The translations under genes and the position numbers were made by a program. From the NCBI GenBank assembly GCA_000965745.1, contig CP009479.1:2118457-2182456 (forward strand): a stretch of 64,000 nt of DNA, in the 5' to 3' direction. Of the stretch, positions 1-64,000 are shown in pieces. How positions within the stretch are numbered: position 1 is the first letter of the stretch; every line of letters starts with the position of its first letter. Below the pieces are notes generated by a model. The model was not told the origin of the DNA and did not search any database. It saw nothing but the letters and a program-made list of their open reading frames with translations. This DNA comes from an uncultured archaeon (GTDB taxonomy: Archaea > Thermoplasmatota > Thermoplasmata > Thermoplasmatales > Thermoplasmataceae).

Positions 1-107
1 TCCTCAAATACATGGTTACCCAGAACATCAACTCATACTATGATGTGTTCAAACTCGTAAAGACGTTCTACACCAAGGGGGACATAGGCGTACCAATATT
101 CGGATGA
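1..107 (+). CDS. C-terminal end of a type IV pilus/archaellum secretion ATPase (partial)
   Basis: Only the last 34 codons are inside the window; the frame is open from base 3 and stops with TGA at 105-107. The tail contains LKYMVTQNINSYYDVFKLV followed by a YT-rich end, which resembles the closing helices of GspE/ArlI-family ATPases (a pattern of hydrophobic-W/Y-M-V, then I..Y..V). These enzymes hydrolyse ATP to drive pilus or archaellum assembly at the inner face of the membrane. Its position, 4 nt before an ArlJ/FlaJ-like platform gene, supports this, because ATPase and platform genes are normally adjacent. With so little sequence the identification rests largely on context. Confidence 0.55.
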   Translation, partial: LKYMVTQNINSYYDVFKLVKTFYTKGDIGVPIFG

Positions 108-111
108 TAAT

Positions 112-1782
112 ATGGCAGACAATAATTATGGAGGAGCTAAGAGGACAGGCCCGTTTACGGGGATAGAATTCAGGAGCAGGCAGGTGACCCTCATACTAGG
201 GTCAGCCGGAGCAACAGGGTTTCTCCTGATGACCTATGAGTATACAGGAATACTTTACCTTCTCGTGGGAGCTGCAATGGCAGGTCTAGTCCTGTTCGGG
301 ATACTCCTCAAGCCGGTCATTGAAAGAGATACGAAGAAGAACGACATAAACTCGAATATACCATTTTTTGTGACAGCCTTTGCAACCCTCGCCACAAGCG
401 ATTCGAACAGGATTACGCAGCTGGATATACTGTCGAAGAAAGACAAGCTGGGGCTGATCCGGGAAGATCTCGGGAAGATCGTGAACCTTGTCCGGAACTG
501 GAAGAGGGGTCTGTCCGAGGCTTCCATGCTTCTTGCTGAGAAGACCCCTAGCGATGTTTTCGCAGACTTTCTTTCAAGGTTTGCACACGCTATCGACAGC
601 GGGCAGGACTTTGACGACTTTGTCAAGACTGAGGCAAACACCGTCATGAGCAATTTTGAGACCGCATACCAGTCAGCCCTCTACACGTTTGAGCTTTACA
701 AGGACCTCTACGTTTCAATGCTACTGGCCTTTGCATTCCTGATCACATTTGTCATGATAATGCCCGTGCTGATTCCAATAAATGTCATAACAGTCCTCGT
801 GCTGAGCCTGATGGTAGTTGCCCTTGGGGAAACTATGCTTGTATACGGGATCAAGATAGTTCTGCCCAACGACCCTGTATGGCACGACACTGGAATAAAA
901 TCGGAAGTGCAGCTCAAACTGGAGAGGATATACAAATTTGCACTGATTGGATCCGGAGGAATAGGTGCGGGACTATATCTCTCAGGAGTTCTCTCGGTTC
1001 TTCCGGTTTATTTCATCATACCCATCGTCATGACCCCGCTGGCTTATCCGAGCTATCTCGGCTCCAAATATGAAAGGAAAGTTGCGAAGAACGACGATAT
1101 GTTCGGAAGCTTCATAAGATCGCTTTCGGGGTCTGCATCGGCAAGGGGGAATCTTGTGATCGATGCCCTGAAAGCAATAGTCCTCCATGACTTCGGCGTA
1201 CTCACCAAGGATGTGAGGAACCTTTACAAGAGACTGAAGTACAGGGTAAACAGCATAACCGCGTGGAAGTATTTCAGCGCAGACACTGGATCGCACCTTA
1301 TAGAGGTCTTCTCAGGAACATTCGTGGAGAGCATTGATCTTGGTGCGGATGCAGAAATGGCCGGAGACATTGTTGCAAGAAACTTTGACCGTGTCGTGAG
1401 AATGAGAAGAAGAAGGCATGCTGCGGCACAGAGCTACATAGGAGTGCTGTATGGAATCACCGGCGGCCTTGCATTTGCCCTGGGGATATCATTCGGAGTG
1501 CTCAAGATCATAAACCAGATATTCACAACTTTCAGCACCTCGACACTCACCAACTTCGGCATCTTCGTGGGGCAGCCTGCAAACTCGATACTGCTGATAC
1601 AGATATTCATATCGCTCATCCTCTACGTGCACTCCATAATAGCCGGCCTCGCACTCAAGATTGCAGATGGCGGGAAGATGATATTCGGAGTCCATCACGC
1701 AGTTATGATGAGCTGGATTGTAGCAGTTGTTATATACGGAACGCTTCAGATCACGGGCGCAATACTCGCAGGGGCCCTCTGA
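112..1782 (+). CDS. ArlJ/FlaJ-like membrane platform protein of a type IV pilus or archaellum
   Basis: A 556-residue polytopic membrane protein, about the usual length of archaeal FlaJ. Two hydrophobic segments lie near residues 24-66, followed by a cytoplasmic type II secretion F-like domain (about 80-200), a second membrane region (about 200-310), a second T2SF-like domain (about 325-440) and C-terminal membrane helices to the end. These proteins form the membrane platform on which the secretion ATPase acts while pilin-like subunits are assembled. The ATG follows the preceding stop by 4 nt, so the gene is cotranscribed with the ATPase. No pilin gene is visible in the window, so it cannot be said whether the machine makes an archaellum, an adhesive pilus or another filament. 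Confidence 0.85.
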   Translation: MADNNYGGAKRTGPFTGIEFRSRQVTLILGSAGATGFLLMTYEYTGILYLLVGAAMAGLVLFGILLKPVIERDTKKNDINSNIPFFVTAFATLATSDSNRITQLDILSKKDKLGLIREDLGKIVNLVRNWKRGLSEASMLLAEKTPSDVFADFLSRFAHAIDSGQDFDDFVKTEANTVMSNFETAYQSALYTFELYKDLYVSMLLAFAFLITFVMIMPVLIPINVITVLVLSLMVVALGETMLVYGIKIVLPNDPVWHDTGIKSEVQLKLERIYKFALIGSGGIGAGLYLSGVLSVLPVYFIIPIVMTPLAYPSYLGSKYERKVAKNDDMFGSFIRSLSGSASARGNLVIDALKAIVLHDFGVLTKDVRNLYKRLKYRVNSITAWKYFSADTGSHLIEVFSGTFVESIDLGADAEMAGDIVARNFDRVVRMRRRRHAAAQSYIGVLYGITGGLAFALGISFGVLKIINQIFTTFSTSTLTNFGIFVGQPANSILLIQIFISLILYVHSIIAGLALKIADGGKMIFGVHHAVMMSWIVAVVIYGTLQITGAILAGAL

Positions 1783-1851
1783 TTGCAGTAGTTTCACCTA
1801 GCTACAGGGAGCCACAGTAAGAATAAAATAGCTTCAAGAAACTACAGTAGG

Positions 1852-4800
1852 ATGATTGACGCCTCCAGCGCCAAAAAATCCCTGAAAAGGTTTGTGGGGT
1901 TCGTCGAAGAAATAATGGATACTGACGATGCTGAGTCAAGGGACTCAAAACTGTCAGGACTTATTTCGTATGTGAATGAGAACCGCGACATTATAAAGGA
2001 GGCGGCAACCGAGGAAACTTCACAGCTTATATCATATCTTGTCGTAAACATTTATAAATCAGGCTCGTCAAAGCTGGATGAGCTTCTTGAAGTGGTCAAG
2101 TCGATAGATCCTGAAAACCCGATTGTGGGGGAGTATGAAATAGTCAGCCTCCTGGACAGGGACAAATATGGGGAGATTATCGAAAGAGTAACATCCGACA
2201 GGAAATTCTGCAGCTCGGCAGGAATTATGGAAGTCCTGAAGAAGAGTGCCATCAGATCAGGCACTTTTGGGCCCGTAGTCACTTATTACGCACAGTGCGG
2301 GATGTTCGATGAAGAACTGTTCCGGTCCTACACGGAGAAGGAACAGGATGACGGGGTAAATGCCCAGCTGATTGAACAGTACCGGGAAAATAGCATGGAC
2401 GAGGAGCTGATTCGCCTCCTGGAACTGATTGTAACCACGAATGAGAAGCCTGGGTACAGGGTCGACCTTGCAAGGCTGTATGTAAAGCATAAAGAGAAAG
2501 GGAAGCTGGAACAACTCCTCAAAGACATTGACCCATCGGATGTGGATAGCTTGAAAGACTATCTCGACGTGGTTGGGGCCCACGAACTTGTATCCGATTA
2601 TTCCCGGGCACTCCTTTTTGCCACATCGGGGCTGGCGACCCATAGAGCGAACAGAGACCTTATGCTGCAGAAAGCGCGGATGCTCATAATGCTCAGGAGA
2701 GAGGGTGAAGCAGCTGATGCCCTGTCTGAACTTGTGGAAACGTTTCCCAAGGACAGTGAGGCAATAAGGCTGGTTTCCAGCATTTACTACAAATCCGGAG
2801 ACTACAAGAACACTCTCAAGTACCTTGGACTGCTTGGCGAGCTTGTTGAGTATGACCTTTCAGACTATCTGATGCTTATTGATGCCAGGATAAACCTTTC
2901 CCTGTTCGATGAGGCAGCAAAGAACATAACCGGCGCGACTTCGCGGTTCGGGAAGAGCCTTGAACTTCTGAGATACAAGCTCTGGCTGGAGAGAATAATC
3001 AACGATCAGTCAAAGGCGTATTCAACATCCCTCGAGATTCTGGAACTTGATACGCTGAATAAGGATGCCCTGGAGATCAAATTCAATTATCTGTTTGACA
3101 AGGAAGAATACAAGAGATTTGCAGATGAATATGAAGATGTAATGGTTGAAGAGGTAAGGAAGGAGTTCCTTGACCGCCTGGCCGCTAGCTTCATTTACCT
3201 GAACAGGTTCAAGGAGTTCTTTTCACTGACTGCACAGAACAGCGAAACCATTGACAGTGGACATGTCATGGATGCGATCTTCTATGTTGTGAGGGATGAT
3301 GAGAAGATAGAGTCCCTGAAGCGCATGATTGAAGGTACTAGAAAAGGCCATGGTGTTGGCATGCTGATAGTGCTGAACAAGATCCTCGGTGTCAAGCCAC
3401 CCTATGAGGGGAAAGCTTCCGATCTGGCCGTTTCATCGAAATCTTATGCCCTCGGGTACATAGTATGCATGGAAAGCATAAACTTCAAGGAAAAAACCTC
3501 TACTGACGAAGCTGAGCGCATCCTGTCGACTACGGGTTTCAAGGAAATATCTGAAACTGTTGACCTCATAAGAAACATCTATTCTGGCAGGCAGGAAAAC
3601 AAGGCGAGCCTCAGTGACTCCCCGAGGCTCATGTATCCCGTGGTTTCCGCACTGGTCGACATAGGGGACAACAAGTCTGCAAGGGCCGTCCTTGACAGTT
3701 CCTACGACAGCAAGCTTGTTGACCCTTTCTATTACTATTATGATGCAATTCTTCAGTTCAGGAAGGGGAACACGGGTGCTGCAAGAAAGAGCGTGAGAAA
3801 AGCCCTTGCAAGGCTTACCAACATATCGTTCCTGACACTTGAGGCCGAGATACTCCTTTCTGAGGAAGATGTTGATGAGATCAGGGAATCACTCGTCAAG
3901 CTAGCGGACAGGGGAGTAATACAGAACATAAATTTTGAAGAAGTTTACAGCTACGTTATATCCAAAGGGGATTACACAGCGGGAGAAAGCATGGTCGAGT
4001 CCCTGAAGCCGTTCAATATAGACAATTTCTGGTTGAACAAGCTGATCAGGGATGTCCTGGTCCAGAAAAATGAGCTTGAGGAGGCGCTGAAGTACTCAGA
4101 GCTTGTTGTCACCAGCAAGAAAAGGGGATTTGATGACATAAGAAGGCATGTCAACCTGCTTGAGAGGCTGGGGATGAAGAAGGAGAGGCTTGCATTCCTG
4201 ATCTCCAACAGTGGGGAGCATGAGAGTGCAACGATAGACCTCTGGATAGGTGACGAGTACTATCTGGAAGGGGATTTTGAAGGTGCCCTGGAATATTATG
4301 AATCCGCCATAAAAAAAGGGCTCGACCCATCGGAAATTGCCAGTTATGCGGACACCCTTCTTGAAACAGGAAAACTTGAGGAAGCTGCAAAAATAATCAA
4401 GCGCATGTCTGAGCCCGGCATACTGCAGATCAAGCTTTACTATGAACAGGGGAGGATTGAGGACATAATTGGCCTGATGAAGAGTTCAGACATTATTAAG
4501 GATGGCGAGGAGGAGGCACTCACCTATATTGCGCAGAAACTCTGGAAAAACCGCCTTATCAGGGATGCACTCATAAAGACTTACAGAAGTGAGGGGTACC
4601 AGTTCCTGGGAAAGCTGATTTCCAGGAAAATGATTGATGCTGAGGATTACGAAGGGGCTGAAAACATTCTTGAGAACCTTCTGAAGAATTACCCCTCCGA
4701 TATTGAGAGTGTGGCCGCACTGGCCGATGTCTATGTCAGGCTCGGGAAGGACGGGGAGGCAATAGGTCTTATGCTCAATTCCATGAAGAACTGCACCGGT

Positions 4801-5574
4801 TTTGACCAGAGCATGCTTCTCGTGAACAGGATCATGAGGACCTATTTCGAGAACAGGCAGTACGAATCAGTCACAAAATTCTTCGAGACGAACCGTGACT
4901 ATGTGGACAGAAACTCCGTGCAGTTTATCATAAGGAGCTATATTGCGCTTGAGGAGTACGACGAGGCGGAGAAGCTCCTGGGCAAATTCGAGGGAAACCT
5001 GGTTGACAGGGACCTGAACAGCGAGATGCTGGAGGAAATCAGGGCAAAAAGGGAATTCAGCGAAATACTGATTTACGTCAGGAGGCTCCTCAAGCTCGAG
5101 TACAAGGCCGGGAAGATATTTGACATGAAGGAGGCGCTTTACAAGGCAGAAATCCCCATAGAGAAGATAGAGGAGGTCTTCAATTTCCTCAATACCGAGG
5201 ATTACTACACCGAAATAAATGAGGAAAAATACGAGATACTGTCAAGGGACGTTTTCCAGGAGATAGCCAAGAAAACGCGGGTGGAGTCCATCAGGGACAT
5301 AAAGATAAACATAATATTCAACAACCTGCCAAGCAGGGATGTGATTGTCTCCAAGAACCTTTACATTTACATTAAGCGCTGCCTCAGCGTGGTCAGAGAG
5401 CCGAAGACTGAAGACGATGTCCTTATGAAGCTCCTCAGGATCGCCCTGAGGGATAAACTCAGGGCCGAGCCATTAAACGTTGCGGTTAACCTTAATGTAG
5501 GCATATCCGATGCCCTTGAAGTAATATCCCTGATGAAATACATGGAGGACATGAACAGGAAAGGTGGATTCTGA
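1852..5574 (+). CDS. Very large TPR-like helical repeat protein in a pilus operon
   Basis: A 1240-residue acidic, alpha-helical protein with no signal peptide or membrane segment. It is built of repeated helical pairs of tetratricopeptide type: stretches such as ALEYYESAIKKGLDPSEIA (about 810-830), and YEGAENILENLLKNYPSD followed by VAALADVYVRLGKDGEAIG (about 940-970), carry the spaced A, L, Y, G and A positions of TPR units, and similar units recur from about residue 200 to 1080. The last 150 residues look different and may form a separate domain. It lies 69 nt after the FlaJ-like gene and directly before a membrane protease, so a scaffold or assembly role for the secretion machine is plausible but is only inferred from position. 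Confidence 0.75.
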   Translation: MIDASSAKKSLKRFVGFVEEIMDTDDAESRDSKLSGLISYVNENRDIIKEAATEETSQLISYLVVNIYKSGSSKLDELLEVVKSIDPENPIVGEYEIVSLLDRDKYGEIIERVTSDRKFCSSAGIMEVLKKSAIRSGTFGPVVTYYAQCGMFDEELFRSYTEKEQDDGVNAQLIEQYRENSMDEELIRLLELIVTTNEKPGYRVDLARLYVKHKEKGKLEQLLKDIDPSDVDSLKDYLDVVGAHELVSDYSRALLFATSGLATHRANRDLMLQKARMLIMLRREGEAADALSELVETFPKDSEAIRLVSSIYYKSGDYKNTLKYLGLLGELVEYDLSDYLMLIDARINLSLFDEAAKNITGATSRFGKSLELLRYKLWLERIINDQSKAYSTSLEILELDTLNKDALEIKFNYLFDKEEYKRFADEYEDVMVEEVRKEFLDRLAASFIYLNRFKEFFSLTAQNSETIDSGHVMDAIFYVVRDDEKIESLKRMIEGTRKGHGVGMLIVLNKILGVKPPYEGKASDLAVSSKSYALGYIVCMESINFKEKTSTDEAERILSTTGFKEISETVDLIRNIYSGRQENKASLSDSPRLMYPVVSALVDIGDNKSARAVLDSSYDSKLVDPFYYYYDAILQFRKGNTGAARKSVRKALARLTNISFLTLEAEILLSEEDVDEIRESLVKLADRGVIQNINFEEVYSYVISKGDYTAGESMVESLKPFNIDNFWLNKLIRDVLVQKNELEEALKYSELVVTSKKRGFDDIRRHVNLLERLGMKKERLAFLISNSGEHESATIDLWIGDEYYLEGDFEGALEYYESAIKKGLDPSEIASYADTLLETGKLEEAAKIIKRMSEPGILQIKLYYEQGRIEDIIGLMKSSDIIKDGEEEALTYIAQKLWKNRLIRDALIKTYRSEGYQFLGKLISRKMIDAEDYEGAENILENLLKNYPSDIESVAALADVYVRLGKDGEAIGLMLNSMKNCTGFDQSMLLVNRIMRTYFENRQYESVTKFFETNRDYVDRNSVQFIIRSYIALEEYDEAEKLLGKFEGNLVDRDLNSEMLEEIRAKREFSEILIYVRRLLKLEYKAGKIFDMKEALYKAEIPIEKIEEVFNFLNTEDYYTEINEEKYEILSRDVFQEIAKKTRVESIRDIKINIIFNNLPSRDVIVSKNLYIYIKRCLSVVREPKTEDDVLMKLLRIALRDKLRAEPLNVAVNLNVGISDALEVISLMKYMEDMNRKGGF

Positions 5575-6189
5575 TTGAGGACCGTCCCTCGATATATGAC
5601 TGCAGAAGTGAAGGACATTGGAGTTTCAGTGGTAGTCCTTACCGCTGCGTTTACACTTCTCCTGTACAGATACAACAAGGAGGCTTTTGGAGGATCAGTA
5701 GGAGTAATAGCAATAGCCAGTTTCCTCATAGTTCTGACCGCATTCCTCATGCATGAAATGGCACACCGCTTCGTTGCAAGAAGCTTCGGTGGAATAGCCT
5801 TCTTCAAGATGTGGCTTCCCGGGATACTCCTTATCCTTGTCACGTCAATATTCGGCATTATATTCGCTGCTCCAGGGGCCGTCAACATAGGCGGCATCTT
5901 CAGGAAGGACCAGATCGGCAAGACCGCACTGGCAGGACCTGCCACCAATCTAGGCATAGGAATACTTCTCTATGCTGCGCTATTCTTCGTCCCGCTTACA
6001 AGCTCGACCATGATCGTGTACAGTGTCATGTACTGGATGGCGGGCCTGAACCTCTGGTTCGCCCTCTTCAACCTCATACCGATACCTCCCTTCGACGGGC
6101 AGAAGATATACAAGTGGGATCTGCACATCTACATAGTCATAGTGGCTGTTGCACTTGTAATGAATTTCCTGAACGGGCCGTTCCTATGA
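5575..6189 (+). CDS. M50-family (site-2-protease-like) membrane metalloprotease
   Basis: A 204-residue protein with about five hydrophobic segments. The zinc-binding HEMAH motif lies at residues 60-64 inside a membrane helix, and a second conserved motif, NLIPIPPFDG, lies near residues 168-177; together these define active M50 intramembrane proteases, which cut transmembrane substrates. The first start is TTG at 5575, directly after the TPR-gene stop and 6 nt after an aggtgga Shine-Dalgarno-like site. An in-frame ATG at 5596 is the alternative. Close coupling to the pilus genes suggests cotranscription; a role in processing pilus components is only a guess. Confidence 0.85.
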   Translation: MRTVPRYMTAEVKDIGVSVVVLTAAFTLLLYRYNKEAFGGSVGVIAIASFLIVLTAFLMHEMAHRFVARSFGGIAFFKMWLPGILLILVTSIFGIIFAAPGAVNIGGIFRKDQIGKTALAGPATNLGIGILLYAALFFVPLTSSTMIVYSVMYWMAGLNLWFALFNLIPIPPFDGQKIYKWDLHIYIVIVAVALVMNFLNGPFL

Positions 6190-6474
6190 TTTCAGAAACA
6201 GCTTTTCAGCCGGAACTTCGTTCCCCTCGGCGGGCTTAACGAAAAAGATTGTGTTTTCGCCGACCTCTATCTTGTAGGCTATATCAAACTGCAGAATCTC
6301 GCCGCCGTCCACCCTGATGTTGGTTTCAGACGAGGATTTCAGAATCTCCCAGGCACCTGCGGATGGCTTCATTATCAAGCCCAGATAAAACGGGTTCCTG
6401 GAGGCAACAAAATAACTTTCAACATCGCTCATGACTTCCTGCTGGTTCCTGAAATACACCACTGAAATTTTCAT
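6184..6474 (-). CDS. Conserved-looking small protein of unknown function
   Basis: A 96-residue soluble protein on the minus strand that overlaps the 3' end of the protease gene by 6 bp. The ATG at 6474 is preferred because a gatggtg Shine-Dalgarno-like site sits 6 nt upstream; an ATG four codons earlier at 6486 is possible. The sequence alternates beta strands and charged turns (for example KISVVYF, then ILQFDIAYKIEVGENTIFFV) and contains no cysteines or recognisable catalytic motif. I do not recognise a family. It is transcribed divergently from the zinc-ribbon/EF-1beta operon. Confidence 0.6.
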   Translation of the reverse strand: MKISVVYFRNQQEVMSDVESYFVASRNPFYLGLIMKPSAGAWEILKSSSETNIRVDGGEILQFDIAYKIEVGENTIFFVKPAEGNEVPAEKLFLKS

Positions 6475-6621
6475 AGACGACACCATCTTTTAAGCCGGAA
6501 TAAGGAGAATACACAACGATTATATATTCTCCCATTATTCTGCGTTTGCTATCTATATAGCATTGGTACCTTTAATCCTTGGGGGTATTGAAATTCCCTT
6601 AATGATAAAGATCAGGGAGAA

Positions 6622-6798
6622 ATGAACAAAATGGAATATAAGGAAAATTGTACATCCTGTGGAATAGGGCTCGTCGAAAGCGGCTATTCCATATTTGACT
6701 GCCCCAGTTGCGGGGAAGAGACTATCGGAAGATGCAAGGACTGCAGGGAACACTCTACACAGTATACGTGTTCCAAGTGCGGGTTTACGGGGCCGTGA
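6622..6798 (+). CDS. Small two-zinc-ribbon protein upstream of aEF-1beta
   Basis: A 58-residue protein with four paired cysteine motifs: CTSC (10-13), CPSC (27-30), CKDC (38-41) and CSKC (50-53). This matches the small archaeal zinc-ribbon proteins that are thought to bind nucleic acid. A Shine-Dalgarno-like gggaga lies just before the ATG. The gene ends 10 nt before the start of translation elongation factor aEF-1beta, a gene pairing seen widely in Euryarchaeota, which suggests a link to translation or RNA. The exact function is unknown. Confidence 0.85.
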
Positions 6799-6808
6799 GG
6801 GTTTAGAA

Positions 6809-7075
6809 ATGGGCGATGTAGCAGTTGTCTTGAAAGTATTGCCTGAAGACTCTGATCTTGACATGGAGAGCCTCAAGACACAGATAGAAGGCGAGATAAA
6901 GAATATATGCAAGCTCAACAAGTCAGAGTTGCAGGAGATAGGCTTTGGCCTCAAAGCAATAAGGCTTGAAATCATTGTCCCCGACGAAGAGGGCAAGATC
7001 GACAAGGTTGAGGCCAACATCAGCAGGGTAAAGGGAGTAGGGCAGATTGACACGGAAGACGTCAGCCTTCTCTAA
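6809..7075 (+). CDS. ef1b: Translation elongation factor aEF-1beta
   Basis: An 88-residue protein starting GDVAVVLKVLPED, with the family's central FGLKAIRLEIIVPDEEG segment (about 47-63) and the end VKGVGQIDTEDVSLL. This is the compact archaeal form of the guanine-nucleotide exchange factor that recharges aEF-1A with GTP; it has only the exchange domain and the usual length. The ATG at 6809 is preceded by a gaggg-type ribosome site in the tail of the zinc-ribbon gene, so the two are expressed together. Confidence 0.93.
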   Translation: MGDVAVVLKVLPEDSDLDMESLKTQIEGEIKNICKLNKSELQEIGFGLKAIRLEIIVPDEEGKIDKVEANISRVKGVGQIDTEDVSLL

Positions 7076-7110
7076 ACTTTCTTCTGCCTTATCCTGTACT
7101 GAATCCTGAA

Positions 7111-8202
7111 ATGCAGATTTATCAGATTCTTGCACCCGTCTGGGACTTTTATGTCATTCTCCTGATTCTGGTTACCATAGGGCTGATATTCATCGGCATC
7201 CCGAGGAAGCAGAAGGATGACGTTACTGAGGAGTTCGCCCCAAGAACACTTGTCATGGTGCCATGCAGGGGCCTTGATTTTTCTCTGAAAGAGAATCTGG
7301 AATCCATAAAGAACCAGGGCTACGAAAACTATGATGTTGTTGCGGTTGTTGACAGCGAGGATGACCCGAGCGCTGAGATCCTGAGAGAACTCTCCATTCC
7401 GGTTATTGTGTCATCCTTCAAGTGCACAAACTGCAGCGGCAAGACAAAAGCACTGAGCACTGCCATAGAGCAGAATCCGGACTATGAAGCGTATGTCATA
7501 ACCGATTCAGACATAACAGTGAGCAAAGATTGGCTGAAGTATCTCATAGCCCCGCTAAAGAACAATAAAATCGGGCTTTCCACAACATTCCCGTATTTTA
7601 ATCCGGTGGGTGGATTCTGGTCAAAGGTCAAGGCTGTGTGGGGCATAGTCGGCCAGAGCCTCATGGAGTCAGACCTGACCAGGTTCGGCTGGGGCGGTTC
7701 TCTGGCGTTCATGAAAGACCTTGTGGATGAGAGGTCATTCCTGAAATTTTCGGAATCTGTCTCGGACGATACGGCCCTTTCATCAGTGTGCAGGGAAAAA
7801 GGGCTCAAGATCAGCTATTCCCGGAGAGCACAGCCTACAATAAACTCGCCGGATGACTTTGGCACCTTTTTTGAGTGGGCAAACAGGCAGACCGCCCTCT
7901 CGATATCTGCAACAAGGCGCGTATTCCACTATGGCGTAACAGTATACGTATCAGAGATACTTGTTTTCCTTTCGGCAATAATGCTTTCTGCTTTCTATTC
8001 TCCACTGTTCCTCCTGCTTTTCACACCCACTCTCCTGAGTGTGTTCAACAACGCAAGGCGATCAAGGGAGATCTTCCCGATGCTCTTCCTTATCACGCTC
8101 ATGCTTCCATTCCTTTTCCTGATCAACCTGCTGATTGCAAACAGCATGGAGGAGATAAGGTGGAGGGGGCGGACGTACAGACTGCAGAAGCAGAAGACAT
8201 GA
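7111..8202 (+). CDS. Membrane-anchored family 2 glycosyltransferase
   Basis: A 363-residue protein with an N-terminal membrane helix (about 12-30), a GT-A catalytic domain (about 45-250) and two or three C-terminal membrane helices (about 270-345). A DSD metal/nucleotide-sugar motif lies at 132-134, after the phrase AYVIT. The downstream SDDTALSS segment resembles the acceptor-base region of processive or ceramide-glucosyltransferase-like GT2 enzymes. It probably transfers a sugar to a lipid at the cytoplasmic membrane face. It sits just upstream of a phosphohexomutase that could supply sugar phosphates for its donor; the acceptor is unknown. Confidence 0.82.
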   Translation: MQIYQILAPVWDFYVILLILVTIGLIFIGIPRKQKDDVTEEFAPRTLVMVPCRGLDFSLKENLESIKNQGYENYDVVAVVDSEDDPSAEILRELSIPVIVSSFKCTNCSGKTKALSTAIEQNPDYEAYVITDSDITVSKDWLKYLIAPLKNNKIGLSTTFPYFNPVGGFWSKVKAVWGIVGQSLMESDLTRFGWGGSLAFMKDLVDERSFLKFSESVSDDTALSSVCREKGLKISYSRRAQPTINSPDDFGTFFEWANRQTALSISATRRVFHYGVTVYVSEILVFLSAIMLSAFYSPLFLLLFTPTLLSVFNNARRSREIFPMLFLITLMLPFLFLINLLIANSMEEIRWRGRTYRLQKQKT

Positions 8203-8244
8203 TTGGAGAACCTAGATTATTATATTTTACAAAGTTAGGGCTTT

Positions 8245-9615
8245 ATGGAAAAAGCCGGAGATGGAGAGTACCCGAGACTTTTCGGGACAAACGGGATAAG
8301 GGGAATACCCAATGTTGATCTTACAGCGGAATTCTGTGCTCTGATTGGCAGAAGCATAGGGAAGCACTTCTCTTCCGGCACAATTGTAATGGGCCGGGAC
8401 ACCAGATCCACCGGCGATTTCGTTTATTCTTCGGTTCTTTCAGGGGTACTTTCATCAGGGTCGGATGTGATCGATCTGGGAATCCTCCCGACTCCAGCAC
8501 TTCAGTATTACTGCAAGACCAGGGGCCTTTACGGCATCGTAATAACTGCATCGCACAACCCACCAAGATTCAACGGGATAAAATGCATAGACAGCGACGG
8601 GACTGAACTGGACCGCGCTGAAGAGGAGAAGATTGAGAAGATATACTATGCCAGGGACTTCAGTGAAGTGCCTTGGGAAGGCATAGGAAGGGCATATCCG
8701 AGGAACGGTGCAATAGACCAGTACCATGACGCCATTCTGGGCCAGGTTGATGTTGAGAAGATCAGGAGAAAGAAATACAGGGTCCTCGTTGACTCAGGGA
8801 ACGGTGCTTCATATTTCAGCACCCCGAGGCTGATGGAAAAACTGGGATGCAGCCTTGTAACGCTTAATGCCAACCCGGACGGGAGATTTTCTTCCAGGGA
8901 TTCCGAACCCAAGCCGGAGAACCTGAAGGACATAATGTCACTTATGAAAACCGGCGGCTTTGACATCGGCGTAGCGCATGACGGGGATGCTGACAGGGCT
9001 GTGTTCATAGACGAGACGGGCAAGTTTATCGACGGGGACAAGACGCTGAATCTTGTCGTGAGCAGCGTTATCTCCGAAGGCGACAAGGTTGTAACGCCTG
9101 TGAGCAGTTCCGATGCCATAGATGAAGTCTGCAGAGAAAAAGGTGCTGTCCTTGTCAGGACTAAAGTCGGTGCACCGGTTGTGTCAAGGACCATGATAGA
9201 CGAGAAGGCAATGATTGGCGGTGAGGAGAACGGAGGCGTCATCTACGGAAAGCACCAGTATTGCAGGGACGGGGCCATGACTGCTGCTCTTGTGCTGAAC
9301 CTCATGGCGGAGAATGGGAAGAAAATCTCTGCCCTGATTTCCGGGCTTCCTGATTACACGATCGTGAAGAGACAGGCTGAGCTAAAGCTGGAGTGGCCCG
9401 AGCTTCTCGACAGGCTGGCGGAGCATAGCTCCGTAGAGGAGGCAGACTTTACGGATGGGCTCAAAGTAATCAGGGAGGATGGCTGGATACTCATTCGCCC
9501 TTCCGGCACTGAACCCATAATAAGGATATACGGGCAGTCGAAGTCTCCTGAAACGGCACGGAAATATTGTGAGGAATTCGTCGGAATAGTTGATGTCCTG
9601 CAGGCTCAGACCTGA
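8245..9615 (+). CDS. glmM: Phosphoglucosamine/phosphomannomutase-family phosphohexomutase
   Basis: A 456-residue alpha-D-phosphohexomutase. It shows the N-terminal FGTNGIRG signature (13-20), the phosphoserine loop TASHNPP (101-107, Ser103), the metal-binding DGDADR (246-251), a GEENGG sugar-binding loop and the phosphate-binding RPSGTEP loop near the C-terminus. The enzyme moves phosphate between C6 and C1 of a hexose or hexosamine, feeding UDP-GlcNAc or GDP-mannose synthesis. The choice between glucosamine and mannose phosphate cannot be settled by eye; the glmM symbol is therefore tentative. The 3' end overlaps the convergent lipid synthase gene by 10 bp. Confidence 0.9.
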   Translation: MEKAGDGEYPRLFGTNGIRGIPNVDLTAEFCALIGRSIGKHFSSGTIVMGRDTRSTGDFVYSSVLSGVLSSGSDVIDLGILPTPALQYYCKTRGLYGIVITASHNPPRFNGIKCIDSDGTELDRAEEEKIEKIYYARDFSEVPWEGIGRAYPRNGAIDQYHDAILGQVDVEKIRRKKYRVLVDSGNGASYFSTPRLMEKLGCSLVTLNANPDGRFSSRDSEPKPENLKDIMSLMKTGGFDIGVAHDGDADRAVFIDETGKFIDGDKTLNLVVSSVISEGDKVVTPVSSSDAIDEVCREKGAVLVRTKVGAPVVSRTMIDEKAMIGGEENGGVIYGKHQYCRDGAMTAALVLNLMAENGKKISALISGLPDYTIVKRQAELKLEWPELLDRLAEHSSVEEADFTDGLKVIREDGWILIRPSGTEPIIRIYGQSKSPETARKYCEEFVGIVDVLQAQT

Positions 9616-10214
9616 TCGAGGGAGTCCTTGAACCGCTTCAGGGCAGTTATGTTTCCGCCTATTGCAAACCACAGCAGCAGTATGACAGTCACCGTGAATG
9701 ATATCCCGAGGAGCGGGTAGCTTTCCCTGATGAATATCTGGAGGATGATCACCACCAGCATCATGACGAGCCTGTCGGCCCTCCCAAGGACCCCTGAGTA
9801 ATTGCGCTTCAGCCCAAGAGCCTGGGCCTGCGTTCCCATGTAGCTTGTAAGTATTACACCGATGATTGCTAGCATCCCGATTGTAATGTTGCCGAAGGGG
9901 CTGAAAGTCATTCCCAGTATTATGAAAATGTCGGCATACCTGTCCAGAACGTGATCTATCAGATCGCCCTTCCTGGAAGCCATGTTTCTCATCCTGGCCA
10001 CTTTCCCGTCCACTGCGTCAAAAAGTGCGGAGAATATAAGGGCAACAAACGCGCCTGCAAGAAACGCGGGAGAGCCGAAGTAATAGAAAATGCCCGTGAG
10101 AGCGGCAAGAACAACGGAAATAACCGAAATTGCGTTGGGATTTACCGAAAGGAAAAACTTGGAAATAGGCTCAAGCAGCAGATCGAATCTGCCCCTGTAG
10201 CTGTCGAGTACCAT
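9606..10214 (-). CDS. CDP-alcohol phosphatidyltransferase, archaetidylinositol-phosphate-synthase-like
   Basis: A 202-residue membrane protein (211 bp upstream of the convergent stop region is shared with no other gene). It carries a complete DX2DGX2ARX8GX3DX3D signature, with the first Asp at residue 66 and the last at residue 91 counted from the chosen ATG. These enzymes join a CDP-activated lipid to a polar alcohol; the archaeal members include archaetidylinositol phosphate synthase. Hydrophobic helices occupy most of the rest. The ATG at 10214 fits a TATA-like aataattta about 27 nt upstream; a GTG at 10223 would add three residues. The head-group alcohol is inferred, not shown. Confidence 0.85.
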   Translation of the reverse strand: MVLDSYRGRFDLLLEPISKFFLSVNPNAISVISVVLAALTGIFYYFGSPAFLAGAFVALIFSALFDAVDGKVARMRNMASRKGDLIDHVLDRYADIFIILGMTFSPFGNITIGMLAIIGVILTSYMGTQAQALGLKRNYSGVLGRADRLVMMLVVIILQIFIRESYPLLGISFTVTVILLLWFAIGGNITALKRFKDSLDQV

Positions 10215-10239
10215 TCTTGTCACATGATGTATCCGTAAA

Positions 10240-10692
10240 TTATTTTTTTCTATCTGACTCTATAAGCCTGGAAATTTGATCCGCGACTGAATCCGGTTTT
10301 GTGTCAGTTGTGTCGATAACGTGTATCCTGCCTGATGGTAAATGTTCAAGAGCCTCGTAGTATAGGGTTCCTGAGAGCTGTGCGTCAATATTCTCACGGA
10401 TCTTGTCCCCGCTGTAGCCCCTTCTTACCATCCTCTGTTCAAGAACAGATGCTTCTGTTTCAAGAATAACTGCAATGGTGCAGTCAAGGAGATGGGAAAA
10501 ATGGGATTGAACTGCATCGCACTCTGAAAAATGCCCCTTCGACCGGAGGCATCCTATATCGACTTCCCCGCCTTTCAGGCATCCACTGGAGGCGGCAATC
10601 TCAGCGGCATCGCAAACGGAATACCCCATTACGGCGAGTATCCCGGAGACTGTGGTCTTCCCGGTTCCCGGAACACCTGTTATGCAGATCAG
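10240..10692 (-). CDS. Adenylate-kinase-like P-loop NTPase (Fap7 type), probable CTG start
   Basis: The frame encodes a complete Walker A loop, GVPGTGKTT, at residues 6-14, but only if translation starts upstream of the first ATG (10629), which would delete it. There is no in-frame ATG, GTG or TTG before the loop. The best start is CTG at 10692-10690, which overlaps the TiaS stop as CTGA and follows a ggtgg ribosome site by 6 nt. The product would be 150 residues, with a lid-like segment around QRMVRRGYSGDKIRENIDAQ. This family includes archaeal Fap7-like adenylate kinases, linked to small-subunit maturation. Product family is fairly sure; the start is inferred. Confidence 0.78.
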   Translation of the reverse strand: MICITGVPGTGKTTVSGILAVMGYSVCDAAEIAASSGCLKGGEVDIGCLRSKGHFSECDAVQSHFSHLLDCTIAVILETEASVLEQRMVRRGYSGDKIRENIDAQLSGTLYYEALEHLPSGRIHVIDTTDTKPDSVADQISRLIESDRKK

Positions 10693-12020
10693 GCGGGACC
10701 ACCATTCCTTCCTGACATCTCTGCCAGTGCGAAGTGTTCTTCCAGCTTCAGCGGCATGGAGAGATGCCTCCTCGCGGAAACAGGAACCTCATACTTTCCT
10801 GGCAGGAGGCTCCGGGCTTCCTCTGCGTATTCCGGGGTGATCTTCTTCCCACCGCATGATTTGCACCTGAAATCATTCCTGCCGTGGGTCTTCATCCTTC
10901 TGGCACAGTTCTGGCACATGGGTGGCACCCTTTTGAAGTACCTTGATACAGAAATGACATGCATCTTCTCGACTTTCAGCGTCCCTTCTGATAGAGAGCC
11001 AGTAGCCTCAACTATGTCACCTGGCCTTAATTCCCTGAAAACGCTCCTGAATTCCTTTGTGGGTTCGAATGCAGCGAGGCCTATCCTGGATTTTTTCCAT
11101 TTCATTTGCGCGAAATAATGGCCCCCCTGGATCGGCACCGGGGTATCCACCACCTCGCCAGTGATTGAGAAGGAGCCTTTCTCCCAGATTATGTCTGGAG
11201 AGTGGATGATGTGATCGTCTGTTCCCTGGTTTGTTTCATAAATGAGGTAACTGGTTCCCCCGATCCCGTAACGGGTCCTCAATTCCTGCTCAATCTGCGG
11301 AAGGATTACGGGGTTTACAGACCTTACGCCATAGACAACCGGTGTCCTGTTTGACGGGAAGATTGCAGCGTGCCTGTTTTTCACGTCAATGTTATTGAAA
11401 GTTTCCTGATAGTGCTCCTCGATAAACGCGGCTGCTTCAAGCTGCAAATCCCTGTCGACGCTTCCCGGCCTCGGGTACTGGTAGACAAGAAGCTCATAGG
11501 TTCTTCTGCCCGGGCTCCAGCTCATTGCAGAGGATGCCCCGATTACTCCCCGTCCATTCTTGAACTTCCTGTAATTCGCGCCCGCCTCCATCAGAATATC
11601 CTCGACATATTGAGCAGAAATTTCTTTACTTACGGCTTCACGGTAAAGACTCTCCGGCGGCCTTGAGCCGGAAACTACCAGGCCAGGGTTAGTGCTTTCC
11701 TGCTCCATTACGGCAAACTCGCCTATAATTTCAGAGGAAATGTCAAGGAGTTCCTGCCTGGAAGCTTCGCCCTTCAGGCTTTCATAACCGAAAACCTGCT
11801 TTCCGCTGATTCTGCCAACCGGAAACTTCCTTCCTTTCCCCATCCCCAGCCTGAGAACAACTGCACCATTTCCCCTCGTCTTGTAACTGATGTTGGGGTT
11901 GAGCCTCACGAGCCTTGGGTACCCGATAACGTCAAGGCCCGTTCGCCTGATCAGCTCAGTGGGCAGGTACGTGGTGCACATCCCGTCCACGGAATCTGTA
12001 TCGTCTAGTGCGACCAGCAA
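10689..12020 (-). CDS. tiaS: tRNA(Ile2) 2-agmatinylcytidine synthetase TiaS
   Basis: A 443-residue protein starting LVALDDTDSVDGMCTTYL, the hallmark of TiaS, followed by RLNPNISYKTRGNGAV. It ends with an OB-like domain (about 290-370) and a zinc ribbon made of CQNC and CKSC (about 373-395). The enzyme attaches agmatine to C34 of tRNA-Ile(CAU), letting it read AUA instead of AUG; it is essential in archaea. The start is TTG at 12020, one nucleotide after the stop of the cis-prenyltransferase gene, so the two are coupled. Its stop overlaps the proposed CTG start of the next gene. Confidence 0.95.
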   Translation of the reverse strand: MLVALDDTDSVDGMCTTYLPTELIRRTGLDVIGYPRLVRLNPNISYKTRGNGAVVLRLGMGKGRKFPVGRISGKQVFGYESLKGEASRQELLDISSEIIGEFAVMEQESTNPGLVVSGSRPPESLYREAVSKEISAQYVEDILMEAGANYRKFKNGRGVIGASSAMSWSPGRRTYELLVYQYPRPGSVDRDLQLEAAAFIEEHYQETFNNIDVKNRHAAIFPSNRTPVVYGVRSVNPVILPQIEQELRTRYGIGGTSYLIYETNQGTDDHIIHSPDIIWEKGSFSITGEVVDTPVPIQGGHYFAQMKWKKSRIGLAAFEPTKEFRSVFRELRPGDIVEATGSLSEGTLKVEKMHVISVSRYFKRVPPMCQNCARRMKTHGRNDFRCKSCGGKKITPEYAEEARSLLPGKYEVPVSARRHLSMPLKLEEHFALAEMSGRNGGPA

Positions 12021-12021
12021 A

Positions 12022-12798
12022 TTAGGTCCCGAACCTCCTGCTCCTGACCTGATAGGCGGATATCGCCCTGAGAAAATCTATTCTTGTCAGGTCCGGCCAG
12101 TTAACATCTGAGAAGTAGAGTTCGGAATAGGCTGACTGCCAAAGCAGAAAATTTGAAATGCGTTCTTCACCACTGGTTCTCAGTATCAGATCCGGGTCGG
12201 GCAGTGATCCGTCGTACAGATATTCCCTGAACTTCTCCTCGTCTATATCATCGGGCTCAAGCTTTCCTTCCTTTACGAGCCCGGCAATTGCCCTTATAGC
12301 GTTTATTATTTCTCCCCTTCCGCTGTATCCGATCGCAAGGTTGAACCTGAACTTGTCATGCCTCTTCGTTGTTTCCTCCGTCAGCTTTATTGTTTCCCTG
12401 AGGTAATCCGGGAGTTTTGATACATCGCCGATCACCCTGACGTTGATCCTGTTCCTGAAAATGCGTTCATCGTTGAGAAGGTCAATGAATGCATCGTTTA
12501 TCATCCTGAAAAGAAAATCCACCTCTCCTGAATCACGGTTGAAGTTTTCAGTGGAAAATGCGTATACCGTAACTATCCTTATGCCCAGGTCCATGCACCA
12601 TTGAAGCACTTCCTCCAACTTGTCTTTCCCCCTGACATGGCCTTCATTCTCCGGTATGCCTGCATGCCTGGCATATCTCCTGTTGCCGTCAGTAATGATT
12701 CCAAGGTGTCCTGGAAGCGGGCTTTTCTTTATTTCCTCCATAAGGACTTTCTCGTAAACTTCAGAAGCCAGTGTTCCGATTCTCTCCGTAATTCCCAT
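12022..12798 (-). CDS. uppS: Undecaprenyl-diphosphate-synthase-like cis-prenyltransferase
   Basis: A 258-residue protein with the family hallmark HLGIITDGNRRYAR (31-44; catalytic Asp37), the central FSTENF motif, and a C-terminal DLILRTSGEERISNFLLWQ stretch that binds the homoallylic substrate. It extends a short allylic diphosphate with cis isoprene units, giving the long polyprenol that carries sugars for N-glycosylation and cell-surface glycans in archaea. It is the first gene of the run uppS-tiaS-adenylate kinase, with a TATA-like box 33 nt before its ATG. Confidence 0.95.
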   Translation of the reverse strand: MGITERIGTLASEVYEKVLMEEIKKSPLPGHLGIITDGNRRYARHAGIPENEGHVRGKDKLEEVLQWCMDLGIRIVTVYAFSTENFNRDSGEVDFLFRMINDAFIDLLNDERIFRNRINVRVIGDVSKLPDYLRETIKLTEETTKRHDKFRFNLAIGYSGRGEIINAIRAIAGLVKEGKLEPDDIDEEKFREYLYDGSLPDPDLILRTSGEERISNFLLWQSAYSELYFSDVNWPDLTRIDFLRAISAYQVRSRRFGT

Positions 12799-12826
12799 TT
12801 CCTGTTTTCAGAAATGAGAATTCGTA

Positions 12827-12837
12827 TTTATATAAAT
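12827..12837 (-). promoter_or_regulatory. TATA-like box for the uppS-tiaS operon
   Basis: The sequence tttatataaat on the plus strand reads as an archaeal TATA box for the minus strand. Its centre is about 33 nt before the uppS ATG, in a short AT-rich gap between two genes that run in the same direction, which implies that uppS starts its own transcript. Confidence 0.6.
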
Positions 12838-12891
12838 CTCAAACGGTTTGCTCAGCAGAGGATGGTTGATCGAGGAGGCAGGGCCATGCAC

Positions 12892-13845
12892 TCATACCTC
12901 CTTGACCAGTTCCAGGGAATACATGTATTCCTCTCTGGAATACCCGTGGACCTCTCTCTTGGACTTCAGGGTCAGCCCCATATCCCTCAACTCAGACATC
13001 CGCCCTGCTATGCCTGCGACCGTATTCACCTCGTAGAAATTTATTGTCCCGCCTCGCTTCAGGGACTTCATTGCTTTAGATACAAATGGAAAAGCGCCGT
13101 GGGGAAGGTTCATTATGATCCTGTCCACGCCTGTGTACTTTTCAACCTCTGCACCCGAATCCCCAAGTACAGGCTCTACAGTCCCCTTGAGCCTGTTGCG
13201 CCTGATGTTTTCCTTGAGGAGGCCGATGGCACTCGGGTTGTGGTCTATTGAAATTATTCTGCATTCGTGGTTTCTTGCTATGAGGACAGAGAATGGGCCG
13301 ATTCCTGCAAAGAGGTCTATGATTAGCTCCCCATCCTTGACGCTGTCAGATACACGCATTCTTTCAGTCGCAAGCCTCGGCGAGAAGTATGCCTTCTCCA
13401 CGTCAACAAGCAGTTCAATCCCGTTTTCCCTGTAAAGCGTTGTTCTGGATTCCTCGCCAGCAAGAAGAGTAAGTTTCCTTGTCCTGAATGGCCCCTGCAC
13501 CCCATGGTCCAGGTACACGCTTCTTATACCGGGCCTCATGAGCAAATTTTCAGACAGGCTTACAGGGTCCCTGACATTGGATTTCTTCATCACAACAATG
13601 CTTCCTATGACGTCATAGCTGCCCTTAATACCTTCCGGCCGTGGCTTTCTGCTACTTGGCTTCCCATTGAGGAGGATAAGCTCCCCGTATTCGCTGGCCG
13701 AGGATTCTTTTCCCTCAGCTACAGGTATAAGCAAATGTTCCCCGGTGCGCATTATATCATAGTTGTCATCCATGGCTGAGAGTCTCCTCAGCATTCCTAT
13801 GACTTCCTTGCCCTGAGATTTGTCAATCCGTAAATGATAATTCAT
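12892..13845 (-). CDS. tRNA (guanine37-N1)-methyltransferase Trm5 family
   Basis: A 317-residue protein. An N-terminal region with beta-rich turns is followed by a Rossmann methyltransferase domain with the SAM-binding LIIDLFAGIGPFSV (about 167-180) and the NLPHGAF motif (about 249-255) that marks the Trm5/Taw group. It methylates N1 of G37 next to the anticodon, which keeps the reading frame and starts wyosine synthesis. The paralogues Taw21/Taw22 cannot be excluded by eye. The ATG overlaps the Hel308 stop as ATGA, so translation of the two is coupled. Confidence 0.85.
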   Translation of the reverse strand: MNYHLRIDKSQGKEVIGMLRRLSAMDDNYDIMRTGEHLLIPVAEGKESSASEYGELILLNGKPSSRKPRPEGIKGSYDVIGSIVVMKKSNVRDPVSLSENLLMRPGIRSVYLDHGVQGPFRTRKLTLLAGEESRTTLYRENGIELLVDVEKAYFSPRLATERMRVSDSVKDGELIIDLFAGIGPFSVLIARNHECRIISIDHNPSAIGLLKENIRRNRLKGTVEPVLGDSGAEVEKYTGVDRIIMNLPHGAFPFVSKAMKSLKRGGTINFYEVNTVAGIAGRMSELRDMGLTLKSKREVHGYSREEYMYSLELVKEV

Positions 13846-15908
13846 CTGTTTGCCCTTTCAATCACGCTTTTTGCATACCTTATAGTGTCCCTGGAGAGCC
13901 GGTCTGAGAATCCGAAGATCTTTGAGATTTGCTCGACCCTGGCGGTAGAAACTGAATATATGGAGTTGAAACCGCTCTGATACAGCCTTCTCCCCCTTAC
14001 CCTCCCTATCCCGGGAATGGTGGTGAGTTCTATGACATCCTCCCTTACGCCTTCCTTTATCCTCAGGTTCAGCCTCTCGAGGGATGTCCTGATCTCAGCC
14101 TTATAGAGGGATGACAGCCTTGAGAGGGAATATGATATCCACTCCGCGGAACTGACCCTCATCTGGAGGTCCCCGGGCCCAATATCGTAAGTCTCAGTGA
14201 TGTCATTCATGCTTCGTTCATCAATCCAGTCCTTCAGAACCATTGCTGTGAGGGCGGCGGAAAGAGACTCCTCCTCGTATTCTTCTATCCCCGCCTGGTC
14301 CATGAAGTGCTCGATCAGCGGAAGGTTTCCGTTCCTGTATCTCATCGGGATCATGTCAGGAGTCCTGCAGATATAGTAAAGTGCAAGCTCCTCGCTGTGG
14401 GGTTTCTCGAAATATTTTTTCAGTACTATTGCAGACCTCGGATCTATGTACAGGTCGCTGACCATTTTCCCGAAAGTGGATACCTGCCATAAACCCAGTT
14501 TTTTCCTGATGAATTCGTTTTCCTCGAGAAAAGTCATGGTTTCTGACACCGGAAGCCTGAGGCTCTCCACGTCGTTCTGCACCCCGAACAGGGTGTTATG
14601 AAAGAAGTTCAATATGGAATCCTCATTTGTCGCTATGCCCGTAGCCATCAGTGCAAGTACGTTGAAAGGAAGGTACTTGAACTCTCCAAGTGCTGAGTTT
14701 ACGGGTTCAACTTCACCGTCCATGTACTCATTTGCCTTTTCCAGGGCACGTTCCGTTCCTGCATAAACGAGTGCTTCACCCTCCTTGTCGTATTTTGGCC
14801 GGCCTGCCCTTCCCAGCATCTGCTGGATTTCCATATTGGGAAGATATGTGCTGTATCCGTCGCTGAATCTGCTTATGTCCCTTACTATTACGGTCCTTGC
14901 AGGAAGGTTTATTCCAGCGGCCAGGGTAGGAGTCGCGACTATAACCTTCAGCTTCTTTGAGATGAATCCTTTTTCCACCTTGCCCCTCTGCTCAGTTGAC
15001 AGCCCCGCGTGATGGAAGCAGACTCCTTTGCCGATGAGCTCGTTTACAACATCAGAATACCTGTCGCTCTCTGCGAATGGATCCCTCTCGTTTACTGCGG
15101 GGTCCGGGCTTATCTCAAGAAATGTGGAAAGCGCCCTCGCTAGTTGCTCCGCCTTCTTCCTGGAGCTGACAAAAACCAGTGCCTGGCCTCCACCGTCAAT
15201 GCTGCGCCTTACCGACTCAACCACTTCATTCCCTTTGTGCAGCTTAACGGTCTCCCCGTCCATGAACTCCAGTGTGCCCTTTGCCAGGATGCCATATTTG
15301 AGCGGCACCGGCCTGAAGTCGCTTACAACTTTCTCTGCCTTAAGCCATTCCGAGACATCCTCATGGTTTGATATCGTGGCAGAAAGGGCCATTATTGACA
15401 TGTCCGGGTTCAGATGAAGTGCCGAAGACAGAACCATCTCCACCCTTGACCCCCTGTTTGGGTCTCCTACGAGATGTACCTCATCGGCAACGATCAGGCC
15501 AAGATTGTAAAGCATGCTCGGGTCGTGCCTGATCATGGAATCTGCTTTTTCCGACGTGCAGACCAGAACATCATACCTGTTGAGAATGGACGGCCCACTG
15601 TCATAGTCCCCTATGGAGATTCCGACTTTCAACCCAAGGGCTTCGAGCTTTTTCAGTTCCTGGTACTTTTCAGATGCAAGAGCCCTGAGTGGCACCATGT
15701 ACATTGACCTCAGACCCTTCCGGAACATTTCATAGATTGCCGCATAGGCTATCAGGGTCTTTCCTGACGCGGTTGGGACTGATACGAGCACATTGCTTCC
15801 ATTCCTGAATTTCAGGATTGCATCCTCCTGGTGCGGGTAGAGTTCAAAATCGTTCCTGTCAAACAGTTCCATGAAATTTTCCGGGAATCCTAGATCGCTT
15901 ATTTTCAT
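13842..15908 (-). CDS. hel308: Hel308-family DNA helicase
   Basis: A 688-residue Ski2-like superfamily 2 helicase. From the chosen start it has Walker A PTASGKT (45-51), the ADEVH box (about 143), the TPTLAAGINLPAR motif and the GRAGRP motif VI, then a winged-helix and ratchet region and a C-terminal helix-hairpin-helix, LTTIPGIGRVRGRRL. Hel308 unwinds lagging-strand DNA at stalled forks. The ATG at 15908 (protein starting MKISDLGF, like family members) fits a TATA-like box about 32 nt upstream; a GTG at 15932 would add 8 residues and has a ggagatca site some 13 nt before it. It forms an operon with Trm5. Confidence 0.92.
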   Translation of the reverse strand: MKISDLGFPENFMELFDRNDFELYPHQEDAILKFRNGSNVLVSVPTASGKTLIAYAAIYEMFRKGLRSMYMVPLRALASEKYQELKKLEALGLKVGISIGDYDSGPSILNRYDVLVCTSEKADSMIRHDPSMLYNLGLIVADEVHLVGDPNRGSRVEMVLSSALHLNPDMSIMALSATISNHEDVSEWLKAEKVVSDFRPVPLKYGILAKGTLEFMDGETVKLHKGNEVVESVRRSIDGGGQALVFVSSRKKAEQLARALSTFLEISPDPAVNERDPFAESDRYSDVVNELIGKGVCFHHAGLSTEQRGKVEKGFISKKLKVIVATPTLAAGINLPARTVIVRDISRFSDGYSTYLPNMEIQQMLGRAGRPKYDKEGEALVYAGTERALEKANEYMDGEVEPVNSALGEFKYLPFNVLALMATGIATNEDSILNFFHNTLFGVQNDVESLRLPVSETMTFLEENEFIRKKLGLWQVSTFGKMVSDLYIDPRSAIVLKKYFEKPHSEELALYYICRTPDMIPMRYRNGNLPLIEHFMDQAGIEEYEEESLSAALTAMVLKDWIDERSMNDITETYDIGPGDLQMRVSSAEWISYSLSRLSSLYKAEIRTSLERLNLRIKEGVREDVIELTTIPGIGRVRGRRLYQSGFNSIYSVSTARVEQISKIFGFSDRLSRDTIRYAKSVIERANR

Positions 15909-16173
15909 TGGGCTGGTTCCTGATTTCTTCACTGAAGATAATACTGATCTCCATTGCCAGTCAGCATATTAACCTGAAACCGGGGCATGAGACTGTGACT
16001 GCGCTGCTGTCCTGTGCGGCCAACGGTGGGAACCAGCCTGAAATCCAAGCCAGTAGAGCATCAAAATGATCCAAAATAATATAGATGATTCTGGAATAGT
16101 GGAGTGCATATAACAGCCAGTACAGGGTGTTGTCAGGCAACATTCTGTAGTGCAACAAAGCAGGTGTATAACT

Positions 16174-17400
16174 ATGAATAAAGGATACTTGAGGCTACAA
16201 TGGGCAAGAGAGCATATGCCTGTTGTGTCGGAGATAAGGAAAAGGTTTGTTGATGAGCAGCCCTTCAAGGGAGTGAAGATCGGGATGGCCCTGCACGTTG
16301 AGGCGAAGACCGGCATACTGGCACTCCTGCTCAAGGAGGGCGGGGCAGAAATCAAAATGGCTTCATGCAACCCCCTAAGCACTGACGATTCCGTTGTGGA
16401 ATCCTTGAGAAACGACTACAAGGTTGATGTCTACGCGAAAAAAGGTGAGACGGAGGAAGAGTATTATGAATATCTCAACAAGGTGCTCGACCTTGAGCCC
16501 AACGTGATAATAGACGATGGCGGGGACCTTACCAAGCTCGTCCTTCTTGACAGAAAAGACCTCCAGAAGAATGTAATCGGGGGGAACGAGGAAACGACCA
16601 CCGGAGTCGTGAGGCTTAAGGCCATGGAAAATGATGGCGCCCTCAAGTTCCCAATGTTTGACATCAATGATGCACAGATGAAGCATTTCTTTGATAACCG
16701 CTACGGAACAGGGCAGAGTACCCTTGACGGAATAATGAGTGCCACAAACATCCTCATTGCGGGAAAGCATGTTGTTGTTGCAGGCTACGGTTATTGTGGC
16801 AGGGGCATAGCAATGAGAATGAAGGGTCTCGGTGCAAGAGTCACGGTGACCGAGGTTGACCCGGTGAAGGCAGTTGAAGCGATCATGGACGGATTCAACG
16901 TGGAAAAAATGGGTGAAGCCATAAAGACTGCCGACATGGTAGTAACTGCAACGGGGATGAAGGGGGTCGTAACCTATGACAACCTGGTAAATGCCAAGTC
17001 CGGCCTCATACTTTCAAACGCGGGGCACTTCAACAACGAGCTTCCCTTTGATGACCTCCAGAAGAGGTCAGCGGAGAAGCTGCAGGTTAGAGACAGCGTC
17101 ACAAGATACAAGCTTGAGAATGGGAAGCTCATAAATCTCATTGCAGATGGCAGGCTTGTGAACCTTGCCGCAGGGCAGGGACACCCAGTGGAGATAATGG
17201 ACATGAGCTTTGCCCTTCAGGCGCTGGTTGCAGAGTATCTCGTGAAGAACTACAAATCGCTGGACAATAAGGTATATCCTGTTCCTGATGAGATAGACCA
17301 CGGGGTTGCAGAAATTAAGCTTAAATCACTTGGCCTTAGCATAGATGCCCTTTCTGATGAGCAGATCAAGTACCAGTCAAGCTGGGAAGAGGGAACATGA
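16174..17400 (+). CDS. ahcY: Adenosylhomocysteinase
   Basis: A 408-residue protein with the substrate-binding domain, a YGTGQSTLDGIMSATN segment (about 184-199) and the NAD-binding loop VVAGYGYCGRGIAMRMKGLG (about 205-225). The C-terminal HPVEIMDMSFALQAL motif is typical. It splits S-adenosylhomocysteine to adenosine and homocysteine, removing the inhibitory product of methyltransferases. The ATG at 16174 follows an aggtg ribosome site; a GTG at 16150 would add eight residues that lack family character. The stop overlaps the next gene as ATGA. Confidence 0.95.
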   Translation: MNKGYLRLQWAREHMPVVSEIRKRFVDEQPFKGVKIGMALHVEAKTGILALLLKEGGAEIKMASCNPLSTDDSVVESLRNDYKVDVYAKKGETEEEYYEYLNKVLDLEPNVIIDDGGDLTKLVLLDRKDLQKNVIGGNEETTTGVVRLKAMENDGALKFPMFDINDAQMKHFFDNRYGTGQSTLDGIMSATNILIAGKHVVVAGYGYCGRGIAMRMKGLGARVTVTEVDPVKAVEAIMDGFNVEKMGEAIKTADMVVTATGMKGVVTYDNLVNAKSGLILSNAGHFNNELPFDDLQKRSAEKLQVRDSVTRYKLENGKLINLIADGRLVNLAAGQGHPVEIMDMSFALQALVAEYLVKNYKSLDNKVYPVPDEIDHGVAEIKLKSLGLSIDALSDEQIKYQSSWEEGT

Positions 17401-18608
17401 AGAGGATAATGCTCATAGTTCTTGATGGGCTCGGAGACAGGCCAAACAAGGAGCTTGGCGGGAAAACTGCACTCCAGGCTGCATTCAGGCCGAACCTGAA
17501 CTTCCTTGCATCCAATGGAACAAATGGCCTGATGTCCCCCGTAAGCCACGGCCTCAAGGTTGGTTCTGACACATCGCACCTTTCCCTCATAGGGTACGAT
17601 CCGAGAGAATTCTATAGCGGAAGGGGCCCCTTCGAGGCAATGGGCCTCGGCATGGATGTAAGGCCCGGCGACGTGGCATTCAGGGCAAATTTTGGCACAA
17701 GGGAGAACGGCATTATAACAGACCGGAGGGCCGGAAGAATCCGGGATGGTAACTCAGAACTTTGCTCCAGCATAAACATGGAAATCGACGGTACCAGGTT
17801 CTTCGTAAAAGAAGGAGTTGAACACAGGGCCGCACTGGTCATCAGGGGATCGGGGCTCTCAGACAAGATCACGGATTCAGATCCTCACATCACCGGGAAG
17901 CCCGCGCAGGAAATTATGGCACTTGACAGGAGTGCGGAGCACACAGCGCATGTACTGAACCAGTTTCTCGAAAGATCGAGGGAGATTCTTGACAGTTCGG
18001 ATGTCAACAGGAGAAGGGAAGAGCGCGGCGAGCCCAGAGGAAACGAGCTCCTCATAAGAGGTGCCGGAATGGCCCCTGTACTTCCGCCATTCGGCGAAAA
18101 GTATGGTATGAAGGGTGCTTGCGTTGTTGGCATACCCATGATCTCAGGGATATGCCAGCTTGTCGGAATGGATGTGATAAAGCATCCAGGTGCAACCGGC
18201 ACTGTTGATACTGATTATTCCGGTAAGATCAGGACAGCGGTAAAAGCCCTAAAGGACCATGACTTTGTCCTTGTGAACATAAAGGCAACAGATATTGCCG
18301 GCCACGATGGCGACCCCATACTGAAGAGAGACGTGCTCGAGAAGACCGACAGGGCTTTCGGGCCCCTCAGAGACATTCTCGGGGACACGGTCATTGCAAT
18401 CACTGGAGACCACAGCACTCCCTGCTCCATTAAAGAGCATTCCGGGGACTCAGTTCCGATCACCTTCGTGACAGACGGCATAAGGAAGGACGGGGTGCGG
18501 TTCTACGACGAAATTTCGGCCCTGAAAGGAGAGTTGAGGATAACAAGCAATGACACCATGAACTATCTTCTAGGGCTATCCGACAGAGCGGAAAAATATG
18601 GTGCCTGA
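17397..18608 (+). CDS. apgM: 2,3-bisphosphoglycerate-independent phosphoglycerate mutase, archaeal type
   Basis: A 403-residue alkaline-phosphatase-superfamily enzyme. It opens with IMLIVLDGLGDRP (metal-binding Asp) and the GGKTAL segment, and has GSDTSHLSLIGYDPREFYSG (about 57-76, with the catalytic serine), then NIKATDIAGHDGD and ITGDHSTPC metal-binding motifs in the C-terminal half. It interconverts 3- and 2-phosphoglycerate in glycolysis and gluconeogenesis. Enolase, the next enzyme, is encoded at about 49.3-50.5 kb in this window. The ATG overlaps the ahcY stop by 4 nt. Confidence 0.95.
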   Translation: MKRIMLIVLDGLGDRPNKELGGKTALQAAFRPNLNFLASNGTNGLMSPVSHGLKVGSDTSHLSLIGYDPREFYSGRGPFEAMGLGMDVRPGDVAFRANFGTRENGIITDRRAGRIRDGNSELCSSINMEIDGTRFFVKEGVEHRAALVIRGSGLSDKITDSDPHITGKPAQEIMALDRSAEHTAHVLNQFLERSREILDSSDVNRRREERGEPRGNELLIRGAGMAPVLPPFGEKYGMKGACVVGIPMISGICQLVGMDVIKHPGATGTVDTDYSGKIRTAVKALKDHDFVLVNIKATDIAGHDGDPILKRDVLEKTDRAFGPLRDILGDTVIAITGDHSTPCSIKEHSGDSVPITFVTDGIRKDGVRFYDEISALKGELRITSNDTMNYLLGLSDRAEKYGA

Positions 18609-18680
18609 TCATTCCGGTTTGGCTGGTTTCTGTGTTCTGCAGAACCAGTATTTTACTATGTTTTAGATTAATTCAATAAG

Positions 18681-18690
18681 TTTAAATAAT
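18681..18690 (+). promoter_or_regulatory. TATA-like box upstream of a membrane protein gene
   Basis: The sequence tttaaataat has its centre about 34 nt before the ATG at 18719, within a gene-free stretch. It is a good match to archaeal TATA boxes and implies a short or absent 5' leader. Confidence 0.6.
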
Positions 18691-18718
18691 TTGTAGGATT
18701 AGTACGTCTGACAAGTGT

Positions 18719-19390
18719 ATGACATCATGGAAGAGATCTAGGTTTAGCACCGCGAAGGAGAAATTGCGCGACTGGCAGATAGAGAAGGAATTTAAGAAGA
18801 CGAGAAGAAAGCATCCTTTGATTTATTCGCAGAGAGCTGGAGTATTCTATTCACTTGTGTTCGGCCTCCTCCTGTGGTGGATTCCTGTTGCCGGTCCTGC
18901 CGTTGCCGGATACCTTTCAGGCAGGAAGGCAGGCAGCGTTGCTAAAGCGTTGACTGCAAACCTTATCGCCACTGCTGTCATAGTACTGCTTACATTTTCA
19001 CTTGTCCCGTTTACAGCAGGTCCCCTGGGATTTGCCGGGAACTACCTCAGTTCCGGACTGCTTACACTTTCACAGTCTAAACTTGTCGCTGCTTCAAACA
19101 TTCTGACTGATATGTATACAGGCTATGGAATCATCAGAACCTTTGCAATCATACTCCCGAGTTCACTAGTCACACTTCTGACTTTCGGTTACGTTGGAGG
19201 TTTCCACTCCTCTCTCAAGACCCAGGAAGAGAACTACTCAATGAGCTACATGGCCAAGAACGTGGATGAAAAGGTAGTTTCAAAGCACAGGAATGCACCC
19301 AGTGTCCAGGTAGTTAGAAGCGGAATAAAAGAATACAACTCAGGTGGAGACGACTCGGAAGACCGTTACAGCGGATGGTCCTACCTTTAA
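18719..19390 (+). CDS. Membrane protein of unknown function with a glycine-rich helix
   Basis: A 223-residue protein. It has a basic N-terminal tail rich in Lys and Arg (residues 1-40), membrane segments at about 42-68 (including PVAGPAVAGYLSGRKAG), 75-100 and 138-160, and a polar C-terminal tail. The GPAVAGYLSGR helix recalls archaeal DUF5518-type membrane proteins, but I cannot confirm that family. It is a single-gene transcript with its own TATA box, between phosphoglycerate mutase and serS. Confidence 0.6.
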   Translation: MTSWKRSRFSTAKEKLRDWQIEKEFKKTRRKHPLIYSQRAGVFYSLVFGLLLWWIPVAGPAVAGYLSGRKAGSVAKALTANLIATAVIVLLTFSLVPFTAGPLGFAGNYLSSGLLTLSQSKLVAASNILTDMYTGYGIIRTFAIILPSSLVTLLTFGYVGGFHSSLKTQEENYSMSYMAKNVDEKVVSKHRNAPSVQVVRSGIKEYNSGGDDSEDRYSGWSYL

Positions 19391-19466
19391 TCTTCAGCAG
19401 CTTCCGTTTATCCCCTCCATTTTTGTCCTTTCTGACTGACAGCACATAGGATACTCTGGTAATTAT

Positions 19467-19474
19467 TCATATAT
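19467..19474 (+). promoter_or_regulatory. TATA-like box for serS
   Basis: ttcatata-type AT-rich box centred 26 nt before the serS ATG at 19497, the spacing expected for a leaderless archaeal mRNA. Confidence 0.55.
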
Positions 19475-19496
19475 TGAGAGGCATATACCTCTTCAG

Positions 19497-20840
19497 ATGA
19501 TCGACGTAAAGCTCTTGAGAGAGAAGCCAGACATATTTTACACGTCATGCAGGAATCGAGGCATTGGCACAGAGATTCTTGACACTTTCTTCATGCTGGA
19601 TGAAGAATGGAGAGCTAACCAGAAGAAGATTAATGATCTCAGGCACAGGCGCAACGAGATCACCCACGAGATATCAAGGCTTGTCAAGGAAGACAAAAAT
19701 TCAACAGGAATAAGGGGACTGAAGTCTGATGTAAAAGAAGTGAACGCAAGAATTGACAGCCTTGAGGAGGACAACAGGAAAATAGTTGACGACAGGGAAA
19801 GGGCCATTTGGTCAATTCCCAACGTTCTCGATGAAAATGCCCCCGTCTGCTTCGGGGATGAGAACAATGTTCCGGTAAGAACATGGGGCAAAGCTTCAGT
19901 CTTCGATGATGATCTGGACGATTTCATGAAAGAAAGCAGGAGAGAGATGGACTATGAAACCCTCAAGGCCAGGCCGGTCAGCCATGTGGACCTCATTGAA
20001 GACATGGGGCTTGTCGATCTTGCAAGGGCAGGGAAGATTGCCGGATCGCGCTTCTACTTCCTGAAGAACAGGCTGCTGAAGCTCGAGATGGCGCTTATGA
20101 ATTACACCGTAGATTATCTTTCCGAGCGTGGATTCTCTGTGGTGGAGCCTCCGTTGATGCTCAACCTGAAATCCATGGAGGGTGCCACTGACCTTGAGAC
20201 CTTCAGTGAGACACTTTACAAGATCGAAGGTGAAGATCTCTACCTTATCTCCACGTCCGAACATCCCATAGCATCAATGTTAAGTGGAGAGTTCCTTGAT
20301 GAATCGGAGCTGCCAATCAGGGTTGCAGGCATGTCTGTATGCTTCCGTAGAGAGGCAGGTTCACATGGAAAGGATACAAAGGGGATATTCAGGGTCCACC
20401 AGTTCAACAAAATTGAACAGTTCGTGTTCTGCAAGCCTGAGGACTCGGGCGATTTCCTGAAGGAGATACTGGAGAACGCAGAGCAGATATACAGAAATCT
20501 AGGAATACCTTACAGGGTCGTGAACGTCTGTTCCGGAGAGCTTGGGAGGCTGGCTTCAATCAAGTATGACATTGAGGCATGGTTCCCTTCACAGGGCAAG
20601 TTCAGGGAAGTTGTGTCCGCATCCAATGACACTGATTATCAGGCAAGATCCCTGGCCATAAAGTACAGGGCCAGCGGTGGAAATGAATTTGTCCATACCC
20701 TCAACAGCACTGCCATCGCCTCGACCAGGACCCTTGTCGCAATCATGGAGAATTTCCAGGAAGACGGCGGAAAGAGGATCAGGGTCCCTGCACCGCTTGT
20801 CCCCTATGCAGGATTTGAAACCATAGAAGGGGTGGACTGA
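19497..20840 (+). CDS. serS: Seryl-tRNA synthetase (bacterial-like class II form)
   Basis: A 447-residue protein. It has an N-terminal antiparallel coiled coil (about 30-105, rich in K, R and E) that grips the long arm of tRNA-Ser, then class II catalytic motifs: FSVVEPPLMLNLKSMEGATD, the motif 2 loop FRREAGSHGKDTKGIFRVHQF (split here by family variation) and motif 3 near NSTAIASTRTLVAIMENFQ at the C-terminus. It charges tRNA-Ser. It is the common SerRS, not the rare methanogen type. The ATG at 19497 is set by the TATA spacing. Confidence 0.95.
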   Translation: MIDVKLLREKPDIFYTSCRNRGIGTEILDTFFMLDEEWRANQKKINDLRHRRNEITHEISRLVKEDKNSTGIRGLKSDVKEVNARIDSLEEDNRKIVDDRERAIWSIPNVLDENAPVCFGDENNVPVRTWGKASVFDDDLDDFMKESRREMDYETLKARPVSHVDLIEDMGLVDLARAGKIAGSRFYFLKNRLLKLEMALMNYTVDYLSERGFSVVEPPLMLNLKSMEGATDLETFSETLYKIEGEDLYLISTSEHPIASMLSGEFLDESELPIRVAGMSVCFRREAGSHGKDTKGIFRVHQFNKIEQFVFCKPEDSGDFLKEILENAEQIYRNLGIPYRVVNVCSGELGRLASIKYDIEAWFPSQGKFREVVSASNDTDYQARSLAIKYRASGGNEFVHTLNSTAIASTRTLVAIMENFQEDGGKRIRVPAPLVPYAGFETIEGVD

Positions 20841-21307
20841 CCCTCCACGCTTTCCTCGCCGCTGTTTGAAGTTCTATGGTCCCGGCTGCATATTGAAGCA
20901 AAGTAATTCTTATCGGGAGATTAACAAAAACATGGGAGTTGCACTCGACCGTTTCTCCTCTGTATTCCAGCATGACATGTTTTAAAAAGATCAGAAGCAG
21001 GTGGGGAAGGGAATTTCTTGTCCGGGGCTCACCCCATGGTCACGGGAATGCAGAGTCTTGGGGTGGCTTTTTAAGAAGTGATTTACAAAATCTCAGCCAG
21101 CCAATGAAACCGAAACCGGATTTGACACATTGAAGTGTTCTCCGGGAAAATTGATCGCCTTTCGTTGGGGCATAACAGTCAAGCATGTGAGTGTCTATTC
21201 CCTGCTGCGTTATTTGTATTGCTTTCCTTCCTGATTCGCGGTTCCTGCCGTTGAGTGAAGCTCACCCTGAAGCAGTCCTGAAATAAGAATTGTCTGTTTT
21301 TCAGACC
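20841..21307 (+). other. 467-bp gap without a convincing protein gene
   Basis: The stretch between convergent serS and gltD-like genes is not AT-rich like other gaps here and has no long frame with coding character. A TATA-like tttaaaaag at about 20980 is followed by G/C-rich, self-complementary sequence (for example ggggctcacccc around 21025-21036). A structured RNA is possible, but I could not match it to tRNA, SRP RNA or RNase P RNA. Strand is nominal. Confidence 0.35.
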
Positions 21308-22762
21308 TTATGTCTTGCGTTCTGCATAAGCATTCTTGGCCGCCGTTACTGAATATTTCTTCCAGCGGTCAAGCACAGGCAGATGGTCATCGGCCACCTG
21401 GTCCATAACGTTAAGGTAGGAAAGTATCCCATTAACTGCCCTGTCTGCGTCCCTTACTGCAGAAATCAGGTCTCTGTTCGGGTTTGTTGAATCTCCTCCT
21501 GAAAATACGCCCTTGATCGAAGTCATTCCGGCTTCGTCTATTATGGGAGACCCCTGGGGCGTGAGCCTCAGTTGCCTCAAGTTTTCTTCCCCGATAAATG
21601 AATAATCGGTTTCCTGTCCGGTAGCTTCTATCACGCAGTCAGCGGGTATTGTGTGAACTTTGTCCTTCTGGGGCACCGGTTTTGCCCTGCCCCTGCCTTC
21701 TGTAACCATCTCGTTTACCCAGTACTTGACTGCCACGATTCTGTTGCCTTCCTTTACGTATTCAAACGGCGTGACTTCCCAGTCGTACTTGACGTTCTCT
21801 TCCAGAGATTCCTCCATTTCCTCGTCTGCATTCATTGAAGGATAACCTGGGCGGTCAATCTCCCTTCTCCTGTACATTATGTGGACGTTTTCTGCCCCAA
21901 GCCTCATCGCTGTCCTGGAACAGTCGTTTGCAGTGAATCCTCCGCCCACAATCACGACGTTCTTCCCAACATCGATATGTTCCCCAAGGCTGACTCTCTT
22001 GAGGAATTCTATTCCATGGTACATGTTCTCTGCGTCGCTGCCCGGAGTTCCCGTCATCCTTGGCTTGTGGTTTCCTACTCCAACAAAGACCGCGTCGTAG
22101 TCCCTGGTGAGCTCTTCGAATGTGACTTCCTCGCCGATTCTTGTGTTGAGATGGACGTCAACTCCCTGGGAAGTAATGAAGCCAATCTCTTTTTCCAGAA
22201 CGTCGTCAGGCAGCCTGTAACGCGGGATCCCTGTCTTCATGAACCCACCAAGCGCAGGAAGTGACTCAAAAAGTGAGACTTTAACCCCCTGGATTGACAG
22301 GTAAAAAGCAACAGTGAGCCCGGCAGGCCCGCCCCCTATGATTGCCACTTTCTTGTCCAGGAATTTCTTCTTTGGTGTTTTTATTATCTGGGAATAGTCA
22401 TCGAACTGGTCTGCTGCATATCTCTTCAGATGCCTGATGGCGATTGGCCCACCCGTGTCATAAAGAACGCATATGTCTTCACACAGATGGGTGCATACTC
22501 TGCCTATGATGGCAGGAAATGGTAATGTTTCAAAGACGATTCTTACTGTTTGTGCTGGATCACCTACTGCAGTGCTGTTAATATATCCGCCAATGTCGAG
22601 GCTTGCGGGACAGGCCTGAGTGCAAATGTTACAGCCTATGCACCTGCTGGCTTCGGCAACAGCTTCATGCTCAGTATACTCCAGAAGCGGTTCAACAGCG
22701 AATGTTTTTACCCTCTCTTCAGAAGGTTCATGCTTGATTTTCACTCTCTCGAAATTGAGCAT
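21308..22762 (-). CDS. GltD-like NAD(P)H-dependent iron-sulfur flavoprotein oxidoreductase
   Basis: A 484-residue protein. An N-terminal domain has two cysteine groups, CIGCNICTQACP and CTHLCEDIC, that fit iron-sulfur binding. It is followed by an FAD fold (VAIIGGGPAGLTVAFYLS) and an NAD(P) fold (VVIVGGGFTANDCSRTA), and it ends with an FSGGDSTNPNRDLISAV FAD motif. This is the architecture of the glutamate synthase small subunit and of ferredoxin:NADP oxidoreductase NfnB. No glutamate synthase large subunit is nearby, so electron bifurcation or general NADPH-ferredoxin exchange is as likely. The ATG at 22762 is supported by a TATA-like box (gtttataac) about 36 nt upstream; a start at 22849 would place that box inside the gene. 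Confidence 0.85.
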   Translation of the reverse strand: MLNFERVKIKHEPSEERVKTFAVEPLLEYTEHEAVAEASRCIGCNICTQACPASLDIGGYINSTAVGDPAQTVRIVFETLPFPAIIGRVCTHLCEDICVLYDTGGPIAIRHLKRYAADQFDDYSQIIKTPKKKFLDKKVAIIGGGPAGLTVAFYLSIQGVKVSLFESLPALGGFMKTGIPRYRLPDDVLEKEIGFITSQGVDVHLNTRIGEEVTFEELTRDYDAVFVGVGNHKPRMTGTPGSDAENMYHGIEFLKRVSLGEHIDVGKNVVIVGGGFTANDCSRTAMRLGAENVHIMYRRREIDRPGYPSMNADEEMEESLEENVKYDWEVTPFEYVKEGNRIVAVKYWVNEMVTEGRGRAKPVPQKDKVHTIPADCVIEATGQETDYSFIGEENLRQLRLTPQGSPIIDEAGMTSIKGVFSGGDSTNPNRDLISAVRDADRAVNGILSYLNVMDQVADDHLPVLDRWKKYSVTAAKNAYAERKT

Positions 22763-22907
22763 ATTGGTGATCTGTTCATAATTATCACAAGCGTTATAAA
22801 CGTTTTTTAGCAATCGGAGCATCAAAAACAGCGCGTTAATCCGACTCATGGATGCATATATCTATCACCCGATCGGGGTATTTCCGAATTTCATACCGGG
22901 TTGCGGA

Positions 22908-23267
22908 TCAGTTTCCAATAAGTCCCGGGATGAAAAGCATTGCCACGAATATGTTCACCAGCACTATGGCGCTGAGCAACCCATAGATATAGTTCTTTTC
23001 TTTAACGTATGCCACAAAGGCAACAAACACCACTGTGACTGGTGTCATGATGAGCACCCAGAGCCCCAGGGTTATGTAATAGACTGCATCAAGTGATATC
23101 AGGCCGGCAGGTATGCCTGTAAGCGGCACCAGTGAAGAGTTCAGTGTTGATGAGGGTGCCTCATAGTTGACCAACTGGGAAAGGGTAAAATTGTCTGCTG
23201 TCCCTCTGATGAAGAGCATGATCACCCCTATGACAATTATGGCTATGCTTGCGTTGACACCTATCAT
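22908..23267 (-). CDS. DUF1634-type membrane protein, partner of the TauE/SafE exporter
   Basis: A 119-residue protein with three membrane helices (about 4-22, 55-85 and 93-112) and the helix-flanking GLWVLIMTPVTVVF motif typical of DUF1634. It lies 29 nt downstream of a TauE/SafE permease on the same strand; this pairing is common in archaea, and DUF1634 proteins are presumed accessory subunits. The ATG has an aggg ribosome site about 5 nt upstream. Its biochemical role is not established. Confidence 0.78.
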   Translation of the reverse strand: MIGVNASIAIIVIGVIMLFIRGTADNFTLSQLVNYEAPSSTLNSSLVPLTGIPAGLISLDAVYYITLGLWVLIMTPVTVVFVAFVAYVKEKNYIYGLLSAIVLVNIFVAMLFIPGLIGN

Positions 23268-23296
23268 AAGAACCCTGCTTGTAACGTAATAACGAT

Positions 23297-24280
23297 CTAG
23301 CTTGGCCGTGCGACCGCCTCCTTCCTCCTGCTCACTATGTATATAGAAAAGATCAGTACGAATGCAAACACTGCAGAAATTGCCAACCTGATTATATCAT
23401 TCAGCACAAGCATTGATTCTGCATTCAGGCCCTTTAGAACCATCTGAGCCCCGAGGAACGAAAGAATCGAGAAGAATATCCATCTGATGTTCTTGTTGCT
23501 TATCCTGACAAGAATCTTGGCTCCCAGAAACGCTCCAATGAGGACGCCAATTGCAGTTGACGCAACTATGAAGAACTGGATGTATCCTTCATACCAGTAT
23601 ATCGATGTCCCAGTCGCTGCGGTTATCCCCACCATGAAGTTGCTGGTAGTTGTTGCAACCTTCATGGGGAGATTCATGATGCCGTCCATTGCGAGAACGT
23701 TGAGTGCCCCTCCGCCTATACCAAGCAAACCGGACAGCGTTCCTGAAACGAATACTACTATCTCTCCGAGCCACCATCTTACTCCACTGTACTTGATTTC
23801 CTTCTTCATTTTTGAGTCGAAATACGACCCCACGAGCTGGAAAATTCCTGTTGACCTGTCCTTTTTCAGTTCCTGCGGCAGTTCATACTTTCCTCTTCTT
23901 ATTGTTGGTATCAGGGAAAAGAGCAGGACCAGCCCGAATATGACATAAATTACGCCCTCCAGCCCCTTAGTGTATACATAGACAGCAAGGCTTGCCCCCA
24001 CTATGACCCCCAGAGTCGTGGATACCTCGAGGCCTATTCCTACCTTTATATTGGCTATCCTCTCCCTGGTGTAGGCACTTGCCGAACCTGCAGAAGTAGC
24101 AATTGAGGATATGAGTCCTGCACCGGCCGCAAAGTAAAGGGGAACGCCCATGAACAGGGACAGAATTGGGACGATGACTGTCCCCCCGCCGAGTCCGGTG
24201 AGGGAGCCAATAAGCCCGCCGAGAATCCCACTGACTACTATCAGGATGAACTTGATGACAGCAGCGTAGACTGTGATCAT
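23297..24280 (-). CDS. TauE/SafE-family anion permease (sulfite/organosulfonate exporter type)
   Basis: A 327-residue protein with about eight membrane helices in two repeats. The repeats carry the family's glycine-rich motifs: GGLIGSLTGLGGGTVIVPIL (about 18-37) and SGLLGIGGGALNVLAM (about 183-198). Family members are thought to move sulfite, sulfoacetate or related anions out of the cell; the substrate here is unknown. The gene heads a two-gene operon with the DUF1634 protein and is divergent from pdxS. Confidence 0.85.
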   Translation of the reverse strand: MITVYAAVIKFILIVVSGILGGLIGSLTGLGGGTVIVPILSLFMGVPLYFAAGAGLISSIATSAGSASAYTRERIANIKVGIGLEVSTTLGVIVGASLAVYVYTKGLEGVIYVIFGLVLLFSLIPTIRRGKYELPQELKKDRSTGIFQLVGSYFDSKMKKEIKYSGVRWWLGEIVVFVSGTLSGLLGIGGGALNVLAMDGIMNLPMKVATTTSNFMVGITAATGTSIYWYEGYIQFFIVASTAIGVLIGAFLGAKILVRISNKNIRWIFFSILSFLGAQMVLKGLNAESMLVLNDIIRLAISAVFAFVLIFSIYIVSRRKEAVARPS

Positions 24281-24354
24281 TAAACCATGAACACCACTGG
24301 TTATAAAAAATCTGATAATTCGCTATTTCGCTGGATTGGCTTTTTGTAGTGAAG

Positions 24355-24364
24355 TATTTATATT
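24355..24364 (+). promoter_or_regulatory. TATA-like box for pdxS
   Basis: tatttatatt centred about 31 nt before the pdxS ATG at 24391. It shows that the longer frame beginning at GTG 24349 starts upstream of the promoter and is not the real start. Confidence 0.65.
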
Positions 24365-24390
24365 TTCTTAGCATAGTATGCAGATTACAA

Positions 24391-25401
24391 ATGACCATCA
24401 GCCTATCGGAACTAAGGTTCGGTGATGAACTAATTAAGAGAGGCTTCGCCAAGATGACAAAAGGCGGAGTTATAATGGATGTTACAAACGCAGAGCAGGC
24501 CAGGATTGCTGAAGAATCTGGAGCAGTCTCTGTCATGGCCCTCGAGAGAGTGCCTGCAGACATCAGAGCCGCTGGTGGAGTGGCCAGAATGGCAGACCCT
24601 GAAAAAATTAAGGAGATCATTGACGCAGTATCTATACCCGTCATGGCCAAGGTAAGAATTGGCCACGTTAGCGAGGGGTACACGCTTGAAGCCCTTGGAG
24701 TAGACATGCTTGACGAGAGCGAAGTCCTCACTCCTGCAGACCCTTTTTTCCATCTGTATAAAAAAGAGTTGAAGGTGCCAGTAGTGTGCGGGGCCAGAAT
24801 GCTGCCCGAAGCAGTAAGAAGGATCTTCGAGGGAACTGCCATGATCAGGACGAAGGGTGAAGCTGGTACAGGCAATATTATTGAGGCTGTCAGGCACATA
24901 AGAATGGTAAATGAAGGCATCAGGGTGCTGAAGACTCTTGACAGTGACCAGATAAACAAGGTGGCAAGAAATATTTCCAGTTCTTACAAAACCCTCAGGA
25001 AGGCTGTTTCAAAGGATCTGTTTCTTGACGAGGAATATCTCGGCGGGAAAGAACTCTATTACAGCATGGACGGAGATTATATAGAGAAGGAGCTCGTCAA
25101 AGTCCTGAAAGAGATCAAGAAGCTTGGACGGCTCCCTGTTGTCAACTTTGCTGCCGGAGGTGTAGCAACCCCCGCCGATGGTGCCTTAATGATGAATCTG
25201 GGTGCCGACGGAGTCTTTGTGGGGAGTGGAATATTCAAGTCCCCCAACCCCAAGGTGATGGCAAAGGCAGTAGTTGAAGCAGTCGAGAACTATGAAGACT
25301 ACAAATTAATCGGGTCGGTGTCGAGTGGCCTTTCCGGAATGATCGGTACCGATATGGAGGAAATTCCAAAGGAAATGAGGCTTCAGGAAAGAGGATGGTA
25401 G
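24391..25401 (+). CDS. pdxS: Pyridoxal 5'-phosphate synthase lyase subunit PdxS
   Basis: A 336-residue TIM-barrel protein. It shows [49 protein letters not shown] (the Schiff-base lysine region) and the C-terminal [31 protein letters not shown]. PdxS condenses ribose 5-phosphate, glyceraldehyde 3-phosphate and ammonia into PLP; the ammonia comes from the glutaminase PdxT. No pdxT is next to it, which means that subunit is elsewhere or that free ammonia is used. Length is normal. A DUF92 gene follows in the same frame after only one stop codon and 15 nt. Confidence 0.97.
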
Positions 25402-25416
25402 AGGGAAATAACTGAT

Positions 25417-26124
25417 CTGTACGTAGTCACAGTAATAATCCTGCTTGTGGCGCTGTTCGCAGCGTCCAGGATACTCAACATATTCGATCTTAAGGGTAGC
25501 ACTGCGGCTCTCTTCGTGGGAGCGTTTGTAGTGTTCACCGGAACTCTTTCATGGTTAATTCTTATGCTTGTATTCTCTGTGGGTTCCCACATTGCCACAA
25601 AGGCCTGGATCAACAGGAAAAGGGATTTGAGGCTGCAGGAAGGGACCGCAGGTGAAAGAAGCAGTTCCAATGTGATCTATGCTGCAGTTATAGGCCTCGG
25701 AATATCTTCCCTGAATTTTGCGCATGTTGTTAACGCACCATATTTTGAATTATTTGCAATATCATTCGCTGTTGTAAATGCGGATACCTTTGCCTCCGAA
25801 ATTGGAGTACTTGACAAGAAAGTATACCTCATCACCAATCTTAAGAGAGTGCAGCCAGGAGTGAATGGGGGAGTTTCAGTCCTTGGGCAGATTGCTGCCC
25901 TCGGTGGATCCTTCGTTATTGCAATAACATACGGGCTCCTATCCTACCCGAATGTCAACATTTTGTCGCTTGTTCTGATTGGGGTAATGGGATTCGTTGG
26001 ATGCCAGATAGACAGCTTACTTGGGGCGACCCTTGAAAACAGGGACAGACTCACGAAAGGTGAGGTGAACTTCATTTCCTCTTTTATGGCTGTGGCCCTG
26101 TCTGTTGCACTTTTCTCATTCTGA
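25417..26124 (+). CDS. DUF92-family membrane protein, probable non-ATG start
   Basis: A 235-residue protein with about six membrane helices. It has the DUF92 motifs NADTFASEIGVL (about 122-133), VNGGVSVLGQIAA (about 152-164) and IDSLLGATLE (about 198-207). The first standard start is GTG at 25447, but that cuts the first membrane helix in half and lacks a ribosome site. The frame is open back to the pdxS stop. A CTG at 25417, following gaggg at 25401-25405, restores the helix (LYVVTVIILLVALFAA). Relatives include phytol- and dolichol-kinase-like proteins, so a lipid role is possible but unproven. Confidence 0.7.
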   Translation: MYVVTVIILLVALFAASRILNIFDLKGSTAALFVGAFVVFTGTLSWLILMLVFSVGSHIATKAWINRKRDLRLQEGTAGERSSSNVIYAAVIGLGISSLNFAHVVNAPYFELFAISFAVVNADTFASEIGVLDKKVYLITNLKRVQPGVNGGVSVLGQIAALGGSFVIAITYGLLSYPNVNILSLVLIGVMGFVGCQIDSLLGATLENRDRLTKGEVNFISSFMAVALSVALFSF

Positions 26125-26353
26125 GCCACCCCTGACAGCAAAATAATTATTCGTTTGCAACCAGAACAGCAGAAGATAGTTGACCGCGGCAGGATCCCTG
26201 CAGTTCTTTTTGCCCGATTCCCGTCTGCTTCTGCCCATCACCTGTTGCCAATCTGTTCTCTTTGGGCTTATATATATGGATCAGGAGAAGCGGTTTGTGC
26301 TGCGATAAAAAAAGAGGGATATAAGAAAATATTTGTTGTAAGTTAAAAATGGA

Positions 26354-26827
26354 TCAGGACGCTATGAGAGTAACGTTTGCCTGACCGTATTTGTATGTAA
26401 GCTGCGGTGCCTGGAGCACGATCTTCAGAATGTATGCATTATTGCCCATTGCGTAATATACGCCCGGATTAACGGTCAGCTCCAGTGTGGCCTGCGAAGT
26501 TTGAGTCTGTTTAATTACTGAAGGAGTGGATATAACCTGCGAGAACGATGAGATTATATCATATGTGAAATTTTGCCCAGTGGACTCGTTGTATACATTC
26601 ACGACCGGTGGCAGGACCTTTATCTCAGGATTCTGATAGCTATACGAATAATTAACAGTGACATTTATGGTCGTTGTAGTGTTGTTTATAGCTATTTCAT
26701 TAGGTGATGCTGATATTTCCAGAACATGCTGAGGCTGTGCATGCGTGCTCGGAACGGTAAATGCAATAACTATGAGACCAATAATAAAGACTGCGGTGCC
26801 AATTGCAACTCCTGTATTGCGTGCCAT
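26354..26827 (-). CDS. Secreted or surface-anchored protein rich in N-glycosylation sites
   Basis: A 157-residue protein with one N-terminal membrane helix or signal (about 8-30, ending in THAQP) and a beta-rich outer domain. The outer part holds several N-X-S/T sequons: NNTTT and NVTVN near 48-57, NES and NFT near 80-88, and NVT near the end. That is the expected pattern for a surface protein of an archaeon that N-glycosylates. I do not recognise a family. It lies downstream of the respiratory genes but with its own gap, so a functional link is not shown. Confidence 0.65.
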   Translation of the reverse strand: MARNTGVAIGTAVFIIGLIVIAFTVPSTHAQPQHVLEISASPNEIAINNTTTTINVTVNYSYSYQNPEIKVLPPVVNVYNESTGQNFTYDIISSFSQVISTPSVIKQTQTSQATLELTVNPGVYYAMGNNAYILKIVLQAPQLTYKYGQANVTLIAS

Positions 26828-26942
26828 ATTATCTGTTCCTCAACTAGCCCTGTTATCGATAGATAAGATATTAAAATTTCTCTGTTCATGCAATATTCAG
26901 GGCTACACGGATTAATATTTTACGCTAAACTCACTATGGTGA

Positions 26943-27230
26943 TCACAGCGTCGCTCTATTTTTGGATATGTGTTCCTTCAGTTCCTCGTGGAGTTTTCTT
27001 ATTTGCCTGATGCTCCCGAGATAGGTTGCTATGCTGACGAGGAGAGTAACCTCTATACCAAAAAACTGTGGGAATGCTTCACCAGCCCAGAGAGCCAGGT
27101 TCATCCACCCGCCTACCAGGCCGGCCGTATGTGTTGCGATAAGGAGGTGCAGCAAGTGCATAGATCCGAGTAATAACCTCCCTACAATCGCAATTTGGCC
27201 CAATATTGTAGCTATAACGAACATAATCAT
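26943..27230 (-). CDS. Small three-helix membrane protein of unknown function
   Basis: A 95-residue protein with hydrophobic segments at about 2-20, 24-50 and 56-72 and a charged, helical C-terminal tail (IRKLHEELKEHISKN). The second segment holds several histidines (MHLLHLLIATH), which could bind haem or metal; this is only an observation. It lies between the crotonase-cytochrome b operon and the sequon-rich surface protein, all on the minus strand. Its ATG at 27230 or 27224 follows no clear ribosome site. Confidence 0.5.
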   Translation of the reverse strand: MIMFVIATILGQIAIVGRLLLGSMHLLHLLIATHTAGLVGGWMNLALWAGEAFPQFFGIEVTLLVSIATYLGSIRQIRKLHEELKEHISKNRATL

Positions 27231-27342
27231 TTCCAGACCCTCTTTCTATGCCTGTTGTTCTCCACAGAAAAATCATACATAAGTGAATTGGTACAGTTGA
27301 GAATAAAAAGTGAGGATTGGGAAAAGGTCCGTAAATATATTC

Positions 27343-28002
27343 TCAGGCGGAGCCAAACTGCCTGAGGAAGTTCTCCCTCTCTTCGAGAATTGATTCTCTC
27401 AGACCCCTCATCGATCTCCTTCTCAGAAGGTGATAACTGTAGTCCTGGTGATTGAGTATGTACTTCTTTGCCTCATCGAGAAGCTTGTCCTTTGGCAGCA
27501 AAACATCAACATTTGATCCTTCAGATGCGTCACAGAGGTCCAGTTTGTTTCTGAATTTCTGAACCGTTATTGAACCCCCAATTGAAAAATTGTACCCTCT
27601 ATTGAAGCCGACCCTGTTCTCTTCGTGTGAAATGACCACATCACCCAGCAATGCAAGTTCATAGCCGGCATCTATTGCGTCTCCTGAAAGAACTGAGAAT
27701 ACAGGCTTTTCCAGTGAATAAATTAAGGATATAAGGGAATTTGCAGATTCGAGTATGGCCTTTGCAGTCTCGAAGTCTGTTGAGTCCGCCTTGAGCCCAA
27801 CTGAGAAATGCTCGTTCATGCCAGTTACTGCGATCGACTTCACCTTGTCATCTATGGAAGCAGTCCCAATTGCGGCGACCAGCTCGTTTATTGCATTCCA
27901 GTTGATCAGGCCATTGTCATCACTTCTCAGGACAATGAGGCCAATCCCGCTGTCCTGCCAGAAAGTGATATCGTTGAACCCCTTCACCCTGACATTATTC
28001 AT
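27343..28002 (-). CDS. Degenerate crotonase-fold (enoyl-CoA hydratase-like) protein
   Basis: A 219-residue protein, shorter than the usual 255-260. The crotonase core can be followed: AVTGMNEHFSVGLKADSTD (oxyanion-hole region), KPVFSVLSGDAIDAGYELALLGD and the C-terminal helices. The normal GGGxELA motif has become DAGYELA, and the second catalytic Glu (normally in FGxPE) is replaced in VGFNRGYN. It is therefore unlikely to be an ordinary hydratase. The start overlaps the end of the cytochrome b gene by 8 nt, so it is translated with a respiratory complex, an unusual partner for this fold. Confidence 0.75.
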   Translation of the reverse strand: MNNVRVKGFNDITFWQDSGIGLIVLRSDDNGLINWNAINELVAAIGTASIDDKVKSIAVTGMNEHFSVGLKADSTDFETAKAILESANSLISLIYSLEKPVFSVLSGDAIDAGYELALLGDVVISHEENRVGFNRGYNFSIGGSITVQKFRNKLDLCDASEGSNVDVLLPKDKLLDEAKKYILNHQDYSYHLLRRRSMRGLRESILEERENFLRQFGSA

Positions 28003-29671
28003 TGTATACTGCCATCCTGTACACTCTCAGGATAACTCCTCCAATTATAAGAATCACGCCAAGCCCGATTCCAAAGGTTGCTTCGGCCACTATGTCAACC
28101 GGGTCAAGCCCCCAGATCGCATACATGATCCCCACTGCCACCACTGCTAGAATCGCCGATATCACTATTGCGGAGTTTATGCTGAGTGGTACCGGGTTGG
28201 ACTTCTTCTTTGAATTTGTGCTTTCGTATTTGCTCGTGGCCTGTGCGCTTTTCATTGTCCCCACTGCTGCAAATACTGTCACTCCTCCGGAGAAGAAAGT
28301 TGCTGCGAGGTTCAACCCGTTCGGAGTTGACAGGAAGGACGAGAAATTCTGCGTGAGAGAATACATCGTAAACATCAGAAGAAGCAGGAACAGTATTGAG
28401 GAACCTATCAGCTTGTTTGATGAGACTTCGAACTTTCCCTTCTTGTAAAGGCGCCCGATCAACAGCATCCCACCAACCACTACTATGAATGGCGGTATCA
28501 GGACCACGGCTGTCTCGTAAACCGGAATCTGGGTTCCGGGAGAAAGGGCTCCCCACAGAGAGAGTATTGCCATGTAGATTATTCCAAGTATCCCAAATGC
28601 CGTAATTATCGGCCTTCCAAGTGGGTGCAGGTCATTGTTGGAATCTATGAACGGCAGTCCAAGGAAGTAGAGCAGAGGAATTACGGCAAATACCACTGTC
28701 GCGGCCAGGGCGGAAAATTCGCCGAAAGGCAGGAACATCTCAAAGTCCACTGCCTTGTAAACGAATAGAAGGAACCATGGCGGGTATGTTGGCACATAAG
28801 CAGCAAGTGGGCTTGATGGAGCCACCTGCGGATACGGGTCGAAAAGTGTAGGTACTGACGGCAGAGCGTCGATGATGGAAGTTATCAGGATAATAGCACC
28901 AAAGGTGAACAGGGCCAGCTGAATCATGAAGACCATGTTGTAGGGGTTCCACTGCTTGTAGCTGGGTTTCTCCTCATCTATTGCAGGCGCCTTGTAGTTG
29001 GACTCTTTGTGGGAAGGTGCCATGCTGTTTGTCTCTGCCAGGTAGAAATGAAGGCCGAAAAGTCCGCCTACTACTGCTGCAAGTATGACGTGCCATCCAA
29101 GCATCTTCTCAAATAGGCTTACAGTGGTTCCTCCGCCGAAGAAAATGCTCGCGAGAGGATTTCCAATGACCGGCAGTGCGGCTGCGATCCCCCTTCCCAC
29201 ATCGGTTGCGTCAATGGCGAGAACATCGCCTGTCATCGAATAACCGAAGTAGCCGACACCGATAGTGGTCGCCAGGAGAATAACCCCGAGGATCCACTGA
29301 ATCTGCCTTGGCTTCTTGTATGAGCCGTAAAAGTAGTTACGGAACATGTGGACGTACACGAGAACAATCATTGCGTATGCCCCGTACAGGTGAGTGGTGA
29401 GGAAAAGTGCACCGTACGGAATGTTTGTTAACATGAACTCCGTAGAAACGTAAGGGTTTCCAGCATTGTAGTACAGGAGCAGGATTAGCCCGGTGATAAC
29501 CTGATAAAGAAACGCCATGGTTATCAGAGCGCCTGTCCAGTACCAGATTCCGCCTTTTTTCCTCATGTAGTCTGGTACCCTTCTGACTGGCAACTCATTT
29601 ATCCTAAGCGGGTCATCTCCGAGCTCAGATTTTAATATGCTCGATAATCCATATTTTTTCTTATCTGCCAT
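27995..29671 (-). CDS. Cytochrome b of a bc1/b6f-type complex
   Basis: A 558-residue protein in one chain, joining the b6-like and subunit-IV-like halves plus extra C-terminal helices. Two histidine pairs with 13 intervening residues each provide the haem ligands: TH/VH in the helix after PYGALFLT, and WH/LH in GWHVILAAVVGGLFGLHF (about 196-214). The quinol-site PEWY motif reads PPWF here. It takes electrons from quinol and passes them to the Rieske protein while moving protons. It lies 14 nt after the Rieske gene. No cytochrome c1 gene is visible, as is usual for acidophilic archaea. Confidence 0.92.
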   Translation of the reverse strand: MADKKKYGLSSILKSELGDDPLRINELPVRRVPDYMRKKGGIWYWTGALITMAFLYQVITGLILLLYYNAGNPYVSTEFMLTNIPYGALFLTTHLYGAYAMIVLVYVHMFRNYFYGSYKKPRQIQWILGVILLATTIGVGYFGYSMTGDVLAIDATDVGRGIAAALPVIGNPLASIFFGGGTTVSLFEKMLGWHVILAAVVGGLFGLHFYLAETNSMAPSHKESNYKAPAIDEEKPSYKQWNPYNMVFMIQLALFTFGAIILITSIIDALPSVPTLFDPYPQVAPSSPLAAYVPTYPPWFLLFVYKAVDFEMFLPFGEFSALAATVVFAVIPLLYFLGLPFIDSNNDLHPLGRPIITAFGILGIIYMAILSLWGALSPGTQIPVYETAVVLIPPFIVVVGGMLLIGRLYKKGKFEVSSNKLIGSSILFLLLLMFTMYSLTQNFSSFLSTPNGLNLAATFFSGGVTVFAAVGTMKSAQATSKYESTNSKKKSNPVPLSINSAIVISAILAVVAVGIMYAIWGLDPVDIVAEATFGIGLGVILIIGGVILRVYRMAVYNE

Positions 29672-29685
29672 TTAACTTTCCTCCT

Positions 29686-30432
29686 TTATACAGCCCCGAG
29701 ATTGACCATCTGCGTCTTTGTTGTTCCGGCAGGAAATGGTGTCCCCCCGGAAAGATCGCCCACCTTTCCATAGATGGTTGGGCCGGTCATGCTGTTCACT
29801 GAAAGTGTATCTTCAGCCGAATTGTACTTCAAAATAACATTGGGGAGAGGTTTTGCAGTGGGCCCTGTGACTACACTGAAACCCTTGGCCGGATCATAAG
29901 TGCTCCCATGGCAGTTGCAGTGAACAAGCCCGCTTGTTGGTTTATATGACTGGAGCAGCCCAGGGTGGCCTGGTATCGAGTTCCCCGGAGAGTAATAGTG
30001 TATAATTGGTGGCACACAACCGAGATGCTGGCAAATTGCGCTTGCAGAAACAATAGAATTACTTGGCCCTACTCCGCCGGGGGATTTGAAGGTGCTGCCG
30101 TTTGCCGGTATTGTGACATCCGAGGAAGATATTGATAGAGGAGCGTTCTTCTCATCCCCGAGGTTAATCAGAAAATTCGGGTCGTCTGTGAGCGGGTAGT
30201 AGTACAACCATATATTTGGTGAATTAACCGGCCAGTTTGATGCCTTAATTGGAGAACCGGATGAATCCACAAGAGTCATCTCTGGAAATTCAGTTAGTCC
30301 CTCAGAAGGCGTCACCACATTGCTAACAACGCCTTTAACAGCCCCTCCGGCTGCTGCGGCTATAGACATTACGGCCATAGCCTTCAAGAAATTTCTTTTG
30401 CCTTGATCGATCTTTTCATCATCAAGATCCAT
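29686..30432 (-). CDS. Rieske iron-sulfur protein of the cytochrome b complex
   Basis: A 248-residue protein with one N-terminal membrane anchor (about 18-40), preceded by a charged KRNF stretch that loosely resembles a Tat-type signal. The [2Fe-2S] ligands are in CQHLGC (about 149-154) and CNCHGS (about 187-192). It accepts electrons from quinol at the outer membrane face. The ATG at 30432 is preferred over GTG at 30438 because an AT-rich TATA-like box is centred 27 nt upstream. It is the first gene of the operon Rieske - cytochrome b - crotonase-like protein. Confidence 0.92.
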   Translation of the reverse strand: MDLDDEKIDQGKRNFLKAMAVMSIAAAAGGAVKGVVSNVVTPSEGLTEFPEMTLVDSSGSPIKASNWPVNSPNIWLYYYPLTDDPNFLINLGDEKNAPLSISSSDVTIPANGSTFKSPGGVGPSNSIVSASAICQHLGCVPPIIHYYSPGNSIPGHPGLLQSYKPTSGLVHCNCHGSTYDPAKGFSVVTGPTAKPLPNVILKYNSAEDTLSVNSMTGPTIYGKVGDLSGGTPFPAGTTKTQMVNLGAV

Positions 30433-30453
30433 ACCCACTGATCGTGTATTGTT

Positions 30454-30465
30454 AATAATATTTTT
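30454..30465 (-). promoter_or_regulatory. TATA-like box for the Rieske-cytochrome b operon
   Basis: On the minus strand the sequence reads aaaatattatt, centred about 27 nt before the Rieske ATG at 30432. The spacing implies a leaderless transcript. Confidence 0.55.
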
Positions 30466-30600
30466 TTGTCCAAGTGGACTGTAAGCTTTGTATTAATTAT
30501 TTCAGAGCACATTCGAATTCAATTACCCGGAGATGAAAACAAGGCCGGAATGATCGATAAATTTATGATATTACTGCCTATGAGGCAAAGTAGACTTTAA

Positions 30601-30673
30601 GGGCTCGTAGTCTAGTGGTTATGATACCGCCCTTACAAGGCGGTGGTCACCGGTTCAAATCCGGTCGGGCCCA
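30601..30673 (+). tRNA. tRNA-Val (anticodon UAC)
   Basis: A full cloverleaf can be drawn. The acceptor stem is gggctcg with cgggccc, the anticodon stem is ccgcc/ggcgg around the loop cttacaa (anticodon TAC, reading GUA), and the T arm is accgg-ttcaaat-ccggt. The discriminator base is A at 30673 and CCA is not encoded. The 3' end is duplicated at 37061-37076, marking an integration site. Confidence 0.95.
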
Positions 30674-31321
30674 TTCACAATTACGTTTAGTTTTTTCTGA
30701 AATGCCCAGCTTATGCTTCCTACAGTATTTCTGCACCCATTCTCTTTCATCTTCATGTGATGGTGTATCCCCTTCCAGATATGAGATATTGATGTTCCAA
30801 TCCACGCATGTAACTTCTTCGCCATGTCGCATTGTTGTGGGGAACTTTGAATAATCAGGACCGTAAGGATCAGGCCTGAACGGTGCAATGCGATACCAGT
30901 CCAGTTTGCTATCCTTCTCATACATCTCTGGATTATGCTCTTTATAATATTTTTCCCTGAGACTGCCAAGATACCATTTCAATGTTGAAGCAGATACACC
31001 CTTTTCACAGTTGAAATCATAATCACCTCTCAATTCATGGAAATAATCCATAAGATTAGTCTTCCAATCATTATCCAATGGCTCTAAAGTGAATTCCTTT
31101 AGATCTTTGAAGTATTTGCCCATGAATTCCATTTCTACCAATCTATCAGTTAGAACATCAAAGCCAGCGTAATCGATATCAGTAGGCCAATCATTCTTCT
31201 CGAATGGACCCTTGCGCAGTCTAACCTTATAGCCCAGTGGCCGAATGATCCACTTTGCATCGCCGAAGGATTTCATGAATGAATAACCTGAAGAAGTAAA
31301 TAAGGTTCCAGTGAGAATCAT
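30647..31321 (-). CDS. Unknown element protein whose last codons lie in the tRNA gene
   Basis: A 224-residue soluble protein rich in aromatic and charged residues (for example EKNDWPTDIDYAGFD, then KWYLGSLREKYYKEHNPEMY). The final residues, WARPDLNR, are read from the complement of the tRNA-Val T arm and acceptor stem, so the gene crosses the attL boundary. I see no tyrosine-recombinase R...HxxR...Y pattern, so it is not obviously the integrase, though its place is where one is often found. In the excised circle its C-terminus would change. A later start at 31276 (MKSFGDAKW) is possible. Confidence 0.5.
   Translation of the reverse strand: MILTGTLFTSSGYSFMKSFGDAKWIIRPLGYKVRLRKGPFEKNDWPTDIDYAGFDVLTDRLVEMEFMGKYFKDLKEFTLEPLDNDWKTNLMDYFHELRGDYDFNCEKGVSASTLKWYLGSLREKYYKEHNPEMYEKDSKLDWYRIAPFRPDPYGPDYSKFPTTMRHGEEVTCVDWNINISYLEGDTPSHEDEREWVQKYCRKHKLGISEKTKRNCEWARPDLNR
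30660..30675 (+). repeat. attL-like direct repeat inside the tRNA-Val gene
   Basis: tccggtcgggcccatt, identical to 37061-37076. It covers the end of the T arm, the 3' acceptor strand and the discriminator base, so insertion kept the tRNA intact. Confidence 0.85.
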
Positions 31322-31877
31322 CGATTCATCATTGAAAGGCTGATCGAAAAAGTTCAGTGTTATGAGAGATTTTATAGATTTGTTGAATAATCAGCATTAT
31401 TAGAAAAGAGAATGTATGAAGGTTTTGCCCTTCATGTATATAGTCTCCTGATACCTTCATGCATGGAAGTGTCAAGAAATTTTTATCCAGAATCCTTTCA
31501 GCCTGCGATACCTGCACCTTTTCGTTGGAATAGCACTGAGATCGCATTAGTTTTGAAATTTTGAGATTGGTAATATGCACATGTAATATGGCAACTTGGT
31601 TTTGGAAGTAGTAAAAACAACAGAAACCGTTGGAAACCATTATTCGAACACTTTTGAAAACGCCTGGGTACGTTTCAATCGACTATAAGTCAAATGTGCG
31701 TTAGGACATTGAAATATAGCCCGTTAAAAGCCATTTGGCTCAATGCTTTCAGATTGAATCGTTCTTTCAGAAAATGTGAATCTCCTAATTCCCATATGTG
31801 GAATCACCCGCATTTGACTTGATCCGTACGGTGCACACAAAACCCACCAACCAATCTTAATAAAAACTGGGCATATC
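31322..31877 (-). other. 556-bp AT-rich stretch without a confident gene
   Basis: A minus-strand frame of about 103 codons (31329-31640) is present, but its sequence has weak coding character and no motif. A TATA-like ctataaaat (31370-31378 in minus sense) may serve the 224-residue gene. Nothing else is recognised. Confidence 0.3.
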
Positions 31878-32402
31878 TCAAGTTAGATCAATATGCTGTT
31901 TTAGGAACTCTTCAAATTCTCTAGTTCTGTTTTTCTTTCCCAGCCTGAATTTATAGCTTCTACCGAGTTCAAAACAAATCCAGTTCTTTTTTTTCGAAGA
32001 CAGGACTTGCCAGCCAAACGAATAAGTGTTTGTGCTCAGCTCCACATTTCTTATCATTTCGTAATTTCCCCTGAGTCTGATGCCACCAATACACTGGATA
32101 AAGTGGTCGTCGTAGAAATAGAAAGTTCCCTTGCGATGCCAGTCCAAGTAAAGACCGATACCTATGAAGATAAAAAGAACGAACATGGCTGCAAGTGCAT
32201 CTTCAAAGTAAAACAGAATTGTTGAAGAAAAGCCTGCGTTTCCAAGAGGAATGTAAGCCTGCAGCATTATCCCTCCGGTTATGGATATGATTGAGATGAG
32301 GAAGAGGAATCCAACTGTCGAAAGTTTAATGCCGAGCATAAAGGCAGGCTTCTTTACACTGAACTCAGGCTTATACCTAATAAACGTCTTGGTAACAGGC
32401 AT
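31878..32402 (-). CDS. Two-helix membrane protein with a PH-like C-terminal region
   Basis: A 174-residue protein. Its polar N-terminus is followed by membrane helices at about 22-48 and 62-85, then a cytoplasmic beta-rich region starting TFYFYDDHFIQCIGGIRLRGNYEMIRNV. The order of two helices followed by a beta region with such a turn resembles bacterial-PH (bPH2) membrane proteins; the family call is by eye. The ATG at 32402 has a strong TATA box (agtatatata) 25 nt upstream, so the gene is probably expressed from its own leaderless transcript. Confidence 0.55.
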   Translation of the reverse strand: MPVTKTFIRYKPEFSVKKPAFMLGIKLSTVGFLFLISIISITGGIMLQAYIPLGNAGFSSTILFYFEDALAAMFVLFIFIGIGLYLDWHRKGTFYFYDDHFIQCIGGIRLRGNYEMIRNVELSTNTYSFGWQVLSSKKKNWICFELGRSYKFRLGKKNRTREFEEFLKQHIDLT

Positions 32403-32420
32403 AGATTAAATGAATTGCAT

Positions 32421-32430
32421 AGTATATATA
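32421..32430 (-). promoter_or_regulatory. TATA-like box for the PH-like membrane gene
   Basis: agtatatata on the plus strand, centred 25 nt before the ATG at 32402; the strongest promoter-like site inside the putative element. Confidence 0.6.
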
Positions 32431-32632
32431 AGAATTGTTGCGGAATTATTTTTGAGACATACACTTGCAAAAACCCAGATTAAAATAGCCTGAAGGATTG
32501 ATCACATGCTCACCTGGCACATACCCATGTCTGCCATGTGATCTGAAAGGATTGCAGGGCCACCTTTTCATCTATCTATTTCAAGTCTTGGAATATATTT
32601 TACTGCCCGACACTGAGAATTCTTTATTGCAT

Positions 32633-33277
32633 CTAAAATTTGGAACTAATTTTGAGAGCCAGCCTGAAAGACAGATACATAATAATTGGAAATGCAAAGT
32701 CCAAATCCAGTATACCAAAACCTCCAAAAACAGTAGGTTTTGTTAAGTAAGGTATACTTTCCACATCACTTACTACACCAACCAAGAATCCGAAGATATA
32801 TGAGATTAGAGGACCAATTTTTCTAATGTCCATGGCAACCCATAGCCCTGCGAATCCTGGGACAACGATTAAGGCGGGAATATTTGGGCCTCCCCCATTT
32901 TTGTATATTGGCTTTAGCTGATTCCCACTTAGCATGGTGTATAAGGTGTCCAAAATAAGAACAACAATCAAAATTATGATGCTATATCGAAAAAATCTGT
33001 TCCCATTTGAGGTGTGAGTTGCTATTGCCTTTAAAGCGAAAACTATGCTGATTGCCAAAGGAAAAAGGAATCCCAGAATATCTAAACTGACTTTAGAACC
33101 GAACAATAGAGGGGTGTTTAATTCAGACATTACACCCAAGAAAGAAGGGAAGAGTTCCTCAAACAACATTGTGACGAGCCCCAAAATTTTGTATGATAAT
33201 AGGGAAAACATTGCAAATAATGCGATTCTCAATATGGTTACAATGTTTTCATTCCAAACATTCTCGACTTTTCCCAT
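32633..33277 (-). CDS. Polytopic membrane protein of unknown function
   Basis: A 214-residue protein with about five to six membrane helices (about 12-45, 60-85, 96-115, 128-146, 150-170 and 190-208). A glycine-rich VFGGFGILDLDFAFPI motif near residues 183-198 and a conserved-looking GGGPNIPALIVVPG loop near 127-140 recall DUF1614-type archaeal membrane proteins, but I cannot confirm this. The ATG lies about 35 nt downstream of an AT-rich ctataagg box. It is part of the putative element. Confidence 0.5.
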   Translation of the reverse strand: MGKVENVWNENIVTILRIALFAMFSLLSYKILGLVTMLFEELFPSFLGVMSELNTPLLFGSKVSLDILGFLFPLAISIVFALKAIATHTSNGNRFFRYSIIILIVVLILDTLYTMLSGNQLKPIYKNGGGPNIPALIVVPGFAGLWVAMDIRKIGPLISYIFGFLVGVVSDVESIPYLTKPTVFGGFGILDLDFAFPIIMYLSFRLALKISSKF

Positions 33278-33443
33278 AAGAACTACATGAAGTTATGTTG
33301 CCCAATCCTTATAGTTGATACTTATACTCACCAAAATAGTCCACAATCGAAATGAAGTGTCTCAACTGGAATTTGGTCAAATCAGGATTTTTTCAATATT
33401 TGGAAGTTAATGGGCCCTGAGTTGTTACGTCATCGGATCCTCA

Positions 33444-33758
33444 TCAATCATCATATTCTCCGTCTTCAAGGATCCATTTGGCTCCTTTCGCTATATCTTT
33501 AAGCTTTCTCCAGGCAAGTTCTTCCTTCCTGATTGCAATCTTTTCTCGCTCGATATCCTCATTGGGCAGGTTACTTCTCTTTAAAGCCTTCTGTAAGAGA
33601 TTGTTTTGTTTCTTAACGACCTTAAGGTATTCCATTATTCCTTCTGCGACATCCTTTTCATGCTTAATTTTGAGTCTCAAATCGAAGTACGCGATGAGTA
33701 CCAATACAACTGAAACGGTTAAAGAAATAATTGAGAGTATAAGGCTAACTGAAGTCAT
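33444..33758 (-). CDS. Small membrane-anchored coiled-coil protein
   Basis: About 104 residues from the ATG at 33758 (MTSVSLILS). One membrane helix (about 3-28) is followed by a highly charged helix running to about residue 100 with a heptad-like pattern (EDIEREKIAIRKEELAWRKL). The frame extends upstream to 33875, but the added 39 residues lack a clear character. Such small anchored coiled-coil proteins are common in archaeal mobile elements; no function can be assigned. Confidence 0.45.
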   Translation of the reverse strand: MTSVSLILSIISLTVSVVLVLIAYFDLRLKIKHEKDVAEGIMEYLKVVKKQNNLLQKALKRSNLPNEDIEREKIAIRKEELAWRKLKDIAKGAKWILEDGEYDD

Positions 33759-34149
33759 ATAATTCTGTAACAAGCTGAGTGAAAATACTTTTGTTTGATT
33801 TGTTAAACCTCTGAGATCAACACAGACCCCAGAGAAAGCATTTTCAGGCATCATCCGTTCAAAAGGCATGGGCAACTATGCCCTGAACCTTGGAATGATG
33901 GGCTTAGACCAAATTATTGAAGTTGTGGATATTTATCAGAAGTGACTGGCTTATTAGGCAAGTGTACCTTTCGGAGCATGTATTCTGTTGGATTTGGCAA
34001 AATTTTGTCAAAACTTGATCTGGCAGAATGGCTATTTTACTGTGTTTCAAACTGTACTAACCATATATAATTTAATATGGTTAAGCCATCTCTGGAGTGC
34101 CTGTAATGGCTGATTTGCCATTTTGTGTTTTGCCAGATTGATTGCAGAA
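33759..34149. other. 391-bp AT-rich gap with an inverted repeat
   Basis: No convincing gene. It holds a perfect 9-bp inverted repeat (34058-34083) beside AT-rich, TATA-like sequence, and several near-repeats of tggca/tgcca motifs around 34020 and 34120. Confidence 0.35.
34058..34083. repeat. Perfect 9-bp inverted repeat with an 8-bp AT spacer
   Basis: taaccatat at 34058-34066 is matched by atatggtta at 34075-34083. It lies in a non-coding part of the putative element, 67 bp past the end of the 276-residue reading frame. An operator, a terminator-like hairpin or a replication-related site are all possible. Confidence 0.6.
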
Positions 34150-34980
34150 TCAGAGAAATACTACTTCCAAATTGTAGTCTTCTAAAATTTCAACATTGGT
34201 TTTTTTCGCTATTTCATCTTCTTCCCCGAAATAGTTGGTTATGCAGTATGTTGGAATCTTCCTTCTGCTTCTCAATGGATATTCAAAGTATTCACTCATC
34301 ATCAGGATCTGAAGTTCCTTCTTCACCCTTTTGCTGTGATTCTTTGCAACTTTCAGCCCATGTGCCTGCTTATCTGGGTAAAGGTATCCATTGAACTTGT
34401 TGTGTTCGCCTGAGATCCAGTTTCCATAGATGATAAGGAACTTCTCGTTTTCTGCCATGTCTGTGCCTGTCGAATTGTTGCCAAAATCAATCATCCTTAG
34501 ATAATCCCACTTTGTGCTGTGCAATGCCTTCTGGATTCTCTTCCTGGTTGGCTCATCAAATCTTATGAGTTCTTGCATCAGCTCTTCTGGCTTCATACCT
34601 CTTACTGTTTTTATCCATTCTTCCAATGATTTGAAAGTGATGAGAAGGCCATGCTGGCTGTTGTATTTTGAAGTGATTTCAGCGATCTGTCTGTCAATCC
34701 TCAGGAATTCTTCAAATGTGTTCAGGTCCATGCTGTCCTTCTTGAACACATCATTAATGCGTGTGATATTGACAGGGGTCCAAGGCTCCTTAACATAAAC
34801 TTTCCACTTGTCATCTGGATAATTGCAGTCTTCACTTTGGAATGTTGCATCTTGCCTTGTGCCATTTGTATGGTACTGTTTCAATTCCAGGTTCTGCCGT
34901 CCTGTTAAGAAGCATATAAAAGAGGACCTGAAGTTTACGCTGCAGAATGGGATTCTTTCGCATTCTGGCCATTGAAGCAA
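34150..34980 (-). CDS. Unknown element protein with a basic C-terminal region
   Basis: A frame of up to 276 codons from TTG 34980. The first 30 or so residues (MLQWPECERIPF) overlap the preceding gene and may not be translated; no ATG occurs before about residue 83. The core is hydrophilic, and residues 200-240 are rich in Lys and Arg (KVAKNHSKRVKKELQ, then YPLRSRRKIP). The end, IPTYCITNYFGEED, then EILEDYNLEVVFL, vaguely recalls restriction-endonuclease-like folds, but no PD-(D/E)XK core is evident. Either an internal non-ATG start or a frameshift from the upstream gene is likely. Confidence 0.45.
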   Translation of the reverse strand: MLQWPECERIPFCSVNFRSSFICFLTGRQNLELKQYHTNGTRQDATFQSEDCNYPDDKWKVYVKEPWTPVNITRINDVFKKDSMDLNTFEEFLRIDRQIAEITSKYNSQHGLLITFKSLEEWIKTVRGMKPEELMQELIRFDEPTRKRIQKALHSTKWDYLRMIDFGNNSTGTDMAENEKFLIIYGNWISGEHNKFNGYLYPDKQAHGLKVAKNHSKRVKKELQILMMSEYFEYPLRSRRKIPTYCITNYFGEEDEIAKKTNVEILEDYNLEVVFL

Positions 34981-35300
34981 TGATTTTCTTTGCCTATGTA
35001 TCTGATTCTGTTTGCAAATACACGTTTTCTTCGTGCTATGTTGTCAATGTAATCGAATTTGTTATCGTTATGCCTCACGTATGCTATTAACACTTCTTCA
35101 AGGGCTTTCCAGTATTCTTTAGAGGGCAAAGGCAATTCACTTGAGGATTTTCCAGAACGGTAATCAATGAATTCCTTGTACTGAATTCCGTTAATATCCC
35201 TTGAAAATGGTAATGATGGAATAGCATTATTTTTCTCAGACCCTACAAGAATGGAATTGAAGGGCTTTATCTGTTTATTCAGGGGCTTATCGTGATTCAT
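34935..35300 (-). CDS. Unknown element protein, possibly the N-terminal part of a frameshifted gene
   Basis: A 121-residue hydrophilic protein. Its middle (EYWKALEEVLIAYVRHNDNKFDYI) and its basic end (IARRKRVFANRIRYIGK) are helical. It overlaps the start of the next frame by 46 bp in another register. The missing good start of that next gene suggests that both were once one open reading frame of about 390 codons, or that they are translationally coupled. Two copies of a 10-bp direct repeat lie just upstream of its ATG. Confidence 0.45.
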   Translation of the reverse strand: MNHDKPLNKQIKPFNSILVGSEKNNAIPSLPFSRDINGIQYKEFIDYRSGKSSSELPLPSKEYWKALEEVLIAYVRHNDNKFDYIDNIARRKRVFANRIRYIGKENHCFNGQNAKESHSAA

Positions 35301-35728
35301 TTTCTTGAAGCGGTTTAGAATCGACGGTTTAGAACGGTGATTTGCGATACAGCTATTTTATCAGAATAATTTACAAATTTCTTGTTCAGGATGTCTTTTC
35401 AAATCTCCTTTCCTTCTGTCTCTTTGAGGTGGCCCAAGGGGGCTTTGTTATATCTCGGTTCTCGACCTGTTCTTCCTCTTTGCTTTGCTCACGTCAGGGC
35501 TGGCTGTGTATCTTACAGTGCTCTAACGTGCTCTTCCTTTGATTTTTTTCTCACTAAATTTATTCCGATAACCATGGGAATAAGACTTAAAAGTATGTAT
35601 CTGATAAAGCGAATTTCCCATCTAAAGCTCCCTATCTGGTTCATCTGCTCGAATATCCTCATCTGCTCTCCAACGATATTTCCCTGCATTTACAACTTAT
35701 TAGCATAATAAAAGGATGGTCTCCACCA
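35301..35728. other. 428-bp gap holding direct repeats and no clear gene
   Basis: Apart from the repeats at 35311-35334, frames of about 60-110 codons on the plus strand show low-complexity Ser/Cys/Leu-rich translations typical of non-coding DNA. No motif was recognised. Confidence 0.35.
35311..35334. repeat. Two direct 10-bp repeats upstream of an element gene
   Basis: cggtttagaa at 35311-35320 and again at 35325-35334, a 14-bp period, followed by a partial third cggtga. They sit between an AT-rich promoter-like region and the ATG at 35300, where a regulator or an iteron-binding protein could act. Confidence 0.6.
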
Positions 35729-36544
35729 TCAAATCAGTAATTTCAATATGTGGGAAAGTAATATTGTGGGCTGGTCCTCCATTACAAGGTGACCCGATTC
35801 AGCAATTTGGACAAATTCTGAGTCCTTTATTGCATTATTCAATTTATGTCCCTTCTCTATGGGAATCCAGCTATCCTCCTCTCCCCATACAATCAATACA
35901 GTGGTCCGGATGGTAGTATATTCGTTCTCTATCTCATCTGTGTATTTCTGACTGGACTGAGCAATTTGACGATAAAATGCAGGCTGACCTGTTGGACCAA
36001 GCCAAGGTTCTATAAGCCCGTTTAAGGTTTTCTCATCAACTGATTTGTATTTGGCACCTAGGACATAAGTTGATATTAGCGCTTTGTGAATGTAGGGCGG
36101 GATATTTTTAAAGGCATTTTCGTAACTTTTCACATGTGTGAAAAAATCCGACCCCCATGGAGCAATTGCTACAGGGTCGATTAGAATGATCTTATCAAAA
36201 GACCTTCCGTCTAACAAGTGTGCCCGTAGAATAGTGGTTCCACCAAAGTCATGGCCTATGGCCACTGGGGCCTCCAGGCCCCAGTAGTCCAGGAGTTCGC
36301 AGAAAACCTTGTTCTGAACTCCGAGGGATACGTCACCAATCCTTTTTTCAGATGCTCCATATCCTAACAAATCATAATAATAAACCTTAAACCACTGGCT
36401 CAATGGAGGGATTAAGTGCCTCCAACTGAAAGAAGACCAGGGCGTACCATGAACAAGAACAATCGGAGAGCCGCCGCCCTTAATGTCGTAAGCTATTTCT
36501 CCAAATGATGATTGGAATCGCCTTTCAGGCCCTAATTGTTGCAT
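35729..36544 (-). CDS. Alpha/beta hydrolase with an aspartate nucleophile elbow
   Basis: A 271-residue protein. It has the oxyanion-hole motif VLVHGTPWSSF (about 29-39), the nucleophile elbow GHDFGG (about 98-103, Asp nucleophile), an acid-bearing VWGEEDSWIP segment (about 222-231) and the catalytic His in ESGHLVMED (about 250-258). An Asp nucleophile points to epoxide hydrolase or dehalogenase relatives rather than esterases; the tryptophan that normally follows the Asp in haloalkane dehalogenases is Phe here. A gggtga ribosome site precedes the ATG. It is the only familiar enzyme in the putative element, likely cargo. Confidence 0.85.
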   Translation of the reverse strand: MQQLGPERRFQSSFGEIAYDIKGGGSPIVLVHGTPWSSFSWRHLIPPLSQWFKVYYYDLLGYGASEKRIGDVSLGVQNKVFCELLDYWGLEAPVAIGHDFGGTTILRAHLLDGRSFDKIILIDPVAIAPWGSDFFTHVKSYENAFKNIPPYIHKALISTYVLGAKYKSVDEKTLNGLIEPWLGPTGQPAFYRQIAQSSQKYTDEIENEYTTIRTTVLIVWGEEDSWIPIEKGHKLNNAIKDSEFVQIAESGHLVMEDQPTILLSHILKLLI

Positions 36545-37130
36545 TCAGTAGTTCACCCTTCTTTTCCGTTACCTTTCAACTTCTATTTACATATAACAAT
36601 TGTGCCCGCATATGACGGCTATACGTTATCATTCATAGCCTTTGGAATTCCTTCCCTGACCCTTATCTATCGCACTCTGTTATCTACTGCCTTGATAACT
36701 ATATTATCATGAATATAGTGAGTGGAGATATGCAAATGTGCTAAGGACACCATTGGAAATACATTTGACCTCTGTCATGCGGTCCATGAGGGAAATCTCC
36801 TTGGGAGTCCTTCCAGCTACGAATATCTGGTAGAAATTTGAGACTAAATGTGATGTTCGACTCAGTGCTTTAATAGAGGCTTCTGTCCACGCGAGATTCT
36901 GAATTGCTGTAATGAACAAGTATAGAAAGATAGATTACAGGGTCAGGATAGCCTACGTACCTTCCGACAGTAGAAATGGAATAGCACGATGTCTTCAACT
37001 ATGGAATAAGGTATTTTCTGAAAGAACCCTGAGAAAGACTTGCTTACAAGGTTCATTAAGTCCGGTCGGGCCCATTTTTGCATGGCGCTTGTTTAGCAGT
37101 GCTGGTCGCACGTGCATAGAAACTGCTTTC
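36545..37130. other. 586-bp end of the element with short relic frames and the attR site
   Basis: It contains an 8-bp inverted repeat (actatatt at 36698-36705, aatatagt at 36712-36719), a minus-strand frame of 70 codons (36707-36919) of unknown nature, and the attR-like tRNA fragment at 37043-37076. No full gene can be supported; it looks like decayed DNA at the element's edge. Confidence 0.4.
37043..37076 (+). repeat. attR-like distal tRNA fragment
   Basis: The last 16 bases (37061-37076) match the tRNA-Val end exactly. Just before them, cttacaagg and ttca match the anticodon loop and the T arm, but about 13 bases of the variable region are missing and a few bases differ. It looks like the remains of a longer repeat that once began at the anticodon loop. 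Confidence 0.75.
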
Positions 37131-37886
37131 TCATACCATTTGGCCTGCAAACACCTTGGTTTCATGTTCCATTCTGACCCATTTCCCTTTCTTGTTCTCC
37201 TTGAAAGCCTTATCGAATGCTTTTAGCAATTTCCCATACTTTGGATTGCTGCTCGCCATAGCATAAGGCGCTGAGAAATACCTTCCCTTCAATGCTTCAA
37301 GATTCATTTCCTGCGGATTCGGTAGTGAGAATTTTCTTACTTCATGGCCAAAGAAACCCACTATATCATCGTTTGACAGTCCAGTACTTCCGGAGGAATG
37401 GTATCCCTCGCTATATTTACGGCATATCTCCTCATAAGCTGCGTTAATTCCAGTGCTTTTGGCAACACGGTCGTTCCATACGAGAATCAAAACACCATTT
37501 TCAGTGAGTATCCGCTTAAATTCCTCCCTGGCAGCCTCTAGATCGAACCAGTGGAACGCCTGGCCAACAACTATGAATTCCACTGAGCTGTCAGGGAGCC
37601 CTGTATGTTCAGCACTTCCATCCATTAAGACAGCTTCCGGATAGCCAGACAGGTCCTTTTTTGCCGCCTCCCGCATCTCCCGGTTCGGCTCTATGCAGAA
37701 TACTTTATTGCCATTTTCCAGAAACAGTCTTGCCAGCTTTCCCGTGCCGGATCCTATGTCGGCGATTGCTGATTCGTCACCCATATTGAACTCCAGCTTT
37801 ATGACTGAGAGCAGATCTGCTGGGTAATCCGGTCTGTAAAGTGAGTAATTCGAGGATCGCCCGTCAAAACGGTTCTCATCTTTCAT
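37131..37886 (-). CDS. Class I SAM-dependent methyltransferase
   Basis: A 251-residue protein from the ATG at 37886 (MKDENRFDG). It has the SAM-binding motif I IADIGSGTGKLARLF (about 40-54), an acidic residue in VFCIEPN (about 61-67), and SVEFIVVGQAFHWFD (about 103-117), the form seen in the UbiE/COQ5-like type 11 group. The start is set by a ctatatta TATA-like box 28 nt upstream; the frame runs nearly 100 codons further but without methyltransferase character. The substrate is unknown. It lies just outside the tRNA-bounded element. Confidence 0.85.
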   Translation of the reverse strand: MKDENRFDGRSSNYSLYRPDYPADLLSVIKLEFNMGDESAIADIGSGTGKLARLFLENGNKVFCIEPNREMREAAKKDLSGYPEAVLMDGSAEHTGLPDSSVEFIVVGQAFHWFDLEAAREEFKRILTENGVLILVWNDRVAKSTGINAAYEEICRKYSEGYHSSGSTGLSNDDIVGFFGHEVRKFSLPNPQEMNLEALKGRYFSAPYAMASSNPKYGKLLKAFDKAFKENKKGKWVRMEHETKVFAGQMV

Positions 37887-38468
37887 TGGCAGAAACATTC
37901 TGCACGCAGTAATATAGTTGTGGTTCAACCAGCATAACATGAGCTTACCGCAAGGAAACATTAGACGTTCAGTACCCCCACAAAACGATGCTTCACCACC
38001 TGATTCCTTATTTCTCCTGTCATGGAACACTGTGCCCGGTTCCCATGAAGGTCGGGAATGCCAGAATACCCGAAGGAAAGCAGAGGTACATTCAATGATT
38101 TCAAACAAGCAATACAAAACAAACAGGATGGTGTGATAAGATGCCACGGTAAGATGCGTTTGCTGATGGCAAGGTTCCATACAAAATGAAGAGAAAAGTA
38201 TTCACGAGAGCTTTCCGGACAGGATACAAAGTGCAGGCCTGCACTGGGGGGATTAAGCATACCAGTGATGACGGGCCATGGAATTCTCGAGTAGTGCCGC
38301 AGTTGTTCTTGTACAGATATCGTATATCGGGTGTGAATACCCACCAGCTCCACTGTGACTTAATACGATGATTGCAGGCAACTCCCTCCTTTTTGCCTAA
38401 CATGAAACCGTGGCTGTGCTCTGACAGCTAAGATTAATATTGCATTACCCATAGCCTTCCATCATATC
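37887..38468. other. 582-bp intergenic stretch, possible relic DNA
   Basis: No motif-bearing gene. A short plus-strand frame at 38186-38371 begins MKRKVFTRAF, faintly like the N-terminus of IS3-type transposase OrfA, but it then loses all similarity. The region includes the promoters of the divergent methyltransferase and reductase genes. Confidence 0.35.
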
Positions 38469-39509
38469 ATGACGTTCGACTATGATGCTATAGTAATAGG
38501 AGCCGGAACGGGAGGTCTTTCTGCCGGCATATCACTGAAACGCGGAGGGTCAAAATACCTGATTCTTGACAAGAAGGAAGAGATTGGGGTTCCGGTAAGA
38601 TCAACCGGGGCCGTATCAATAGAGTGGGTGAACAGGATTGGGATGCCAACAGACAAAAGCATTGTCCGGTCTTTCATAAAAGGAATAGATTTCCGGACCG
38701 ACAGGGGAAAGAAAATATCGCTGACATATGATCATCCGGTAGGGCTGGTCTATGATTTTACAACTTATGAAAAATTCCTTGCGGAAAAATTCGCAGGGGA
38801 CCTGAATATTAACCTCAAGACAAGAGTCACTTCGATAGAAGGCAATGTCGTGAGGACTGAGGATGGAGAGCTGACAGCCGAGAATATTATCATGGCAGCA
38901 GGTCCGCAGTCTTCATTTGGCGACAAGCTCAGCAGGGACAATGTCCTTGTTGCGTATGAAGAGGTTCGTGAATTGCCGGCAAGAGACGATTTCGAGATGA
39001 TCCTCTGGTTTAGCGACAATGCCCCCGGAGGCTACTTCTGGGATTTTGCTGATACAGACAGCACAAGGAAGATAGGGGTATGCTACTACCCATTGAGCCC
39101 GTCAAAGCCGAAGGATGTTCTCGCCAATTTCACAAAACAGTTTCCGGAGGTTGATGGAAAGGCAGTCAGCACAATTGCGCACCAGATACCCCTCGGGCCT
39201 CCGGCCTCAACGGTGGTGAAAGGCAACAGGCTCTTTGTGGGCGACATGATTAACGCAGTACTCAACACGACAGCGGGCGGTCTTCAGGGAGCTTTCTGGA
39301 GTGGAATCGAGGCCGGAAAGGCGGCGGTCAGAAACGATCCTGCCCAATATCAGAATGTGTGGGACGAGAAGATCAGGCCCTGGCTTCTAAAGCATCATGA
39401 ACTCCACAGGAGGATGCACAGGAAGGGTGCCAAGTCCATAGGCAGGCTCATGTCGATTGCAAGGGTAATGCCAAAATCCATGCAGAAAAAGGTTTTTGGC
39501 GGCCTTTGA
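38469..39509 (+). CDS. Geranylgeranyl-reductase-family FAD oxidoreductase
   Basis: A 346-residue protein with an N-terminal FAD fold (IVIGAGTGGLSAGISLKRGG, about 7-26) and the GGR-family PVRSTGAVS segment. It also has a C-terminal FVGDMINAVLNTTAGGLQGAFWSG motif (split by the family's FAD loop, about 258-282). Members hydrogenate geranylgeranyl chains of archaeal ether lipids or other isoprenoids. It is shorter than the characterised lipid reductases (about 390), so it may be a paralogue with another isoprenoid substrate. It is a stand-alone gene convergent with the GT-C gene. Confidence 0.8.
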   Translation: MTFDYDAIVIGAGTGGLSAGISLKRGGSKYLILDKKEEIGVPVRSTGAVSIEWVNRIGMPTDKSIVRSFIKGIDFRTDRGKKISLTYDHPVGLVYDFTTYEKFLAEKFAGDLNINLKTRVTSIEGNVVRTEDGELTAENIIMAAGPQSSFGDKLSRDNVLVAYEEVRELPARDDFEMILWFSDNAPGGYFWDFADTDSTRKIGVCYYPLSPSKPKDVLANFTKQFPEVDGKAVSTIAHQIPLGPPASTVVKGNRLFVGDMINAVLNTTAGGLQGAFWSGIEAGKAAVRNDPAQYQNVWDEKIRPWLLKHHELHRRMHRKGAKSIGRLMSIARVMPKSMQKKVFGGL

Positions 39510-39548
39510 AGAATTAGAACGGGTAACGGGATCGGTGATCCACTTTCT

Positions 39549-41066
39549 TTATCCACCGGTATACTGCTCCACAACGTAGTATTTGTCACTGAACACTTCC
39601 TTGTACATGCCAGAGGGGAAATACCCTGATGAAGCTTGTGAAGCAAGAAATTCCTGCGTCACAACGATGTATTTTATGCCGTATTCATGGATGTAATTTG
39701 CTGAAGTTTGATTTGCAGGGTTCATCACGATATATGTCGCTGCGTTCCTGAGGTCTATCTGGCTGCCCCCTACCAGAAAATTACCATATACGATCACGGG
39801 AACGCCATCCACGGATGATATGTAGTTCCCTATGTTTGGAGCTATCACGATCCCATTGCTGAGGTTCTTTTCACCCCATGCAAGCAGTTGGGCATCATAC
39901 TGGTAATACCCGGACTTGTAGTGTGAAACGCTTCCTGCTGCAATTCCTGCCTGGAATGGAACTGCGACGAGAACCACGCCCAGAAGAATGGCGATTGCCA
40001 ATCGCGAAGCGGAATTCCTTCCCTTCCCGGTTGCTGCACGTTTCAAAACCGGCCCTGAAGTTGCACTGAAAAGCCTGAGGACGACAATAGTTCCCAGTAT
40101 TATCGTATAATACATTATCCTGCCCCCAAGCGTTGTGGATTTGAATATGAAAGGTATGAAGATGAGTGAGGCCACGAGAGCAATTATGAATGGGTCCCAT
40201 TTCACCTTTGACAGCCTGATGTCGCTCTTGTAGAGTGTGTAAAATGCAATCGCGATGACTGACAATGCGAAAGGGATGAACACCATGAGATACGACCCGG
40301 CTGTACTGAGCGGTATGTACGAGCCGTAGCCGCTAGATTCGGTAACGAAAAATGCATCGTAAACAAACCTGATTCTTGGCAACCACCAGATCAGGCCAAC
40401 AACCAGGGCCGAAAAGAATGGCATCAGTTCACGGAGTATCAGGTTGAGGTCCTTCCTGGTTGCGTCATAGATCAGGAGCACAAGGAACGCAAGCATGGAG
40501 AAGAACCAGGTAAGATCGTGGCTCAAGGCAAGCAGGACAGCAGCTATAGATGACCAAAGGATCCAGGTCCAGCCTGAAATGCTTCTCTTTGAGAGTGTGT
40601 AAAGAAGGGCTATGAAGAGAAATTCACCGAAGATGAACGGGTCCCCGCCCCAAGACAGACCATAGAGATCCGGCATGAAGAATACCGCAACTGCGCCGAT
40701 AATCAAGTTCTTCAAGGCGCTTTTGTTGTTTCTAGCTGCATAATATATTATTGAAGCGGTCAGGGAACTTGCGGTTGCCGCCACTGCCAGAAGTTCAGCC
40801 ATTACAAGGTGCGGGGCGAATGCCGGATGAAACAGGGCGTTGAGTGAGTTTACTATCAGAAACAAGAGAGGGGGGTATATGTAGGCAGTTCCAGGAAAGT
40901 AGAGCACATTTGCTGCAGGTATCCACCCTGCGATGTGTATCTCCCTCACAAATGTGGCAAACTGCCCAAGGTCTCCGCCCTGTATGAACGTAGGATAAAA
41001 AATGAGCAATCTTACTGACAGTGATGTTACGAATATTGCAAGAGTCTCAATTAGGGCCCTTCTCAT
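39549..41066 (-). CDS. Polytopic GT-C-like glycosyltransferase or related membrane protein
   Basis: A 505-residue protein with about ten to eleven membrane helices. In the first outer loop an acidic GGDLGQFATFVREI motif (about 30-43) recalls the catalytic Asp of GT-C enzymes such as protein mannosyltransferases and ArnT, which use lipid-linked sugars. A C-terminal outer domain follows from about residue 390. The start overlaps the end of a GT4 gene by 20 bp, so the two are likely translated together and may build the same glycan. The exact family is not settled. Confidence 0.65.
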   Translation of the reverse strand: MRRALIETLAIFVTSLSVRLLIFYPTFIQGGDLGQFATFVREIHIAGWIPAANVLYFPGTAYIYPPLLFLIVNSLNALFHPAFAPHLVMAELLAVAATASSLTASIIYYAARNNKSALKNLIIGAVAVFFMPDLYGLSWGGDPFIFGEFLFIALLYTLSKRSISGWTWILWSSIAAVLLALSHDLTWFFSMLAFLVLLIYDATRKDLNLILRELMPFFSALVVGLIWWLPRIRFVYDAFFVTESSGYGSYIPLSTAGSYLMVFIPFALSVIAIAFYTLYKSDIRLSKVKWDPFIIALVASLIFIPFIFKSTTLGGRIMYYTIILGTIVVLRLFSATSGPVLKRAATGKGRNSASRLAIAILLGVVLVAVPFQAGIAAGSVSHYKSGYYQYDAQLLAWGEKNLSNGIVIAPNIGNYISSVDGVPVIVYGNFLVGGSQIDLRNAATYIVMNPANQTSANYIHEYGIKYIVVTQEFLASQASSGYFPSGMYKEVFSDKYYVVEQYTGG

Positions 41067-42177
41067 TATTTACCACACTGAGATAAAGATCGGAAAGTTT
41101 ATCGGATATAGTATCCCAGTCATACTGCACAGAGAAGTCCCTTGCATTCCGGCTAAGAGTCTTCCATCTGTCTTCATCCTTGTACAGCTGCTTGATCTTG
41201 GAAATCATATCTTCAAAGTCCTGGGATACAATCCCGTTATAGCCGTCCCTGATAACTTCATTGATAGCAAGATTATAAGGACCGCTCAGGGCCATCACTG
41301 GAACTGATGCAGCCATTGCCTCCAGAGATGCTATAGAGAATCCTTCACGGTAGCTAGGCATTACAAAGAGCCATGAGTTTTTAATTTCCCTTACGAGTTC
41401 TTCGTGCCCAATGTGGCCGGTGATGCTTATGTTACCGTTGCCGTTTACCAGATTCCTCAGGTTTCTGATCTGGCTCCCGTCGCCTACAATTTTGAGATTG
41501 AGGTCCTTGTGCTTGTTTACATGCTTGATCAGGAGATCCAGCCTCTTGTGGGATTCAATCCTCCCGACATAAATGATCTGGCCCCATTCCTTGTTATTGT
41601 TGCAGAGGAATTCAGAAGTATTCACGCCGTTGTTGATTATTGAGACGTTCTTTGAAGGCCCGTAGGTGTTTTTCAACAGGTTGGAAACAGTATCTGAAAC
41701 AGCTATGTGGTTATGGATGAACCTGTACACAAGGCCCTCCCAGCTTGCCACTTTTCTCCAGAAGACGTTTCTTGAATAATAGTAATCCCTGAGTACCTCG
41801 TGCCATGTGAAAAATGTGTTCTTTTTCTTTTCTATGGCTTGAATCCCGCTGAGAGCATGTACCAGGGGAAATTCGTCGAAATTATAAATGTCGTAATCAC
41901 GGTATTCTTTCAGCCTTTTCCTGACTCCTGATGAGTATTTCAGTGCTCCCATGAGCCTCCTTGAGTCCACTTTGAAATACTGAGAAGGGTCGAGATTTGT
42001 AACAAACTCGACGTCCAGGCCTTTAATTTCCGGAGGGTCTGTGAAACCGTTTGTGAGGATCTTGATCTCGAAACCCTTGTTTGCAAGACGCCGGAAGGTT
42101 TCAAAAGACCTTGTCTCTGCACCTCCCTCATGCGGATGAAAGGACTCGTTGGCCGAGATAATCCTTGGAAGGTCCAT
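41047..42177 (-). CDS. Family 4 glycosyltransferase (GT-B fold)
   Basis: A 376-residue protein. It starts with an HPHEGGAETRSFETFRRLA loop (about 15-33) and has IIYVGRIESHKRLDLLI (about 203-219), followed by the EX7E nucleotide-sugar motif in YREGFSIASLEAMA (about 284-297). It transfers a sugar from a nucleotide donor at the cytoplasmic face, probably to a lipid carrier. A ggagg ribosome site lies about 10 nt before the ATG. It is coupled to the downstream GT-C-like gene. Confidence 0.9.
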   Translation of the reverse strand: MDLPRIISANESFHPHEGGAETRSFETFRRLANKGFEIKILTNGFTDPPEIKGLDVEFVTNLDPSQYFKVDSRRLMGALKYSSGVRKRLKEYRDYDIYNFDEFPLVHALSGIQAIEKKKNTFFTWHEVLRDYYYSRNVFWRKVASWEGLVYRFIHNHIAVSDTVSNLLKNTYGPSKNVSIINNGVNTSEFLCNNNKEWGQIIYVGRIESHKRLDLLIKHVNKHKDLNLKIVGDGSQIRNLRNLVNGNGNISITGHIGHEELVREIKNSWLFVMPSYREGFSIASLEAMAASVPVMALSGPYNLAINEVIRDGYNGIVSQDFEDMISKIKQLYKDEDRWKTLSRNARDFSVQYDWDTISDKLSDLYLSVVNNEKGPN

Positions 42178-42533
42178 CTATATATGTCCTCCGATGTTCA
42201 TCGTGATGACAAGTGATGCACCGTTTTGATTATAATTTTTGCCCGCGATCTGATAATCTGACATGTATTTCCATGGTGTGATACGTTCAGTCAATTCGTT
42301 TTCCTGTCTTGCGATGTCAGACATGCATGCTTCAGCGTTAATACCAATCTCATATGAATAACTTTGTAGTACAGCCGACGCGATCACTTTAAGATTGCAT
42401 CTTCGCTGACGCGGTTTGGACAAACGTTTGAGGGCTGAAAGCCATGTCTGATCAACCCTTGTTGATATCCTGTGAGATCATGCCTGTTCAGCGCTTGCCA
42501 AAGATTATATAACTATTTTACACTGTCTTGCCG
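42178..42533. other. 356-bp intergenic region between divergent genes
   Basis: It holds the ribosome site of the GT4 gene and the TATA-like attatataa (42504-42512) of the deaminase gene. A gtgatga/ctga pair (42203-42253) resembles C and D boxes but without internal boxes, so no RNA is called. No protein gene is seen. Confidence 0.4.
42504..42512 (+). promoter_or_regulatory. TATA-like box for the dCMP deaminase gene
   Basis: attatataa centred 26 nt before the TTG codon at 42534, fixing it as the likely leaderless start. Confidence 0.55.
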
Positions 42534-43046
42534 TTGGAAATTAACAGGCCCAGTTGGGACCAGTACTTCATGAGGATGGCATTCCTGGCTGCATCGAGAA
42601 CTAACTGCACCAGAAGAAAAGTAGGGGCCGTCATAGTAAAGGACAAGAATGTGCTTGCAACTGGATACAACGGTCCACCGTCAAATTCCGCACATTGTGA
42701 TTCTGCCGGCTGCCTCAGGAACATCATGGATGTGCCATCGGGAGAAAGGCATGAGCTATGCAGGGGACTGCACGCCGAACAGAATGCCATAATCCAGGCA
42801 GCCGTGCATGGTGTAAGCATAAAAGACTCTGTTATATATGTGACAACACATCCATGCGTTGTTTGTGCCAAGATGCTTATTAATGCCCATATAAATGAAG
42901 TCATATATGCGGATGGCTACCCGGATGAGCTTTCCAAACTCATGCTTCTCGATAGCGATCTTAACTTGAGAAGATTTGAACTTCCTGAAGAGGAAGTGAG
43001 GATGATGATCGGTAACTTTTCCATGGCAGAGTCGGGTGAAGATTAA
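42534..43046 (+). CDS. Deoxycytidylate (dCMP) deaminase
   Basis: A 170-residue protein from TTG 42534 (or 172 from TTG 42528). It has the zinc and catalytic motif HAEQNAI (about 79-85) and PCVVC (about 106-110), preceded by the family's [21 protein letters not shown] segment. The enzyme deaminates dCMP to dUMP for thymidylate synthesis. A TATA-like box 26 nt before 42534 indicates a leaderless TTG start. The DedA gene follows 26 nt later on the same strand. Confidence 0.93.
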
Positions 43047-43072
43047 AATATATACAGGAATAAGGGTAAGAA

Positions 43073-43744
43073 ATGAACGTGCCTCTGGCTGAATACGTTG
43101 TAAATCTAGTGATACAGGTAATGCACATGGCAGGTTACCCCGGAATATTTTTCCTCATGCTGCTTGAGGGGATGCTCTTGCCAGTGCCGTCAGAGGTAGT
43201 CATGGCATTCGGCGGATTCCTTGCGTTTTCAGATGGCCTTCCACCGGTTCTGGGAATTCCAGCTTACATCATTGTGCTCATCGCAGGAAGCCTCGGCAAT
43301 CTCGTGGGAGCATACATCGCATACATGATTGGAGACTACGGCGGCATTCCGCTTATCAAGAAGTATGGAAAGTATGTTTTATTGAAGGAAGACACAGTAG
43401 ACACTGTCCAGAAATGGTTTGAAAAATATGGTCCCATGTCAGTGTTCCTCACAAGGCTTGTCCCGGTATTCAGGACCTTTATATCAATACCTGCAGGGAT
43501 AGCAAGAATGAACAGAAAGCTGTTTCTTGCATACACATTCATTGGTGCAGTCATCTGGGATTCATTCCTGGTTTATCTTGGGTGGAAGTTTGGTCAGAAT
43601 TGGCAGGTGATAGTGGCTTCGTTTACAAAGTATACTGACGTGGCTCTTGCAGCACTTGGTCTGCTCTTCATATACTGGATTTACAGGGCCCTTTCGAGAA
43701 GAAAGGCCATTAAAGAAAAAAAAAATAGTCAGGCTGAAAAATAA
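43073..43744 (+). CDS. DedA-family membrane protein
   Basis: A 223-residue protein with about five hydrophobic segments. It shows the DedA/VTT-domain motifs: MLLEGMLLPVPSEVVMAFGG (about 24-43), GSLGNLVGAYIAYMIGDYGG (about 66-85) and VFLTRLVPVFRTFISIPAG (about 124-142), the last with the essential Arg. DedA proteins are lipid-flipping or proton-dependent membrane proteins. A gggtaag ribosome site precedes the ATG, and it likely shares a transcript with the deaminase gene. Confidence 0.9.
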   Translation: MNVPLAEYVVNLVIQVMHMAGYPGIFFLMLLEGMLLPVPSEVVMAFGGFLAFSDGLPPVLGIPAYIIVLIAGSLGNLVGAYIAYMIGDYGGIPLIKKYGKYVLLKEDTVDTVQKWFEKYGPMSVFLTRLVPVFRTFISIPAGIARMNRKLFLAYTFIGAVIWDSFLVYLGWKFGQNWQVIVASFTKYTDVALAALGLLFIYWIYRALSRRKAIKEKKNSQAEK

Positions 43745-43854
43745 ACGATATTTCCATATTAATATATTACGAAGAGAAGATATAGTAACGATGTTTCAGC
43801 TTATTTGCGTTGGGAAAGTTATTAATCCATTCTTATAATTCCTTTTTTGAGATT

Positions 43855-45594
43855 ATGAGTGAGCAATCTATCAGTGATTTTACCAGGATAGAAACTGACG
43901 TACTTATTATTGGAGCTGGTGGAGCTGGCCTTAGGGCTGCGATAGAGGCTTCTGACAATGGTGCAAAGGTTGTTGTTCTTTCCAAATCACTACTTGGGAA
44001 AGCACATACTGTTATGGCAGAGGGCGGAGTGGCCGCATCTCTCGGAAACGTTGACTCAAAGGATAACTGGGGAATACATTTTGCAGATACCGTAGTTGAA
44101 GGTGTCCATCTTGGAGACTGGAGGCTTGCTGAAATCAATGCCAAGGAAGCTCCTGACCGTATCTACGAGCTTGAGAAGTACGGTGCAATGTTTGACCGGA
44201 CACCTGATGGCAGGATTCTCCAGAGGGCGTTTGGTGCGCATACATACAGAAGGCTGTGCCACGTGGGAGACAAGACCGGCCTGGAAATGATAAGAACACT
44301 TGAAGACCAGGTCCTGCACAGAGATATCAAGGTACACGACGAAACTGTTGTAACCAAGATTTTCAAGAAAGATGGCAGGGCGGTAGGTGCGCTGGCTTTC
44401 GAGATGAGAACTGGAAAATTCATGGCGATCAAGAGCAAGGCGGTTATTCTGGCCACTGGAGGAGGGGGCAGACTATTCAAGGTTACCTCGAACTCCTGGG
44501 AGTCTACAGGAGACGGTTTTGCCCTGGCTTTCGATGCTGGTGCAACACTAATGGACATGGAAATGGTCCAATTCCACCCGACCGGGATGGTCTACCCGCC
44601 AGGTGTGAGGGGCATGCTGGTAACAGAGGGAGTCAGGGGTGAGGGGGGAATTCTTCTAAACTCCAAGGGAGAAAGATTCATGAAAACCTACTCCCCCAAC
44701 AAGATGGAACTTGATGCCAGAGATGTTGTAGCAAGATCAATTTATAATGAGATACAGGAAGGAAGGGGGACTGAGCACGGCGGAGTGTACCTGCAGATTC
44801 ACCACAAAGGCGCCAAGTTCATTCTTGACAAGCTGCCCGGTATGCACTCGCAGTTCCTGGAATTCGCTGGTGTTGACATTACGAAGGAGAACATGGAGGT
44901 TGCTCCCACAACCCATTACTACATGGGTGGAATAAAGATAGATCCGGAAGACAACCAGACAACGCTTCCCGGGCTGTTTGCCTGTGGCGAGGCGGCAACT
45001 GGGCTTCACGGTGCAAACAGGCTTGGCGGGAACTCGCTTATCGACCTCCTCGTATTCGGAAGGAGGACGGGGCAGTCCGCGGCCAAATACACCAAAGATG
45101 CGCAACCGGCAGACGTGAGCGAGAATGACATAATTGAGGAAATATCCAGAGTGACGGGTTTCCTGAACAAGCCGAGTGCAGTAAATCCATATGAATTGAT
45201 CAATGAGCTGAGAGACACAATGTCCAAGTATGCAGGCATCAGGAGGACAGAAGAGAACCTGACGACTGCTCTTGACATACTGCTCAAGATAAAAGGGCGG
45301 TACAGTGAAATAGGTGTTGCCGGAAATGTCAGGTTCAATCCGGGGCTGATAGCCTGTTTTGAGCTTCACAGCCTTCTCACAACGGGTGAGCTCTTGCTGA
45401 GAGGTGCGATACAGAGGAAGGAAAGCAGGGGAGCCCATTTCAGAAGCGATTATCCAAAGATGAGTGAGGAGTTTAAGAGGAATATTACCTGGCACATGGA
45501 AGGCAATGAGGTCAAGAGCTCTTTCTCGACCATGCCTGAGCTTCCGCCTGAAATGGTGAAAATAGTTGGTCAAGTGGAGGGGCATACTCAATGA
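43855..45594 (+). CDS. sdhA: Succinate dehydrogenase/fumarate reductase flavoprotein subunit
   Basis: A 579-residue protein from the ATG at 43855. It has the FAD fold VLIIGAGGAGLRAAIEA, the HTVMAEGG motif holding the histidine that binds FAD covalently, ATGGGGRLF, FHPTGMVYPPGVRGMLVTEG and the late GLFACGEAATGLHGANRLGGNSL. It oxidises succinate to fumarate in the citric acid cycle. The frame runs 15 codons upstream but without family character. Its stop overlaps the sdhB start by 4 nt. Confidence 0.96.
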   Translation: MSEQSISDFTRIETDVLIIGAGGAGLRAAIEASDNGAKVVVLSKSLLGKAHTVMAEGGVAASLGNVDSKDNWGIHFADTVVEGVHLGDWRLAEINAKEAPDRIYELEKYGAMFDRTPDGRILQRAFGAHTYRRLCHVGDKTGLEMIRTLEDQVLHRDIKVHDETVVTKIFKKDGRAVGALAFEMRTGKFMAIKSKAVILATGGGGRLFKVTSNSWESTGDGFALAFDAGATLMDMEMVQFHPTGMVYPPGVRGMLVTEGVRGEGGILLNSKGERFMKTYSPNKMELDARDVVARSIYNEIQEGRGTEHGGVYLQIHHKGAKFILDKLPGMHSQFLEFAGVDITKENMEVAPTTHYYMGGIKIDPEDNQTTLPGLFACGEAATGLHGANRLGGNSLIDLLVFGRRTGQSAAKYTKDAQPADVSENDIIEEISRVTGFLNKPSAVNPYELINELRDTMSKYAGIRRTEENLTTALDILLKIKGRYSEIGVAGNVRFNPGLIACFELHSLLTTGELLLRGAIQRKESRGAHFRSDYPKMSEEFKRNITWHMEGNEVKSSFSTMPELPPEMVKIVGQVEGHTQ

Positions 45595-46331
45595 AAGAAG
45601 TGACGTTTATAGTCTATAGAAAAGACCCATCGGTCAGTGAAGAGGAGAAATTTGAAGAATACAAGGTTCCGGTGGAAGAAGGGATGGTCGTCCTCGATGG
45701 AATACATTACATTGAGAACAACATAGATCCAACTCTTGCGGTAAGGTGGAACTGCAAGGCTGCAAGATGCGGCTCCTGTTCTGCTGAGGTGAATGGTTTC
45801 CCAAGGCTGATGTGCAAGACAAGGGTTGAGGATATGGGAGACAGGATCAAGGTATCCCCCATGAAGGCTTACCCCGTTGTGAAAGACCTTGTCACCGACG
45901 TATCACAGAATTATGACATAGAGAGAAGGATTCCCGAGTTCAAGCCCAAGGAAGGGCTGCAGGAACCATGGAGAGTTGACGAGATGGATGTGAAGAGATC
46001 CATGGAGTTCAGGAGATGCATTGAGTGCTTCCTTTGCCAGAACATCTGCCATGTGATCAGGGAGCATGAATCGAATTATGTCGGTCCAAGGCACATGGTT
46101 AAGATAGCATCCCTCGATATGCATCCACTTGATGACGTCGACAGGTCTGAATTCCTCCATGATGAGGGGGGAGCTGGATACTGCAACATAACCAAATGCT
46201 GCCAGGAAGTCTGCCCGGAACACATTCACATCACCGACAACGCCATAATACCGATGAAGGAGAGAATAGTTGGCAGTTACTATGATCCGATAGAGAGGGC
46301 AATTAAGAAAATCAGGAGGAAAAAGAGGTAG
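45591..46331 (+). CDS. sdhB: Succinate dehydrogenase iron-sulfur subunit
   Basis: A 246-residue protein. An N-terminal [2Fe-2S] domain has CKAARCGSCSAEV (about 55-67) and a final Cys in LMCKTRV. A C-terminal domain carries CIECFLCQNICHV (about 143-155) and CNITKCCQEVCPEHIHIT (about 200-217) for the [4Fe-4S] and [3Fe-4S] clusters. It carries electrons from FAD to the membrane quinone. The ATG overlaps the sdhA stop as ATGA. Confidence 0.96.
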   Translation: MKEVTFIVYRKDPSVSEEEKFEEYKVPVEEGMVVLDGIHYIENNIDPTLAVRWNCKAARCGSCSAEVNGFPRLMCKTRVEDMGDRIKVSPMKAYPVVKDLVTDVSQNYDIERRIPEFKPKEGLQEPWRVDEMDVKRSMEFRRCIECFLCQNICHVIREHESNYVGPRHMVKIASLDMHPLDDVDRSEFLHDEGGAGYCNITKCCQEVCPEHIHITDNAIIPMKERIVGSYYDPIERAIKKIRRKKR

Positions 46332-46337
46332 GTAAAA

Positions 46338-47054
46338 ATGGTAGAGAAAACTAGCGGTTTTTTCAAGGTTATTCCAAGAGAGCTGTGGGAACCAAACTGG
46401 AGAGTGTGGTCATTCGTGCTTCTTCTTGTGGTTTCCGTGGGAACGTTCATAGAATTCCCAGTCGCACCATTCAATGGGTACGTTGATCCCTTCTATTCTC
46501 CAACAGTGCTCGTGCTTCCATTCGTAGGGCTCTTCAGGCTGACATGCTACGCTTACAGGAAAGACTATTACAGGCACGTGTTCAACCACCCGAGAAGTTG
46601 CATGACCCCTGCCAGAGCCGAGTCAAAGCACAAAGGATACAGCGGTGAGACCAACCTCTTTGGAATAAGCAACCTCCACAGATACTTCCTTTACATAGGA
46701 ATCGCAATCCTTCCATTCTTCTACTACGACTTTGTGACATCAATGTTCATAGGCGGGGCGTTCATGATCAGGCTTGGAAGCATTATCTTGCTTGTCAACG
46801 CAATACTTGTCTCACTCTGGACGTTCTCATGCCATGCATTCAGGCACCTGACCGGAGGAAACGTGGACTGCTACAGTTGCACTGCTGCCCCCAAGTTCAG
46901 GAAGGGATGGTTCAACAGGCAGTCACTCATGAATGAGCACCACGAGGCTTTTGCTTTCATCAGCCTTGCGTTTATTGTGGGAGTTGACCTTTACATGAGA
47001 GCACTGTCGGCAGGTTGGCCAATAGACTTCACATTCCTGAGCTTCCACCTCTAG
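46338..47054 (+). CDS. sdhC: Succinate dehydrogenase membrane anchor subunit
   Basis: A 238-residue protein with about five membrane helices (about 28-46, 56-72, 110-130, 140-165 and 200-220). Several His residues in or near the helices could bind haem. It follows sdhB by 6 nt with an aggta ribosome site, the place of the anchor gene. Between helices it has NHPRSCMTPARAESKHKG and a CYSCTAA segment with two close cysteines. It should anchor SdhAB and pass electrons to quinone. The assignment rests on order and hydrophobicity. Confidence 0.8.
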   Translation: MVEKTSGFFKVIPRELWEPNWRVWSFVLLLVVSVGTFIEFPVAPFNGYVDPFYSPTVLVLPFVGLFRLTCYAYRKDYYRHVFNHPRSCMTPARAESKHKGYSGETNLFGISNLHRYFLYIGIAILPFFYYDFVTSMFIGGAFMIRLGSIILLVNAILVSLWTFSCHAFRHLTGGNVDCYSCTAAPKFRKGWFNRQSLMNEHHEAFAFISLAFIVGVDLYMRALSAGWPIDFTFLSFHL

Positions 47055-47063
47055 GTGATCAAA

Positions 47064-47264
47064 ATGGAAGAAGAATATGAAAAGAAAAAATATCTCGGAA
47101 CGGGTATAAGATACCCCCTGTTCTTCATCGGTGTCATGTTAATGGCCATAGGAGGAAACGCGTACAAATTCACGTCCTTCTCCCTGACCGGAATAGAAGC
47201 AATAGTCGGCATCGGGTTCGCAATTTTTGTGGCATCGATGCTTCCCGGCATGAAGAAGAAATAA
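47064..47264 (+). CDS. Small two-helix membrane protein, probable SdhD-like subunit
   Basis: A 66-residue protein with two membrane helices (about 16-33 and 40-60) and a charged start (MEEEYEKKKY). The ATG at 47064 follows a full ggtgatc Shine-Dalgarno site (47057-47063 region) that overlaps the sdhC stop, so an earlier GTG at 47055 is part of that site and not the start. As the last gene of the sdh operon it is probably the second anchor subunit, though a family match cannot be shown by eye. Confidence 0.7.
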   Translation: MEEEYEKKKYLGTGIRYPLFFIGVMLMAIGGNAYKFTSFSLTGIEAIVGIGFAIFVASMLPGMKKK

Positions 47265-47321
47265 TAACACACTTTTTCCCTTAAACCCCCTTTTTGCTGC
47301 TTTTTGATTGACTGGCAAACC

Positions 47322-47368
47322 TTAAATATTATTTATTAATTATAGGTTGACAACTAATGGTTGTCAAC
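47322..47368 (+). promoter_or_regulatory. Promoter with a perfect 9-bp inverted-repeat operator for the hsp20 operon
   Basis: A TATA-like ttaaatatt (47322-47330) is followed by gttgacaac at 47346-47354, the 5-nt spacer taatg, and gttgtcaac at 47360-47368. Transcription should begin near 47351, inside the repeat, so a bound protein would block the polymerase. The operon's own HTH regulator is the obvious candidate. Confidence 0.75.
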
Positions 47369-47382
47369 AGAGGTGTAGATAT

Positions 47383-47922
47383 ATGGCAAGAAAAGACTTT
47401 GATGATTGGGATGAAGATTTCTTTGGAGACATGTTCAGTGAGTTCGGCTTTGACTTCAAAAAGATGAACGAGCGCATGAGGAAGATATGGGACAGGATGC
47501 TTCACGACCCTGATTTTGCCACACAGGAACCTTACGTTTACGGGTTCACATACAAGGTCGGGCCGGAAGGCAAGCCCTATTTCCAGGAGTTCGGGAACAT
47601 GCCGGGAATGAGGAGAGAAAGGGCAAACATCCAGCAGAAAGACGTTAGAGAGCCAATAACAGACATTACAGAAGACAAGGACAAGTCGTACTTCACGTTC
47701 GAGCTTCCAGGAATATCAAAAGAGAACATAGACCTGAAAGTATCTTCCAGAAACGTAACCATCAGTGTAAAAGAGGGCACAAGGAAATACTACAAGAGCA
47801 TCGATCTCGACTATGAGGTTAAGCCCGAATCTGCCAAGGCCAGGTTCGTGAACGGCATACTTGATGTTTCGCTGGAAAAAACAACGAAAGAAGGCTCCGG
47901 AAAAACCATAGACATCGAGTGA
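47383..47922 (+). CDS. Hsp20-family small heat shock protein
   Basis: A 179-residue protein. An acidic, aromatic N-terminal region (DDWDEDFFGDMFSEFGFDF) precedes an alpha-crystallin domain (about 90-175) with YFTFELPGISKENIDLKV and the family's closing ARFVNGILDVSLEK. It binds unfolding proteins and holds them for refolding. The ATG at 47383 follows an aggtg ribosome site; an ATG-less longer frame at 47347 lies in the operator. The gene is 15 nt upstream of an HTH regulator. Confidence 0.93.
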   Translation: MARKDFDDWDEDFFGDMFSEFGFDFKKMNERMRKIWDRMLHDPDFATQEPYVYGFTYKVGPEGKPYFQEFGNMPGMRRERANIQQKDVREPITDITEDKDKSYFTFELPGISKENIDLKVSSRNVTISVKEGTRKYYKSIDLDYEVKPESAKARFVNGILDVSLEKTTKEGSGKTIDIE

Positions 47923-47937
47923 CGTGAAGAGCGGAAA

Positions 47938-48540
47938 ATGGTTAAAGACGACCTTGATCTGTTCCTTACAGCCCTTGAAAACAGTACAAGAAGGGAGATA
48001 CTCAAGAGGCTCACCCTTGAGGAATCCTACGCCCTTGAAATAAGCAAGTGGATCGGTGTATCACAGCAGGCAATAAACAAACAACTTGATCTGCTTGAAA
48101 AGTCGAGGCTGATAAGTTCGGCCGGGTTGATGCCAAGCAACAGCGGCGCGCCAAGAAAGATCTACCGGCCAACCAATTTTTCCTCAATAATCATAGATTA
48201 TTCTAGGAGTTTCTTCGAAGTAAAAAAATACGAACTCGACTTCGATCTTGAAGAGAACCGGGAAAATGAATCAAGCACTGTGAAGGAGCTCATTGGGGAG
48301 CTTAAGGATGTCAACGAGAAACTCGATGATATCATGAAAAAAAGAACAGAGCTGCTTTCCAGGAAAGACTCAATAATCATGAACATCAACAGCAGGATTG
48401 CGAGGGAGGCGAGCGACAACCTCCTGAGGGCGATTATTTCGACATTTCTTGAGACACTGGATGAGGAAGAAACGGCCGATAGGCTTTCCATGCCTCCCGA
48501 AGTTGTAAAAATCGTCGTCTCGGACTTCCTGAAGCTATAA
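47938..48540 (+). CDS. ArsR-like HTH regulator, probably a Phr-type heat-shock repressor
   Basis: A 200-residue protein. An N-terminal winged helix (about 8-80) has SKWIGVSQQAINKQLDLLEKS as recognition region. It is followed by a charged coiled coil (about 95-140) and a C-terminal helical domain. The length and domain plan match Phr of Pyrococcus (about 200 residues), which represses hsp20 and itself. It is cotranscribed with hsp20 behind a perfect inverted repeat, supporting autoregulation. Homology with Phr is judged by architecture, not by search. The 3' end overlaps dphB by 6 bp. Confidence 0.8.
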   Translation: MVKDDLDLFLTALENSTRREILKRLTLEESYALEISKWIGVSQQAINKQLDLLEKSRLISSAGLMPSNSGAPRKIYRPTNFSSIIIDYSRSFFEVKKYELDFDLEENRENESSTVKELIGELKDVNEKLDDIMKKRTELLSRKDSIIMNINSRIAREASDNLLRAIISTFLETLDEEETADRLSMPPEVVKIVVSDFLKL

Positions 48541-49296
48541 TCTCTCCGCAAACTCATTCAGAAAAGTTTCCTCGGAGTCGTTCAGGGTCGAAGGTAACAC
48601 CAGGGCGGCAGGATTTCCTTCCACACCACTTTTTTTAATTGACCCCATCGTGCCGAAAACCAGTCTCTGGCCCGGCTGAGAAACTGCTATTGCCACGCAA
48701 ATATCCCTTTCAGGCTCAAGTATTCTGCCCTTTCTTCTCCTTTCGAGTTCCTCCAGGATTCTTACAGCCTCCTGCACAGGCATTGTCTTTCCGTCTTTCA
48801 GGTCAAGAAGAAGGAGTGTGTGTAGATCCATTGAGATATTCTTCTCTATCTTGTCATAGACACTTGTTGGAAAGAAGCTCCTGCTTACGAATGGTATCGA
48901 GACAGGGGGGCCAAAACGATAGTGCATCAATCCAAAAACGCCCGGAATTACGCTTATTATTGAAGAGTTTTCAAAAATTCGGACTTCGACGCCAGCCTTC
49001 ATGGCGTCCAGGCGCAACTGGTTATGGGTGGTGGCGCTTAGAGGGTCTCCAGTAACTAGAAGGCAAACCTTTGTGTCCCTTGATTCGTCTATTATATCCT
49101 TTTCAGATTCAATGAAATCCCTGCCGGCTTCCAGGAGTTTCCTGCCCAGGGCGTTTCTGAGGTCAGCCATGGTTGAGCCCGGGGAGATGGAGGTGTAGGT
49201 TTCAAAATAGACTGAGTCGCAGGATTTCATCACTTCAAATGATTCAAGGGTAATGCTTTTCGTGCCCCTCAGGCCCAGGCCAATTATGTTTAGCAT
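48535..49296 (-). CDS. dphB: Diphthine synthase
   Basis: A 253-residue SAM-dependent methyltransferase of the tetrapyrrole-methylase fold. It starts MLNIIGLGLRG (SAM site) and has VCLLVTGDPLSATTHNQLRLDA (about 78-99, split by the loop), IPGVFGLMHYRFGPPVSIPF and TLLLLDLKDG. It makes the trimethylated diphthine precursor of diphthamide on elongation factor 2. It lies two nucleotides downstream of enolase on the minus strand and is convergent with the regulator gene. Confidence 0.96.
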   Translation of the reverse strand: MLNIIGLGLRGTKSITLESFEVMKSCDSVYFETYTSISPGSTMADLRNALGRKLLEAGRDFIESEKDIIDESRDTKVCLLVTGDPLSATTHNQLRLDAMKAGVEVRIFENSSIISVIPGVFGLMHYRFGPPVSIPFVSRSFFPTSVYDKIEKNISMDLHTLLLLDLKDGKTMPVQEAVRILEELERRRKGRILEPERDICVAIAVSQPGQRLVFGTMGSIKKSGVEGNPAALVLPSTLNDSEETFLNEFAERL

Positions 49297-49298
49297 GC

Positions 49299-50513
49299 TC
49301 AGCGCGATATTTCCTCTTCTATCCTTACAAGCTCATTGAGCTTGGAAAGCCTCTCGCCACCGATGATTCCTGACTTTATGTATTTTGAGGAAAATGCCAC
49401 AGCAAGGTGTGCAATGAAATCGTCTGTTGTCTCGCCGCTTCTGTGTGACACGACATTCTCCATGCCTGCGCGGGTAGCGAGGTCTACTGCCTCATACGTG
49501 GAGGTGAGTGTTCCGATCTGGTTGACTTTTATAAGTATGGCATTGGTTGATTTTTCCTCTATGCCGCGCTCAATTCTCTTGGTGTTTGTAGTGTATAGGT
49601 CATCGCCGACTATGAGGCACCTGTTCCCTACCGCCTTGGTTATCTCTGCGAACCCCTCGAAGGCATCTTCGTAAAGTGGGTCCTCCACAAGGGCAAACCC
49701 GTAATCGTTGACAAGTGATTTTACATAGTCTATCTGCTCGTCCTCCGATTTCTTTGAATTCCTGTATACGTACTTTCCCTTCTCATAAAAAGAGGTCGCT
49801 GCCAGGTCCATTCCAAGATCGATTTTGACCCCGGTTTCTCCAGATACCTGTTCTGTCGCGTCCTTCAGTATATCTATGGCTTCTTCATCGGATATGCTCG
49901 CAGTCCAGGCACGCTCATCCCCAACGCCTATGCTGACGTTTGGAAACTTGGCGGACAGAACTTCACCTATCTTCCTGTGCACCAGTGAGTTCACGTGTAT
50001 CGATTTCAAAAAGGTGTCGCCATGTGCGGCTACGTGGAATTCCTGAATAGTTGTTCCATTTGTCGAGTGCTTGCCTCCGCCGATCACGTTTCCGAGGGGC
50101 CATGGAATTCTATTGACAAAACTTCCTCCTACAACTGAATACAACGGAATTCCCAGCTTGCATGCAGAGGCCTTAGCGTTAGCTATTGAGAGGGCAGTTG
50201 CCATATTTCCTCCCAGGAGGCCGAAGTTGTATGTGCCGTCAAGCTCAGTGAGAACACGGTCAAATCCCCTCTGATCCAGAGAATTTCTTCCGATTATTGA
50301 TGATTTTACGCTTGAATTAAAGAACTCAATTGAGGAATCGATTCCCTTGTTTGAGAACGCAATCACCTCGGTCGCTCCAGTGCTGGCTCCTGATGGTGCA
50401 GAGCAGCGACCGAAGGCTCCATCCAGGTAGATATCTGCTTCTATCGTATACCTGCCCCTTGAATCCAGAACTTTCCTGACGTTTACGTCCCTGATTTCGA
50501 ACCCTTTAACCAT
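49299..50513 (-). CDS. eno: Enolase
   Basis: A 404-residue protein. It has [14 protein letters not shown] (substrate loop), [14 protein letters not shown], and metal ligands in [11 protein letters not shown] and [15 protein letters not shown]. The signature [14 protein letters not shown] holds the catalytic Lys, and [20 protein letters not shown] follows. It converts 2-phosphoglycerate to phosphoenolpyruvate. It is slightly shorter than most enolases (about 415-430), mainly at the C-terminus. It heads the eno-dphB operon. Confidence 0.97.
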
Positions 50514-50555
50514 AACGATACCTAAACCAAACTATTGATAAAAAACCTTCCCGGC

Positions 50556-51080
50556 TCATTCGTGTTTCTCAAGTGTACCGGAGTAGCTGACACAGAATGC
50601 GTTATACCTTTCCTTGTAAGCTGTCCAGAGTTGGACGTACCTGTCGGTCACTTCAGCCACAACCTTTGCCGGAATGCCAACGGCAATCTTCCTGTCCGGT
50701 ATTACGTCCTTATTCTTGACGACCGCCCCTTCACCAACAGCGGACCACTCGCCCAGCTCCGCAAAATCTGAAACTACAGACCCCATTCCAATAACTGCCC
50801 AGTCCTTGATTTTCGCCGTATGGACAACTGCGTTATGCCCCATTGTGACATGACTGCCTATTCTGGTCGTCTCCCCGGGCCTGGAATGAACCACGCAGTT
50901 GTCTTCGATGGCGGTAAAGTCTCCAACCTCTATCTTTCCATAATCCCCGCGCAGCACCGCACCGGGGCCAACCCATGTCCTCTTCCCTACTGTAACGTCG
51001 CCGATGACTGTCGCGTTGGGAAAAATATAAGCTTCCCCGTCAATCTTCGGTTTTCTCCCTTCATATCCATAGGAAGTCAT
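50556..51080 (-). CDS. Gamma-class carbonic anhydrase family protein
   Basis: A 174-residue left-handed beta-helix protein built of hexapeptide repeats (such as NATVIGDVTVGKRTWVGPGA). The three zinc histidines of the gamma class are present in CVVHS, MGHNA and VVHT (about 86, 106 and 111), so it may interconvert CO2 and bicarbonate. The trimer-forming C-terminal helix is present. The ATG at 51080 is preferred over a TTG at 51089. It is a single gene on the minus strand between enolase and a sugar kinase. Confidence 0.88.
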   Translation of the reverse strand: MTSYGYEGRKPKIDGEAYIFPNATVIGDVTVGKRTWVGPGAVLRGDYGKIEVGDFTAIEDNCVVHSRPGETTRIGSHVTMGHNAVVHTAKIKDWAVIGMGSVVSDFAELGEWSAVGEGAVVKNKDVIPDRKIAVGIPAKVVAEVTDRYVQLWTAYKERYNAFCVSYSGTLEKHE

Positions 51081-51111
51081 TGGTTCCAATCCCGTTTACG
51101 TATTAAAAACA

Positions 51112-52023
51112 TCATTCGCCCGCGATTACCTTCCTTTTTTCCCTGAACAGCTTCTCTATGTCGCCGTAGCCAAACCTGAACTCACTCATTGGAGTTTCTA
51201 TGGCCTTCGATGAAACGATGATGCCCATGATTATGGAATCGCTGATGCTCATTCCCTTCCACAGCCCCATGTACAGGCCTGACCTGAAAGAGTCACCTGC
51301 GCCTATTGTGTCGTACACTTTCTCTGCCGGAAGGATTGAAAAGTGATTGGAATCCCCATCCCGGAAAGCTGAAACCCCGCTCTGGCCACCGGTTATTATT
51401 ATCGTTTCAATCTCCGACGTCAGTTCCTCATGGGACTTTCCTGTCAGCTCCTTAAGTTTTTGGTATTCCGCTTCGTTCCCAACAAACATGTCTGCACGGT
51501 CTATGAATTTTTGAGCAGTTTCCCTGCTGTACCTGTAGTGTATTTCCTGTCCCGGGTCAAATGTAACCTTGCTGCCCCCGAGCAGATCGAAAACTTTTGC
51601 GTATTCCTCCGGAGGGCCTGTTGAAAAATGTGCCCACTTGTAATCAGAATCAGCTGAAAAATTTACTGCGGGAGACCATGAATCCATGGGGCCCTGGAAT
51701 ACGTATGCCACCTGGTCATTGCCGTCGGAAGATATATAGCAGACCGGACCGTAGCTGTCTTTCAGCTGGTCGACGTGTTTCAGGTCGATGCCAATGGACG
51801 AGAGGTATTCAAGGTATTCAGCGTGGGTCTTCGGAGATACTGCTGAGTAAAGGTCAAAATCAAGCCCAAGTTTTCTTGAGACTATTGCAAAATTCCCGGC
51901 CGTGCCACCAAAATTCTCGGATACGTCTGTCACGTTGACCGACCCGACGCGCGGGAGTACTGGTACCCTTATCGATACATCAATGTTTATGTGACCAAAA
52001 AAAGCAAGGAAAGATGATGTCAT
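51112..52023 (-). CDS. PfkB/ribokinase-family kinase
   Basis: A 303-residue protein. It has GHINIDVSIRVPVLPRVGSV (about 10-29), a GGTAGNFAIVSRKLG nucleotide or sugar-binding segment, NEAEYQKL, and the signature DTIGAGDSFRSGLYMGL (about 238-254) with the catalytic Asp. These kinases phosphorylate sugars or nucleosides; archaeal relatives include nucleoside kinases. The substrate cannot be read from sequence. It is next to a transcription factor B gene on the same strand, separated by 16 nt. Confidence 0.9.
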   Translation of the reverse strand: MTSSFLAFFGHINIDVSIRVPVLPRVGSVNVTDVSENFGGTAGNFAIVSRKLGLDFDLYSAVSPKTHAEYLEYLSSIGIDLKHVDQLKDSYGPVCYISSDGNDQVAYVFQGPMDSWSPAVNFSADSDYKWAHFSTGPPEEYAKVFDLLGGSKVTFDPGQEIHYRYSRETAQKFIDRADMFVGNEAEYQKLKELTGKSHEELTSEIETIIITGGQSGVSAFRDGDSNHFSILPAEKVYDTIGAGDSFRSGLYMGLWKGMSISDSIIMGIIVSSKAIETPMSEFRFGYGDIEKLFREKRKVIAGE

Positions 52024-52039
52024 CTCTCCCTTGATCCAA

Positions 52040-52696
52040 CTATCGTATTTGGTTATTGAGGTCTCTCAGGACGTTTCTGATTGTTACTTCGGAAACTCCT
52101 GCGAATTTTGAGATCTCGCCCTGAGTTCTCAGTTCACCCCTCTTCTGGCAGGAGATATACAAGCTTGCAGCTGCAATGGCGGAGGGCTTGAATGTTTTTG
52201 ATCTCTTCTTCAGAGATTCTGAAAATTCAGAGCACGTGTCCTTTGCCATCTGGACGGTTCCCTCACTGATCATCAGCTTCTTCCCTATGGATGCTATCAC
52301 AGCGTTGTGGTCAGGCATGCTCCTCTTGTATTTTGGCTCCAGGTCAAGGATCTTCTTGTATGTCCTCATTACAAGAACCGGGTCCAGCTGGTCGGGGAAC
52401 CTTTTGCTCTTTGACTTCCCATAGAACGAGTTTGGAGCAACATAGGTGTTCAGTTCCCTGGCGGCCGCAATTATGCACGCTGCTACGGTATACCTGAAAT
52501 CCTTGCCCCTCATAAGATCCTTCTTGGTAACATTCTGGTAAACCTCAAGGCTCTTGATCTGAAGCTCCTTGGGAAGATTCAGAAATCTGTTGAGCTCGTC
52601 ATAGTACTGCAGGAAAATCCTGTCAGATACATTCCTTCTCATTATTGAAATTTTGAACTGGTTAAACCTTTTGGCAAATGATATTGAACTGTCCAT
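52040..52696 (-). CDS. Transcription factor B paralogue lacking the N-terminal zinc ribbon
   Basis: A 218-residue protein made of two cyclin-like repeats: RDIFLQYYDELNRF-type start (about 26-110) and a second repeat (about 120-215) with KPSAIAAASLYISCQKRGELRTQ and FAGVSEVTIRNVLRDL. Full archaeal TFB has about 300 residues and an N-terminal CXXC...CXXC ribbon that recruits RNA polymerase; here there is no such ribbon, only about 20 residues. It should still bind TBP and the BRE. It is 5 nt downstream of an unknown 130-residue gene and shares its promoter. Confidence 0.85.
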   Translation of the reverse strand: MDSSISFAKRFNQFKISIMRRNVSDRIFLQYYDELNRFLNLPKELQIKSLEVYQNVTKKDLMRGKDFRYTVAACIIAAARELNTYVAPNSFYGKSKSKRFPDQLDPVLVMRTYKKILDLEPKYKRSMPDHNAVIASIGKKLMISEGTVQMAKDTCSEFSESLKKRSKTFKPSAIAAASLYISCQKRGELRTQGEISKFAGVSEVTIRNVLRDLNNQIR

Positions 52697-52701
52697 TCAC
52701 T

Positions 52702-53094
52702 TCACCCCTTCACGATGTCCTTGTAGAAATTCTCTACATTCACAATTTCCGTTTTTTCACTCCGGCCCATTATGTCTTTTATCTCAGACGCCACCAGATT
52801 TTCTTTTCCATAGAGCATTGAATAAAATACCTGCCCCCCTTCGTGATGCATTACAATCTTCTCAGGAAATGAAAATTTTTCAAAGAATTTCGTGCATATT
52901 GCCCTGAACATTACATAGGATTCTTCCCCAACGTAAGACAGAGATTCCACTATAATCCCTCTTCCTCTTCTGGTTATTTCGTTCACTTGGAGATTATCCT
53001 TTGTGAAATAGTAACCTACCTCGCGGATGCTTCCTTTATGTGCTTTTTCGCGCTTCGTCTGAAGGTACCGTACATTTCTCATGGATAGTTTCAT
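52702..53094 (-). CDS. Unknown protein cotranscribed with the ribbonless TFB
   Basis: A 130-residue soluble basic protein with mixed strands and helices (KGSIREVGYYFTKDN, then GRGIIVESLSYVGEESYVMF and VMHHEGGQVFYSMLYGKEN). I see no zinc ribbon, HTH or enzyme motif. It is the first gene of an operon with the ribbonless TFB, 5 nt upstream, under a promoter with a perfect 12-bp palindrome. Such tight pairing suggests that it works with that factor, perhaps supplying the part that the ribbon normally does, but this is speculation. Confidence 0.6.
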   Translation of the reverse strand: MKLSMRNVRYLQTKREKAHKGSIREVGYYFTKDNLQVNEITRRGRGIIVESLSYVGEESYVMFRAICTKFFEKFSFPEKIVMHHEGGQVFYSMLYGKENLVASEIKDIMGRSEKTEIVNVENFYKDIVKG

Positions 53095-53107
53095 TTCGAC
53101 CCACTTC

Positions 53108-53143
53108 TAATACGTATTACTAAAGAAGGTATATAAAAGTTAC
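53108..53143 (-). promoter_or_regulatory. Promoter with a 12-bp palindrome before the TFB operon
   Basis: taatacgtatta at 53108-53119 is a perfect palindrome. On the minus strand it lies about 20 nt downstream of a TATA-like box (tatataaaag, 53130-53139), where transcription should start, just before the ATG at 53094. This is the position of a repressor site. Confidence 0.65.
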
Positions 53144-53293
53144 GCCATTTTTTTCATCAAAATTATTAAATAGGGATGATGCTTTGTTTCAAATTGTACC
53201 TGTCTTTTAAATACTCGATATCAAAAATTCGACAAAAATGAACAAAACATTCACATTTCAAAAATATGAGAACCGGTAAAACCAGTTAAAATT

Positions 53294-53321
53294 GTCCAAT
53301 TAAGTATTAGAATAATTGGAC
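53294..53321 (-). terminator. 9-bp hairpin just past the cgi121 stop, possible terminator
   Basis: gtccaatta at 53294-53302 pairs with taattggac at 53313-53321 across a 10-nt loop, starting 11 nt after the cgi121 stop. It could end the lonB-cgi121 transcript or stabilise its 3' end; archaeal terminators usually rely on U tracts, which are weak here. Confidence 0.4.
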
Positions 53322-53331
53322 TCAGGTCAGA

Positions 53332-53763
53332 TTACAAAGTAAGTTCAAGCTCCACTTTGGCCATGTTGCCGAACACAATAGTGTCCTTGTCTGGACAGTC
53401 CACAGGGAGAGAGAGCGACTTGTTCTCCTTGAGAGATTTGAACGCGTCCAGAAACCTTCCAAGGTCGTTGCGGCTATCATGTATAATGAGGAAGTTCCTG
53501 GTGCCCGGCGTAACGCCGACTGCCCCATAAGCCTTAGGTATCTGAGAGTGCCCGGAAAGATATAGCATCAGTAGAGTTGCGTCATCCCTGACCTTTTTCC
53601 CCCTGTTCCGGTCCACATGTTCCATGGCAGCCCTGATTTGAACTTCAGAAAAGATCTTGTTTCTGTCCAACACGGCAAAAAAATTTTCAGCAGTCCGTAA
53701 AAAATCACGGACCTTGTTTGATTCCAGAGATATATTTGAACTGAGATATGTGAAATCAGGCAA
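53332..53763 (-). CDS. cgi121: KEOPS complex subunit Cgi121
   Basis: A 143-residue protein. Its [19 protein letters not shown] (about 39-57) and [22 protein letters not shown] (about 63-84, split by the loop) match the helical core of Cgi121, and the C-terminal half is beta-rich. Cgi121 binds the 3' end of tRNA and the Bud32 kinase in the KEOPS complex that makes t6A37. The ATG overlaps the lonB stop by 8 bp, so synthesis of the two is coupled. Other KEOPS genes are not in the window. Confidence 0.85.
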
Positions 53764-55696
53764 CGTTTGTTCCTGCCCTTCCTTTCGGTGGGCCGAATTT
53801 TTTAGCGTTGAGGAATTCAGCTATTCTTCCGAAGAACCTCTGCCTCTCAGGTGAGGGGACGAGCGAGTTTTCGAGAACATCCTGGATGTTTGCTGCCGGA
53901 ATTATTTCTATCTTCCCCATATGCTCCTGGTCAAGGACTATGTCCCCGAGGTTGGCTGCAGGCACTATTACTCTCTTCAGGCCGGAGTCTATGGCAGCTT
54001 CAATCTTTGCACTGACCCCTCCAACAGGAAGGACGTTTCCCCTTACACTGAGGGAGCCTGTCATGGCAACCTCCTGGTCTACTGGTATGTCCTCCATTGC
54101 AGATATCACTGCAGTTGCGATGGAAATGCTTGCCGAATCTCCTTCCACACCTTCGTATGTGCCGACAAACTGTATGTGAATGTCGACGTCTGAGATGTCC
54201 TTGCCACTCATCTTCTTAAAGACAGCAGAGACGTTCTGGACCGCTTCCTTTGCAATATCGCCGAGCTTTCCCGTTGCGATTACAGTGCCGTTGCCCTTAT
54301 GCTGCGCAGGGGTAACCTCAGCAACTATTGGCATCACGATTCCAGTATATTCTGCCATTCCAGAGCCGCCACCCATAACAGCCAGGCCGTTGATTGTCCC
54401 GATAGCCTCTCCTTCACTGAGGAAGGTCTTGTAGACTTTCTTGATCTCTATAGCCTTGTCAGCTACCTGCTGCTCGAGAGGCTTACTCAGAGCCCTTGCC
54501 CTTATCACGTGTTTTGCATTCACTATGGATGCGTTCTCGGATATTGCAATGTCACCAGCAACACGTATCAGACCACCAAGTTCCCTGAGCCTGAGGGTAA
54601 GCTTTCCTCTTCTTCCGGAGCGTTTCTGCGCTTCCTTGATTATCTCGATGACTGCAGATGTGTCAAAGTGTGGTATTTTTTTGTCCTTTGAGATTTCCTG
54701 GGCTATGAACTGAACCAGTTTTGTCCTGTTGTCATCGTTGTCATTCATTGTGTTGTTGACATATACTTCGTAACCGTAGCCCCTTATCCTTGACCTCAGT
54801 GCCGGGTGTATACCCTGAACTGCGTCCAGATTCCCGGCAGCAACAAGAACAAAGTCACATGGGACCGGTTCGGTCTGCACCATTGCACCAGCACTTCTCT
54901 CACTCTGACCCGATATCGGGAATTTCTTCTCCTGCATAGCAGTAAGGAGAGCCTGCTGGCTTTCTGGCCTCAACAGGTTCATTTCATCCACGAAAAGGAC
55001 TCCCCTGTGGGCCTTGTGGATATTCCCCGCTTCTACCCTGTCGTGAGACGGAGTTTCCAGTCCCCCGGACTGAAAGGGATCGTGCCTGACGTCTCCGAGC
55101 AGTGCTCCGGAGTGTGCGCCTGTTGAATCCACGAAGGGCGGCTTGTCGCTGCCCGTGTGTGAAACGAGTAATTTCGGGATTAACGCCCGTTCGCTTCTCA
55201 TTGCAGGATTAAAAGCCAGTGCCATGTAGATGAAAGCGGCTGCCATAATTGCAAAGAATATGACTGTCCACTGCCCCAGGACCACGGCTGCGATAATTCC
55301 CAGGAATATTACCGAGAAAATTATGAACATTACCCCCCTGGACCTGTCTTTCTTTTCCCTTTCAGCCTTTATCTGGTACTGCCTGACTATCTCCTTGCCT
55401 TTTCCGGCAGGAAGCGTCTTGACCTTTGGTCTGTTGTTGTCCTCGGGATTAGGGAGGATCATAATGTCTTCCAGCTCTTCCTTTGGCAGAAAGTCCACCA
55501 TTGATTGAGCCAGCATGGATTTCCCAGTTCCGGGATCTCCTATAAGTAGGACATGCCTCTTTTGCAGGGCAGCTTTTTTGACTACCTGCCCAGCTTCATC
55601 CTGTCCTATTACTTGATCGAAAAGAACCTTGGGTATTTGTACATCCTTTGTGCTTTCTATGTTTAGCTTGGATACCCATTGTTCTACTTCTTCCAT
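53756..55696 (-). CDS. lonB: Membrane-anchored ATP-dependent protease LonB
   Basis: A 646-residue protein from ATG 55696 (a GTG at 55708 adds four). It has Walker A GDPGTGKS (53-60), two membrane helices inserted in the AAA module (about 120-160), Walker [12 protein letters not shown], and the protease domain with Ser521 (in GDSAS) and Lys564 (in [10 protein letters not shown]), 43 residues apart as in other Lon proteases. The ATG choice fits a TATA-like box 31 nt upstream. It degrades misfolded and membrane proteins. Coupled to cgi121. Confidence 0.96.
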
Positions 55697-55824
55697 TTCT
55701 TCTTGCACGATACTTCATCTAAATTTAATAAATAAGCCTTTCCTATTATTAGGGAGACAGAAAACGAAACGATTTTTCCCCGGTTTATAAAATCAAAATG
55801 GAAAAGTGGCTGTTGACTGTAAAA

Positions 55825-56166
55825 TTACCCTATTTCAACAGCGAAGACTTTCCTCTGGTTAAACATGTTCTTCAGGGCTTTTACGTCCTCAATATATTCC
55901 ATGTTTACCTTGAAGTACTTGAACCCGTTCTTTGTCTGCTCGACGTTGACAAGGCCAAGGCCGCATAGCGATTCCTCGCCGGTATACCTGACGCCTAGAC
56001 CCTCAAGACAGCCTTTTACGTTTGAAGGATCGGACTTTATAGCTCTCGAAATCTCTGAAAGGTATGAACGGTACGGATAGATCGAAAGGAGGTAGAAGAG
56101 AACCTTTCTTCTGAGTTCGCTTCTGTTTAATGATCTTATGACGTTGCCGTCTGCCACTAGTTCCAT
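55825..56166 (-). CDS. Small winged-helix DNA-binding protein
   Basis: A 113-residue protein with a helix-turn-helix region (YLSEISRAIKSDPSNVKGCLEGL, about 37-59, longer than a single motif) and a wing-like GLVNVEQTKNGFKYFKV. It resembles the small archaeal winged-helix regulators with one DNA-binding domain. The second ATG at 56166 is 28 nt from a gtatttaaa TATA-like box; an earlier ATG at 56172 is possible. Its targets are unknown; it stands alone between lonB and aroC. Confidence 0.78.
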   Translation of the reverse strand: MELVADGNVIRSLNRSELRRKVLFYLLSIYPYRSYLSEISRAIKSDPSNVKGCLEGLGVRYTGEESLCGLGLVNVEQTKNGFKYFKVNMEYIEDVKALKNMFNQRKVFAVEIG

Positions 56167-56350
56167 ATCCATAAATGGCTTAGGGTGTATTTAAAATTTT
56201 TTTTCATCACAATTATATGTCGTACGAAATACAGATAGTCATACCGTAACACCTACATAAACGGCATTCGCCGATTGGATTTTTGTCTGACATTACGCCT
56301 GCCCAGCAACATTGTGGCCATCAGCATTAATGTAAGATCAGAGTTTCTGA

Positions 56351-56360
56351 GCATATAATA
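56351..56360 (+). promoter_or_regulatory. TATA-like box for aroC
   Basis: gcatataata centred about 30 nt before the GTG start at 56387, consistent with a leaderless message beginning with GTG. Confidence 0.6.
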
Positions 56361-56386
56361 TTTTATTCGATTAGATATCCCCTTTC

Positions 56387-57490
56387 GTGGCATTTGTTGC
56401 TGGAAAATCATTAAAACTCTCAATATTCGGAAGTTCGCATGGAGATCTTGTAGGATGCAGCCTCGACGGGTTGCCCGCGGGCCTGAAGATAGATGAAGAT
56501 AATATCAGGAAATGGCTCAGCAGGAGAAGGCCTTCGCAAAGTGAGTACACCACACAGAGGAAGGAAAAGGATGTTGCAGAGATTGTGTCGGGTATGACGG
56601 ACGGCTACACGGACGGAGGCCCGGTCACCATCCTCATACGAAACGAGGACAGGATATCAGCCCATTATGAAGAGATGAGATTCAAGCCCAGGCCAGGCCA
56701 CGGGGACCTGACGCTTTTTTACAAATACGGCGAACACAGGAATTACAAGGGTGGCGGTTTCCTCTCCGGAAGAATGACTGCCCCACTTGTTGCAGCTGGT
56801 GCAATAACAACCCAGCTGCTTGACAGATACGGCGTGACTGTGTCCTCCTACATAGAAAAAATTGGCGATGCAAGAACCTCAATGACAGAGAACGATGTCG
56901 GGCCGGATTTCGCTTATGAGTACAAGACGAGAATGCCGGATGCGGACTCCGATGCCATTGCTGACGGAATCCTCAAGGCACTGCTGAAAGATGGCGACAG
57001 CATAGGGGGAAGCATAAAGACCGTAGTGAGGAGCCCTCCCAGAGGTATTGGGGAGCCGTTTTATGATTCAGTGGAAAGCAGCCTCTCGAGGATGATGTTC
57101 TCAATTCCCGGGCTCAAGGGAATCGAGTTTGGTGCTGGGTTCAGGTTTTCGGGCCTGAAAGGTTCAGAAGCCAACGATGTATATTTCCTCGAGAACGGAG
57201 ATGTGAAAACACGGAGCAACAACAATGGCGGGATACTTGGAGGCATAACCAACGGAATGCCCATAGTATTCAGTGTTGTAATGAAGCCAACTTCTTCCAT
57301 CAGGAAGGAGCAGTCAACAGTAAACTTGAAAACCTGGAAGGAGGATGCCCTCAGGATAGTCGGAAGGCATGACCCCTGCATCGCAATAAGGGCCGTCCCC
57401 GTAGTACAGACGCTGACTTCTGTGGCAATAGCAGACCTGATGCTTCAAAACCAGAACATCCCGCGGGTCCTAGATGATGGAGAGGAATGA
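56387..57490 (+). CDS. aroC: Chorismate synthase
   Basis: A 367-residue protein with all three family signatures: GSSHGDLVGCSLDGLPAG (about 16-33), RPGHGDLTLFYKYGEHRNY then GGGFLSGRMTA (about 103-132), and GRHDPCIAIRAVPVVQ (about 324-340). It forms chorismate from EPSP using reduced FMN, the last step of the shared aromatic pathway. It starts with GTG, set by a TATA-like box 30 nt upstream. Its end overlaps the convergent DUF2070 gene by 21 bp. Confidence 0.97.
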   Translation: MAFVAGKSLKLSIFGSSHGDLVGCSLDGLPAGLKIDEDNIRKWLSRRRPSQSEYTTQRKEKDVAEIVSGMTDGYTDGGPVTILIRNEDRISAHYEEMRFKPRPGHGDLTLFYKYGEHRNYKGGGFLSGRMTAPLVAAGAITTQLLDRYGVTVSSYIEKIGDARTSMTENDVGPDFAYEYKTRMPDADSDAIADGILKALLKDGDSIGGSIKTVVRSPPRGIGEPFYDSVESSLSRMMFSIPGLKGIEFGAGFRFSGLKGSEANDVYFLENGDVKTRSNNNGGILGGITNGMPIVFSVVMKPTSSIRKEQSTVNLKTWKEDALRIVGRHDPCIAIRAVPVVQTLTSVAIADLMLQNQNIPRVLDDGEE

Positions 57491-59257
57491 GTCGAATATG
57501 ACTATGGAAGTGATTATTGACAGTGGGATGGCGAGCATCAGGGTATATTTGGCAGTCTTGAGAGACGAGAAAACGAGTTCAATAAGGTCCTGAAAACTGT
57601 TTTCATCGCCCATTTTTACCTTTACAGTCTCAGTTGCCATGGCGACCCGGACGTCCTCCACATCAGCCATTGCCTTCTCGACGGCAACCACAACCTGGTC
57701 GGTGAGCTCCTCAACGTCGCACCTTGCACCTAGCGGGTTCATGTCCAGCGACCCCGCGTTGACAACGTGATTGTCGGTTGTGTAGATCTCAAGGCCATCG
57801 ACCATTGACCGTGTTTTTTCCCTTGCTCTTTCTATAACCTCGGTCGTAACATTGTTTGAATCTGTCAGCACAATCGCCTGGTTAGTGTCACCTGCATTCA
57901 TCACGAGAGCCTGGATCCCCATTGTCGCAAGGCCCTCAATTTCCGGCGTAACCTTCCCATAGCCCATTCTTGCTGGAAAACGTGTCTGCATCCTTGAAAA
58001 TTCCCTCTCGAATGCGGGTATGAAAGTCGAGCAGTCGTCAAGTTCCCTCACTCCTTCCGTGAAATGGTTCTGTGCATCTATCAGGGCGAAATCCTTCAGG
58101 CAGCTTCCCCGGACTGAATCTATAACCTTCAGTCCTTCAGAGAGTGAGACGTCGTCGAAGGGGGTCTTCTCCGGAATTAGGGCCCCGTACGCAAAGTCAC
58201 CGATTTTCTGCATGCCGACCACGTACTTCCCCACAGTGATTTTCTTGAACTTTGACATTGTATCGGAATATTTCATGCCTTCCATGGCCTTCCTTATTCC
58301 TTCAGCAATGGAATCCACATCCTGGTCTCCCCTGCAGTTGTTGCTGTTTGTCGTGGTTGTGTGAAAAACCATGAGATCTGTGTCGAGTTCGGCAAGACTT
58401 GTTTTGAGCCTCTCAGGAAGGTCGCTTGACCCGATTCTTCCGAAGGGCCCGGGGTGAATGTAGGGGAATACTGCTGTAACCTTTCTCTTTCCGTTTGCCG
58501 ATACAATGTCCATTACCTTCACGGGCACTTTCCTGCTGTGCCGGTATATCTTCTCAAAGAATCTCTGCCCTATCCTCTCGGAATTTACCACTGATTTGTA
58601 GTTCAGGAAAAATTTGATCATCTCGGTAGGGCTTTCGTTGAACTCCTCAATGAATTTTCTGGTGGACCTCTTCACGAAAATTGCTCCTGCCGTGATATAA
58701 ACAAGCGATGAAAGCAGGAAAGGCACTATTGTTGCGGGGTCCCTGAACACCAGGTAAAGAGCTATTATTGCCGCATAGGTGTAATTGAGCGATGGGAAGA
58801 TTGTCTTGGAACTGTTTTCCGAATAATATCCGTAAAGAATAATCACTCTTACGAAAGATACCAGTGACAGTGAGATCATTATCAGGTACTCAGTTGTGGT
58901 GAAGTGAATAAGGTACACTATCCAGAAGAATATAGACCATATAAGGAGCGAGAGGAAGTTGAGGAACATTATTCTCCTGAATGGAAAGACGAATTTGGCT
59001 GCCTTGACGAATATCCAGTCAATGAGCAGTACCAGGAGAAATGATCCTGCGATCCCCACTCCGACGAGGAAAACATCCTTCAGGAGAAAAAAATCTATCA
59101 GAAATATGGCTATTGTGGGTATTGCTAGATTCCGCCAGTGCGGTGACCTGTATATGAACCGTGAAAGCTCTGCGAACGTTCGTGATTTGTGGTTTGCTTC
59201 CATTAAAGTTGATGCCGTATCTTGCCCTGTATAATAGTCTTTGCCATAGGAATTCAC
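57470..59257 (-). CDS. DUF2070-family membrane protein
   Basis: A 595-residue protein. The first half has about six to seven membrane helices (about 45-215). The large soluble half has VFPYIHPGPFGRIGSSDLP (about 264-282), a motif typical of archaeal DUF2070 proteins, and a GYGKVTPEIEGLATMGIQAL segment, and one last helix ends the chain. The family occurs throughout archaea and has no known function. GTG at 59257 overlaps the GT4 stop as GTGA, tying it to the alaS-headed operon. Confidence 0.85.
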   Translation of the reverse strand: MNSYGKDYYTGQDTASTLMEANHKSRTFAELSRFIYRSPHWRNLAIPTIAIFLIDFFLLKDVFLVGVGIAGSFLLVLLIDWIFVKAAKFVFPFRRIMFLNFLSLLIWSIFFWIVYLIHFTTTEYLIMISLSLVSFVRVIILYGYYSENSSKTIFPSLNYTYAAIIALYLVFRDPATIVPFLLSSLVYITAGAIFVKRSTRKFIEEFNESPTEMIKFFLNYKSVVNSERIGQRFFEKIYRHSRKVPVKVMDIVSANGKRKVTAVFPYIHPGPFGRIGSSDLPERLKTSLAELDTDLMVFHTTTTNSNNCRGDQDVDSIAEGIRKAMEGMKYSDTMSKFKKITVGKYVVGMQKIGDFAYGALIPEKTPFDDVSLSEGLKVIDSVRGSCLKDFALIDAQNHFTEGVRELDDCSTFIPAFEREFSRMQTRFPARMGYGKVTPEIEGLATMGIQALVMNAGDTNQAIVLTDSNNVTTEVIERAREKTRSMVDGLEIYTTDNHVVNAGSLDMNPLGARCDVEELTDQVVVAVEKAMADVEDVRVAMATETVKVKMGDENSFQDLIELVFSSLKTAKYTLMLAIPLSIITSIVIFDSFLSII

Positions 59258-60366
59258 TTCATAAAGGACTGGTAAACTTCAAGCAGCTTTTCAGCGTGCT
59301 TCTTCGGGCTGAATTTTGTGCGTGCAAAGGCCGTTGCTTTTTCCGACAGTTCCCTGTACCTGCCTTCGTTCAAGAGGACAGCCTTCAGCGTTGCTGCGGT
59401 TTCTTCGATGTTGCTGAAATCTACGGGTACCATCCCGCATTCACCGTCACAGTATGAAAGGAGGGGGAAATTCTCAGACACCAGCGCCGGCTTCCCCGTG
59501 GAAAGGGCTTCGAGGACCGCGAGGCCGAATGTATCAGACTCGGACGGGTGTATGAAAATGCTTGACTCCTTGAGGGTGTTCAGCTTCCTGTCCTCACTTA
59601 CATACCCGTTTAGTGACACTGTTTCGCTGAGCCCGAGAGAACCGACCATCTTTTTTATTGCATGTTCCTCAGGGCCGATGCCCGAAATGGAAAACCTGAC
59701 TTCGCTGTCATTCCTCATGTGGTCAGCAAGCTTGACTATCTTTTCAATACCCTTGTCCTTTGTCAGCCTTCCGATGTACTGGACGACTTTCCGGCCATTT
59801 CCGGGTTTGCCGTTGCTGAACTTTTCAGTGTCTACGAACAGTGTCAACTCCTCTACCCTGTGCATCCCGTTCTTCCGCATCGCATCAGCAGTGGAGGAGC
59901 TTGGGCAGAGTACAGCATCGCATCTTCTGTACAGGAAAAGGTTATACCTCCATGAAATCCAGAAGAAAGTATCTTTCATGGGCATGTTTATTGATTCCTT
60001 CATCTTAGAGAAATCGGTGTGGAAAGTTGCTATTATAGGGATGTTTTTCGCCCTTGCGATCCTGTAGCCGAGTGTCCCCATGAAGAATGAGCTGTGTATG
60101 TTGACTACATCAAGTTTAGTCTTCAGCATCTTCCTGTACAGGTTGAAGGGAAAGACGCTCACGGGGACCCTGTATTGCATGTAGAGAAAGAGAGGTATCG
60201 TGTATGGCTTGAAAACATTCTTTTCAGTAGTGTCTCCGGCAAGAGTGAAAACAAAAACTTCGTGGCCCATGGCCTCCAGTTCTTTCTTTATATCCCTGAG
60301 GTAGTGCGAAACCCCGTCAGGAGTCGGATAATATGTCTCTGTGAAAAACCCTATGTTCATCTGCAT
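59254..60366 (-). CDS. Family 4 glycosyltransferase
   Basis: A 370-residue GT-B enzyme. It begins NIGFFTETYYPTPDGVSHYLRD (family loop, residues 4-25, partly shown), and has VQYIGRLTKDKGIEKIV (about 200-216) and the EX7E motif in SESDTFGLAVLEALS (about 283-297). It resembles the transferases that make glycolipids or phospho-glycerol-lipid sugars. The ATG at 60366 overlaps the previous stop as TGATG; a second ATG at 60360 is equally possible. Acceptor unknown. Confidence 0.9.
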   Translation of the reverse strand: MQMNIGFFTETYYPTPDGVSHYLRDIKKELEAMGHEVFVFTLAGDTTEKNVFKPYTIPLFLYMQYRVPVSVFPFNLYRKMLKTKLDVVNIHSSFFMGTLGYRIARAKNIPIIATFHTDFSKMKESINMPMKDTFFWISWRYNLFLYRRCDAVLCPSSSTADAMRKNGMHRVEELTLFVDTEKFSNGKPGNGRKVVQYIGRLTKDKGIEKIVKLADHMRNDSEVRFSISGIGPEEHAIKKMVGSLGLSETVSLNGYVSEDRKLNTLKESSIFIHPSESDTFGLAVLEALSTGKPALVSENFPLLSYCDGECGMVPVDFSNIEETAATLKAVLLNEGRYRELSEKATAFARTKFSPKKHAEKLLEVYQSFMK

Positions 60367-61439
60367 CAGCGTTTGACTGGAATCATCCTGTAGCGTCCGT
60401 ATCCGTACAGCACCTTAATGAAAGCCGGTATCTTTATATCACGAGAATTGTCAATATCTACAAATAGATTTGCCATACTGCTGAGTTTTTCCTGGGACGA
60501 TATGACCCATATGTTATTCCAGCCTATTTTTTCAACGATTCTTGAAGATATTTGCTTATTTCCTCTCCCCAGGAGAAAATTCTGGCCCCCGATTGGGGAG
60601 ATGACCAGCACAGGCGGGTATTCTGATACGTACCTGTAGATTTCGCTTTCATCCGCATCTGACACTGCAATTTTTCCGTCAATCAGAATGTCGAACCCGA
60701 GTATGTTTGTAGCTCCTATATTTTCCGGAAGCACGCTCTTGCAGGTGGACCCCGGGCCTATTACATAGCAAATGCCCCCCCTCATTCTCTCCCCTATGTA
60801 TTCTGATATGCCCGTAAAATCAACGTGTGAGTACTCGGCTTTTGATTCCGACACCACCAGTGGGGTAACCGGGACAGTCATTTCGCCGAAGAGGGAGATG
60901 TCAAGCTCGCCTTTCCTGAATTTGTCCTCATCTATGTCCACGACCTCACTCTTGGTGGTTTCCCATGTTCCCGATGAGGATAGTTGCTTTATGAGAGATA
61001 CTGCAGACCTGACGCTTATTGAGAAGACTGAACTGTACATCTTCATTCCCGCCGGAATGCCCACGACTGCAAGATCCTCCCTTACTGCCGCGAGGATATC
61101 CCTGGCTGTCCCGTCCCCTCCGACAAATGCCAGGATATCGGCATCCGTTCCGTTAAGTTCCCTGACGAAAGCTGCGGTGTCCTCTGAAGTAGTTGGCTCA
61201 GAGGGGGCATATATGACCCTGTACGAAGTGATGCCTGCCTTGTCGAGGGCTTCTGATCCCATGATGCCTGATGGAACGTAGAATTCTATTTCCTCAGATT
61301 TTACCCCATCAAGGAATTTAAGCGCCCTTGAGACGGACTTTGAATCCTCGTGTGATTTCAGGACCAGACCGTCGGATCCCTTCAAATTGGAGATTATCCC
61401 GTATCCTGCGAGCGGATTGATGAAAAACCCGAGCTTCAC
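60366..61439 (-). CDS. ATP-NAD-kinase-family protein
   Basis: A 357-residue protein with a FFINPLAGYG start, the nucleotide-binding loop AFVGGDGTARDIL (about 107-119) that marks the NAD/diacylglycerol kinase superfamily, and IPAGMKMYSSVFSI. The GSTCKSVL segment matches the archaeal group annotated as ATP-NAD kinase (AcoX-type) domains. It may phosphorylate NAD, but a lipid kinase role next to a glycosyltransferase is also possible. The GTG start overlaps the upstream stop as GTGA. Confidence 0.82.
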   Translation of the reverse strand: MKLGFFINPLAGYGIISNLKGSDGLVLKSHEDSKSVSRALKFLDGVKSEEIEFYVPSGIMGSEALDKAGITSYRVIYAPSEPTTSEDTAAFVRELNGTDADILAFVGGDGTARDILAAVREDLAVVGIPAGMKMYSSVFSISVRSAVSLIKQLSSSGTWETTKSEVVDIDEDKFRKGELDISLFGEMTVPVTPLVVSESKAEYSHVDFTGISEYIGERMRGGICYVIGPGSTCKSVLPENIGATNILGFDILIDGKIAVSDADESEIYRYVSEYPPVLVISPIGGQNFLLGRGNKQISSRIVEKIGWNNIWVISSQEKLSSMANLFVDIDNSRDIKIPAFIKVLYGYGRYRMIPVKR

Positions 61440-63232
61440 GACACTCCGGTGAATGCCCTGTTGTTGATTAACCTTTCAGGGGGTGCCTGCAGATTCTGCG
61501 CAAGTTTTGATCCCGCGGAAGAGCCGTTCTTCACAATGATGTGGGCTATCGCTGCGGAATAGTTGGCATCATAGGTGACCACCGTAATTGTGCCGTTACC
61601 CAATGTGGGCGTTATGGAGAGAACCATGCTCTTGCCGGCTTTTACGGAGAGCGGGAATGCTGCCTCCTGGGACTGGCCCAGTGGAATTGTCAGGTTCGAG
61701 CCCGTGAGGCTGTACTTGATTCCCGGGTCTGAAAACGAAATTACGTTCAGGTGCAGCGTTGAGAGGCCTGTATTGTACTCGGTAAAATTGTAGGTCTGGT
61801 TTTCGAATATGGTGGTCGAGAACGGGTTCTCATTGTTCACTGAGAGTATGCCCGAAAGGTCGATAAGCATGATCTTCACAGGATATGTCTTGCTGATCTC
61901 GCCCGAGTATGTGGTAATGGAGTAATCATACATGCCTGTCTTGTTTACATTATAGAACGGTATAGTCAGCATGTACGTGGCATTCTCCCCTTTGGCGATG
62001 GTTTTGCTCGGCCCCTGGACTTTAAGTGAGGTCGCCGGGCTTATGGAGAAAGCAGGCACAATTGACGACTGTCCGCTGTTAACGAGGTGCACCATGAGCG
62101 TCACGTTCTCGTGGGTTCCGTTTACGATCACTGCGTCCGGATTTTCGATCTGCACAGTAAAATCGCTGTTGACAATGTGGTATGGAAACGGCACCATACC
62201 CAGGATCAGGATGGCGAATGCGATGACCGCTAGTGCTTTGCCCGGGGCCAGTACCTTTGATACGTTGTTGAGGGGCTCAGGTCCCTTCATGCCGAGAAGC
62301 ACCACGAAAACTGCCAGCAGGACCCATGGCGGATATATGATGCCCAGGCCAATGATTGCGATAATGGAGGCATAGGAGAGGTAAACTGACCTGTTCCCGA
62401 ATAGTGCCGTGGCAATCAGGCCGCCGTCCAGGTACCCGGCAGGGAAAGCGTTGAATGAGTTTACTACGATTCCAATCCAGCCTGCGAAGGCTATCGGGTC
62501 GAGAATGCCATGGGAGGGCATAACCCTGTTGAAGAGAAGCTGGAAAATCAGGGGGGAGCTTAGAAGCTCAACCGGGGAATTGATGTTAGGGCTCGTGGGC
62601 GGGTTGATGATTGAGTTGAAATTTCCTATAAATATTACAACAATTGATGAAGCGAATCCCGCAATGAGCGATGCTGCCCCGGTTTCAATCATTGAGTGCC
62701 TGGTCTTGAAAGCCTGCCTGGGGGTGTTTATGAAACCCATGGTTCCCAGGCCCAGCGGATCCGGAACAAAGACGGGGAGGGAGTATTTCATTCCGTTCTT
62801 GGCCATAACAAAGAATTTCGTGAGCTCCCTTGAGAGGAAGATCAGAAATAGCGGGAGGGTGAAGTTGATCAGGGAGCTGAAGAGAACGTACGGCAACGAG
62901 TTCGAACCAGTGTATCCACGAACATAGGAGTACCCGACATATACGACGCTTCCAAGTGATGCGACAAGAAGTATGACCCTCAACAGATAGTTCTGGTTCC
63001 TGGAGCCAATGCTCCTGATAACGGTTATCTGGTTCCTCTCGGAAGAGGACGTGAAACAGACAAAGTCTATGGTCGCGAGTTCATCTACAAGGTGGTTGAA
63101 ATCATCTTCCAGGTAACTGTTCAGATCTTCGATTATAAATGTTATAGAGTTTCCATCAGCAGAAACTTTCCTGTAGTCGTAATATTTGGCTACCGTCTTT
63201 TCGATCTGAGCTCTTTCCCTGTCAGAAATCAT
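61436..63232 (-). CDS. Site-2-protease-like membrane protein without the zinc motif (pseudoprotease)
   Basis: A 598-residue protein. A cytoplasmic domain (1-78) precedes about eight membrane helices (about 83-355), followed by an outer beta-rich domain (about 355-575) with many N-X-S/T sequons. The membrane core follows archaeal site-2 proteases: helix LSRELTKFF (134-141) and GWIGIVVNSFNAFPAGYLDGG (251-271). The first zinc motif HEXXH is R135-E-L-T-K139, so both histidines are lost, while the later LDGG remains. It is likely inactive as a protease, as in plant EGY3. It follows alaS by 12 nt. Confidence 0.85.
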   Translation of the reverse strand: MISDRERAQIEKTVAKYYDYRKVSADGNSITFIIEDLNSYLEDDFNHLVDELATIDFVCFTSSSERNQITVIRSIGSRNQNYLLRVILLVASLGSVVYVGYSYVRGYTGSNSLPYVLFSSLINFTLPLFLIFLSRELTKFFVMAKNGMKYSLPVFVPDPLGLGTMGFINTPRQAFKTRHSMIETGAASLIAGFASSIVVIFIGNFNSIINPPTSPNINSPVELLSSPLIFQLLFNRVMPSHGILDPIAFAGWIGIVVNSFNAFPAGYLDGGLIATALFGNRSVYLSYASIIAIIGLGIIYPPWVLLAVFVVLLGMKGPEPLNNVSKVLAPGKALAVIAFAILILGMVPFPYHIVNSDFTVQIENPDAVIVNGTHENVTLMVHLVNSGQSSIVPAFSISPATSLKVQGPSKTIAKGENATYMLTIPFYNVNKTGMYDYSITTYSGEISKTYPVKIMLIDLSGILSVNNENPFSTTIFENQTYNFTEYNTGLSTLHLNVISFSDPGIKYSLTGSNLTIPLGQSQEAAFPLSVKAGKSMVLSITPTLGNGTITVVTYDANYSAAIAHIIVKNGSSAGSKLAQNLQAPPERLINNRAFTGVS

Positions 63233-63244
63233 TAGGAATCCGGG

Positions 63245-64000
63245 TTAGAGCTTATCAAAAACCTCCTTTATTAAGTTTTCATCCACAGTCTCATGTGAAA
63301 CGGCTGTGGAGTAGCTTGGGGTTCCGCCGACTTCAGCAGTGCTCCCGAGGATCGAGGCCAACACTGTTCTGCCATCAACCTTTCCCTTGGATATTACCAC
63401 ATAACCGTATTCACTCCCTCCGGCATCATTGATGATGAGGAAAAGTTTGTACGGCTTGGAGAAAAGAGCCTTTGCAAGCAGTTTCATGCCCTCTTCTGTA
63501 AGATTTGACCTCATTACTGCAGCCCCGCCCCATGGGTACTCAAGAACTTCTGCCTGATCTATTGTCTTGTTGACATTCCTCTTGAGGAGCGCCTCTTTTT
63601 CCTTCTTCAGTTCAATGTTCTCCCTGACGATTGACTGCACCCTGCCGGGTATCTCGGAAATGTCTGTTGCAAGAGCAGACTGCAAAGCCCTCGCAGACGC
63701 ATATATTCCCTGAACGTATTCAAGAGCAGCTTCGCCAGCTACAAAGGTGATCCGCTGTATCCCCTCCTGGACACTTTCAGTGTTGACTATCTTCAGGAAC
63801 CCGAGTTCTGATGTATTGCTCAGGTGGGTTCCGCCGCAGCCTTCCACATCAACACCTTCGATCTCCACCAGCCTAAGCTTCGGTGAGAGGGGGACGCCTC
63901 CCTGAAAGACAGAGAAGCCATATTTCTCGATTGCCTTGTTCCAGTCGACGTTTTTTACACGTATGTTGCGCCCTTCCCTGATCAGCTCCAGGCATCTTCT
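63245..64000 (-). CDS. alaS: Alanyl-tRNA synthetase, C-terminal part (continues past the window)
   Basis: The frame is open from the window edge to the stop at 63245 (about 251 codons). It includes the editing-domain zinc ligand VEGCGGTHLSNTSELG, a coiled-coil segment (ENIELKKEKEALLKRN) and the C-Ala domain with the GGSEYG and GGTPSYS glycine-rich ends. It charges tRNA-Ala and removes mischarged Ser and Gly. It heads an operon with the site-2-protease-like gene. The catalytic domain lies outside the window. Confidence 0.93.
   Translation of the reverse strand, partial: RRCLELIREGRNIRVKNVDWNKAIEKYGFSVFQGGVPLSPKLRLVEIEGVDVEGCGGTHLSNTSELGFLKIVNTESVQEGIQRITFVAGEAALEYVQGIYASARALQSALATDISEIPGRVQSIVRENIELKKEKEALLKRNVNKTIDQAEVLEYPWGGAAVMRSNLTEEGMKLLAKALFSKPYKLFLIINDAGGSEYGYVVISKGKVDGRTVLASILGSTAEVGGTPSYSTAVSHETVDENLIKEVFDKL

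Follow-up and report, generated by a model that had tools for sequence, protein, structure and literature searches.

The 6.4-kb island behind the tRNA-Val gene of this window (the whole 64,000-nucleotide stretch of DNA that was analyzed) is best read as what remains of a plasmid- or virus-like integrative element that targeted a tRNA gene and has since lost its integrase. We put the probability of this reading at roughly 0.85. The first-pass annotation had proposed an element integrated in a Thermoplasmatales host. The insertion itself is supported by intact twins in other genomes and by island-free gene order in relatives, but what stands in the window is decayed, with neither integrase nor replication genes, rather than an intact element. 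The island is bounded by tRNA-Val(TAC) (30601-30673, forward strand; ARAGORN), the sole tRNA gene in the window, and by a copy of its 3' end. The exact 16-mer TCCGGTCGGGCCCATT, made up of the last 14 bases of the tRNA plus TT, occurs at 30660-30675 and again at 37061-37076. Repeat comparison extends these copies leftward to an attL core, AAATCCGGTCGGGCCCATT (30657-30675, forward strand), formed by the 3' end of the target tRNA, and an attR core, AAGTCCGGTCGGGCCCATT (37058-37076, forward strand), which match at 18 of 19 bases, with 16 exact from 37061. Across the complete, single-contig 2.23-Mb host chromosome there are only two exact copies of TCCGGTCGGGCCCATT, not many, and both are at the island ends; the copies with one mismatch lie at the ends of tRNA-Val(GAC) and tRNA-Ile.

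It is extremely unlikely that the right-hand copy arose by chance or remains from a duplication of tRNA-Val, with ordinary lineage-specific chromosome lying between the two copies. Fragments of tRNA genes are on record in prokaryote genomes (PMC9897764). However, when 10 kb of downstream sequence was shuffled 2000 times, the tRNA tail matched over at most 12 bases, versus the 16 observed, and the repeat has the same boundaries as in the twin elements, starting within the T-arm and ending 2 bases beyond the tRNA. Composition and orphan content are also sharply unlike both flanks: G+C is 39.4% within the island versus 47.2-47.4% outside it, and elsewhere in the window G+C over 6.4 kb falls no lower than 46.0%. 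The exact repeat and AT-richer interior described in the first-pass annotation therefore both stand, as does the leftward direction of its genes, which is shared by all island genes of note.

Intact elements with the same layout were found among 117 Thermoplasmatales genomes, a set that includes Thermogymnomonas acidicola (same family) and I-plasma (same order) and in which contigs of metagenome-assembled genomes (MAGs) may be misassembled. In G093 (locus L141), the orthologous tRNA-Val(TAC) is followed over 12.46 kb by an element ending in a tyrosine integrase and then the core AAATCCGGTCGGGCCCAT; G111 (L142) has the same layout at its orthologous tRNA-Val(TAC) in 5.6 kb. These two elements resemble the window island in tRNA, core, and the direction of most genes, which read toward the tRNA. 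Unlike the island, they keep an integrase beside attR (442 and 483 amino acids, respectively), and their other gene content is unrelated to it. In a third genome, G034, an integrase directly follows tRNA-Val, whose 3' end is repeated without mismatch 2.07 kb further on. At tRNA-Ala(GGC), the host itself has another such element, 8.8 kb long, that carries a PrimPol-like gene and keeps its integrase next to attR. This integrase family was found in at least 60 of the 117 genomes, and of the 30 integrase loci that we inspected, most have a tRNA, or the core from a tRNA 3' end, next to them. In a published survey, tRNA genes adjoin 40-50% of the clusters of atypical genes in Thermoplasmatales (PMC2718499). 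These results correct the earlier statement that few such elements have been described in these hosts. A point against the integrative-element reading is that the att core in the window is flanked by a 10-bp direct repeat and shows no inverted attP arms, which are 12 bp long in G093 and approximate in G111. Because arms like those of the twins are not visible here, the original integrase may belong to another branch of the family.

Comparison with relatives, which the first-pass annotation had suggested as a check, shows the site without the island at the level of gene order. In G001, the cytochrome b/Rieske genes are followed by tRNA-Val and then by homologues of window positions 39549-49296, with no island; methyltransferase and FAD reductase genes stand between the window's attR and the first gene that it has in common with G001. 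Island genes are likewise absent behind tRNA-Val in G010 and G033. For the window, support for an empty site is thus one of gene order within a compared set that holds no genome of the same genus, whereas a site resolved near base level is seen only for the G111 twin: in G010, a genus-mate of G111, the two flanks of that element almost meet, each of them 80-82% identical, and G010 is its empty site. The window's own empty site is predicted to read tRNA-Val and then directly TTTGCATGGCGCTTG..., and an excised island would give the circle junction ...TTCATTAAG-TCCGGTCGGGCCCATT-CACAATTACG....

The credible reading frames of the island (224, 174, 214, 143, and 276 amino acids, a polymerase relic, 58 and 271 amino acids) all run leftward. 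Coding is sparse near both ends, at 31330-31870 and 36545-37057. The only Pfam match above cut-off is the 271-amino acid alpha/beta hydrolase (35729-36544, reverse strand), whose best solved match is 5w15 (E 1.2e-74); six-frame read-through of the whole island against Pfam, and its leftward frames against PHROGs, gave nothing beyond it. Other related genomes yield only distant, mostly partial hydrolase matches of 43% or less, so this gene looks like imported cargo. The hydrolase had been called the only recognizable gene, which is correct as far as Pfam families go but overlooks the frameshifted casposon polymerase relic at 34986-35437. A further point against the integrative-element reading is that neither an integrase nor an integrase relic was found in the island by Pfam searches in six frames or by homology comparison. 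It has no replication gene, and its three leftward frames gave no PHROG match to capsid or packaging genes. An SSV-type (suicidal) split integrase was ruled out, as no integrase fragment lies at either end.

Also overlooked previously was the 224-amino acid frame (30647-31321, reverse strand), which runs leftward through attL into the tRNA. Among the matches listed, it has one distant homologue (about 31%), on contig C157 of G098 (13.8 kb), which starts with a Val-type core and an integrase of the same family and also encodes a D5-like primase/helicase; this makes it the sole island protein in common with an integrase-bearing element. The 224-amino acid protein has no Pfam, NCBIfam, or PADLOC match, and nothing like it was found in viral contigs or plasmid records. 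We rejected it as a candidate integrase, because it has no family match and its homologue's contig has a separate integrase. Its gene adjoins attL and reads toward it, while at the attR end about 500 bp (36545-37057) hold no convincing gene, at the position that the integrase takes in the intact relatives.

The remaining genes are largely orphans. The 174-amino acid protein (31878-32402, reverse strand), with a hydrophobic N-terminal half, has no homologue in the 117 Thermoplasmatales genomes. The hydrophobic 214-amino acid protein (32633-33277, reverse strand) has homologues, among the matches listed, only in G015 (contig C62) and G054 (contig C67), at 30-32%, and a scan of viral contigs found nothing. 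The 143-amino acid frame (33444-33875, reverse strand) shows by eye a hydrophobic segment and a charged, coiled-coil-like region, and Pfam and further searches returned no informative homologue. For the 276-amino acid frame (34150-34980, reverse strand), the matches listed include one broken relic, 45% identical over about 70 amino acids, near tRNA-Ser in G083; a scan of wider genome contigs found nothing. AlphaFold predictions run without an alignment had mean pLDDT values of 33 (224 amino acids) and 31 (276 amino acids), and the models are unusable. The 58-amino acid frame (35513-35689, reverse strand) is doubtful. Membrane and surface cargo, as earlier proposed, is not borne out: its basis was hydrophobic frames that have no family match, and the one clear mobile-element gene is the casposon polymerase fragment.

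This fragment (34986-35437, reverse strand) derives from the family-B DNA polymerase of a casposon. It is a relic of about 450 bp or 150 residues (about residues 641-791 of 883), with one frameshift, and it takes in most of a reading frame at 34935-35300. Its identity as a polymerase rests on motifs seen by eye in the G015 protein, both exonuclease (DTET, FNLPFD, YNINDV) and polymerase (DFTSMYP, NATSYG, YCDTDS), and on a weak match to a PHROG DNA polymerase; sequence searches of Pfam and the PDB returned no polymerase. The relic is 81% identical in nucleotides to the casposons of the host (G000) and of G015, whose polymerases are 84.5% identical to each other. It was thus not copied recently from the resident casposon. 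Where it differs from the two casposons, it does so mainly at third codon positions, which indicates that the relic diverged mostly while functional and broke late. Unrelated sequence abruptly adjoins it on both sides.

Casposons also insert behind tRNA genes (PMC4046053), and they are the source of this relic. One of them (L037), in the MAG LSA5.bin55 (G015), lies directly behind the orthologous tRNA-Val and has inverted terminal repeats GGGGATATAGATAAGGCCGAAAAACGTGCCGC, a 14-bp duplication CCCATTAATTATTT, and genes for Cas1 (Pfam E 2.5e-57), HNH, HTH, polymerase, and restriction proteins. The host's own casposon (L036/L061) lies behind tRNA-Pro(GGG) and spans the contig ends. The island could in principle be a decayed casposon, inserted behind tRNA-Val by Cas1 (casposase), whose genes were cargo between the left terminal repeat and the polymerase. 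With respect to the tRNA, the relic is indeed oriented like the polymerase of the G015 casposon, and both known casposons carry cargo genes between tRNA and polymerase. We nevertheless regard this origin as very unlikely. The decisive point is the register of the duplication: the window repeat overlaps 14 tRNA bases, whereas the 14-bp casposon duplication consists of CCCA of the tRNA plus the ten next bases, in G015 and at the host tRNA-Pro alike, so that it overlaps only the last 4 (4-7 in published cases; PMC4046053). At the right end, CCCATTCACAATTA would be expected again but does not recur. Allowing up to 3 mismatches, we found no terminal repeat at the island, and of the casposon genes only the polymerase stretch had a match there, with no homologue of Cas1, HNH, or HTH. 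Register, terminal repeats, and Cas1 together led us to reject a casposon as the inserting agent, and the register largely refutes it by itself.

A refinement of the integrative-element reading can be offered tentatively: an integrase-type element and a separate casposon may have used the same tRNA-Val and been fused by deletions, making the 6.4 kb a chimera. Consistent with this, tRNA-Val(TAC) is used by the G015 casposon, by a decayed casposon relic in G014, and by the integrase elements of G093, G111, and G034; casposon relics adjoin integrases in G085 and G084; and the polymerase relic is cut off abruptly on both sides. On the other hand, it lies 4.3 kb from tRNA-Val, with the 224-amino acid gene, of integrase-element type, between it and attL, where a later casposon should adjoin the tRNA. 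It is equally possible that the fragment was captured before the element integrated, or through recombination.

For the remnant of an integrative element, we infer the following chemistry and order of losses. Recombination between attP and the 3' end of tRNA-Val(TAC) would have been carried out by a tyrosine integrase from the family that is widespread in Thermoplasmatales. At the left junction, the core brought in by the element would have restored a complete tRNA, and the tRNA's own 3' end would have been shifted to the right junction. The integrase, expected beside attR, and any replication genes would have been lost later. A casposon polymerase fragment would have been acquired, by capture or fusion, and a few orphan genes and the hydrolase retained. 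Among the host integrases examined, none with tRNA-Val specificity was seen; the island is therefore probably immobile now, unless a helper integrase with that specificity enters the cell.

Elements bounded by tRNA genes and rich in orphans are established in archaea (PMC8371274), including Thermoplasmatales (PMC2718499; PMC12302457), and att cores of archaeal integrative elements down to 8-13 bp are on record (PMC8371274). Like type II (pNOB8-type) elements (PMC8371274), the island leaves its target tRNA intact, has the 3'-end repeat at the far end, and is AT-rich and orphan-rich. Unlike them, it has no integrase, replication module, or recognizable attP arms, and it contains a casposon polymerase fragment. 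None of the features that define casposons (Cas1, inverted terminal repeats, and the 14-bp duplication) is present. It also matches the atypical-gene clusters (PMC2718499) in being a block of orphans and atypical composition that adjoins a tRNA, and the casposon fragment is the sole departure from that pattern.

By itself, the island is one more decayed tRNA-gene element, and its presence accounts for a group of orphan genes. What merits further attention is that the same tRNA ends serve two unrelated classes of element. In the cited literature we found no description of tRNA-Val being common to casposons and integrase elements, or of casposon relics beside integrases. It is possible, although we hold this loosely, that Cas1-driven casposons and tyrosine-integrase plasmids and viruses, which differ in mechanism, commonly land at the same tRNA 3' ends in Thermoplasmatales, and that repeated co-landing yields chimeras. 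This island, with integrase-type ends and a casposon polymerase inside, may be one of them, and modules would then pass between the classes at shared sites. Shared tRNA sites offer a setting in which gene exchange between element classes can be tested by genome comparison.

Tyrosine integrases of one family, about 440 amino acids long, are present in 60 of 117 Thermoplasmatales genomes, and most of the integrase loci that we read (L111-L140) adjoin a tRNA for Val, Pro, Ala, Arg or Met, or else the 3'-end core of such a tRNA. The host genome itself carries such an integrative element at tRNA-Ala(GGC) (L101:8343-17237; G000:C1:1502342-1511236), with an integrase, a PrimPol-like primase and an insertion sequence; its attP is flanked by GGTTTAAACC palindromes. 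The attP reconstructed for the tRNA-Val element of a related genome, G093 (L141:12540-12600 with 110-150), has perfect 12-bp inverted arms, TAAACCGTATAT/ATATACGGTTTA, standing close around the core. These are nearly repeated in the corresponding element of G111 (L142) and are likely integrase binding sites.

Casposons also occur beside tRNA genes. At the orthologous tRNA-Val of another genome, G015, lies an intact 11.8-kb casposon (L037:3872-15684; G015:C41:140871-152683) with terminal repeats and a 14-bp duplication, encoding Cas1, a polymerase, an HNH protein and type IV (Mrr) and type IIG restriction enzymes. A second casposon site in the host, of about 13.2 kb, lies behind tRNA-Pro(GGG) (G000:C1:2216913-2226687 plus 1-3422; L036, L061). 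Its 14-bp duplication is CCCATCATATTCAT and its Cas1 is intact. Where an insertion sequence interrupts the polymerase, some 350 residues are missing from it. This casposon spans both contig ends, which argues that the host chromosome is circular.

Among the 117 genomes, a casposase search found broken remnants to be common (L076-L095), mostly retaining the C-terminal part (residues ~257-412) and often near a C-terminal polymerase piece. Almost full-length casposase relatives, with 49-73% identity, were also seen in MAGs labelled Micrarchaeota and Marsarchaeota (L154, L156), reflecting either cross-phylum transfer or misbinned contigs.

In the window, a methyltransferase gene (37131-38180) lies between attR and the FAD reductase; it is shared by none of the compared tRNA-Val loci and may represent another insertion, immediately beyond the island's edge.

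Two other Thermoplasmatales genomes are further cases in which the casposon and integrase classes are co-located: relics of casposon polymerase or Cas1 lie within a few hundred bases of tRNA-type integrases in G085 (L145:8946-10838) and G084 (L146:9917-11727).
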